DNA from: a virus | Length of the DNA stretch: 37,833 nt | IMG/VR virus record: IMGVR_UViG_3300021371_000047 | Coordinates: 1 to 37,833 of that record | Direction: 5' to 3' (one strand) | Part shown: positions 1 to 37,833 of the stretch, piece by piece | Position numbering within the stretch: the stretch's first letter is position 1 | Layout: each line of letters starts with the position of its first letter | Made by a program: the position numbers and the translations under genes | The notes under the pieces: generated by a model | The model's database searches: none | The model's input: the letters and a program-made list of their open reading frames with translations, nothing else | What the model was told of the DNA's origin: nothing

Positions 1-373
1 GCGAAGTATGAACAACAAATTTATCTGTTTCTATAGTAGTAATAAGAGATTGTAAATTAGTATAATAAAGATGCTCTACTAAATCTGTATCGGTAGTGTT
101 TGTTGCATAGTCACCTGTAACAAAGTCATCGATTGTAAAATTTGCTGCGCCTATTTGGTGTACTCGTGAGCGTACAACATCTATATACAAATCTTCGTAT
201 TGCTGTGCTGTAATCAATGTTGATTGCGGAGCAGTTGGTTCGTGTGTATCGCTGTTACTACTTTGGCCCCACCCAGTTTGGGGTGATCCAGCAAGGCTAG
301 TTGTTAATATAGCAGATATTTGATCTTGCAAACTATTATAATTAGCCGCAGTAATTTTTATTGTTGTGGGCAT
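1..373 (-). CDS. Tandem-paralog virion structural protein, N-terminal part (cut by window edge)
   Basis: The gene reads leftward from an ATG at 371-373 and stays open to the window edge, giving 124 residues; its 3' end lies outside. The ATG directly follows the TAG stop of the upstream gene, which suggests translational coupling. The N-terminus (MPTTIKITAANYNSLQDQI) and the later motifs SRVHQIG and TDKFVVH align in order with the two genes upstream (ARIHQIG and DKFxxH in both), so this is a third tandem paralog. It is more diverged and lacks the SNRNIATA segment the other two share. No enzymatic motif is visible. A role in the virion is inferred from position in the baseplate/fibre block. Certain as a gene, unknown in exact function. 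Confidence 0.85.
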   Translation of the reverse strand, partial: MPTTIKITAANYNSLQDQISAILTTSLAGSPQTGWGQSSNSDTHEPTAPQSTLITAQQYEDLYIDVVRSRVHQIGAANFTIDDFVTGDYATNTTDTDLVEHLYYTNLQSLITTIETDKFVVHTS

Positions 374-1441
374 CTACACTCCCTCATATAGTTCAGTAAC
401 TATTTCATACACGGGCGGTGGTACTTCTACATTAAATATATTATCCTCTGCGTCATCAAAAACACCCTTAGCTCTAAAATGTCCGATTGTCGCTGTCATA
501 TTTCCTGTAACAAAGTCATCAATTTCTCCGGAGCTATCAGCATCGTCAAATTCGTACTTAAATTCTATAATTCTATCACTAAGTAGCTTTGCACTTATTG
601 TAAAATTATTTGCTGCATAAATTCCCCCAAGCGTAATACCTGCGCTTGATTTAGAAAATAATAGCTGATACTCTAGTTGATCTAAATCATTATTTCCAAC
701 TGGATACTTTATGCCATCTTCGGTACCGATTGTTTCATCATATCCAAATTTTACAATACCTGCCGAATTTAGTAAATTAGTCCAATCTCCAGATTTTGCT
801 CCTTCGGGTAACTCTAGGTCTGCTTCCATTCGTATTTCGCCACCACTATTAAAAAATGCACGGCGATGATCGTAATTATCAAATACAGCTTTTACTACAA
901 AATTAATTGTAGTATTCCACCCGTCTGTTCTTTGTGAGATAGCTGGTAATCCGGTATTGGCTAATGTTCCAGTTTCTGCTACACCTTGAGTCGAATGGCA
1001 AATAAACTTATCTAATTCTATATTATCCATTAATAACTCAAAGTCAGCAAATCCTTTAGCAAATCCTTCTGGGTCAACTGTTTCAATACCATCATTATCT
1101 ACAAAGAAACTTTCTCCATCTGCAATTACATTACTATCTTTTACTATCCTTGTATTTTTGATAATATTAGTAATTTCGCTATTGTCTAAACCGATTTGAT
1201 GTATTCTAGCTCTTAGTAAATCAACATATAGTTCATTTACGTCAGCTGCTGTTGCAATATTTCTATTACTAAGGGGGTCTGTTGAAACTTGTGAGCTAGT
1301 TTCAGCTGGTCCATAATTTCCCGTTGATTCGCTATATCCTTGCTTATACCCAAAGTCTCCACTACCGAATCCTAAAATTCTTGTGATACGTGTCTGAAGG
1401 TTATTAAACCGGTCTGCTGTAACTGTATCACCAATTGCCAT
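374..1441 (-). CDS. Tandem-paralog virion structural protein (355 aa)
   Basis: A soluble 355-residue protein without signal peptide or membrane segment. It aligns end to end with the 350-aa product upstream. Shared landmarks are SNRNIATA (about residues 58-65), ELYxDxLRARIHQIG, DKFxxH, HRRxFFNSGG, the NNFTISAK block and a C-terminal NVEVPxPxYE motif. The repeated 'HRRxFFNSGG' and 'KFGY' segments suggest a beta-rich virion component. Proteins of this kind occur in the structural cluster of marine T4-like phages, but I cannot assign a T4 gene number; gp8-like wedge or fibre-attachment roles are possible. The SD is a modest AGGACA that overlaps the end of the upstream gene. The stop is immediately followed by the ATG of the next paralog. 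Confidence 0.88.
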   Translation of the reverse strand: MAIGDTVTADRFNNLQTRITRILGFGSGDFGYKQGYSESTGNYGPAETSSQVSTDPLSNRNIATAADVNELYVDLLRARIHQIGLDNSEITNIIKNTRIVKDSNVIADGESFFVDNDGIETVDPEGFAKGFADFELLMDNIELDKFICHSTQGVAETGTLANTGLPAISQRTDGWNTTINFVVKAVFDNYDHRRAFFNSGGEIRMEADLELPEGAKSGDWTNLLNSAGIVKFGYDETIGTEDGIKYPVGNNDLDQLEYQLLFSKSSAGITLGGIYAANNFTISAKLLSDRIIEFKYEFDDADSSGEIDDFVTGNMTATIGHFRAKGVFDDAEDNIFNVEVPPPVYEIVTELYEGV

Positions 1442-1449
1442 TTACTGTC

Positions 1450-2502
1450 CTAAAAAGTTGTTATATTTTCATAATATGGAGCAGGAACCTCCACGTTTAA
1501 GTATATATCATTTTCGGAAGCAAAAGTACCTTTAGAACGGTAGTGATTTACAAAACTACGCATTGTTCCTTGCACATACTGGAAAGAATCAGCAGATACA
1601 TCATCATATACCATTCTAAATTGTATTTCTGATGCATTAATTTCTTTTGCACTTATTGTAAAATTATTACCTATGTATCTGCCTTCATCGTATTCGCCAC
1701 GGCTTTGTTTTACAAACAACGGCCCAATAAGGTTTGTTCCAGTGTACACATCGTATTGATTTGAAAGTTGATAATTTCCAATTCCTGATAGTATTGTTGG
1801 CGGAGATGTAGTGTCAGTGCTTGTAGATTCACAATAATTATAGCCAAACTTAATTGTTCCGGCTAATGATAATGTTTGTGCCCAATCTAAAGATTTGTTG
1901 CCAGCAGGGTTATTTAATAATGCACTTATACGCAATTGGCCGCCGCTATTAAAAAAGTGTCTGCGATGATTTGCATTTCTAAAACGCACTCGTACTTCGT
2001 GTGTTAATTTAAAATCCCAAGGTCTTACCCTAAAGAAGCTTTCGCCTGTTTCTTCTACTGCCATCGAATCATGAACAAGAAATTTATCACGCTCTACAAG
2101 ACTCATCATACGTTCAAAATCACGCATACCTAATAATTCGCCATCTGGATCTTCAGATTCAACAGCTAAGTCTGAAAAGAAATTACTAGTTTCATCTGCT
2201 ATAAGGTTTAGATTAGGTGTTAGTCTAGCATTACGAACTGTGTTTGTAATTTCTTCATTTTCATAACCAATTTGATGTATTCTTGCTCGTAATATATCAG
2301 TATAAAGCTCATTAATATTTTCAGCAGTAGCAATATTTCTGTTGCTTTCGTCTAATATCGAAACTTCACTGCTTGATACACGCCCGCCATAACCGGATAT
2401 ACCTTGACCGTATCCTGACTGAGAATTACCACTGCCCAGTATAGATGACAATCTTTTTTGTAAAAGGTTAAACCTTGATGCTGTAATTATATCAGCAGCC
2501 AT
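1450..2502 (-). CDS. Tandem-paralog virion structural protein (350 aa)
   Basis: First of three adjacent paralogs in transcription order. The N-terminus (ITASRFNLLQKRLSSILG) is followed by a Gly/Ser-rich stretch, then SNRNIATA, ARIHQIG, DKFLVH, HRRHFFNSGG and a C-terminal NVEVPAPYYENI. The same blocks in the same order occur in the 355-aa neighbour, which indicates duplication and then divergence. The gene lies 9 nt after the third fibre-like gene and has a clear SD (AAGGAAAA) before the ATG, so it is probably in the same late transcription unit. No catalytic residues or membrane segments are recognisable. A virion structural role is inferred from context; the specific position in the particle is unknown. 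Confidence 0.88.
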   Translation of the reverse strand: MAADIITASRFNLLQKRLSSILGSGNSQSGYGQGISGYGGRVSSSEVSILDESNRNIATAENINELYTDILRARIHQIGYENEEITNTVRNARLTPNLNLIADETSNFFSDLAVESEDPDGELLGMRDFERMMSLVERDKFLVHDSMAVEETGESFFRVRPWDFKLTHEVRVRFRNANHRRHFFNSGGQLRISALLNNPAGNKSLDWAQTLSLAGTIKFGYNYCESTSTDTTSPPTILSGIGNYQLSNQYDVYTGTNLIGPLFVKQSRGEYDEGRYIGNNFTISAKEINASEIQFRMVYDDVSADSFQYVQGTMRSFVNHYRSKGTFASENDIYLNVEVPAPYYENITTF

Positions 2503-2511
2503 TTATTTTCC

Positions 2512-4035
2512 TTATACTTTAAGAACGCACTCTACTAGTTTTTCACCTTCATCTAAGTTTGTTTCTAGTGCTACGCCAACTAGTGCAGTAGTTTCGATAG
2601 TGCGACATACACCTTCGTTCCATGCATATACTGCTTGGCCTTTTTTGACTGGGCCATTTACTCTTACAGGCAAACGTCCTTTAAGTCCAATGTACTGTCC
2701 TTCAGCTTCGCAATTCATCATTAGTGCAGGGTCTGTTGATACTACGCCAATGCAAAGATTACTTGCTCTTGCTGGCATTAATTCATACTCTTCGTTAACT
2801 GAAACTGCAACTGCTGTTCCTGCTGGTAGTTCTGTTTCTGTTGTATATTTCTCTGCAAGGTCAGCGTAACGAGCTTGTGTTGCAGTACCAGTAATAACAT
2901 TTGCTGCCATATTACCAGCGCTGTCTCTTGATACAATCTTGTTTGCTGTAGCAGCAATTGAAGCTGACTGATAAGGCACTGTAGCATTATCGTCTACTGC
3001 TAATAATGCAGATTGGTCCGCTTCGCCTTTGAATGCAGTAGCATGTACTTCGCTAAATTTATAACTTGCATTACCTAGTGTAATGTTGTTGTTTGTAAAT
3101 GGAGCTAGTTCATTATGTTTTACAACAATTGATGTTGTTCCTGTGCCGCTTTCATTAGTTGCTTTAAATCTAATTTCACTACTGTTACCAGTTTGATTTT
3201 CAATCACTGCTTTATCGCCGTTTTCAATTGAAAGTTTTAAATCTAATTCATTACCGACTGTTAGCCCTGTGTCACTAAATGTTACTGTGTTTGAAAAACT
3301 AGGTGCTGCTGTAGTTACATAATTAGCAGCGTCAATTCCGCCTAATTTTGCAGCATTAGATGCTGTTCCGTGATATTGAAATACTCTTTCTGCAACTTCA
3401 GCACTGTTAGTAACACCGTTATCAGCGTTCATAGTCCATTTCATTGTTAAGCCTTTACGGATTCTATCAAATCCTTCTATTGGATTAACTGCATTTAACG
3501 AAAATTCATTAGAGCTAATAATATATACAATAGTATCGTCGATAATTGCTTGAATAATACTTCTTGATGTACCAGTGGTATCTTGTACTTCAGCACTAAC
3601 CATGTTTGTAACACCCGAACCAGCAACCTGTGGTCCTACAAGTACAAAGTCACCAGCGGCGTTTAGCACATATAGCTGTTGTGTACTGTTATTCCACCAA
3701 AAGTCTCCTTCTGACAATCCATTTGGTGTAACTGCATTAACTTCTGAACCACCTGTAGCTTTCCAGTACCCTACTCCTGGAGATGCATTATCTGCTGCAA
3801 CAAAATATTTAATTTTGTTTTGCGCTGTATCAAACCAAATCTGTCCTCTAATAGCTCTTGTAGGTGCATTGCCGCCTGCAAAGTTTTCAAGCAAGAAAAG
3901 TAAATTTTCGTTTTGAATTTCGCCGTAGCCTGCATAGTTTTTACCTATGAGTTTAAGGTTAGTTGTTTGATCTAACGTGCCGTCCTCTACAATCGTTAGT
4001 TGTGAGTTATCAAATCTATCTATCTGGTATGCCAT
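2512..4035 (-). CDS. Tail-fibre-like protein with shared N-terminal module and DLAEKY C-terminal domain (507 aa)
   Basis: Residues 1-150 repeat a module found in the next two genes: an LxGKxxxGYGE segment, LLENFAG, GQIWFDT, then a second half with GDFWWNN and LVGP. The middle is beta-rich, with a short 'NELDLKLSIENGDKAVIENQTG' type segment and a 'TLGNASYKFSEVHATAFKG' segment typical of phage fibres. Residues 390-507 form a compact C-terminal domain starting YADLAEKY and running through GVVSTDPALMMN and GRLPVRVNGPVKKG. That domain recurs at the ends of marine phage tail fibres and resembles, in layout, the tip/chaperone (G2-type) domains of other tailspikes. I see no proof of self-cleavage. 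A late-promoter box lies 28 nt upstream of the start. Confidence 0.85.
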   Translation of the reverse strand: MAYQIDRFDNSQLTIVEDGTLDQTTNLKLIGKNYAGYGEIQNENLLFLLENFAGGNAPTRAIRGQIWFDTAQNKIKYFVAADNASPGVGYWKATGGSEVNAVTPNGLSEGDFWWNNSTQQLYVLNAAGDFVLVGPQVAGSGVTNMVSAEVQDTTGTSRSIIQAIIDDTIVYIISSNEFSLNAVNPIEGFDRIRKGLTMKWTMNADNGVTNSAEVAERVFQYHGTASNAAKLGGIDAANYVTTAAPSFSNTVTFSDTGLTVGNELDLKLSIENGDKAVIENQTGNSSEIRFKATNESGTGTTSIVVKHNELAPFTNNNITLGNASYKFSEVHATAFKGEADQSALLAVDDNATVPYQSASIAATANKIVSRDSAGNMAANVITGTATQARYADLAEKYTTETELPAGTAVAVSVNEEYELMPARASNLCIGVVSTDPALMMNCEAEGQYIGLKGRLPVRVNGPVKKGQAVYAWNEGVCRTIETTALVGVALETNLDEGEKLVECVLKV

Positions 4036-4063
4036 ACTGGTTGTTCCTCTGGTTTATTATATA

Positions 4064-4071
4064 TATTTATC
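4064..4071 (-). promoter_or_regulatory. Late promoter box GATAAATA
   Basis: On the minus strand this reads GATAAATA, close to the T4 late -10 consensus TATAAATA. It lies in a 38-nt gap between two fibre genes, 28 nt before the ATG at 4035, with an AGAGGAAC SD between them. Inference: it opens a transcription unit for the 507-aa fibre and the tandem paralogs. Confidence 0.5.
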
Positions 4072-4073
4072 TA

Positions 4074-5960
4074 TTAATACTGTGTTGTCTGCTGGTGAAT
4101 CCATGTCGGGTTTGTTAAACCTGTATTTGGATCAAAATAATCTTCAATTTCATACTCTAACAATTGTCTATTTGGTGAAGTAAACTGGATATTACTAAAC
4201 GCAATATCTCGCACAACTGGTTGGTTTTGTGTGCCGCCTGCATCAACAGCAACGGTTGTAACATTTTTAGCACCTTCAATGTTAATAAAAACACTAGAAT
4301 AACTATATGTATGAATGTTTGCTACTTTGCCGATATTACGTGTTTCTGCAGGAAATAAATCTTGAATATATCCTGCTAGTGTAGTTAAATATTGCGCATC
4401 GGTATCCAAGCCAGTAACGTCAAATGTAAGTGTAAGAGGCGCTGTTAGAAATGAACTATCAACGTATATCTTGTTTGCTGCATCTGTGTTTAGCTCAGGT
4501 GGTAATAAATTTCTAATTTTTCTCTGTTGTACTAAATTAATATCGCCGCCGGCGCTAATGTTAATATCACTCTGAGAGTTAATATTTAACACAGTTGTCG
4601 ACGTAAATGTATTACCGTCCATGTTTAAATTATCAACATTAAGACTAACTAGGGTTCCTACTCTAACAAGATCGTCAGCAAATGTAATATTTTGCAAACT
4701 TTCGCCTGCAATTTTAGTAACACCAGCGATTGTTAATTCGCCATCTGGTTCTAAAATATCGATATTTCTGTTGAATGTCCAGCTGTTAGTGGCTTGACGC
4801 CAAACCATAGTTTTATCGCCTTGATTTGATCTTAGTTCAATACCACCGCCATCAGCAATAGTATCATCGCCTGCTAACCCTTCGGCTGTAACAGCAAGTT
4901 TAATTGATTTGTCTAAAACTTGCAATGACGTAACTTCAACGCTTAACTGTTCACCTTCAACTGTTAGGTTGCCTGTGATACGCATATCGCCTTCTAAGTC
5001 TAGTGTATATTGCGGCAATCTGCCAACATTAAATATACCTATTCTACCTTCACTAGCATCAACTCTAATAGCATCAACAATTTGGCCTTGATTAGCACCC
5101 GAGCGCACACGCAATCTTAAATCACTTGCTGTAAGACTATTTTCAATAAAAAAGTCATTACCCTGTGGGCGCATATTTACAAATGCATTATCTGGTGTTG
5201 AGAATTTTAAACCCTGTGTATTTCTTACATCTATGCTACCAAGTGTTAAACTATCTTGATCGGATCTTAAAAACTGATCAGCTGTAAGAAAGCTTCCATC
5301 TGACGTTTTAATTTTACTTGTACTTTCAGCAACACCAATAAACTGAAAGTTTTCTTTTTCATAAACATTAAATCCTTGGAATATAATACCATTGGGATTG
5401 TTGTCGTTTACTAGCTGTGCAACTTGATCTTGTAGTGTTGGAACAAATTCTGAATTACTAAACAAACCTACTTCACTGTTTGCAATAAATAATTTTATCA
5501 CAGCAACATTTGAACCTGTTGTACTTCTAATATTTTCTACAAATAATCCGCTTTTACCTTGACTAGTTGTATATCCGGGACCAATTAATAAAGGATCGCC
5601 AGTGCCATCAAAAAAGTATAGCTGGTCGTTTCTATTGTCAAACCAAAAATCACCCTCTGTTAAATCTTCAGGCTGCGTTGCTTGTACAAACGGCTCACCT
5701 GTTGATTTCCATTGTGTGCCAGTGTATAATTTTAATTTTTCGTTAGATGTATCCCACCATAACTGCCCTGTTAACGGATTACTAGGAGCAGCAGTATTTG
5801 AAAAATTTTCGAGCAATTTAATAAAGTTTTCATTAAAAACTTCACCGTAGCCTCTGTACCCTCTCCCAACTAAGGTTAAGTTAGTGCTGTTACTATCAAT
5901 TTTGCCGTCTATTAGATCTACTAATATTGTGCCGTCTGTTTTGTTTAGTTGATAGCTCAT
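4074..5960 (-). CDS. Tail-fibre-like protein with ADGGGI module (628 aa)
   Basis: The N-terminal ~150 residues repeat the shared fibre module (LVGRGYRGYGE, LLENFSN, GQLWWDT, then GDFWFDN and LIGP). Around residues 330-400 is a segment of the type NLTVEGEQLSVE, DKSIKLA, ADGGGIELR, KTMVW, NSWTFN. This chain is widespread in phage tail fibres and is the best evidence for function. A later TxxKIYVDSSFLTAPL segment leads into a C-terminal domain of about 120 residues that I do not recognise. The gene overlaps the upstream fibre gene by 4 nt (ATGA) with SD GGAGAAG, so the two are translated together. It probably assembles as a trimer in a fibre or baseplate appendage; the receptor is unknown. Confidence 0.87.
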   Translation of the reverse strand: MSYQLNKTDGTILVDLIDGKIDSNSTNLTLVGRGYRGYGEVFNENFIKLLENFSNTAAPSNPLTGQLWWDTSNEKLKLYTGTQWKSTGEPFVQATQPEDLTEGDFWFDNRNDQLYFFDGTGDPLLIGPGYTTSQGKSGLFVENIRSTTGSNVAVIKLFIANSEVGLFSNSEFVPTLQDQVAQLVNDNNPNGIIFQGFNVYEKENFQFIGVAESTSKIKTSDGSFLTADQFLRSDQDSLTLGSIDVRNTQGLKFSTPDNAFVNMRPQGNDFFIENSLTASDLRLRVRSGANQGQIVDAIRVDASEGRIGIFNVGRLPQYTLDLEGDMRITGNLTVEGEQLSVEVTSLQVLDKSIKLAVTAEGLAGDDTIADGGGIELRSNQGDKTMVWRQATNSWTFNRNIDILEPDGELTIAGVTKIAGESLQNITFADDLVRVGTLVSLNVDNLNMDGNTFTSTTVLNINSQSDINISAGGDINLVQQRKIRNLLPPELNTDAANKIYVDSSFLTAPLTLTFDVTGLDTDAQYLTTLAGYIQDLFPAETRNIGKVANIHTYSYSSVFINIEGAKNVTTVAVDAGGTQNQPVVRDIAFSNIQFTSPNRQLLEYEIEDYFDPNTGLTNPTWIHQQTTQY

Positions 5961-8323
5961 TCTGAAACTTCTCCGTAGTATATAATATAGTTCAATGATA
6001 GATATGGGTTCATTACATTAAGTGGAACGCTAAGTCCTGCAGATGTGTTTACACCGCCGGAATTTAAAATACCCTGAAAGCCTGATGTACCTGATTCAAT
6101 AGGTAACTCTACAGTATTAGGATTATTAGTTAATTCTCCTGGATTATTAGGATCTTCACCTCGCTGTGAAATAGCATAGTATTGATTGGCAGAATTAGTT
6201 AACTTATGATCGTGATCAGGTAAGTTTTTAACCCCAATTTCAGCAGCTTGATTACCTAAACTTGCTCCAACTTTATCTGCGCCAATGCCAGTAAATGCAG
6301 TACCTTGGATACTAAACGTATTTACACCATTAGCTAAAACACTTTCTACAGTAATTATTAAGTCGTGCGCAGGTGATGCTCCGCCAAAGATAATACCAGA
6401 AATTGAAATTCTATCATTTATTTCATATCCATTACCTGGATTTGTAACCTGCACTGTATATGTTCCGTTATTTGTTTGAACTGAGAACACTGCATTAGAC
6501 CCAGTACCTTGTATATTAATACCTTGTAAGTTAGTAAAACTTTGTACAGAACTTGTAACTCTATTAGCAGGTGTTCCGCCCATATTATCTACACCCAATG
6601 GCATACGTCCACGCATGTCTGGTAGTGCAAACGTTGCTGAGCCGCCGTCGCTTAATAACGTAGGATCTAAAAAGTTATGTCCTATTACTGCCCAAAGTTG
6701 GGCATATGCTGATTTATTAACAATCTCTCCGTCACAAATTAACCATCCTTCAGGAGCGGTATTGCCGCCAAATGGTAGTATTGATCCTACTGGTGTAATA
6801 GGTACTGTTTTTATAAAATCATTTTTTGTAACTCTACGTACACCAGTATTACCTGATGTTACGTTTACTAATAGTTCATCTGTTCCTGCAACGTTTGCAA
6901 TTGCATCTCTACTTGAAATGAATGTGTTCTTAATAGATATATTAAAAGTTTTTTCTTCACCAGTGCTTCCGTCGAAATCAAAACTCGGAGCTTCTACATC
7001 TCCAGATACACTAAACGTAGTAGCATTAGCAAGTTTATTTGCTTTGTCAGCTGTGCCGTTTACTGTGCCTGTAATATCACCTTCTAGCGATCCTTTAAAT
7101 TTTAAAGCATGTATTGTATCAAACATTTGTGTATCTGAACCAATGTTAAGCGACTCAGATGTAGACGGTAAAACATTACTAGCTACTGTTGTAACTCCTG
7201 TAATAGAAACATCATTACCTACATTTAAGTTTTCAGCAATGCCTACTCCGCCTGCTGTAACAATAGAACCTGAATTAATATCTGTGCTAGATGATGTATT
7301 TCCAACAACTATTACACCACTTGTCGGATCATCTGGGATCGGTGTGACCTTAACATTGCCAACGACATGTAATGCTTCATCTGGAGAAGTATTGTTTACT
7401 CCAAATGTTCCGTTACTTGCTACTGTTAATACATCATTAAATTTGTCGCCGTCTCTTAACGAAAATTTAATGTTAGATGCATTTTTACTAGCAATAAACT
7501 GTATGCTGTCTGTTTCGCCTGCTAATACTTTAATGTTTAAATGATCTTCAGATCCGATCTTAACACCATCATTAGTTTTAACACGTAATTGTTGTTCCAT
7601 AGTACCAGCTGCATCAGTTCTAATAAAATTCTCAGATGGAACATTCTGTGATCCTGTTGCTGTAGATACAACTAGAGATTTTGCCTTTTCAGCTACACCT
7701 TGGAATTTAATCGGATTATTTTCTTCGAAAGGTGTTTCGTCTCTTATATTAAGACCTTTTGATATTGCACTAAAACCATCAATTTTAGCCTTTGGAATAA
7801 AATTTTGCGAACTTAGAATAGCATAAGGCACGCCTTCAACAAACAGAGTAAATATTTCTACAGTTTCTTCTGTAGTAGAAATTATTTCTTCTTTTCTTCC
7901 GCCAGTTAGTAGACCTAGTGATGTTTCTGGTCCAATTAGTACCCATGCTGCACCAGTATAAACAAACAACTGTTGGTTAGTTGTATCGACCCATAAGTCG
8001 CCTGCTGTTGACTGTGACGCAGTTGGTCTTGCAGATGATTTAGTAAATCCACTTGCTGTTTTCCACTGTGTGCTATCATAAATTTTTAACTGGCTTTCTA
8101 ATCCGCCTGTATCGTACCATAGTTGTCCTTCGACTGGAGTAGTTGGTTCGTTAGGTGATGCAAAGTTTTCAAGCAAATGTAAAAAATTCTCTGCAACTGC
8201 TTTACCGTATCCAGTAGCTCGTTTGCCTGGAAGTTGCATACTAGTTTCAGTGTTAATTAAGTTATCTTCAACTAGTATAACACCTTTATTAGCTTCATCA
8301 CTATATCGTACTTCATATGGCAT
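5957..8323 (-). CDS. Tail-fibre protein with phage tail collar domain (788 aa)
   Basis: Residues 1-150 carry the shared fibre module (LPGKRATGYGK, LLENFASP, GQLWYDT, GDLWVDT, VLIGP). The middle has the familiar fibre phrase 'SGSIVTAGGVGIAENLNVG' and a GTADKANKLANA linker. Around residues 505-580 is a tail collar domain (Phage_Collar, as in T4 gp12 short tail fibre): GSILPFGG, APEGWLICDG, and then LPDMRGRMPLGVDN. A GNGY-type repeat follows near residue 622. The C-terminus (NPYLSLNYIIYYGE) is the usual strand after collar domains. It likely contacts the host surface. The start codon is set by a perfect AGGAGG 9 nt upstream and overlaps the stop of the 204-aa gene (TAATG). Confidence 0.92.
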   Translation of the reverse strand: MPYEVRYSDEANKGVILVEDNLINTETSMQLPGKRATGYGKAVAENFLHLLENFASPNEPTTPVEGQLWYDTGGLESQLKIYDSTQWKTASGFTKSSARPTASQSTAGDLWVDTTNQQLFVYTGAAWVLIGPETSLGLLTGGRKEEIISTTEETVEIFTLFVEGVPYAILSSQNFIPKAKIDGFSAISKGLNIRDETPFEENNPIKFQGVAEKAKSLVVSTATGSQNVPSENFIRTDAAGTMEQQLRVKTNDGVKIGSEDHLNIKVLAGETDSIQFIASKNASNIKFSLRDGDKFNDVLTVASNGTFGVNNTSPDEALHVVGNVKVTPIPDDPTSGVIVVGNTSSSTDINSGSIVTAGGVGIAENLNVGNDVSITGVTTVASNVLPSTSESLNIGSDTQMFDTIHALKFKGSLEGDITGTVNGTADKANKLANATTFSVSGDVEAPSFDFDGSTGEEKTFNISIKNTFISSRDAIANVAGTDELLVNVTSGNTGVRRVTKNDFIKTVPITPVGSILPFGGNTAPEGWLICDGEIVNKSAYAQLWAVIGHNFLDPTLLSDGGSATFALPDMRGRMPLGVDNMGGTPANRVTSSVQSFTNLQGINIQGTGSNAVFSVQTNNGTYTVQVTNPGNGYEINDRISISGIIFGGASPAHDLIITVESVLANGVNTFSIQGTAFTGIGADKVGASLGNQAAEIGVKNLPDHDHKLTNSANQYYAISQRGEDPNNPGELTNNPNTVELPIESGTSGFQGILNSGGVNTSAGLSVPLNVMNPYLSLNYIIYYGEVSE

Positions 8324-8937
8324 TATGCATTACCTCCTGAAAGACTCTGAATTCTTACCGTATAATCAATTTGGATTAGTCTATTAAGAGACTTTTGAAT
8401 AGGATGAAAAATTACGTGTGTAATTAATCTACCTAGTGCATCTGCTTCTGCTGACTTACTTCTCAATCCAAGTTCGTCAAACACAAAATTGCCATCCATA
8501 TCAGTAGCATTATCAAATGCATCTTGGCCGTTTGGTTCGCTATAATCCAATAAACAACTTACTAGAACATCAGTATAGTTTGTGCCGCTTACATGTCTTG
8601 TTTCAAGATAATTGTTGTTTGGGTTTTTATTTAACAGTCCGTCATCTACAACTACTTTTGAATAAGTTTGATTATATAAACTTGCATTAGCACCTGTTGA
8701 ATTTGGAGTCAAATAAGCAATAATACCTGTTGGGTCAACGCTTGTGCCACCATTACCGAAGCTCATTTCGTATATAAAACCTTGGCTCATATTTGCAATA
8801 CTCTCTGCCAACGCTAAACTCATGTTTTCGTAGTGTATAGCATTTCTTTTTTGTACAAAGATCTCGCCATTCGAAGGGTCATATATCTTAATATGACCTT
8901 GCACCGAAACTCCGTTTAATTCGTTTATACTATCCAT
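8323..8937 (-). CDS. Conserved virion structural protein (204 aa), function unknown
   Basis: A small soluble protein beginning with a 'VQGHIKIYDPSNGEIF' strand pair, then NAIHYENMSLALAESIAN and a glycine-rich MSFGNGGTSVDPTG. This pattern is familiar from the structural clusters of marine T4-like phages, but I know no biochemical role for it. The position between the giant structural protein and the fibre genes suggests an adaptor or small wedge component. It is the first gene after a late-promoter box 20 nt upstream, and its SD is AGGAAAC. Its stop overlaps the ATG of the collar fibre gene, so the two are coupled. No signal peptide, membrane helix or enzyme motif was seen. Confidence 0.82.
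   Translation of the reverse strand: MDSINELNGVSVQGHIKIYDPSNGEIFVQKRNAIHYENMSLALAESIANMSQGFIYEMSFGNGGTSVDPTGIIAYLTPNSTGANASLYNQTYSKVVVDDGLLNKNPNNNYLETRHVSGTNYTDVLVSCLLDYSEPNGQDAFDNATDMDGNFVFDELGLRSKSAEADALGRLITHVIFHPIQKSLNRLIQIDYTVRIQSLSGGNA
8333..8338 (-). promoter_or_regulatory. Strong Shine-Dalgarno AGGAGG before the collar fibre gene
   Basis: The minus strand reads AGGAGG at 8338-8333, 9 nt before the ATG at 8323. Another ATG at 8330-8328 is too close to the SD and out of frame. Most SDs in this block are weaker, so this gene is probably translated at a high level. Confidence 0.7.
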
Positions 8938-8957
8938 TATTTTTGTTTCCTATACTG

Positions 8958-8965
8958 TATTTATT
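8958..8965 (-). promoter_or_regulatory. Late promoter box AATAAATA
   Basis: The minus strand reads AATAAATA in the short gap after the giant gene, just overlapping its stop codon. It is 20 nt before the ATG at 8937, with SD AGGAAAC in between. It matches the core TAAATA of the other boxes in this window. Inference: late promoter for the 204-aa and fibre genes. Confidence 0.5.
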
Positions 8966-11900
8966 AGTTTCCTGCTCTAAGGAAAAATCCGATACTTGTT
9001 TCAGTTTCGGTTATTGACTCGCCTAAACGTTGCCAAATATTACCTTTTTTCCTTACAATCACTATATTCTTTTGTTCAATATTTAATATTGCTGGGCTTT
9101 GTATTACTATTCTTGCATTTTGTTGATTGTTATAATATTCTATTACATAATCTGCAGGAACAATCGAATCTGCTTCAGGTGAGTCAAGTCCAACTGTTGC
9201 ATCAAACTTAGCAAATGGTTTTCCATTTAGTCTAAGACCGTTTACAAATACTTCAAATTCGTCTGTTGACAAAGGTAAGAAGTTTAAGTTTACTGTGCTT
9301 ACATTAGTAGCTGTCTGACTTTGTGTAGTGTCTACGTAAGGTACGTACTTACTAATATCAGCTAAGAATACTTGCTCTCCTTTTGGATGTATATTTGCAA
9401 CACCTGTGCCCAACGTGCCGCGGCGTAGTTGTTTTAACACATTTCCTTCTTTTATAAGATATTCAATGCGCTCTTTATTAATCATAAGCACACCTGGAAT
9501 ATTTTTTGTTCTATCAGGCTCAACTAAGTTTGTTCCGTCTTCAACTTCAATACTTAGGCTTAACTGCGTAATTGGTTTTGCAAGTTTAGTCGGTGGTGTA
9601 TCAATGCGGCTATAGATTGTTCTGTTAAGAATATCTTTAAATATTCTGTAGCGTACTATAGATGAGTCAGCGCCTAATGTATTAACTTGGATATCCAATG
9701 TATCTTGCACTTGTCCTGGAACTAGTTCTTCAACACTTTTACTTGTAGTAGGAGTAACAAAGCTATCACCATCTACAATAATTTCTTCAGCAGTAATGCC
9801 CTTAGCATTAGAATAATTCATATTACCGCCGTCAAGATCTAGATCATAAGTTCTTGCATCATAAAGTATACTACCGTCACTTGTAGTTTTTCTTACTATG
9901 AATGCTACTCTTGATTCATCAGCACCTAATACTGTCGTTGCTTGTAGATCTTCTAAGTGTAAAATTTGAGTACTTCCGTCACCAACTAACGTAAGACATG
10001 TTGCATCAAGATTAGTTTGCTGAGGTGTATCGAAGTTTGGATCATCTAGTCTTCTATTTGTTACAACATTACCGTTTACGTCATAACCGACTCTGTAAAC
10101 ATTATAAGCAACATTGTCTTCTAATGGTTTATTTAAAACAATAGCACTAGAATCATCCATATAGACAATTTCATCTTCTTGTGTATTTTCAATTTCGTCC
10201 CAAATATCGTTAAACCATCCCTTAGTATCCCAACCAAAGTTTGTATCAAATTCAAAGCTCTTAACTTCAACGCCGCCGTAATCAACACCGTCCATAAGTT
10301 GTGCAATATCATTACCAAATGCATTTGCATCTGGTGTATATGCAACTTTTATTCTATCAACTGCATTTAACATATTGATATTTTTAGTATAGTTAATTGC
10401 AATTGACGCATTATTTACTGGTGCTACATCAAACACAATTTGACCTACGTATCTAGTATAACTTCGTGTTGTATCTTTAATATTATATACATTAAACTGG
10501 CTTGCTAGTACTTCTTGATTGTTAACTAAAATACTAATTGTATTTTGATCCAAGTTAGCTGGAAAAATTAAGTCAAAAGTAGTTTTACTTCCTGTACCTG
10601 TAAATGTTTCAATTTTTCTCATATCTTCTGGACTTAACAACGGTGTAACACTATTTCTATCAAACTTAATTGTAGTATTTGCAGTTCTTGCCAACATATC
10701 TCCTAGGACAGCAATAGCTGTTGCAGGAGTACCTGCACTATTAGGCGGTGGAGTAATTTTCACTGTTGGTGTTTGGGTATATCCTTTACCTTTATTCGTG
10801 ATTACAATATTAGTTATTGTTCCGTAGCCTACATATGCTTGTGCTGTTGCGCCAGTACCGTTACCGATAATCTCAACTTTTGGTGCAATAGTATATTCAG
10901 TTCCAGGATTACTAATAATAATTTCAGTAATACTTGCTCCGATATTATCTAACCAATTTTTTCTAGGATATTCGTTTACTAAATCGTTATCAAAAACTGC
11001 TACTCCGTTTTTTAGTTGTACACTTATCGGTGTAACTTTACCAGTGTCTACATTGTAATATACTGGTAAATCAAAATCTGATACTGACGTACTAGCGGTT
11101 TCAATTTTTTGGAAATTACTTATAAACTCTCTTATATTAGTTTTGTAAGGTTTTACTTCCTCGATATATCTTTTATAGTTTTCTAAATTATCTATATTGT
11201 AGGTTAAATCTTGATCTAAATTTCCTGCTAGGTGCTTAACCTTAATAAAGCTAGTTTTGAAGAACCAGTCTGGATTTTGTTCAGTAAGAATATATCTTAA
11301 TGTTGCAATAAATAGTTGATTATACTCTATACGCAAATCTTTAATTAGTAATGCATCACGGATGGTTTCTAGTATTACTCTTAATTCAAATCTAGGATCG
11401 ATATCAAACAAGAACGAATCAAAACTCTTATTATCAAATCCAGAGTTTGAAGTTTCATTTCTATATAGATTATCTTTAAATTGTATTGTGCCGTTTTCTC
11501 TGCCAACAGTTTTATAATCGTTTTCAGTATTAGTGTTTACTTTTTCAAGCAATGACCAACCGCCTGTGCCGACTGAGTTAACTTTTATAATATCCCCTAA
11601 TTTATCGTCAATAAATGATAATTCATATGTGCTATTAATTGTATAATCAGGATTAGTTAATACACTGTATTCTGTATCGTACCAGTCAATATAAGACCAG
11701 TATTTTGTTATATCATAACTTTGTACTTTGATTCTGTTCCATTTTAATTGTTCATTGTCGTAAGCATAAATGCTCCATTTATTATCAACTTCTGAATCAG
11801 ATTCTACAAGTACACTATGTCTTCTAACATCAATTTGTGTTGTATTGGCATAATTCTTGCCGCCGTAAATTACTTCAACTTTTGTAATTTGGCCTAGATT

Positions 11901-14900
11901 ATTTAATCCGATATCAAATCTAGCATCTTCACCAAAGCCATTTATTTTATAAGAAGGTGCAGTTTTATAACCTCTACCTGGATCTATAATTTTAACTTTA
12001 GTAATTTTTCCGTTTATAATAATAGGTTCTAGCTTTGCTTGTTTTACTTTTGTTCCTACTAGCGATAGTTGATCTAATGAATCAATTTTAACGTCATATA
12101 CTCCTGATTCAAATGTCGGTAACGGATCTTTTTGATCTATTGCGCTTATATTAAACTTTTCAATAACTAATTCGTTGCTTAAAACTACATTAACTCTTTC
12201 AATAAATTCTTTAAGAGCTTCTCGTCTGTTTTTAAACATACCTTGTCTAGGTGTAGACTGTACACCGTATTTTTGTTTTTCTGTTAAATTAACATCAGGA
12301 ATAGCTCTATTGTTTACGTCAAACCCAATTAAACTATCAAACCATTTTAATTCAATATCAGCAGATGGTCCGCTAGTATCTAGTCCGTCTGTAATTAATT
12401 TATATGCACTATGACTATTTTGTTTATCAATATTAGTATTACTATATCTTATTGCTAGTACAACGTCAGTGTCATATACAAGCCCGTTGCAGTTATTTAG
12501 AACAATTCTATTACTTGATAACATACTTAGATATCTGTAGCCTTGCTGCCTTGGTACAGCAATTAACCTAGCAATATCTAGTGTTGTAAGAGTTCTATTT
12601 GTTTTTGCAGGAATAATTTTTGCATTCTTTACCCAATAGTAATACTTTTCCGAGAAAGTTTGACTTTGTTCGTTAAAAACAAACTTCTTACTATACTGAG
12701 AATCACCATATAGTGTTTGTCCTGTAATACTTTGTGCTATTCCATCAGTTGTTTCTGATAGTTCATCCCATTCACTCGGAAGGTAATCAGTTTCTACCCA
12801 TTCGCATACATCAACAGTAGCACCTGGTTGTAATTCATTCCAGTTGTCTCGTTGATAATTGATATCACCTTGGTATGGATATGTAAATGTAGACGTACCG
12901 GTATTCCACCACACCATTCCTACATGATTTTCTTCCCAATAAAATGTATTAGCAGTATCACCAACATTATAATATGCTGGATCAAATGGTACTTTGAAAT
13001 TAATATTCTTATCTGCAGGTCCTGCAATTTTTCCTTGGATAGGATCAATATAATCTAAGTAAGTAATAATAGAATTTGTTCTTTTATTATATAAAAATGC
13101 ACCTTGTATTTTATCAAGGTCAACCGGGTGTATTAATTCTCTGCTTACATTCCAACCACTAGAATTAACTTTCTTTCTGTAATCATATAAGCCACCAACA
13201 TAAACATTGTTTTCTTTTGCCGGAACGCCTACATATATATGATTTGCATTAATAAGAACTTGCTCCCTAAGTTCTTTAGTAACATTATCATACGGAATGC
13301 TTTCAGCAAATATAAATTTATTTTTTACTTGTTCGTAAACATAAATTACACCAGGATCATAATTAACTTTTTGGAATTCAGTTTGGTCTAGATCAAATAA
13401 AGTTTCGTCTGCATCAAAGATAGTTGTTGTAAGGACTATGCCTGCAAAACTTGCAATCGATAATACGTTATCACTAAATGACAGCGAGTAGCCAAAGTTT
13501 AATGATACTGAATTTTTTGGAGGCTCTAATGTTTGTGTTAGTTCATACGTTCCGTTTGTATTAGTGTATAGGTATACTTTTCCTACATTTGTTCCGTTAT
13601 CGCTGTTGTGCGGTTCAGAAATTGCTAGAAAGCTACCGTCTGTACTAAAATCATACGACATTCCAAATTCAGTTCCGCTAACAGGAGGTCTAATTGTTTG
13701 AGACTTGATATACTTTCCTGAAGTTGTACTACCGTATATACGAATTTCGTTTGTTACTGTGCTATCTAGAGCAATATTAGATACTTTTACAGCAAGAGCA
13801 GTTGCAGTATTGTTTAACACAAAATTATCAATACGAACATCGTATCCTGTATTTGCAACAGGTTTTAAATAATTTTGATATGCAACGTCAGCTGTAACAA
13901 CCCATAATGCATTTGTAGCCGAAGGTGCTTGACCGTTTGGTGCAAAGTTAGATTGTGCCACATAATACAAATCATTATGCTCTACAATATCACCAATTCT
14001 ATAGTCGTGTACAGTTTGCCAACTTCCTTTATAATTAGTGTCAATTATTCTTCTCCAACTTGTAGGCTTGAAGGCATTTAAGTTGTTAATTGATCCGTCT
14101 GTTTGATCTGCAGGTGTTAGTGTTTGTTGTATTTCATAGTACTTTCCGTAATGGAATACAATGTCTCCTACGGAATACGACAATGTTCTATTCCAGTTTC
14201 CTCTAAATCTATTTTCGCTTAATGGACTATTTTCAAAATATTCAATGCTATAATTACTTGCTGCATATAGTTTGTAACCAGTATCTGTAGAAATAATTTT
14301 TACTGTTTTGCCAAATTGTGCATTAGGCATACCAAAAGATTGCTCACTAACAATCTGAGCAACTCTTACATACTGATCCGGAGCAGATTTATAATATATA
14401 ATTACTAATCCTTGATCTTCGACTCCATTGTCAAGTGTTGCACTTGATTTTACTGCATCACCTTCTGGTGTGCTAATGTTATAAACTTGTTTCCAATTTC
14501 TGTTTAAAGAGCTAGGCGTGTCTGCTTGAGTTGGTGCACCAGCAATGCTAAATAGTTCTGTATAAAAATAATATTCTTTATTAATAAGTGTTGCTGATTG
14601 ACTAAATGCAAATGCATTCTCAGCTTCAAATACTAAAAACTTTCCAATATTAGTCCCTGTTGGAACTATAACACTGTTTGAATAATCAATCTGATTATTT
14701 ACTGTGCGGATTCTGCCAATATCTGCATTGCCGCGCTCTCTAATTAATCTTACTGACTGTACGTTTTGTTTAAGTTGCCAATCTCCTTGTGTAATCTTTA
14801 TGTAGACTCGTCTACGATTACCTTGTGTGCTACCAAAAGTTTTTACATGCACTACTTCAGCTTTATTAAATGGTGCTAATGGAGTTTCACTTACTAATAA

Positions 14901-17900
14901 GTTTGTATCAAGAGCAAATTGTTGATCAATAATAATATCACCAACTTCGAACTCCTGCTCACCAATTTGAGCAACGTTTACATCATTTTCAAAGTCAATA
15001 TATCCGTCCCATATATCAATAATTGTTTGTTCTTTATTTAAATCTTCAAATGTAAATCCAACTGTAGAAATTTCGTCTGACGAATCATCATTTTTATTCA
15101 TGTAGAAATTAAAACTATCGCCTATTTCTGTAGTAAATTCTTGTCCAACTCTTACTAAAAATTTATTACTTAAATTGTCAGGAGAACTAATTTGTTCAAT
15201 CATACTTGCTCTACGATTTTCTTGTAAAAAATCACCAATTAATAATTCAGTGTTGCTTATATTATAATATGTATTTCTGTTTTTTGTTTCTTCGCTATAA
15301 TTTTCTTGCTTGAATAGATCAGCATATACTAAACCTTTGCCTTCTTCAAAGTAAGTTTCACCATTATTATACTGTGCTACATCTATTTTCCAGAATCCAT
15401 TAAATTCTTCTTCAAATCCGTATTCTACTTTATTATAATCACCTAATAATTGTATTTCATTTGTTGTTTGATTTTCTACATAAGCAGAACCAGATGCATT
15501 AAGTACACCTTTGATATCTTTTAGATATACAACTGCATTACTTGCATCAATTGCTACATAGTCGACTGTTGCTGTACTTGCTCCAAGATTAGTTGTAAAT
15601 AATCTTACAAAATCGCCAACTGATGGTGTTTTAGCAATACTAGTAATAGTAATAATTGCTTCTATTTTAGATGCAATTGTATGATTATTTTCAATTACTG
15701 CTTTATCAAGTCCGCTTACAGAATTGTTCCACGGAGAATATACTATATTGTTATTAAGTTGTGTCTTTTCATTCCATTTAAGACTTATTACGTCACCAAC
15801 TGAACTACCTTGGAACATATCCGTAGGTGCTCTTAGTATAAAATGATCTACATTAGTATTTGCTAATCCTGGATTACCAGTACTTAGTAAATTTATATTT
15901 GTATCTGTAGTGCGATCAATAATCTGTGTGTAATTATCAAACGTACTAAATGTAGTTGCATCTTTTTTACTATTAATACTTGTGTTTGCTTGCCATAATG
16001 TTTCTTTGTGTTTTACAATATCCCACTTGGTGTAATTTTTTGTTTCTGCAAATTCACCTTTATAAAAAGTTTTTACTGCGCTTGCATTTGGTACGCCAAC
16101 TGCTAGATATTTTCCGTCGTGTGATGCAGAAATACTTTCGCCATAATTTGATTCAGTGCCGTCATAAAAATCATTAGAATTACCTAGTGTTTGTGCTAAT
16201 CCTAAATCATCGTTATCTTGATTACGTCTGTAGTAGAACACTTCGCCGCCATCGCTACTAGGTGATGACACATATACTTCTTTGTTATCAGCAGTAACTG
16301 AAATCGACTTTGTAAATTCTTGATCAATATCTGCTAGGTTAGAAGAATCTTCTAAATCATTTGGATTGTATTCTTGTGTAACTGAATTATAAACTGGCTT
16401 GTTGTCTAATACTGCCCATGAGTTATTTTCATAGTTGTCGATCCAAACTCTTTGATTGTCAAAAATACTATTTTGTGCAATGTTATTATACTGATCAAAA
16501 TCTTCTACTCTTACAGTTCGTAGTACACTTAAACTATATTCTTCATCTGTAAAATCTAAAAATTCATTTGTTTCAGGTATAGCAATAACAATAGTTTCAT
16601 AGTCAATTGTTACTACTTCAAAGTAACCGTATACAGAATAAAGTTGTGCACCAGTAATTGCAATTAAATCTCCAGCTACAATTGAATATAGTGAATTTTG
16701 TCTAACTGTAAGTGTTGCTGTTGTTCTATCGAATTCGTCTAACTCAGTATTAACAAACATTTCTCTTACAACAAATTGACTATCTACAATTTGAAATACT
16801 GTCCAATCGTTGGGTGTTTTATCCGTAATCCAAATATACTCGCCTGCTGTAAGTTGATTATTATCAATTACTTTAAGGTCGCTAATTGATTGTGTTTTGT
16901 ATTCTACATCATCTTCGTGTACATATCCTCGGCTTTCGGTAAATTCTTCTAATACCTTTGTTGGAAATAATTCTTCAGTAGTATCAATCGGTTTATCTAA
17001 TAGTTCGTGTGTGCGGACTCTGTATACTGTGTCAAATACATCATTAGGCATATAATCTAAAATTTCAATTGCTTGTGGTGATTCTCTAAATTTAGATTCA
17101 TCTAGTGGTATTTCTATTTGTTCAACGTTTTGATATGCACCATACTTGCCAACTTGCACTGCCCATTCTTCAAATACTTCAACGCTGTTAGATTCGCCTC
17201 TTAAACTATTAAAGAAATTATCAATAGAATTCATCGTACCTTTATCTTGTAACATACCTTGATAAAATTTATACTGAGATACATCATCGTTAATAATATT
17301 AGCAAGATAATCACGCTTTTGATATCCGATTAAATGCTGTGCTAATTTATTTTGTTGTTCGTCAAAACCGTCGCTGTCAATATCATAATAATCTGCAAAT
17401 TGATTAATTCTATAATCAAAGTTTGTAATTAATTTAGACTCTGGTTTATCGTTTAGTCGTGTCCAGTAAGAATAATCAAAATCTTTTGTACCCGGAGCAT
17501 TATATTTGGCAACATAATAAAATTCTTTGTTCTTTACAAGACTACCAATTTGGTAATCCTGCCATGGTTCCCATTCAGTTAGTTCTGCATCATCATAAAC
17601 AAATCCTGGAATATTTAAACTACCATTCCAGTTGTCACTTCTATATCCAATCAACTTTAAACGTTCTTGTCTATAACCAGTACTAGGCTGATAAATTAAA
17701 TCGTTAAACACTGTTTCGTTATCAATAATTACAACATGTTCTTTTTGTACAAGTGGTAATTTTACATTATAAATTCCATTATCAGAATTTTTAACTGTTA
17801 AACTAAAACTGTTATTGTCACGTAGAATACTACTAAACTTTCTGTTTAATGGCTGTGCATTTTCGTCAAGTAAACTATATCTATAAAAATTATCATATAT

Positions 17901-20900
17901 ATCATCAACAACTGTAAAGTCTCTTTTAAATTCAACTTGAAATGCTGCTGGGCTTAATGCAATTGATGTGCCATTTGCCCATCCTTGCGCAGTCCAAGCT
18001 AAAAATTCCTTTGCTGCATTTGTCCAGTTAGTAATTGTTTCGCTTTGTTCGTCAACATAGTTAAATTCAAATCCGTTAACTTCTAAATATCGTCCATAAC
18101 CTATTAATAAGTCTATAACGTCTTGTAACGTTTTTAAAACAGTGCCGTAGTTTATTTCTAAAACAGTATTATACTTAAATTCTTTTTTAATTGTTCCCCT
18201 AGTTCCACCTACTGTTGGAATTTCAGGAATCTTTGTAATATTATCGTTTGTAAATGTATTTCCACTAGTAAAATCACTTGTAGCACGATATAGATTAGAA
18301 TCATTTACAATGATTTGTCCTTTTACATAAAATTGTGCAGGTGACCAATCTACTGAAGTTTCAAGTGTACCACCAATAACGATATTTGCATCTCTATTTG
18401 TTGTTACAGGGGCATAATATTTAAACGATGGCTCGTCATCATTGTAACCACTTACTATATAACCAGTTGTTGACTTTTCAATCTTTACTCCGCTGTATAC
18501 AATACTGTCAACAGGTGAACTTGTATTTGTATACACAGTAATATTTTCATCTGGTACAAAAATATTAGCAGTATTTTGCGCAGCTGGATTTTTACTATCT
18601 AACACAATGTTTAATTTTGTCTTATCTGTATATCCTGCTAATCTAAATGCAACTTTATTTTCTATTGATCGTATATCAGTTTGAAATTCGTCATAAGTTT
18701 TTAATACGTTACTTCCGATTAGAGCATGTATAAAGTTTACAACTCCGCTAGTTAATACCTTAGTTGTATCTTCATATGTATTAGGAAATATTAAATTTTC
18801 TAGTTCAACATGTCTGCCTGTGTTAGAATAAACTATTTGATTTGCAAGATTTTTTGTTGTTCTCGATACATCAAATCCTAATGCTAAGAATTTAGCAGGC
18901 TGATTTAGTAGCATAGCTTTTACTAAACTAAACGGATATTCACTACTGTTTCTCCATGCTGCTTCTACTGGTGCATTATCGCCAAATTTAAATGCGCTAT
19001 TAGTATCCCTAAGAACTGTGTTTTTTGCATATCCGCAACTAACGGGAGATAATAAATGTCCTTGAGAATCTACAGGAATAATACTAGTTAATCCCGGACG
19101 TGCATATTTTTCATTAACTTGTATTAATAAATTAGGATCTTTAATTCTACCTTCTTCTAAATCTTTCCAAAGTATATTATTGTTACTTGTATATGGTGCT
19201 TTACCATAAGTGTCTTCCCACCATTTTGGTTTAATTGTTAAACCAAGCATTTCCCAAGGATGTGTATGAGGACGATCAGTATCATATAATTCTAAAAATA
19301 CACCTCTCCAATATCCTGGCAAAAATGCACCATCAATAGAACTAGTTGACTTGCTATAATTAAACGTAAATTGGTCTTGACTAAAATAAAATTTATTAGA
19401 AGTATAATCTATGCCAATATTAGTATTCCATGTGATAAAGTCTTTAAGTAAAATTCGATCTAATTTAGACTTATTAATTCCTTTTCTAAATTTACCGCTT
19501 ACAAAATCATCTTTATTAAAAATATTTGCATTATAATTTGATTTAATATTATTAAAAATTCTTTTTTCTAATTCTAAAAGTAGATTGTCTCTGTAATCTT
19601 CATATGCTAAAATTCGGCTACCGTCATGTCCAATAATTATTGCTTTGCCAACTGGATATACTGGTATAGACAAACTTGCGCTTTTAGAGCATACATACAA
19701 AGATTTTGGTGCAAAATAAATTCTGCTACTACCGTTTATTTCAACTTGAGTTACTTCGCCATTACTGTCAGCAAGTTTTGCCGCAGAGCGATCAACATAT
19801 AAAGGATAGAACCATCCTACTTTTTTACTAGAAGTGTTTTGACCATAAAGCTGATAAGCATCTGCTGTGTTTATTTGATTTTGATTTGATAACCATTCAT
19901 CATCACGAACAATCTGTGGTTCATAACTAGGGTATAAGCCTAGTTTTGTTGGTGTAGGCGGTACATACGAACCATCCGTATTATTATATTCGTAAACTTC
20001 TACTACATCATTAATTTGTTGTGCAACTAAAAGTTGTAGAAAACTTTCGTCTGTAAAAATATAATCTTTGTTATGAATTAATTGTTCGCCGTTAAAATAA
20101 ACTAACACTGAGCTAGTATTAAGCGTTTTTAAATTAAAATTTGTGCTTAATGGATAATAAGTATTTGCATCATCAAATATGACATATTCATTTCTTATAT
20201 GTCCTTTGTATCCGATCATATCTGAGAAATAGAAAGGCTGTGTTTTAGTTTTATCTTTGTTTAGCTCTTTGATAATTGCATCAACATGCTGTTTTACTTC
20301 ACCGTCAAAACCTAATGTTTCTGAAGTTTGTAAAAAGTTTCGTTTAAACTTATTATATTCTCTCATAGAATATTCTATAGATTTAATAATATTGTATTTT
20401 TTATCTAATGTAAGATACATTGGTAAATTAAGCGGACCTGAATGTTTTACAAAACGTTTGCCGAAGCGATCTAAATCGCCTAAATCTTTTAAGTTGCTAT
20501 ATCCTGGATAAACACCATCGAAATCACTAAGGTCGTCTATCATAGTTTTTACATGATCATTAACTTCGCCTAATGTAAATGTAGATACGTCAGCATTTAA
20601 CGGATTTTTTTCTAAATTAATCGGAAACTCGTAATATCCATTTTCGTTTTTAGAAGCTGACGATTGTGTTTTTATAACAACTAAATCGCCCACTTCTACA
20701 TTATTAGAAAATTCAACTATCAGTCTATTATTATTTTTTATAAGTGTATATAGATTTTTATTCTGTATAATATTATTAACAAACACTTTAACATTTAAGT
20801 CAGTAATATTTGTAGCATTATCATAAACGTCAATTTCAAAACTAGTTTGTTGATTAATTGATGCTTGATATTCTCTAACTACTGGTTGCTTTGATACATA

Positions 20901-23042
20901 TGGTATACTACTCCAACCGTTTGCATATTTAAATTTTTCTCTAGATATATATTTTTTAAGAAATCCTGTTTTTGTAAATATGCTGTTTGTTGTTTCTTCT
21001 AACTGGTAAGTAAATGAATCAGATTCTAAATTAAAGTCAAAAAGTATATCGCCAGTATTGTCAATGTTTCTATAAGATAACGGAAATCCTAGTTCACTAT
21101 CAACAGTTCCGGTACCCTGTTTATAAGAAAATAATTTTGTTCCAGTAAAAGTAGAACTGTTATAAATTTCCATATCACTAAATGCATCACCCGAAGGTGA
21201 ATATAAAGCAAACATTGGTGGTTGATTTATTTTTGTTTTTTCTTGTGCTTCTTTCCAACCGTCTCTATAGAAGTATACCTTGCCCTTATTTTTTGTACCT
21301 TGCTTAACAAGTACATTTTCATTTTCTAATGGCAAAGTGTCGTTTGTTTCTATTAAACTAATTAAATTATCATTAACTATTCTTACAAACTTAACTTCGT
21401 AAATTTTTCCTGTTACTCTGATATCAGTATCAGCAGTAAATAAAACACGCATGCCTTCAACTAGATCTACTCCGTCGATATTATAGCCTTTGCTGCCTTC
21501 AATAGTTGAAAATACATCTGTTGTAAATGTATCAATTAAATCAATGTCTTTCTTAAACTCTGTGCCATACTGATATAAATGTAAGCCAGGCTCAAATTCA
21601 ATAATTGGTCTGGAAGCTTTTGTAGTTTCGTCTACATCATTGGCAAAATTATTAAAAATTGCACTTTGTTCAATTACTGATTTATGGAACCATCTATTAG
21701 AACGTGCCCAAGCATTACCATCAGCACTTGCTCGATTAATTGTTATATAATCTTTTAATGCCGGATAACCTGTTGCAGTTGAATACGGTAATCTGTCAAA
21801 TTTATCAGTATCATATTCAATTACCTCTGTTTCTGTATATGCCTGTGGAAGTATTAAATCGTCTTCTGCAATTAATTGTATACTTGTGCCTACTCCGTCG
21901 ACATAATAATTGCCTTCAGCAAAATGTTCAGGAGTAGTTTGTCCTCTAAAAAATACTTTTAATCCGTTTGTAAATTTAACACCGTTAGCACTTGAATAAG
22001 TTTTTGCGCCGACAATTTCATCACGTACATTTAGATATGTATTTTCTTCAATATCATAAATTCTAAATTCTCCGCTCATGTCAATATCATTAGAATTTAT
22101 ATAATATAATTTATTTGGGGCATTATATGGAACAGTAAATTCAATTGCGCCTTTTGTCATATAGATGTTGGCTATTTCTTCGCCTGCGTCACCTAGCTTC
22201 TTTATTCCGTCAGGATAAAGTGTACTTACGTTATCTGAATCTTCAAATGTTACGCCGCCTTCTTCTGGAAGTATAATAAAATCTCCCGCATCAAATTCTG
22301 CACCAAACAATTCAGCATCAAAAAGGCCATCATTACGTATGCCTTCCTGTGTTGCAACAATTACTGCATTACCCGGAGTAAACGATCTTGTAATTGCAAT
22401 AGCAATTGGGTGATGTGGACAATCTATTTCAAATCTATATTTTTGTCCTCTAAATAATTTTACACTTGGATTACGTGCTAGTCTATTACTGAACACATAT
22501 GCATAATTTCCGCCTTGATCTTCAGCTGTAATTGTATATGTACTAGTTACTTCTTCGCTTTGGCCTTCAACTGGAACACTTAGCGGACCATTCGGTAACC
22601 AATAATACTCTCTAAAATTAACAAATTTGTCCCAATCAATATTTGGGTTCCAAGGATATGATTCTTGTTCATTAATTACACTATGGTCACTTACATCAAC
22701 ATTAAAAAACTTTAATTGATTTATATAATCGTTATAATCTTTAAAGAACTTAACATTGTCGACATTATCTTTAATAACAACACCTGGTTCTAATTGATAA
22801 GACTGGCGCTGTGTACTTATTTCTGGAATATATGTATCTGTGCTTCTAAAACCTTTGGCTGTTTTTCTGCCTACATATCCGCTTAATTTTTCTGCTACAC
22901 CTGGCTGTATTAGTTGATCAATTGTTGCTTGTAAAAATTTTAAATTTGCTTCTGATCTAAAAAATCTAGGAAGGAATCTTGCACTCTGTCTTTTATCGTC
23001 ATTAGGAGTTGGTAACCCGAATTCGCCCTGTGTATTTGCCAT
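8964..23042 (-). CDS. Giant multidomain virion structural protein (4692 aa), probably baseplate-associated
   Basis: One uninterrupted frame of 14,079 nt, 37% of the window. The N-terminal ~135 residues (FLPRFFRSEANLKFL, SGYVGRKTAKGFRS, FREYYWLPNGP) look like a docking region. Residues ~187-332 resemble a cupredoxin-like fold with lost copper ligands. Five W...Y..GDIV modules, similar to carbohydrate-binding CBM5/12 motifs, start near residues 1564, 1822, 2329, 2948 and 3006. Propeller-like repeats (YGESISASHDGKYLAVGVP and FGMSYDFSTDGSFLAISEP) lie near 2237-2333 and 3057-3205. GxGYxxxP repeats occur near 3670-3740 and 4040-4100. The start overlaps the gp6 stop (TAATG) and has SD GAAGGAAG. It sits where T4 has genes 7, 8 and 10; a gp7-like wedge role combined with host-surface binding is inferred, not shown. 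Confidence 0.9.
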   Translation of the reverse strand: MANTQGEFGLPTPNDDKRQSARFLPRFFRSEANLKFLQATIDQLIQPGVAEKLSGYVGRKTAKGFRSTDTYIPEISTQRQSYQLEPGVVIKDNVDNVKFFKDYNDYINQLKFFNVDVSDHSVINEQESYPWNPNIDWDKFVNFREYYWLPNGPLSVPVEGQSEEVTSTYTITAEDQGGNYAYVFSNRLARNPSVKLFRGQKYRFEIDCPHHPIAIAITRSFTPGNAVIVATQEGIRNDGLFDAELFGAEFDAGDFIILPEEGGVTFEDSDNVSTLYPDGIKKLGDAGEEIANIYMTKGAIEFTVPYNAPNKLYYINSNDIDMSGEFRIYDIEENTYLNVRDEIVGAKTYSSANGVKFTNGLKVFFRGQTTPEHFAEGNYYVDGVGTSIQLIAEDDLILPQAYTETEVIEYDTDKFDRLPYSTATGYPALKDYITINRASADGNAWARSNRWFHKSVIEQSAIFNNFANDVDETTKASRPIIEFEPGLHLYQYGTEFKKDIDLIDTFTTDVFSTIEGSKGYNIDGVDLVEGMRVLFTADTDIRVTGKIYEVKFVRIVNDNLISLIETNDTLPLENENVLVKQGTKNKGKVYFYRDGWKEAQEKTKINQPPMFALYSPSGDAFSDMEIYNSSTFTGTKLFSYKQGTGTVDSELGFPLSYRNIDNTGDILFDFNLESDSFTYQLEETTNSIFTKTGFLKKYISREKFKYANGWSSIPYVSKQPVVREYQASINQQTSFEIDVYDNATNITDLNVKVFVNNIIQNKNLYTLIKNNNRLIVEFSNNVEVGDLVVIKTQSSASKNENGYYEFPINLEKNPLNADVSTFTLGEVNDHVKTMIDDLSDFDGVYPGYSNLKDLGDLDRFGKRFVKHSGPLNLPMYLTLDKKYNIIKSIEYSMREYNKFKRNFLQTSETLGFDGEVKQHVDAIIKELNKDKTKTQPFYFSDMIGYKGHIRNEYVIFDDANTYYPLSTNFNLKTLNTSSVLVYFNGEQLIHNKDYIFTDESFLQLLVAQQINDVVEVYEYNNTDGSYVPPTPTKLGLYPSYEPQIVRDDEWLSNQNQINTADAYQLYGQNTSSKKVGWFYPLYVDRSAAKLADSNGEVTQVEINGSSRIYFAPKSLYVCSKSASLSIPVYPVGKAIIIGHDGSRILAYEDYRDNLLLELEKRIFNNIKSNYNANIFNKDDFVSGKFRKGINKSKLDRILLKDFITWNTNIGIDYTSNKFYFSQDQFTFNYSKSTSSIDGAFLPGYWRGVFLELYDTDRPHTHPWEMLGLTIKPKWWEDTYGKAPYTSNNNILWKDLEEGRIKDPNLLIQVNEKYARPGLTSIIPVDSQGHLLSPVSCGYAKNTVLRDTNSAFKFGDNAPVEAAWRNSSEYPFSLVKAMLLNQPAKFLALGFDVSRTTKNLANQIVYSNTGRHVELENLIFPNTYEDTTKVLTSGVVNFIHALIGSNVLKTYDEFQTDIRSIENKVAFRLAGYTDKTKLNIVLDSKNPAAQNTANIFVPDENITVYTNTSSPVDSIVYSGVKIEKSTTGYIVSGYNDDEPSFKYYAPVTTNRDANIVIGGTLETSVDWSPAQFYVKGQIIVNDSNLYRATSDFTSGNTFTNDNITKIPEIPTVGGTRGTIKKEFKYNTVLEINYGTVLKTLQDVIDLLIGYGRYLEVNGFEFNYVDEQSETITNWTNAAKEFLAWTAQGWANGTSIALSPAAFQVEFKRDFTVVDDIYDNFYRYSLLDENAQPLNRKFSSILRDNNSFSLTVKNSDNGIYNVKLPLVQKEHVVIIDNETVFNDLIYQPSTGYRQERLKLIGYRSDNWNGSLNIPGFVYDDAELTEWEPWQDYQIGSLVKNKEFYYVAKYNAPGTKDFDYSYWTRLNDKPESKLITNFDYRINQFADYYDIDSDGFDEQQNKLAQHLIGYQKRDYLANIINDDVSQYKFYQGMLQDKGTMNSIDNFFNSLRGESNSVEVFEEWAVQVGKYGAYQNVEQIEIPLDESKFRESPQAIEILDYMPNDVFDTVYRVRTHELLDKPIDTTEELFPTKVLEEFTESRGYVHEDDVEYKTQSISDLKVIDNNQLTAGEYIWITDKTPNDWTVFQIVDSQFVVREMFVNTELDEFDRTTATLTVRQNSLYSIVAGDLIAITGAQLYSVYGYFEVVTIDYETIVIAIPETNEFLDFTDEEYSLSVLRTVRVEDFDQYNNIAQNSIFDNQRVWIDNYENNSWAVLDNKPVYNSVTQEYNPNDLEDSSNLADIDQEFTKSISVTADNKEVYVSSPSSDGGEVFYYRRNQDNDDLGLAQTLGNSNDFYDGTESNYGESISASHDGKYLAVGVPNASAVKTFYKGEFAETKNYTKWDIVKHKETLWQANTSINSKKDATTFSTFDNYTQIIDRTTDTNINLLSTGNPGLANTNVDHFILRAPTDMFQGSSVGDVISLKWNEKTQLNNNIVYSPWNNSVSGLDKAVIENNHTIASKIEAIITITSIAKTPSVGDFVRLFTTNLGASTATVDYVAIDASNAVVYLKDIKGVLNASGSAYVENQTTNEIQLLGDYNKVEYGFEEEFNGFWKIDVAQYNNGETYFEEGKGLVYADLFKQENYSEETKNRNTYYNISNTELLIGDFLQENRRASMIEQISSPDNLSNKFLVRVGQEFTTEIGDSFNFYMNKNDDSSDEISTVGFTFEDLNKEQTIIDIWDGYIDFENDVNVAQIGEQEFEVGDIIIDQQFALDTNLLVSETPLAPFNKAEVVHVKTFGSTQGNRRRVYIKITQGDWQLKQNVQSVRLIRERGNADIGRIRTVNNQIDYSNSVIVPTGTNIGKFLVFEAENAFAFSQSATLINKEYYFYTELFSIAGAPTQADTPSSLNRNWKQVYNISTPEGDAVKSSATLDNGVEDQGLVIIYYKSAPDQYVRVAQIVSEQSFGMPNAQFGKTVKIISTDTGYKLYAASNYSIEYFENSPLSENRFRGNWNRTLSYSVGDIVFHYGKYYEIQQTLTPADQTDGSINNLNAFKPTSWRRIIDTNYKGSWQTVHDYRIGDIVEHNDLYYVAQSNFAPNGQAPSATNALWVVTADVAYQNYLKPVANTGYDVRIDNFVLNNTATALAVKVSNIALDSTVTNEIRIYGSTTSGKYIKSQTIRPPVSGTEFGMSYDFSTDGSFLAISEPHNSDNGTNVGKVYLYTNTNGTYELTQTLEPPKNSVSLNFGYSLSFSDNVLSIASFAGIVLTTTIFDADETLFDLDQTEFQKVNYDPGVIYVYEQVKNKFIFAESIPYDNVTKELREQVLINANHIYVGVPAKENNVYVGGLYDYRKKVNSSGWNVSRELIHPVDLDKIQGAFLYNKRTNSIITYLDYIDPIQGKIAGPADKNINFKVPFDPAYYNVGDTANTFYWEENHVGMVWWNTGTSTFTYPYQGDINYQRDNWNELQPGATVDVCEWVETDYLPSEWDELSETTDGIAQSITGQTLYGDSQYSKKFVFNEQSQTFSEKYYYWVKNAKIIPAKTNRTLTTLDIARLIAVPRQQGYRYLSMLSSNRIVLNNCNGLVYDTDVVLAIRYSNTNIDKQNSHSAYKLITDGLDTSGPSADIELKWFDSLIGFDVNNRAIPDVNLTEKQKYGVQSTPRQGMFKNRREALKEFIERVNVVLSNELVIEKFNISAIDQKDPLPTFESGVYDVKIDSLDQLSLVGTKVKQAKLEPIIINGKITKVKIIDPGRGYKTAPSYKINGFGEDARFDIGLNNLGQITKVEVIYGGKNYANTTQIDVRRHSVLVESDSEVDNKWSIYAYDNEQLKWNRIKVQSYDITKYWSYIDWYDTEYSVLTNPDYTINSTYELSFIDDKLGDIIKVNSVGTGGWSLLEKVNTNTENDYKTVGRENGTIQFKDNLYRNETSNSGFDNKSFDSFLFDIDPRFELRVILETIRDALLIKDLRIEYNQLFIATLRYILTEQNPDWFFKTSFIKVKHLAGNLDQDLTYNIDNLENYKRYIEEVKPYKTNIREFISNFQKIETASTSVSDFDLPVYYNVDTGKVTPISVQLKNGVAVFDNDLVNEYPRKNWLDNIGASITEIIISNPGTEYTIAPKVEIIGNGTGATAQAYVGYGTITNIVITNKGKGYTQTPTVKITPPPNSAGTPATAIAVLGDMLARTANTTIKFDRNSVTPLLSPEDMRKIETFTGTGSKTTFDLIFPANLDQNTISILVNNQEVLASQFNVYNIKDTTRSYTRYVGQIVFDVAPVNNASIAINYTKNINMLNAVDRIKVAYTPDANAFGNDIAQLMDGVDYGGVEVKSFEFDTNFGWDTKGWFNDIWDEIENTQEDEIVYMDDSSAIVLNKPLEDNVAYNVYRVGYDVNGNVVTNRRLDDPNFDTPQQTNLDATCLTLVGDGSTQILHLEDLQATTVLGADESRVAFIVRKTTSDGSILYDARTYDLDLDGGNMNYSNAKGITAEEIIVDGDSFVTPTTSKSVEELVPGQVQDTLDIQVNTLGADSSIVRYRIFKDILNRTIYSRIDTPPTKLAKPITQLSLSIEVEDGTNLVEPDRTKNIPGVLMINKERIEYLIKEGNVLKQLRRGTLGTGVANIHPKGEQVFLADISKYVPYVDTTQSQTATNVSTVNLNFLPLSTDEFEVFVNGLRLNGKPFAKFDATVGLDSPEADSIVPADYVIEYYNNQQNARIVIQSPAILNIEQKNIVIVRKKGNIWQRLGESITETETSIGFFLRAGN
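13945..18353 (-). repeat. Five dispersed W..Y..GDIV surface-binding-like modules in the giant protein
   Basis: Five ~28-residue segments share the pattern W-x(5-7)-Y-x-x-G-x-[IL]-V-x(6-7)-[LY]Y-x-A, for example SWQTVHDYRIGDIVEHNDLY and NWNRTLSYSVGDIVFHYGKY. They begin near nt 18353, 17579, 16058, 14201 and 14027. The pattern resembles CBM5/12-type carbohydrate-binding modules common in phage fibres. The last two are nearly adjacent (58 residues apart). Binding is inferred. Confidence 0.55.
22047..22484 (-). other. Cupredoxin-like domain inside the giant protein
   Basis: Residues ~187-332 show NPSVKLFRGQKYRFEID, then HHPIAIAI, an NDG turn, GAIEFTVPYNAPNKLYY and DMSGEFRIYD. This is the strand order of cupredoxin-like domains seen in phage structural proteins. 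The usual C..H..M ligand set reads N..D..M here, so copper binding is probably lost. Confidence 0.5.
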
Positions 23043-26000
23043 TAGTAGTTACTTCCTTCGTCATTATTATTTGCAACATTATTTCCTATTGGATTATATG
23101 TTACTGAAGTCGCATCGTTTGCACCTGTGACTATTGCTGCGCCAGTATTTTGTACAACTGTAGTTGTTGCACTACTACTTGGTAAAGTAGTTGGTGCATT
23201 TGTACTTCTAGTTTGTACACCTTGCATTGTACTTGATATGCTTGTAACAACTAGTCCTGATGCTTGTAAATTAGTTGCTGTATGCTCATCAATTATTTCA
23301 ATATCATTTACTGTTGCAGCACTTAAAAATATTTCATTAGATTCTGATTTTATTTCAAACAAACTACCAAAAACTTGATCGACCTGCTTTGGTACAACAA
23401 CTATGCTAGATAAGTTAGGAGATAAATTATTCATAATATAAGAACTTAATTCTTGGAAATAAAATGTATCACCAAAGTCCCAATTTTCAATTGCAAAGAA
23501 TTGATTTATTAATTGCACGATTGTAGACTTTAATTGATTATTATTAACTGCAACACCTTTGTTTTTAACAACTTTAAATGTTACTTGTAATCTTGAATCA
23601 GCCTTTTCGCCAAATAACATTTTATATGTTACTGGATGAAATACTACTTCGTCGCTTATACTTTTTATCTGGTTTATACTAGCACCATAGTTTCTAAATA
23701 GTTCATCAGAACTAGGAGGCAAAGGTAAAGATGTGATTCCGCCGTTTACATATTTTCTAACCTGTGTGTCATAATCTTTTGTAAGAACATATGTATCTAA
23801 AATATTACTACTTGCTGGATCAATTCTATAATTAGAATCTGCAACATGCACATAATGAAATTTTAATCCAGCTCTGCCAATAAATGCTCTATACTCGTCT
23901 GTAATTGTCATGTTATTTTGTGCTTTATTAAGGACTTTAAATAAATCAAAGTCTACTATATAAAATACTTGTCCATCAACTTCGGCATTTACGTTAATTG
24001 GATCAAGCGCATCGTTTTGTCTTACTTTAACAATGCCCTCAGAATTATCAAAATACTTATAATCTTGTACGCCGTCTACTGAGCTATACTTCTTTTGGAA
24101 TATAAATCCAGTTTCATCAACGATTTCTTTAAACAGTTCGGGATTATCTGAAATTCCATCATCGTCGCTGTCATAAAAAGCTAACTGTACACGACGAGTA
24201 TCATTATATCCTTCTGAGTCTTTGTATGCATCAGAAATACTCCAGTCAAAATCTTTATTAAAAGCACCGAGACTATTTGGTTTTGTGTTAATGTTTAAAA
24301 TAGTAATTTTGTCTTGTGCAATTTTACCTGTTTTTGTATCATATACCTTATCAGCACTATCAAAGAAAAATCTTACCTCTGAATCGCTTTCAAATACGTA
24401 TCTTAAGTTTCTATAACTTACATTAAATGTTTGTCCGTCAGTTTGAAAATAAAATACCCAACTATTATCTTGATTAGATCTAGAAATATCTCCTTGACGT
24501 TGTAAACTAAACGGTGCATATGTATTTAGATTATCACTAGTAATAAGTTTCCACTCACTTGATGTCTGATCAAATCTTAATGCAAAATCTTTATAAGCAA
24601 ACGCTCTGTCAATAATTTGTTTTTTTACATCGTCTACAATAGCAGTTGAATATTTTGGTAAAATTTGATTTAGAATTGCGCCATTTGGAATTACATCATT
24701 AAACACAATAGGTCCAAAGCCGTCATCATCAACAACTGTGCCATCTGCATCAATTGATTTTACAGTAGTCCATACATAATCACTGCTTCCTTCGTGATCT
24801 GCTGTGCCTAACATTAGTTTACCATTTTTCATAAAATGATATCCTTCTGGAGCTGTAAATTTACACATTGCTCCAGTTTTAATATTTTTTAGTGCATTAG
24901 TTGTATATGTACCTACACTATAAACACTAGATGCTGCTTGGTTTCCATTAGCACTTGTAAAGATTTCTGCTAAGTCTAGAATTTGTTCAAAATATCCTGT
25001 TGATCTGTTAGTCTTCGAAGTAGTTTGTCTCCATACTGCATTAAGGTCAGTAGTGTTTACTTTGTCAAAGTTTTCATTGTAGTAATTTTGTACACTAGTA
25101 CTTGCAATTCTGCGTTCAACTTGACTGTAAATGATACCTTCAATATCTGATTGTGTTGTAAATGAAAAATTAAAGTTTTCTAAATATTCTTGTCTATACA
25201 AAACTCCATCAGATGCAAATAAACTTGTAGTTGAATATTTTCCAGTTGGATCTGTTAAATCAAAGTATCTACTTATTCCACTTGAAATTCTATTCACTGT
25301 TTTTGTTTTTATAATATCTTGATCAATTCCTAAAGGTCCAATATTATAATCTTCAGCTGTTACTAGTCTGTTTTGAGTGTAATAACTTGCAGGAGCATTT
25401 TGTTTTATATCTTCGGTAGTTTCGCTAGGACGCCCGTTTGACACTGTATTTTTTAAGCTAAGACCAATTGTTAATGTTTCTTGTGCATTATTTTTGCTAA
25501 TGTACGGAATTTGTATTGTAATAGATTGCAGACTACCAGGATTAATAACCATATTTCTATTATCACTAGTTCTGTAATATGTTCTAAAATTACCAGTTGG
25601 TAAATTACCAAATACACCATCGCTAAACACTAGATTAATTCTATCGTCTGATCTTGTTGAAACTGCATAAACATCTTTGGTATCTTTAAACAAACTATTA
25701 TAGATAATATTGTTTCCTTCAACCGATTCTAATTTTTTCCACAACGCAGATTCAAAATTATTTGAGTCAACTGAATATAGCCATATATCTGAATTGTTAA
25801 TATTAGTGTCATCTATTCCTACAATTTGGTTAGGTACCGGATTACCGGTGCTAAAAGATGCATTTTCAAGTTGTCCTTGTTTAAAGTGCATAAAGAACCC
25901 TGTGTTAGAACTTCCAGCGCCCTGGCTATCGTCTCTATATACAAATGCAGGATTATTACCAGGTAATGGTGCTTCTTCTACAATAGTTTCGTTTTCGATC

Positions 26001-26653
26001 CCTGTACTAACTATTTCAAAACGTGTGTTTACGCCTTCTACTGGCTTGCTAAATCCAAACACTGGAATGTCGGTGTTTAGAGCATTAAATCTATACTGTT
26101 CTGTCACAACGCCTTCGATATTTGCTGTTATTGTAGGTGATCCAACTCCTTCTGCATTCGGAAGGGCTGCATTAATAATCTTAACAAATTGTTCAAAGTA
26201 ATTTGGGTTTGCTCTATCGTTCCATAAAATAGTAGATCCACGTAAATTTTTACCTGTACTATCAATAAGGTTTTCTGTTGTAGATACTGTTTCAAACTTT
26301 AGTAAGCCTGATGCAGCTTTGTTCCTTTTTGGATTATAAGAAATAAGTTTTGCAAGTCTTAATACGCTTTCTCTGCGCTCTGCTGTCTCTAAGAAATTTT
26401 CTCTAGCATTTAGGTCAATTCTGAAGGATAAGTTTTGTCCTAAAAATGCAATTAAATCAATTAGCGCAAGATATTCTGAACTTTCGATATAGTCATTAAA
26501 ATCCTCTGGATAGTTTTGACGCAAATAGTTAATCATTGTTCTGCGTAGATTGTCAAAGTCATAGCTTTGGAAATCTGCGTTACTAAAAGATTGATAAATT
26601 TTCTTCCAATCTTCAGTAGCAATTACTCGAGATTGTCTATCGGTTGATGACAT
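23042..26653 (-). CDS. gp6: Baseplate wedge protein gp6 (baseplate J-like), 1203 aa
   Basis: T4 gp6 forms the ring of the baseplate wedge around the hub. The T4-type N-terminus is clear: DFDNLRRTMINYLRQNYPED (residues 33-52), YLALIDLIAFLGQNLSFRID (61-80) and LNARENFLETAERRESVLRL (81-100), ending SYNPKRNKAASG. Near residue 421 is RLVTAEDYN, the hallmark of baseplate J proteins. Residues ~1016-1090 carry the conserved C-terminal part with NWDFGDTFYFQELSSYI. At 1203 aa it is nearly twice T4 gp6 (660 aa), with the extra length in the middle and a low-complexity Ser/Thr/Asn tail of about 60 residues. SD AAGGAA precedes the ATG, and a late-promoter box lies 24 nt upstream. Its stop overlaps the giant gene's ATG. 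Confidence 0.93.
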   Translation of the reverse strand: MSSTDRQSRVIATEDWKKIYQSFSNADFQSYDFDNLRRTMINYLRQNYPEDFNDYIESSEYLALIDLIAFLGQNLSFRIDLNARENFLETAERRESVLRLAKLISYNPKRNKAASGLLKFETVSTTENLIDSTGKNLRGSTILWNDRANPNYFEQFVKIINAALPNAEGVGSPTITANIEGVVTEQYRFNALNTDIPVFGFSKPVEGVNTRFEIVSTGIENETIVEEAPLPGNNPAFVYRDDSQGAGSSNTGFFMHFKQGQLENASFSTGNPVPNQIVGIDDTNINNSDIWLYSVDSNNFESALWKKLESVEGNNIIYNSLFKDTKDVYAVSTRSDDRINLVFSDGVFGNLPTGNFRTYYRTSDNRNMVINPGSLQSITIQIPYISKNNAQETLTIGLSLKNTVSNGRPSETTEDIKQNAPASYYTQNRLVTAEDYNIGPLGIDQDIIKTKTVNRISSGISRYFDLTDPTGKYSTTSLFASDGVLYRQEYLENFNFSFTTQSDIEGIIYSQVERRIASTSVQNYYNENFDKVNTTDLNAVWRQTTSKTNRSTGYFEQILDLAEIFTSANGNQAASSVYSVGTYTTNALKNIKTGAMCKFTAPEGYHFMKNGKLMLGTADHEGSSDYVWTTVKSIDADGTVVDDDGFGPIVFNDVIPNGAILNQILPKYSTAIVDDVKKQIIDRAFAYKDFALRFDQTSSEWKLITSDNLNTYAPFSLQRQGDISRSNQDNSWVFYFQTDGQTFNVSYRNLRYVFESDSEVRFFFDSADKVYDTKTGKIAQDKITILNINTKPNSLGAFNKDFDWSISDAYKDSEGYNDTRRVQLAFYDSDDDGISDNPELFKEIVDETGFIFQKKYSSVDGVQDYKYFDNSEGIVKVRQNDALDPINVNAEVDGQVFYIVDFDLFKVLNKAQNNMTITDEYRAFIGRAGLKFHYVHVADSNYRIDPASSNILDTYVLTKDYDTQVRKYVNGGITSLPLPPSSDELFRNYGASINQIKSISDEVVFHPVTYKMLFGEKADSRLQVTFKVVKNKGVAVNNNQLKSTIVQLINQFFAIENWDFGDTFYFQELSSYIMNNLSPNLSSIVVVPKQVDQVFGSLFEIKSESNEIFLSAATVNDIEIIDEHTATNLQASGLVVTSISSTMQGVQTRSTNAPTTLPSSSATTTVVQNTGAAIVTGANDATSVTYNPIGNNVANNNDEGSNY

Positions 26654-26677
26654 AGATTATTCCTTCATGTTATATGA

Positions 26678-26685
26678 TATTTATC
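26678..26685 (-). promoter_or_regulatory. Late promoter box GATAAATA upstream of gp6
   Basis: The minus strand reads GATAAATA in the 56-nt gap between gp25 and gp6, 24 nt before the gp6 ATG. It matches the core of the other boxes. Inference: it starts the gp6-giant protein transcription unit. Confidence 0.5.
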
Positions 26686-26709
26686 AGGAATAATTATAGT
26701 TGCATTTAA

Positions 26710-27150
26710 TTATTCAAGCATTTGTTTATCAAATTTAAATAACATTTGTTCTGATATATTATAAGGCAAAAACGTTAATAATGCACTTACTTCTATACCA
26801 TCTTCAGTTGTATCAACAAATACCTGATCTGCGGTTACCCTATCATCATAGTTTATAATTTCAGCTACATCAGCAATTATAGCTTCTTTGTTTTCAGTTG
26901 TAAATGGTTCGTAAAGCATGTCCCAAATAATTGTTCCAAAATTCGGATCGCTTAATTTTTCACCTTTTCGAATATGAAAATGATTTATAATATCTTGTTT
27001 AATAAGATCAAAATCGTATAATGCATAACCTTCAACATTTTCATTAATACTAGAAAATCCTCTATATGCACTTCCTTGAGTTACAGATTGCGATCCTCTA
27101 TTTGTAGAGACTGTAACTCTTTTGTAAAGATTTTTTTCTAATGTACTCAT
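26710..27150 (-). CDS. gp25: Baseplate wedge protein gp25
   Basis: The 146-aa product carries the GPW/gp25 core: a helical DFDLIKQDIINHFHIRKGEK segment (residues 46-65), then SDPNFGTIIWDMLYEPFT (67-84), helix ENKEAIIADVAEIINYDDRV (87-104) and a closing strand pair EVSALLTFLPYN. It is close to T4 gp25 (132 aa). gp25 anchors sheath polymerisation and joins gp6 and gp53 in the wedge core, and gp6 is the next gene here. The start follows the gp5 stop by 12 nt with only a weak AGGTAA SD, so translation probably depends on coupling to gp5. No oddities in the core residues. Confidence 0.95.
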   Translation of the reverse strand: MSTLEKNLYKRVTVSTNRGSQSVTQGSAYRGFSSINENVEGYALYDFDLIKQDIINHFHIRKGEKLSDPNFGTIIWDMLYEPFTTENKEAIIADVAEIINYDDRVTADQVFVDTTEDGIEVSALLTFLPYNISEQMLFKFDKQMLE

Positions 27151-27162
27151 AATAATATTTAC

Positions 27163-30078
27163 CTATTTGCTGTATATGTGATAATACGCACTGCGTATTG
27201 GTGAAGTACGTCTTTTTACACCTCTTAAGTATGCCGATATAACTGCTGGAGACGAAAGCCAATAATTGCCGCCGCCGCGGTCTGTACCAACAATATCAAT
27301 ATGTATAGCATTATCGCCCATATAACCATTTTTTGCGCCAACACCTCTGCCGCCGTTCGCAAAAAATTCTTCAATAAATTGTAAAAATCTAGGACTATCT
27401 TGAACAATTGTTTTGCCGGTTTTAAAATCATATATGTATATGTCAGCTGCACTTCCGTAATCGTGTCTCAGTGAGCCAGTTGCTACTTTTTGTGATCCAA
27501 CGTATCTGTTATCACCGCTTGCTCGTGCTCCTGGCGTTCTTTGCCATTCTGATTTAGGCATTTGCCCAGCACTAAATATTTCTACTTTTACATCACAAAT
27601 AGATGCAGTTTTATCTAATAATTGAATTAACTTAGGTTCGCAAGGACGATGTCTAAATTTTCCGCCAGATGGGCCTGCTTTTACAGCAGCTACATAATAT
27701 ACATTAGCAGTTTCGTCATAACCTTCTATCTTTGGCGGTACATATGGCTTAAACCCTCTAGCCTTAGCCATCGCCTCGTCCATTACTCCTTCTGAACCGA
27801 CTCTTACACTATCACCTTCGTCATTAGTCCAAACTGGTCCTGAAAAACCTTCCTCATTTGGTATGCTTGTAGCTGTTAGATCGCCGCCTGAGCCTGTTAC
27901 TCGTACACTTGCTTCGGCTACTGATGAATTTCTTAAGAAAGTATCTGGAGATATAAATCTATCAGCTGATGCTAACATTCCTGGGGCTTCTCTATCTGTC
28001 TGATCACGCTTAAACCCTAAAGGATTCATATTCTCATGATGTGGCCAAGGTTCATGTTGCGGGGCTCTCGGCACAATTGAATTATATGGTATAGGTTGTG
28101 TTACTCCTGGTAATACATAGGGTAACGTTATTTCAGGTAGTGGGCTTACTTTTGCTGGCATTTGAGGACTTCCGGCTTCGATTGCTTTTGCAGCATTAGC
28201 TGGTAGTAGTGCATCTACACCCTCAGTGGCGTCTGTTGCTGCTGCTGCTGTTGATGCAGCTGGTCCGTTAAAATGAATTTCAGCACCAGTAGATACAAAG
28301 TTAGCAGTTGCTTGAATATGTGTTTCGGCTCCACTTGTAATATGTGTACCAAGTCCTGATTTTGATTCTATATTTCTAGTACTTTCTGAAAAAATACTTC
28401 CTTCTGCTTTAGAATTTATATCAGCTGTTTTTGCTTGATTAAAAATAGATACTTCTGCAAGGCTATTAATATTTGCAGTTTTACTATGATTAAAAATATC
28501 AGTTTCTGCAATATTATGCATTTCACCAGTTACAGTTTTATTAAAAATACTTGTTTCTGCAGTATTGTGTATTGATCCTGTTGCAGTTTTGTTAAACATA
28601 TCTATACCAGCGGTGGTGTTTATATTTTCAACTGCGTTTGTTAAAATACTTATTCCGGCTCGATTGTTAATAGTACCGTCAACTGTTAATAGGTAATTTC
28701 CTGTAACATCGTCATAGATATTCGATCCGGCAGTTCTATATATCGACTGTGCTGCCTTTGTATGCAATGCACCGTCTATTGCTTCGTGGTACATATGTGA
28801 TCCACTAGACAAATGTGTATTTTTTGCAGCATTTGAAAATATACTATCATCTGCAGATAAATGACTACTGCCGCCAACGGTTATAGTATGTTCTGCACCT
28901 ACTAATAAACTTGTGTTATATGCACTTTCAATTTGCACTCTACCACTTTGTTTTTCTTGTTCAAAATGTTTTCCATCGCTCCAACGTGCTGATGCTTTCA
29001 TGTTTATATTACGACCAGCTTCTACATTAAAATCACGTTCTGCTGTAAAGTTAATATCAGTATCGCTCATAACACTTATACTATCTTGAGCATGTATGTC
29101 TATTTTACCATCAGACGACATTTCAATCCATGCAGTGCCTCTTGAATTTGCAATATAGATTAAATCTTCACTGTTATGCATCAATATCTGATGTCCTGTT
29201 CTAGTCCTAAATCTAATCATTTCATTTTGTGGAATAGTTTCGTCGCCGCCTTCTTCACTAATACGTTTGTTTACATATACAGGAGGGCCATCTTCAGCGT
29301 GGGTTGCTCTAATTAAATTCTGATCGCCGTCATCCATTACAAAACTACTACCACCTAGTCTGTTATATGGAATATCTATTCCGTCTATATCATAACCGTA
29401 TTTTGCTTTAGGATGGTCTTTACGTTTATCGAGTGGTCCAGGTGTACTCATACCAAAAACCATCGACGGTGCTTCTCGTCTAGCACTACTTGTAGTTGTA
29501 CCTCTTGTTTCGTCGTCTAACAAACCTTGTACTTGTAGCACTTCGGAAAAATCTTTATTGTAAGGTTTCTTAAAAAACTGAGGATCTGCTGCTGCACCAT
29601 CTTCTAACTTTTTATTATATTCACCTACAGGTAATTTTTTGTCTTTTAAATCTTCAGGAGTTTCTTCAGTATGTAACAGGGTAGATGCAGTTGCACCTGG
29701 CACCATCATATTCATATTATTATCTTGAATACATCCTATCCAATATCCGTATGCCGAGATGCCTTCTGCAAATATAACTAAAACACGAGATCCTACATCA
29801 GGCGGTACTGCCCAAAATCCATAACTTTTTTGTGTGCTTTGAAAATCGTCATTTTCTTTTAATCCTGATGCTGGTGTAACTCCATAAAACGGAGACAGAT
29901 ATTTGACAATCATTAATTGCCCACTTCTTTCAGGAAGATTACTCGAACTAGTACGTCTAATAAGTTCAACTTCTAACGTACCTTGCATATACGGATCTAA
30001 ATGATTTACAATAATTGCTTCATACGGGCCGCTATTGCTAATTGGTCCTTCTTGTACTGTTGTTCTTGTATAACTCAT
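27163..30078 (-). CDS. gp5: Baseplate central spike gp5 with a C-terminal M15-like peptidase and no internal lysozyme (971 aa)
   Basis: Residues ~1-130 are the gp5 OB-fold (VNHLDPYMQGTLEVEL, FWAVPPDVGSRVLVIFAEG, YGYWIGCIQD). The gp5 stem follows from about residue 290 (RFRTRTGHQILMHNSEDLIY, AWIEMSSDGKIDIHAQDSIS) and runs into a beta-helix with six 17-residue repeats (476-577). The T4 lysozyme domain expected between OB-fold and stem is missing; that stretch is an acidic linker. Instead, residues ~786-955 resemble a peptidase M15_3 domain: H872 and D879 in LRHDYGSAADIYI (the HxxGxAxD signature) and H926 in AIHIDIVG. It probably cuts peptide cross-links during penetration. The residue three before H926 is Asn rather than Glu, so activity is not certain. 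SD AAGGACA; 16 nt after the preceding gene. Confidence 0.92.
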   Translation of the reverse strand: MSYTRTTVQEGPISNSGPYEAIIVNHLDPYMQGTLEVELIRRTSSSNLPERSGQLMIVKYLSPFYGVTPASGLKENDDFQSTQKSYGFWAVPPDVGSRVLVIFAEGISAYGYWIGCIQDNNMNMMVPGATASTLLHTEETPEDLKDKKLPVGEYNKKLEDGAAADPQFFKKPYNKDFSEVLQVQGLLDDETRGTTTSSARREAPSMVFGMSTPGPLDKRKDHPKAKYGYDIDGIDIPYNRLGGSSFVMDDGDQNLIRATHAEDGPPVYVNKRISEEGGDETIPQNEMIRFRTRTGHQILMHNSEDLIYIANSRGTAWIEMSSDGKIDIHAQDSISVMSDTDINFTAERDFNVEAGRNINMKASARWSDGKHFEQEKQSGRVQIESAYNTSLLVGAEHTITVGGSSHLSADDSIFSNAAKNTHLSSGSHMYHEAIDGALHTKAAQSIYRTAGSNIYDDVTGNYLLTVDGTINNRAGISILTNAVENINTTAGIDMFNKTATGSIHNTAETSIFNKTVTGEMHNIAETDIFNHSKTANINSLAEVSIFNQAKTADINSKAEGSIFSESTRNIESKSGLGTHITSGAETHIQATANFVSTGAEIHFNGPAASTAAAATDATEGVDALLPANAAKAIEAGSPQMPAKVSPLPEITLPYVLPGVTQPIPYNSIVPRAPQHEPWPHHENMNPLGFKRDQTDREAPGMLASADRFISPDTFLRNSSVAEASVRVTGSGGDLTATSIPNEEGFSGPVWTNDEGDSVRVGSEGVMDEAMAKARGFKPYVPPKIEGYDETANVYYVAAVKAGPSGGKFRHRPCEPKLIQLLDKTASICDVKVEIFSAGQMPKSEWQRTPGARASGDNRYVGSQKVATGSLRHDYGSAADIYIYDFKTGKTIVQDSPRFLQFIEEFFANGGRGVGAKNGYMGDNAIHIDIVGTDRGGGNYWLSSPAVISAYLRGVKRRTSPIRSAYYHIYSK
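27214..27722 (-). other. M15_3-like zinc peptidase domain at the C-terminus of gp5
   Basis: Residues ~786-955 of gp5. Visible zinc-site candidates are H872 and D879 (SLRHDYGSAADIY) and H926 (AIHIDIVG), with a glycine-rich loop GGRGVGAKNGYMGD before the last one. The order and the 'HID' ending resemble the PF08291 group rather than VanX-type M15 enzymes. Confidence 0.65.
28348..28653 (-). repeat. Six tandem 17-residue (51-nt) beta-helix repeats in gp5
   Basis: Residues 476-577 are exactly 6 x 17, each unit near [SD]IFNKTxTGxxHNxAET. Examples are SIFNKTVTGEMHNIAET, DIFNHSKTANINSLAEV and SIFNQAKTADINSKAEG. The periodicity fits a beta-helical spike, with looser repeats upstream. The nucleotide sequences have diverged, so the array is protein-level. 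Confidence 0.85.
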
Positions 30079-30094
30079 TAAAGTTTGTCCTTAA

Positions 30095-32554
30095 TTATTG
30101 AATTCTTAATATTTGTACTCTGCCGTCATCAGTTTCTCGAAATGCAAATTGAGTAATGTCAAGTTTATATCTATAAATTTGCCTTACAGCTGATGCCTGA
30201 TTTCTAAAAAATTTGTCAGGTGCTGTAAGTTTTTCAATTACATCCTCAACTCGGCCTGTACCGTCATTAGCAAATCTTTTACTCGGGTGATCATATTCTA
30301 CTTCACCGCTGCGAGTTTTAATTTTAGTTTCATCTGGTGCTTCGCCAACTCTTACATTATTTTGATCAAACACACTACCGTCTCTTACACTATATGAACT
30401 ATTTACAATATCCAATAACTCTTGCCTATCGGTTGTGTTTTTTAATTCTTTTTCTTGGCGTGCTGCACTATTATTCTTATTGCTTGTACCAGAAGTAAAT
30501 GTTTCTGGTAATGGTTTATCAGTTATGCCAGTTAAGCTATCAGTCTGATTTATTATAGTAGGTATTTCGTTATATGTTGACCCTGCTGCAAACACGCCTT
30601 TCCATACATTTGATTTATTTTCTACATCTCTAAACTGATTCATATATTCATATCGTTTACCTGGGTTTGTTTCTATAAAAGGATCAACTCCGGTTGCTTG
30701 TACAAATACATTTCTAGCACTTGTTAGATCTACTTTACCTACTTTGCCTACAAAAAAAGATGCGGCGCTCTGTGCTGCAGGTATAGCTTGATTTAAGATA
30801 GCTGGATTGTTTAAAATATCTAATCCTGTAGACGATGCTACAGATTGGAATACTTTTTTTCCTGATATTCCTAAAAATCCTGCTGGTGAAAATGCACTGC
30901 CGCCATCATCTTTTAGTACTTGATCAAAAAATCTAGTAGGTGAGGATTTTAAATCAGTTAGTTGTGCATCAGAAAAGTTAGATATAACTGGTCCAAATCT
31001 ATTTCTTAATGCATTATTAGATGTTGTTGCATAAGATTTTACATAATTTGTTGTTAAGCCTGAAACGTTTTCACACATACCGACTATATTTGCGACTGAT
31101 GCTGTATCAGTTATTCCTACTTTACTTAGTTGGTCTTTTACTTGTTTTGCATTAACAAGTTTTTCTGCATCAGAAATAACTTTAGGAATTTCATCATAGC
31201 CGTGTACTGTAGGATTAGTAGAATCTTGTACTTCAGGATTATTACTATCATCCGCTACACCAGACTGAACTCCTGGTGGTGCATAATCAGGCATATCTTT
31301 TGTGGCTTTTTCTCCAAGGTGGCATACATCGCGTATTTTCTTGCCTAGTCTAAAATCATATCGATCATCTTGTGGATCTATTAATTCATATTTGTAAACA
31401 TCGTTTGCTTCAGGTAAATCAGAAGGTGTAGAAGGATAAGAATTTACACGCTTTCCTCCTGACGTTACTTGACCTGCACTTACCGCATGTTCTGTAACTC
31501 TTTTTTCAGATACTCCGACTGTAGGATTAGCTGTGTTGTCTCCGTTAACAGTAGCATCAACTCTAGTAGTTTTTCCTGTGCCACCTTTTTTTGCATCCTT
31601 AATACCTTGTAGAAATTCATCTGGTTTACCATGTGCTGAATTATCTAAAACTCCAGAATAATAACTTTCGCCTTTGGCTTTTCCGTTAACTGGCACCGGC
31701 AGAGGTATACTAGCAAATTCTTTACATAGATTTATCATAAAATCTATGTCAGTAAATTTTCCTAATTTCCATTTTTTATATTGTCTTAAATTATACAATC
31801 TCTTGATACATATTACATCTTGTATTTCAGGAGTAAATCGAGTAAAATCAATATCTAATTTAAGTGATCTAATAGTTTCAGCAAGAGGAGCCTTAATAAA
31901 CTGATATCTACCTACAGCACAACTAGTATTGCCATTACTTTTTAAAAGATCTAGTTGAAAAGTTTGCACCTGTCGTAGCGTTTTTGTTACTAATGACGGA
32001 TCAGAGCTGTTTGAATAATGTGCATTGTATCCTAAGTGGCCTGATTCGCCTTTGGCTATAAGATCTAGTAACGCTCTATCAATCGAATCGATTACAAATG
32101 CATCAAGACTTACAGGATTGTCTTCTATAGCCTCTCCTAAATTTTCACTATTTGTAATATCTAAAATTTCGTCAGTTGTTCCTTCTTTTTTTATAGTACT
32201 TGATGTGTTAAAAGAATTTATTCTTGCTGCGTTTGAGTCACCGACAATTACTGCTCCAGGGTATGCATTTCTTATATCTTCGGCACTTTGTAATTTTAAT
32301 AATTCAGGATTATTTTTACCATAATATAAATCAGTTACATCGTATGCAGTTGCACCTGCTGAAGTTGCTGCATTTTTTACCAAATCGTGTAAATCTGGAA
32401 ATCCTACTTCTGGATCGTTGTTTGGAGGTACTATAACTATATTAGTATATCCTTTTGTTTTAGCATTTTCAACAATCGCTGTTATATTCTCTGCGGTGTT
32501 AGACGTGTCATCTAAATCAGCTGTGCCAATTGCTATAATAATTGTATCACTCAT
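30095..32554 (-). CDS. Tail-associated multi-lytic protein: SGNH-like, GH104-like and GH19-like domains (819 aa)
   Basis: Residues ~1-125 resemble an SGNH hydrolase (IAIGTAD at 8-13, a TNIVIVPPNND strand, and GDSN at 105-108), though the motif order is unusual. Residues ~158-290 match the lambda-R type (GH104) transglycosylase: LLDLIAKGESG with candidate catalytic E170, AVGRYQFI (G215-R216-Y217-Q218), FTPEIQDVICI and FASIPLP. Residues ~478-605 resemble GH19/endolysin folds: MCENVSG (E495), NRFGPVISNFSD, GFLGISGKKVF (559-569), LDILNNPAIL. A second acidic residue in the GH19 part is not obvious. Lying between the hub candidate and gp5, it probably supplies the muramidase activity that gp5 lacks here. 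The start overlaps the upstream stop (TAATG) with SD AGGTGG. Confidence 0.82.
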   Translation of the reverse strand: MSDTIIIAIGTADLDDTSNTAENITAIVENAKTKGYTNIVIVPPNNDPEVGFPDLHDLVKNAATSAGATAYDVTDLYYGKNNPELLKLQSAEDIRNAYPGAVIVGDSNAARINSFNTSSTIKKEGTTDEILDITNSENLGEAIEDNPVSLDAFVIDSIDRALLDLIAKGESGHLGYNAHYSNSSDPSLVTKTLRQVQTFQLDLLKSNGNTSCAVGRYQFIKAPLAETIRSLKLDIDFTRFTPEIQDVICIKRLYNLRQYKKWKLGKFTDIDFMINLCKEFASIPLPVPVNGKAKGESYYSGVLDNSAHGKPDEFLQGIKDAKKGGTGKTTRVDATVNGDNTANPTVGVSEKRVTEHAVSAGQVTSGGKRVNSYPSTPSDLPEANDVYKYELIDPQDDRYDFRLGKKIRDVCHLGEKATKDMPDYAPPGVQSGVADDSNNPEVQDSTNPTVHGYDEIPKVISDAEKLVNAKQVKDQLSKVGITDTASVANIVGMCENVSGLTTNYVKSYATTSNNALRNRFGPVISNFSDAQLTDLKSSPTRFFDQVLKDDGGSAFSPAGFLGISGKKVFQSVASSTGLDILNNPAILNQAIPAAQSAASFFVGKVGKVDLTSARNVFVQATGVDPFIETNPGKRYEYMNQFRDVENKSNVWKGVFAAGSTYNEIPTIINQTDSLTGITDKPLPETFTSGTSNKNNSAARQEKELKNTTDRQELLDIVNSSYSVRDGSVFDQNNVRVGEAPDETKIKTRSGEVEYDHPSKRFANDGTGRVEDVIEKLTAPDKFFRNQASAVRQIYRYKLDITQFAFRETDDGRVQILRIQ
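30740..31123 (-). other. GH19/endolysin-like domain in the 819-aa protein
   Basis: Residues ~478-605: MCENVSG with candidate catalytic E495, then LRNRFGPVI, GFLGISGKKVFQSVAS and LDILNNPAIL. The GFLGISGKKVF segment parallels the G[LF]xQ[IL]TGRxNY strand of GH19-type endolysins. The Gln and Arg of that motif are replaced, so it may be diverged or inactive. Confidence 0.5.
31685..32083 (-). other. GH104 (lambda R-like) transglycosylase domain in the 819-aa protein
   Basis: Residues ~158-290. E170 in AKGESGHLGYN, the GRYQFI motif at 215-220, the FTPEIQDV segment and the CKEFASIPLP ending follow lambda R endolysin in order and approximate spacing. Confidence 0.68.
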
Positions 32555-35500
32555 TATAAACCACCTACTATTCTACCATCAACAAATTTAGCATTAGTTC
32601 CTGCAATAACACCGGTTCCTGTTGGTGTATTTGTTTGATTTGGTACACGCATTAACGAAAGATTTTGTGTAAATTGTCCATTGTTAAATGTATGTGTAAT
32701 ACCCCAACAATTAAACAGTCCACTAAACGGCTTTACTAGTTCAGGCATTCCCATTGTAAAAACTCCGTTCAGTTGAGGATAATCTAAAGGTGTTCTGAAA
32801 TTTATTACAATACTTAAATCTTGGTATCTAAAATCAGCACGGCCATCAATAGACAAATTCTTTCCAACTAGTTTTTTTCTTTTATTTCCTGCATCACTTG
32901 GCAAGTAATACGGATCTCCCCAAATTGACAAATCAGCTGTGACCATATTAAGAGGAGAATTTATTAAATTTGAATAGTGTTCTTCTGCTCTATTACGTTT
33001 TGCTAATTCATCAGGATTAGTCGACTTTTTTGCTCCATTAAGAAAGTTTGATTCTTGTTTTATACCTAGTTCTACTGTTGATGTTAATTCATTTTTTTCT
33101 CTCGAATTAGCACCTTCGTATTTTTGATCTTTATCTCGCTGAGCACTTAGTGTAGCCTCGCCTGCACTAACTGCGCCTTTGTTAAAATCAACTAATACTA
33201 ATTCAGTAAATGCATTGTTAAAATTAATATTAAAATCTAAAATATCTTCATTTTTTCCTGAATAGATGTAGTTGTATTCTTTATCAGCACTTGCTTTTCG
33301 TTCAGGTATTGCTGTCGGAGCTTCTTGTGCTCCTTGTATTTTTGATTCATCAATTTTATACGGAACAACACAGTACACATAAGTCATTCTAGGACGTCCT
33401 AGGTCTGGATTAATTTCTTCTTCATCTTCAATAAAAACCATTTGTTCTATTTTAAAATAATCTATCATACCTGCTTCGGTTTTTTGTAAATCATGTACAT
33501 ACTGACAATCAATAGTTACATCAGTAATAATACTCGAAACTCGATCTCCTTGTCCGTATTGATAAAATTGTTTATTAGAAAATTCTGGAATGTCGGGAAT
33601 ATCGTACTCTATTCCGAAATTTCTAGAAAGTTCACTTTCAGTAGGTTTCTGAGCAGCATTTCTTGTGCGGGCATTATCGTCAAGTACAGCACTAAGTCCT
33701 ATGCTATTGATATTTTCAGGTCTACTACCCCATATTTTTAAATTTCTAAAATACTTTGCTGATTTTGATGCTGTACGTTTAGCAAAAATTTGAGATTGTA
33801 TATCTTGTGCTTGATTAGTACGCCCTGACATTACAGCTTCGTTTTGTCTAAATTCTAAAGCACTATTTTTTGTCTCAGCTATATCTAAAGATTTATTTCT
33901 ACGTCTACCTTCTTGATCATAAAATTCCATAACTTCAGCTTTTGATGCATTAACATTATCTAGCGCATCATAAATATCTCCAGAATCATGTGGGAATAAA
34001 ATTAAATATCTATCATACCCAGAAATTAATTGCTTATCTTCAGCATTTTCAAATAATGAATTAATTGATGCTGTTATACTGTCTTCACTTGTTTCTAAAA
34101 CTTCATGTACTAGCCTACCTGATGCAGATATATCAGTTTTTATTTGATCAACTCCATCTTTAAATGCAACTTCAGAATAAATTACTGCTCGACATGAATA
34201 CTTACTACCAGATCCGTCAACATCAAACTCTACATTAGTAATCATTATAGGAAGATAACTTGGTACAATTTCATTTGCAGTTAGATTACCCAATGCATCA
34301 TAACCTGCAAATTCTATTTTTAGACAAAATGGTAAGTTTTGAAAACTGCCGAATTTTAATTCTTTTGCACTTTCTCTAATAACTTCTAAAAACTGTCCCA
34401 TTGAATACGGTTCAATAATATCAAACGTTACAGCCGTGCCTAATGTTATGCCAGTGTTTTGATTAGGAGCTACAGCAGATTCAATACTTACATTGTCAAT
34501 AAAGAATTCCATATGTCCGCCTAAGTCTTCTTCCATTTGAGTTTGCATTTTTATATCTGTCTGGCCTCCTCCTGATTTACATATGATGCGCTGTAGTCCG
34601 TTTTTAACATATTCATCTGGAAAGTTTAGTTCTTTAGGAGATAAGATTCCTAACGAAATAATATAATTGTAACTATTGTATTCTCTTAGTTTATTACCTA
34701 ATTTTCTTGATCCATCTGATCCAGATTTAAGTGGAATGTTTAATTTTGTTAAAACTGATTCTACTGAACTATAATTTGCTGTTAAATCATTTGTTATATT
34801 TTCTATTTTTTGAAATGCCTTTGTTGCAAATGCCTCAACATCAGGATTTATCCAATCTGACGGATTGTACAACTTAATATTTTGTGTTCCGCCAAACGCT
34901 CCTAGTGTTTGCCCAAATGTTTTTGAAATAGCATTGCCAAATACACCGCCTAATCCTACATTATCTAGTACATTTAATTTATTACCAATTACATTAGAAA
35001 TTGCAGCGCCAGCAAGACCTTTTGCAATATCTTGAGGGTTAGATTTAGAAAGTTGTGTAGCAGAATTAATTAAATTTACTCCTGCTGATAATTTTCCTAA
35101 CGGTGAACTTGTATTAGATAACGTGTTAAAAGAACTTACTGTATTCATTAACGGACTTGTTGCGCCGAACGAGTTTAGAACGTTAGACAAAGGTGTTGTA
35201 ATATTACTAATTGAAGTAGGAACTCCAGGTATCGCCACATTAGTTGCATACCCCATTCTTTTACTAATTTGATCAACTCCTAAGTTTCCAAACTGAGAAT
35301 TTATTGCTGTGTTTAGACTTGGTATTTTTCCGGCTAATGCAGACACGCCAGCTGCGGCAACAACAGACGTTGCATTTAAGCCTGCTATTGCATTTGGCAA
35401 TTTTGGACTTATTGTTTTTTTAGCAGAATCAACTAACGATTGTACTGCATTAATATTAGGATCAGTAGCGGTTACTGTTGTTGCTAAAAATTTACTATTT

Positions 35501-35679
35501 TCATCAGTAAGCTCACCTAGCGAAAGATTTAAGTTTGAACCTAAAGAGCTTTTTAAGCCTGTTGCTGTTTTGTTTTTTATACTATTTGCACTTACTGCTT
35601 GAGTAACTGTTGATGTGCCTTTTGATGCACTAGTTACCGCAAGAGCACTAACTGCTAAATTTAGTAAATTCTTTGCCAT
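32554..35679 (-). CDS. Putative baseplate hub protein (1041 aa)
   Basis: No clear T4 homologue is recognised by eye. The first ~330 residues are rich in Ala, Ser, Thr, Asn and Gly, with short hydrophobic runs (SVVAAAGVSALAG) and a repeated NTLSNTSSPLGK style; they may be an extended or membrane-active tail. From about residue 335 the protein is globular (NSYNYIISLGILSPKELN, DVDGSGSKYSCRAVIYSEVA). The C-terminus has GLFNCWGITHTFNNGQFTQN followed by LSLMR, which fits the closing strands of tail hub proteins (gpD/gp27 class: W.V..V.H.F..G.FTxxLxLxR). Together with its place between gp53 and the lytic/spike genes, this suggests the gp27-like hub role. It follows gp53 directly (TAA then ATG) and overlaps the lytic gene. 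Tail structural: likely; hub: moderate. Confidence 0.8.
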   Translation of the reverse strand: MAKNLLNLAVSALAVTSASKGTSTVTQAVSANSIKNKTATGLKSSLGSNLNLSLGELTDENSKFLATTVTATDPNINAVQSLVDSAKKTISPKLPNAIAGLNATSVVAAAGVSALAGKIPSLNTAINSQFGNLGVDQISKRMGYATNVAIPGVPTSISNITTPLSNVLNSFGATSPLMNTVSSFNTLSNTSSPLGKLSAGVNLINSATQLSKSNPQDIAKGLAGAAISNVIGNKLNVLDNVGLGGVFGNAISKTFGQTLGAFGGTQNIKLYNPSDWINPDVEAFATKAFQKIENITNDLTANYSSVESVLTKLNIPLKSGSDGSRKLGNKLREYNSYNYIISLGILSPKELNFPDEYVKNGLQRIICKSGGGQTDIKMQTQMEEDLGGHMEFFIDNVSIESAVAPNQNTGITLGTAVTFDIIEPYSMGQFLEVIRESAKELKFGSFQNLPFCLKIEFAGYDALGNLTANEIVPSYLPIMITNVEFDVDGSGSKYSCRAVIYSEVAFKDGVDQIKTDISASGRLVHEVLETSEDSITASINSLFENAEDKQLISGYDRYLILFPHDSGDIYDALDNVNASKAEVMEFYDQEGRRRNKSLDIAETKNSALEFRQNEAVMSGRTNQAQDIQSQIFAKRTASKSAKYFRNLKIWGSRPENINSIGLSAVLDDNARTRNAAQKPTESELSRNFGIEYDIPDIPEFSNKQFYQYGQGDRVSSIITDVTIDCQYVHDLQKTEAGMIDYFKIEQMVFIEDEEEINPDLGRPRMTYVYCVVPYKIDESKIQGAQEAPTAIPERKASADKEYNYIYSGKNEDILDFNINFNNAFTELVLVDFNKGAVSAGEATLSAQRDKDQKYEGANSREKNELTSTVELGIKQESNFLNGAKKSTNPDELAKRNRAEEHYSNLINSPLNMVTADLSIWGDPYYLPSDAGNKRKKLVGKNLSIDGRADFRYQDLSIVINFRTPLDYPQLNGVFTMGMPELVKPFSGLFNCWGITHTFNNGQFTQNLSLMRVPNQTNTPTGTGVIAGTNAKFVDGRIVGGL

Positions 35680-35973
35680 TTAGATTCCTAAACTTTTTTG
35701 TAAATTATTACCTTGAGGAAGATATATTTTTGTTCCTGCTACAAAATCAAATATTGGATCTTTTAGTATGTTCATATTTCTTTGTGCAAATACCCACCAA
35801 AGATCTTTTGACCCATACAGATCATTCGCTAAAAGATCAGGTCTATATGTGTAAACATTTGTAATTTCATATAGTATATCAGTCGGTGATGACGGAACTG
35901 GTCTCGGAGTAAAAATATCTAAATATCCTGCTGCGGTAACTTCTGTTGATCCATAAAAACTAAGTGTTGACAT
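35680..35973 (-). CDS. gp53: Baseplate wedge protein gp53 (short form, 97 aa)
   Basis: The product has the conserved gp53 core: ITNVYTYRPDLLANDLYGS, DLWWVFAQRNMNIL and DPIFDFVAGTKIYLP. This is also a LysM-like layout ending in a TKIYLP strand. It is half the length of T4 gp53 (196 aa) but keeps the part that recurs in marine T4-like phages. gp53 clamps adjacent wedges and binds gp25 and gp6, which are encoded downstream. The start overlaps the upstream stop (TAATG), so it is translationally coupled to the tube-cap-like gene. Confidence 0.88.
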   Translation of the reverse strand: MSTLSFYGSTEVTAAGYLDIFTPRPVPSSPTDILYEITNVYTYRPDLLANDLYGSKDLWWVFAQRNMNILKDPIFDFVAGTKIYLPQGNNLQKSLGI

Positions 35974-36740
35974 TAAATAAATCCTTCTTGTTTTCCAACT
36001 AAGCTACCATTTGCAAAATCTTGTAGACTAAATCCTGCTACAGAACGTCTTGCATAATTTGGTGCTACTTGTACAGTAATTGTTGATTGTGTAGGTACAT
36101 AATTTTCACTAGGTCCAGCAGCAGTAGGAATAGTGCAAGGAATATAATCTACATCTGCTGGTAAATCTGTAGTAAAACTTGTAATTAAAACTGGTACGTT
36201 ATTCATTACATACTTTCCGTATCCATTAAGTCTAGACATAGGCGGCGGTTTTCCGTTATTATCACTATCTCCGTAAAACATCTTTGTCATTGTTCTTAAA
36301 AAATGTATACACGCTAACCAATATCTTGCATCGTCTTCATTTTCAGTAAAGAAGTCGCCATTGATAGTAATAGTATCAACTTGGCTATTTTGATATGCAT
36401 AAAAAGGATAATTAGAATGCGTAGGAGTAATTGTAGAATAGTTTGCACTATGCCCTAAAATAATTGTAGGAGTAAAAGGAAAAATCATTCTGTTGTCTGA
36501 TCCGGGTTGTGTCAATGGTTCAAGTACAGGACTATCTTGAGAGATCATATTAGGAACTTGCAGGCTTACTCTCCAATCCGCTGGTTTATCATCGACTGGC
36601 CCTTGCACACGTACAATTTTTTTAGCCGGAGCATTAGCACCTTCTGCTAAGTTGCCTCTTCTTTTTTCAGATGGGTCAAAATAATTCTGATAAAGCTTTT
36701 GCGCTTCTTGGCTTCCTACGGGTCCTTCATTTATACTCAT
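35973..36740 (-). CDS. Baseplate tube-cap-like structural protein (gp48/gp54-type position), 255 aa
   Basis: First gene of the leftward block. The N-terminal 50 residues are polar (SEKRRGNLAEGANAPAKK). The core has alternating strands (WRVSLQVPNMI, IFPFTPTIILGHSANYS, TPTHSNYPFYAYQNSQ), a helix ARYWLACIHFLRTMTKMFYG (138-157) and a late NVPVLITSFTTDLPADVDYI (181-200) with STITVQVAPNY. That strand-helix-strand plan suits tail-tube-like initiator and cap proteins such as T4 gp48 and gp54, and T4-like marine phages carry similar genes next to gp53. I cannot separate gp48 from gp54. SD AAGGAAAC and a CTAAATA late box lie 19 nt upstream of the start. Confidence 0.82.
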   Translation of the reverse strand: MSINEGPVGSQEAQKLYQNYFDPSEKRRGNLAEGANAPAKKIVRVQGPVDDKPADWRVSLQVPNMISQDSPVLEPLTQPGSDNRMIFPFTPTIILGHSANYSTITPTHSNYPFYAYQNSQVDTITINGDFFTENEDDARYWLACIHFLRTMTKMFYGDSDNNGKPPPMSRLNGYGKYVMNNVPVLITSFTTDLPADVDYIPCTIPTAAGPSENYVPTQSTITVQVAPNYARRSVAGFSLQDFANGSLVGKQEGFI

Positions 36741-36759
36741 ATTTGTTTCCTTACTATAC

Positions 36760-36766
36760 TATTTAG
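36760..36766 (-). promoter_or_regulatory. Late promoter box CTAAATA heading the leftward structural block
   Basis: The minus strand reads CTAAATA, the form reported for T4-like cyanophages, 19 nt before the ATG at 36740, with SD AAGGAAAC between. It directly abuts the -35 hexamer of the divergent gp55 promoter. Confidence 0.55.
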
Positions 36767-36795
36767 TTGACAAAATTAACAGAGTATATTATACT
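36767..36795 (+). promoter_or_regulatory. Sigma70-type promoter of gp55 (TTGACA-17-TATACT)
   Basis: The -35 TTGACA is at 36767-36772 and the -10 TATACT at 36790-36795, separated by 17 bp. A start near 36802 would leave a leader of only about 15 nt with the SD AAGGA (36805-36809) before the ATG at 36817. The -10 is half of a perfect palindrome, AGTATA-T-TATACT (36783-36795). It implies early or middle transcription by unmodified host holoenzyme. Confidence 0.8.
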
Positions 36796-36816
36796 AATAT
36801 TAACAAGGAATGATAC

Positions 36817-37662
36817 ATGCGCAAAAGAAATTACCTAAATAACAAAGATCTATTATTAGAAATACATAGATCAAAAAACAGCTTTAATAGCTTCGTCGAT
36901 GCCGATTATCATCAGTTTGATATTATTTTATTAAGCACCGATGCTATTAATATTAGAACAATTGCAGAAGCAAAACGTAACAAAGCAAAAAGACTGTCAA
37001 CTGAAGATTACGAAACTCGTAAAATGGCAGGCGAAAAGGTGAAACAAACAGATTGCGAAATTGATTATAGAACAATTACTAAAGAAGAATTAATCTTTCG
37101 AGTTATGACATTTGATCATATCCCAGAAGAGCCCGGTCGTAAGAAAAATCCAAAAACTATTGCTGATACAAAAATAAAATTAAACTTTCCTCCTTTTAAA
37201 CATTATAAATTTAATGAAGAAGGTGAGTTAATTTGCGTAGGCAAGTCACATTGGCAAGGTGGATTAGAAAACGGTAATTTTTCCAAAACACACGGTACAG
37301 CAACTAATAAACTTGCAATGATGTGGATGAAACTAGTCGATCGCTATGCTACAAGAGGCAATGTACGTGGTTATACATATAACGACGAGATGAAAGGTCA
37401 AGCAATCTTACAACTTTCGCAAATTGGCTTACAGTTTGACGAATCAAAGTCAAATAATCCTTTTGCTTATTACACAGCAGCAGTTACTAACTCATTTGTG
37501 CGTGTAATTAACTTAGAAAAACGTAATCAGAACATTCGAGATGACATCTTAGAAATGAACGACTTAAAACCAAGTCATACTAGATTACACGAAGGCGAAT
37601 GGGAAGCTTCGATTAGACGAAATGAAGAAGCAGATCCTACAGCATTTACTAAGAAAAAATAG
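36817..37662 (+). CDS. gp55: Late-transcription sigma factor gp55 with a ~135-residue insertion (281 aa)
   Basis: gp55 is the T4-family sigma factor that directs host RNA polymerase to late promoters. The T4-like N-terminus NYLNNKDLL (5-13) and the sigma region-2-like core are clear: LVDRYATRGNVRGYTYNDEM (173-192), GQAILQLSQIGLQFDESKSN (194-213), FAYYTAAVTNSFVRVINLEK (216-235) and RDDILEM. T4 gp55 is 185 aa. Here residues ~22-160 are inserted between the N-terminal motif and the core, with KEELIFRVMTFDHIPEEPGR, NFPPFKHYKF and VGKSHWQGG. I believe a similar insertion occurs in other marine T4-like phages. Its own promoter is sigma70-type, and it is transcribed away from the structural genes it would activate. 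Confidence 0.95.
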   Translation: MRKRNYLNNKDLLLEIHRSKNSFNSFVDADYHQFDIILLSTDAINIRTIAEAKRNKAKRLSTEDYETRKMAGEKVKQTDCEIDYRTITKEELIFRVMTFDHIPEEPGRKKNPKTIADTKIKLNFPPFKHYKFNEEGELICVGKSHWQGGLENGNFSKTHGTATNKLAMMWMKLVDRYATRGNVRGYTYNDEMKGQAILQLSQIGLQFDESKSNNPFAYYTAAVTNSFVRVINLEKRNQNIRDDILEMNDLKPSHTRLHEGEWEASIRRNEEADPTAFTKKK

Positions 37663-37663
37663 T

Positions 37664-37692
37664 TTGACATCTTAATACTTTCCTGTTATACT
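37664..37692 (+). promoter_or_regulatory. Sigma70-type promoter of gp47 (TTGACA-17-TATACT)
   Basis: TTGACA at 37664-37669 and TATACT at 37687-37692, 17 bp apart: the same hexamers and spacing as the gp55 promoter. It begins 2 nt after the gp55 stop codon. The predicted start near 37699 leaves about 17 nt before the gp47 start codon. Confidence 0.8.
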
Positions 37693-37702
37693 TAAAAGAA
37701 AA

Positions 37703-37708
37703 ACGGAG
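37703..37708 (+). promoter_or_regulatory. Ribosome binding site ACGGAG that sets the TTG start of gp47
   Basis: ACGGAG lies 7 nt before a TTG at 37716-37718. An in-frame TAG at 37713-37715 excludes any earlier start. The next in-frame ATG lies after the DxH metal motif and cannot be the true start. Confidence 0.75.
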
Positions 37709-37715
37709 CCTATAG

Positions 37716-37833
37716 TTGTTTAAAAAAGCGGCAGTATTTACTGACATACATTTTGGCCTAAAAAGTAACAGTAAAATGCATAATCAAGACTGTGAAGATT
37801 ACATCGATTGGTATATAAAAACTGCAAAAGAGC
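37716..37833 (+). CDS. gp47: Recombination endonuclease subunit gp47 (SbcD/Mre11-like), 5' end only
   Basis: Only 39 residues are inside the window; the gene runs off the right edge. The product begins (M)FKKAAVFTDIHFGLKSNSK, with the first metallophosphoesterase motif DxH (D10, H12) followed by G14, as in SbcD, Mre11 and T4 gp47 (GDWHLG). With gp46 it forms the nuclease/ATPase that resects ends for recombination-dependent replication. The start is TTG, fixed by the stop directly upstream and the SD at 37703-37708. The gene lies 53 nt after gp55, with its own sigma70-type promoter. The gp55-gp47 proximity is normal for T4-like phages. Confidence 0.85.
   Translation, partial: MFKKAAVFTDIHFGLKSNSKMHNQDCEDYIDWYIKTAKE

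Follow-up and report, generated by a model that had tools for sequence, protein, structure and literature searches.

A 4692-residue virion protein encoded directly after gp6 and its possible place in the phage baseplate

In T4, gp6 is followed by gp7, and the question raised by this locus is what occupies that place when the next frame runs for 14 kb. The window, by which is meant the whole of a 37,833-base IMG/VR record, is probably a piece of a larger phage genome, since the genomes of relatives are 287-490 kb. The original prediction was that the frame encodes a single virion protein made of adhesion-like modules that may replace several T4 wedge proteins, namely gp7, gp8 and gp10. The explanation favoured here, and considered probable, is that the giant is a gp7-type baseplate wedge subunit of greatly increased size, with docking, propeller and sugar-binding-like modules. 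The giant and the baseplate genes identified near it are as follows.

8964..23042, minus strand: giant virion protein of the PHROG 10938 family, 4692 aa, ATG start
23042..26653, minus strand: gp6, baseplate wedge, 1203 aa (PHROG 10646 'baseplate wedge subunit', E 2.7e-293)
26710..27150, minus strand: gp25, baseplate wedge (PF04965 above cut-off)
35680..35973, minus strand: small baseplate wedge subunit, gp53 type (PHROG and annotation of relatives)

The gp6 label and the position of the giant directly after it were both upheld; the ATG of the giant overlaps the gp6 stop by one base and gp25 lies upstream of gp6. The giant is a real gene and no assembly artefact, since two close relatives (L012 and L021) keep 4,692 of 4,692 codons aligned with zero indels and show the pattern of purifying selection. 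Codon position 3 changes more than positions 1 and 2 in every 600-codon block of both, the variable middle included, and for L021 the change per block is 0.33-0.43 at the third position against 0.08-0.21 at the first and 0.05-0.10 at the second. The frame is under purifying selection along its whole length, but it is not exceptional for a phage as had been claimed, such a length being ordinary in a lineage with hundreds of relatives.

The giant is a long member of a family that is already known and is widespread in jumbo phages. Its conserved core scores 1061.9 bits, in six stretches, against PHROG 10938 'virion structural protein'. Searches of phage records by tblastn found relatives in 59 with the N-terminal half as query and in 57 with the C-terminal half. 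In IMG/VR, a pattern scan based on a single segment of 1,200 residues turned up at least 453 relatives, of which 80 were retained; a separate scan there for near relatives of Paride turned up none. Complete relatives from IMG/VR and isolates have 3,138-5,330 residues, while the frame of one (5,457 residues) runs past its contig end. Giants of this kind are therefore found in hundreds of viral contigs, catalogued merely as "virion structural protein", and BFVD already holds a split predicted-structure entry from an uncultured phage with 41% identity over 577 columns. The jumbo proteins of PHROG 10938 (GAP32_230, RaK2 ORF070, CBB_236, phAPEC6 gp245, Paride_0436 and Atu_ph07 gp180) share homology with the window protein across most of three regions, residues 1-150, 430-2000 and 3290-4000, and are likewise single giant frames, usually after gp6; the window protein differs in its greater length (4692 aa against 3326-4449) and in carrying the cupredoxin, propeller and CBM inserts. 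The giant directly follows gp6 in Paride, Atu_ph07, Phosso, GAP32, RaK2, CBB, Vibrio phage 2.275, RAS14 and XacN1; the sole exception among the relative regions examined is SCTP-2, in which it is far from gp6. A second giant gene of 3,096 aa immediately precedes the giant of SCTP-2 (L006, 8624-17914), also distant from gp6.

That the giant is a virion protein is supported by its relatives. The CBB homologue CBB_236, whose gene has 10,023 bases, was represented by 21 peptides in mass spectrometry of purified virions (PMC5259590), and 17 unique peptides from purified phAPEC6 virions belonged to gp245, a 381.9 kDa protein whose gene follows that of a wedge protein (PMC7247149) and which, from size and position, we infer to be a homologue. 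Both phages bear hair-like tail fibres of unassigned origin (PMC5259590, PMC7247149), and the giant could in principle form a tail whisker or a long tail fibre; that is very improbable in view of its gene position and its docking and wedge-type domains, and in CBB a different protein, CBB_226, is annotated as a long tail fibre subunit.

An alignment of 54 members (marine relatives and seven jumbo isolates) showed conserved blocks at residues 1-150, 430-960, 1130-2000, 3290-3640 and 3760-4000 with inserts between them. The main blocks and the first insert are listed here.

22593..23042, minus strand: residues 1-150, conserved N-terminal module, in all jumbo relatives by the conservation profile
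22035..22553, minus strand: residues 164-336, cupredoxin-like fold (VIA-align Z 10.0 to nitrite reductases, rmsd 2.5-2.7)
17043..19655, minus strand: residues 1130-2000, best-conserved core of the family
12123..13175, minus strand: residues 3290-3640, second part of the conserved core
11043..11765, minus strand: residues 3760-4000, third part of the conserved core, partly helical

Predicted models cover residues 1-1130 and 3560-4692 with medium confidence (mean pLDDT 65 and 70), and residues 1-150 are poorly modelled (pLDDT about 40). The cupredoxin-like fold that had been proposed was recovered in the predicted model at residues 164-336. According to the alignment this module is mostly missing from jumbo isolates, and copper chemistry was rejected because the Cys/His/Met copper ligands are not conserved in the alignment columns. 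Comparisons with solved structures yielded little; phmmer with the giant gave zero matches, a profile of the N-terminal segment gave none and one of the C-terminal segment gave a single weak tailspike match (E 0.045). Foldseek against the PDB gave one match below E 0.001 for the N-terminal model, a baseplate chain of a KP1 variant with a low TM-score, and nothing below that value for the C-terminal model. No gp7 chain was listed for either, which excludes nothing; the KGT block considered below is outside the modelled segments, as is the propeller region.

The repeats and surface-binding-like modules are the following.

18213..18347, minus strand: residues 1566-1610, CBM5/12-like motif copy 1, loose pattern
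17457..17573, minus strand: residues 1824-1862, CBM5/12-like motif copy 2
15918..16037, minus strand: residues 2336-2375, CBM5/12-like motif copy 3, loose pattern
14073..14195, minus strand: residues 2950-2990, CBM5/12-like motif copy 4
13902..14021, minus strand: residues 3008-3047, CBM5/12 domain, top Pfam match
13143..16280, minus strand: residues 2255-3300, FG-GAP-type propeller region split by CBM modules
11808..12110, minus strand: residues 3645-3745, GxGY repeat common to cyanophage giants
10683..10955, minus strand: residues 4030-4120, second GxGY repeat

The five W..Y..GDIV motifs of the original prediction are present as three strict copies and two found by a looser pattern, against 0.01 and 0.1 expected from shuffling, and in the middle segment Pfam CBM_5_12 scores above its cut-off (38.2 bits against 26.2) although the whole chain, at 22.4 bits, is below the cut-off. 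The domain occurs in the middle region of 16 of 30 relatives. Propeller-like repeats are likewise real in the family, with Pfam FG-GAP_2 below cut-off in the window giant and present in 27/30 relatives, and GxGY was found in two strict copies where 0 were expected. Residues 2100-3300 are the most variable part of the giant family, and the propeller region within them is poorly represented in jumbo isolates. The giant does then carry surface-binding-like modules, namely CBM5/12 domains and FG-GAP propeller repeats; the module types were confirmed, whereas the term 'adhesion-like' reads fold types and observes nothing, and the CBM5/12 domains may bind carbohydrate. In Vibrio phage 2.275 (L007, 9995-13858) the annotation places a CBM5/12 domain in gp6 itself, so sugar-binding-like modules also enter other wedge proteins.

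A further class of module, predicted from profiles and folds, is of the kind by which tail proteins dock.

20643..20870, minus strand: residues 725-800, T4 gp10-like docking domain (hhalign 62%, E 7e-5)
19965..20135, minus strand: residues 970-1026, T4 gp10-like docking domain (hhalign 66%, E 6e-5)
10371..10631, minus strand: residues 4138-4224, docking domain of T7 gp17 / CBA120 TSP4 / T4 gp10 / T4 gp6 type (VIA-align)
9042..9326, minus strand: residues 4573-4667, possible second C-terminal docking-type domain (VIA-align Z 5-6)

The domain at residues 4138-4224 gave VIA-align Z 7-9 to T7 gp17, TSP4 and T4 gp6 and Z 7.6 to chain 9f4b_FA, and a gp10-sized baseplate chain of a KP1 variant is among the proteins with this fold. 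Profiles and predicted folds weakly support docking domains like those of T4 gp10 and T7 gp17, a beta-sandwich type that T4 gp10, the T7 gp17 N-terminus and CBA120 TSP4 would have in common with the giant, but unlike any of these the giant would have several copies inside one chain.

Whether gp7, gp8 and gp10 have all been replaced by this one chain is a separate matter. Complete jumbo genomes contained nothing convincing for the T4 gp8 profile (phrog_977), which finds both T4 and S-T4, or for the T4 gp7 profile, a weak negative given that this profile finds T4 and misses the S-T4 giant. Separate gp7 and gp8 genes, the presence of which would have told against replacement, were thus not found in the complete jumbo relatives searched, the gp7 result being the weaker. 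Together with the gp10-like domains in the chain, this is what a replacement of all three would lead one to expect. That is nevertheless improbable, for phrog_977 does not match the giant and none of its segments has gp8 similarity, the gp10 profile finds the gp10 C-terminal domain in Paride in a different gene, located downstream of the giant, and in the window the genes after the giant encode a collar-domain fibre (5957-8323) and two proteins whose N-terminus is related. The functional idea is accordingly supported in part, by the gp7 position and a weak KGT motif, while replacement is unsupported for gp8 and doubtful for gp10; the gp7-type role is the most likely part of the idea. The three successive proteins at 2512-8323 (minus strand) share an N-terminal segment, NENF..LLENF, with a look of the T4 gp10 N-terminus, which may be the attachment part of paralogous fibres. 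In the fibre-like protein at 2512-4035 (minus strand) there is a weak match to Peptidase_G2 towards the C-terminus, at E 4.5e-5 and narrowly below the cut-off. Peptidase_G2 is an autoproteolytic chaperone domain.

A precedent for a giant in the gp7 place is known from cyanophages. In S-T4 gp6 is followed by a 4,749-aa protein annotated 'baseplate wedge subunit' and then by gp8, and that protein's N-terminal core is firmly homologous to T4 gp7 (hhalign 98.2%, E 4.9e-14). Virions of S-CREM2 contain a wedge protein of ~1,940 residues encoded in the post-gp6 place, with 91 unique peptides (PMC10665884). The cyanophage giants (S-T4 HOU04_gp197, PHROG 2885) share with the window giant the position, a similar length, GxGY repeats and a possible KGT core, but the gp7 core is N-terminal in them and central here, and pairwise BLAST similarity is nil except for a weak repeat match. 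The candidate core is a single short block.

17148..17390, minus strand: residues 1885-1965, putative gp7/gpI wedge-core motif with invariant KG(T/S)

This block, with the sequence FYQGMLQDKGT, falls within a part of the protein where conservation is among the highest across all relatives. When 115 overlapping segments were compared with the cyanophage gp7 core, three over residues 1885-1965 ranked first, the best at 25-50% probability (E 2e-4 to 8e-4) and the next segments at 2-5%. The same segments came top, in identical register, against a P2 gpI profile built from diverse gpI proteins in verified frames (14%, E 2e-3), and reversed-profile controls scored below the real profiles. After correction for the number of segments this sequence link to gp7/gpI is suggestive. 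Direct comparison of the segments with a T4 gp7 profile left the block unranked. The T4 gp7 profile phrog_964 does not match the giant, but the cyanophage giant, itself homologous to gp7, escapes it as well; PF09684 does not match either, uninformatively, as it misses T4 gp7 too. The gp7-like wedge family phrog_17744 matches T4 gp7 and the S-T4 giant and nothing in the jumbo genomes. Similarity to T4 gp7 and gp10 is found as a weak gp7/gpI-like motif and gp10-like docking domains and not with phrog_964, phrog_977 or the gp10 profile phrog_958, an HMM that has no match in the giant. T4 gp7 and P2 gpI resemble the window in a gene order of the gp25-gp6-gp7 type and in a possible KGT helical core, but at 1032 and 176 aa they are far from 4692 aa and a direct profile match is absent.

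Counted in favour of the gp7-type wedge subunit are the post-gp6 position, the S-T4 parallel, the KGT ranking, the docking, propeller and CBM domains and the virion presence of relatives; counted against it are the unmatched phrog_964, a similarity that lies mainly in the short KGT motif, and the SCTP-2 gene far from gp6. The last point, which leaves the giant of SCTP-2 without gp6 as a neighbour, would suit a peripheral baseplate or fibre-network protein, such as a branched-fibre hub, that is no gp7 homologue, with the true gp7 a small unrecognised gene elsewhere. Docking and binding-like modules do make up much of the chain and gp7 can be as small as 242 aa, as in XM1 gp17 (PMC10457771), yet the gp25-gp6-giant order is constant in the other lineages examined and parallels T4 and the cyanophages, and the KGT block is within one of the most conserved parts, so that such a hub is rather unlikely.

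If the giant is indeed an enlarged gp7, it would, by analogy with T4, be the partner of gp6 in all six wedges. The helical core around residues 1885-1965 would pack against gp6, fibres and further peripheral proteins would be anchored by the beta-sandwich docking domains, and the variable middle would project outward, its propeller blades and CBM5/12 modules making contact with the host surface. A bolder version, possible but tentative, is that one polypeptide fuses the gp7 wedge core, several fibre-docking domains and an outward propeller with sugar-binding modules, which would make the baseplate scaffold itself a sensor of the host surface, its middle evolving fast between phages. Were the giants expanded gp7 wedge proteins, the missing gp7 of these jumbo phages would have been found, and baseplate and host-binding functions could be tested in culturable relatives (GAP32, CBB, Paride).

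Two other genes of the window bear on its tail. The hub protein at 27163-30078 (minus strand) belongs to the PHROG tail lysozyme family and weakly matches an OB domain, and its C-terminal stretch, with the motifs HDYGSAADIYI and IHIDIVG, has by eye the look of an M15-type peptidase rather than of a lysozyme. Beside it an 819-aa protein (30095-32554, minus strand) has a lysozyme-like stretch at residues 160-355 (PHROG 90 endolysin) and is possibly a second cell-wall enzyme in the baseplate.

Follow-up and report, generated by a model that had tools for sequence, protein, structure and literature searches.

A T4-like baseplate operon of an uncultured jumbo-type phage encodes a probable cell-wall entry protein with a GH104 domain, a GH19-like putative pseudo-lysozyme and a motif specific to the hub locus

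The DNA analyzed here, hereafter the window, consists of 37,833 bases from an uncultured virus and carries a T4-like baseplate operon on its minus strand. In the order of transcription, this operon encodes v255, a gp53-like protein, v1041, the protein studied here (the slot protein), a gp5-like protein, gp25, gp6 and a 4692-aa structural protein (Table 1), while a late sigma factor gene lies in the opposite orientation. The slot gene starts with a 1-nt overlap with the upstream stop codon and ends 16 nt short of the gp5 gene. An initial annotation, made from the sequence alone, had described an open reading frame at this position in a baseplate region without stating its strand; the frame is exactly as described, is read from the minus strand and lies among T4-like baseplate-hub genes. 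The motifs quoted in that annotation are all found, in the order E170, GRYQFI (residues 215–220), FTPEIQDV (241–248), ASIPLP (281–286), E495 and GFLGISGKKVF (559–569).

Table 1. Genes of the operon and features of the slot protein (window positions; residues are those of the slot protein).
Feature	Position	Strand	Remarks
Slot protein gene	30095–32554	−	819 aa, runs 32554→30095; hub-slot ORF
gp5-like baseplate hub/spike	27163–30078	−	971 aa; OB domain, DUF2345-like part, M15-like C-terminal domain
v1041 virion structural protein	32554–35679	−	1041 aa; upstream of slot gene; phrog_11190
gp25-like baseplate wedge	26710–27150	−	PF04965 1.1e-7
gp6-like baseplate wedge	23042–26653	−	phrog_10646 2.7e-293
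gp53-like baseplate wedge	35680–35973	−	PF11246 1.3e-4; phrog_7145 6e-24
v255 structural protein	36740–35973	−	First of operon, from window end
Alpha/beta N-domain, residues 1–135	32150–32554	−	Motifs GTAD ... PELL ... GDS107 ... EGTT
GH104 (lambda R-type) domain, residues 153–330	31565–32098	−	PHROG, hhalign, aligned Glu
Catalytic E170 codon	32045–32047	−	Aligned to lambda R Glu
Disordered linker, residues 344–457	31184–31525	−	AF2 pLDDT below 50
RYDF box, residues 385–414	31313–31402	−	VYKYELIDPQDDRYDFRLGKKIRDVCHLG; proposed hub-docking motif; invariant core in alignment A5
GH19-like putative pseudo-lysozyme, residues 462–656	30587–31171	−	Profile and fold matches
V497 codon; V505 codon	31064–31066; 31040–31042	−	At the two catalytic Glu positions
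E495 codon	31070–31072	−	Two residues from catalytic position V497
C-terminal domain, residues 722–817	30104–30391	−	Mostly beta, unknown type; AF2 pLDDT 73–88

Downstream of gp6, the 4692-aa protein is encoded in a single open reading frame (8964–23042, minus strand) that matches phrog_10938, a virion structural protein. Three consecutive fiber-type proteins (2512–4035, 4074–5960 and 5957–8323, minus strand) match phrog_15511 and phrog_14394 with their N-termini, and this common part is possibly an anchor. The third contains a Phage Tail Collar domain and the first gives a weak Peptidase_G2 match. A 309-aa open frame on the plus strand (6615–7544) lies antisense to the collar-fiber gene, and nothing marks it as a gene.

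The arrangement gp53/v1041–slot–gp5–gp25–gp6 also occurs in Atu_ph07, Phosso and Paride. The gp6 gene was used as the synteny anchor for the locus search, which recovered relatives; in the IMG/VR relatives L001–L006, the slot protein is 66–96% identical and the gene order is the same, and in distant relatives with 35–43% identity the order of the domains is unchanged. A profile scan of viral contigs with N-terminal patterns only returned no additional slot relatives. Searched as a whole, the slot protein has no matches in Pfam or NCBIfam, and PHROGs assign it an endolysin family at residues 160–355 and an unknown family at residues 552–604. The full-length AF2 model is modest (pLDDT 64, pTM 0.32), so its use was confined to domain boundaries, disorder and GH19 fold matches.

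Judged by sequence comparison, residues 153–330 are a GH104 domain with an intact catalytic glutamate. The PHROG endolysin match reaches 5.5e-14, and in hhalign the profile built from 14 slot proteins matches lambda R across 149 columns (probability 95.7%, E 8.4e-9); the initial annotation had already recognized this lambda R-like part. Against the PDB, the lambda lysozyme structures 3d3d and 1am7 are among the three matches of the slot profile (0.011–0.012), with E170 falling on the lambda R Glu without gaps. Lambda lysozyme is absent from the Foldseek top 50 of the full-length model, in which the GH104 active-site loop (residues 173–186) is poorly modelled. In a wide sample, the E170 column holds Glu in 68 of the 71 relatives readable there; the three exceptions carry Asn and belong to a single lineage (contigs L028, L030 and L166). 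Among the folded domains of the slot protein, GH104 has the lowest dN/dS, with 0.056 against L006 and 0.121 against L004. The corresponding values are 0.029 and 0.102 for the RYDF box, and 0.184 and 0.310 for the GH19-like domain, 2.5–3.3 times the GH104 value.

The GH19-like region had likewise been proposed in the initial annotation, and both family and fold bear this out. Its profile matches 4ok7 (the SPN1S endolysin) at 8.3e-10 and some 28 further GH19-type structures in the PDB, and the top four Foldseek matches of the full-length model are GH19-type phage endolysin entries, the best being 7r6s, 4ok7 and 8p8e (probability 1.00, E 1e-3 to 1e-2). GH104 and GH19 are both lysozyme-superfamily folds, so that the earlier description of two unrelated folds does not hold. 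For GH19, this placement is also given in the literature (PMC12329726). The catalytic Glu had been taken to be E495, a candidate that we dropped because the gapless alignment puts Val at the catalytic position: the GH19 Glu pair falls on V497 and V505, and E495 lies two residues off. In the references with an intact site (L007–L009, the BUCT-ZZ01 hub, L068 gp5 and SPN1S), the first Glu aligns with V497 and the second on or adjoining V505, with the upstream helix free of gaps; L068 gp5, L007 and L008 keep the pair. In PaGH19Lys, the structural equivalents of V497 and V505 are E51 and E60, the proposed catalytic residues of that enzyme, and E60Q nearly abolishes its activity (PMC12329726). Both Glu are replaced in all seven sequences of the slot architecture that were checked, with I/V, V/V, I/L or K/V at the pair in relatives of the same architecture. 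Because the Glu pair is gone there, we read residues 462–656 as probably a pseudo-lysozyme, likely with a role in binding or scaffolding. In the literature on decayed tail lysozymes, we found nothing specific. The GH19 motif GRGFxQxTG looks canonical in L028 and L030, and also in L110, which is related to them.

The N-domain, for which AF2 gives a confident model (pLDDT 88, pTM 0.86), had been called an SGNH-like head. Part of this claim finds an echo in fragment matches of its first half to positions 65–146 of 178 in PF13472 (1.3e-4 in L028, 2.8e-4 in L030 and 0.004 in the window), but these are weak, below the cut-off and confined to the C-terminal half of GDSL_2, and the catalytic set is broken. 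The motifs follow the order block III, V, I, II, which resembles a circular permutation. There is no SGNH protein in the Foldseek top 50 against the PDB (best E 0.029), a search with a sequential aligner that handles permutations poorly, and no significant SGNH match in BFVD, where a cyanophage ACG-2014d protein scores best (2.1e-5). A PF13472 search in the contigs of three relatives returned none, as expected from so weak a similarity. In the window, Ser107 is kept, the block-III Asn is replaced by Ala12 and the block-V His is missing. In the lineage with Asn in place of E170 (L028:4482–6905, L030:2624–5050 and L166:5557–7093), the Asn and His motifs are kept and the Ser is absent, with GDH in L028 and L030. 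The complete Ser/Gly/Asn/His set is thus found neither in the window nor in L028 and L030, and the domain is at best SGNH-derived. At the other end of the protein, the C-terminal domain is shorter in the alignment for L004, L028 and L030. The string DKPLP (residues 679–683, window 30506–30520, minus strand) is invariant across all three-domain relatives, and in some short slot proteins (L125, L032) similar KPLP/KKLP strings lie close to the C-terminus.

Within the linker, which AF2 predicts to be disordered, lies the RYDF box, with the consensus Y.Y..IDP.DDRYDF..GKK.RD. Among all open reading frames of the first loci, this motif is restricted to slot proteins, including four in which no enzyme domain is recognized. 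IMG/VR was scanned with a degenerate DNA pattern for DRYDFRTG, which returned 82 stretches. All 78 open reading frames with the motif had hub-operon genes nearby, and a GH104 domain was detectable in 73 of them; since the contigs include several near-copies and the pattern was taken from the slot family itself, these figures measure the specificity of the motif and not its full breadth. The RYDF box marks a hub gene slot, and this appears to be new.

The content of the slot goes together with that of the gp5 C-terminus. Counted as distinct gp5 sequences of the clade, in numbers that include related sequences, rest on few independent events and are not to be read as a probability, slots with GH104 and the RYDF box stand beside a gp5 tail with an M15-type profile or zinc motif in 37 of 38 cases and beside a muramidase profile in none of the 38, and RYDF slots lacking GH104 stand beside a gp5 tail with a VgrG3-like muramidase (PF21277, ~1e-30) in all five complete loci; two further such loci are truncated by the contig end and lie outside this count. 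The paucity of events follows from the gp6 tree, on which the three-domain slot type forms one clade, the RYDF-only type forms another, and the GH104+RYDF and CHAP slot types show four changes each. Beside CHAP slots, three gp5s carry Phage_lysozyme2 plus an M15-like tail, and at two CHAP loci (L062 and L068) gp5 is lysozyme-like and GH19-like, respectively, by inspection and alignment. Loci with neither slot type have a short gp5 without such domains in 22 of 27 cases. GH104 slots thus go with M15-type gp5 tails and GH104-less RYDF slots with VgrG3-type tails, a partition that, like the motif, appears to be new; we found no description of either in the open PMC literature. The VgrG3-like domain, known from the T6SS, sits on a phage spike at the gp5 C-termini of L036, L039, L040 and L045 (PF21277, ~1e-30).

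For the window itself, the statement that gp5 lacks lysozyme was right, in that no Pfam lysozyme domain is matched and the lysozyme-on-gp5 arrangement of T4 is absent, but it overlooked the M15-like C-terminal domain. This region (~800–971) contains an H...D...H pattern (HxxxxxxD ... H) that is invariant in alignment A6, and four of its seven PDB matches, including the top three, are M15-type, albeit weak (E 0.024–0.6). It has no Pfam match to M15; gp5 tails of sister lineages clearly match PF13539. In cyanophage BUCT-ZZ01, gp5 (L106:4476–7295) has a Pfam GH19 domain that follows the OB part and precedes the DUF2345-like part; its C-terminus matches Peptidase_M15_3 weakly, and hhalign finds no match between this C-terminus and the window gp5 tail.

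Several known systems resemble parts of this arrangement. The lambda R endolysin family shares with the slot protein the GH104 profile, the aligned catalytic Glu and the order of motifs; lambda R is a stand-alone lysis enzyme, whereas GH104 here belongs, with other domains, to an 819-aa protein of a tail hub operon. The SPN1S and PaGH19Lys endolysins (4ok7, 9eoi) have the same domain family and fold as the GH19-like part, yet keep both catalytic Glu where the window has Val. T4 gp5 and gp5-type hub lysozymes share the hub locus, and Atu_ph07 gp699, previously noted as a lysozyme adjoining baseplate genes (PMC6102473), is a gp5 that itself bears this GH104 domain as a fusion; in the window, the glycan-cleaving domain is instead found on a separate gene beside gp5. 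The initial annotation had considered the architecture unusual, but it is less isolated than this. In the cultured cyanophage ACG-2014d, the protein that scores best in BFVD is encoded a few genes upstream of gp5 and carries both the same N-domain (hhalign 95.7%) and GH104 (97.3%), with an extra N-terminal region and no RYDF box or GH19-like part seen in its sequence, and the N-domain is also present in cyanophages S-SSM4 and S-SSM6b. The pairing of N-domain and GH104 is therefore recurrent, and we no longer regard it as unique. Likewise, the baseplate hub protein gp15 of Anabaena phage A-1(L) has three wall-degrading domains (PMC10966104). It resembles the slot protein in uniting several such domains, directed at glycan and peptide, in one hub protein; its domains are of other types, two of them were shown to be active in vitro (PMC10966104), and the likeness drawn here is one of domain content. 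The virion hydrolase HydH5 (PMC3150257) and the T6SS effector TseP (PMC11893102) are likewise single delivered proteins with two types of wall-cleaving domain, but both of their domains are reported active and only one in the slot protein keeps its residues; this likeness, too, is one of domain content. The slot protein is a variant of known multi-domain hub or virion wall hydrolases, and we found no earlier account of its motif or of the partition in the open PMC literature.

From these comparisons, we consider it likely that the slot protein associates with the baseplate hub of a T4-like, jumbo-type phage and serves in cell-wall entry, with a working GH104 domain and two domains that have decayed. 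Glycan would be cleaved by GH104 alone, through E170 and presumably by lytic transglycosylase activity like that of lambda R, and the peptide stems would be handled alongside it by the M15-type peptidase-like domain with which the gp5 spike ends. The RYDF motif in the flexible linker may dock the slot protein to the hub, so that it would be carried with the tail tip, and glycan strands and peptide stems could be cut together upon tail contraction. The GH19-like and N-terminal domains, having lost catalytic residues, probably serve to bind wall glycan or as a scaffold, and the two might hold or position the wall. The initial annotation had suggested an entry enzyme in which one domain is active and another binding or degenerate; this fits, as the GH104 Glu is kept and the GH19-like Glu pair is lost, although it erred on E495 and went further on SGNH than the matches allow.

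Alternatively, the slot protein could be mainly a structural hub adaptor, with its enzyme-like domains being relics or wall-binding parts. The lineage of L028, L030 and L166 keeps this idea alive, because the gene is retained there with Asn at E170 and its product cannot work via GH104; RYDF-only slot proteins without a recognized enzyme domain and the lack of catalytic sets in the GH19-like and N domains also agree with it. We nevertheless regard it as unlikely, given the retention of E170 in nearly all relatives, the strong constraint on GH104 and the coincidence of GH104-less RYDF slots with a muramidase on gp5. It is also quite improbable that the slot protein is a lysis endolysin acting at the end of infection like lambda R: its GH104 is closest to lambda R-type endolysins, and RefSeq labels the ACG-2014d and S-SSM4 homologs 'endolysin', but the gene lies within a contiguous baseplate operon, the domain is fused to gp5 in Atu_ph07, the protein has five regions including a hub-locus-specific motif, and slot and motif persist in relatives that lack GH104. 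That both lysozyme-type domains are active, with E495 serving the GH19-like one in a locally shifted active site, is highly improbable: E495 is kept in most relatives (Asp in L023), and L028 and L030 have a local string VET resembling the GH19 KET as well as an intact GRGF(I/V)QLTGRDNY motif, but the shift demands that two residues be deleted before E495 and two inserted after it, the gapless alignment places V, I or K at the catalytic position, no member has the second Glu, the window group has a degraded GRGxxQLTG motif (SPAGFLGISGKKVF), and purifying selection on this domain is weaker.

Returning to the cell-wall entry protein, a broader reading can be offered tentatively, with somewhat more doubt than confidence. 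The RYDF box might serve specifically for docking to the hub and define a cartridge of wall enzymes that can be exchanged, with glycan-cleaving and usually peptide-cleaving domains shared between gp5 and the cartridge, a muramidase that moves between the genes, and decayed lysozyme domains reused for wall binding. In a large group of uncultured jumbo-type phages, the slot proteins are blank in Pfam and NCBIfam, and the RYDF box offers a sequence handle with which the wall-entry parts of these phages can be found. Related phages carry differing wall-cutting parts at the slot position, beside a shared short motif, and form a natural series in which some members have these domains on the spike and others on an accessory gene. 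Within this series, the slot protein is a candidate example of lysozyme folds that have become phage tail components without catalytic function.
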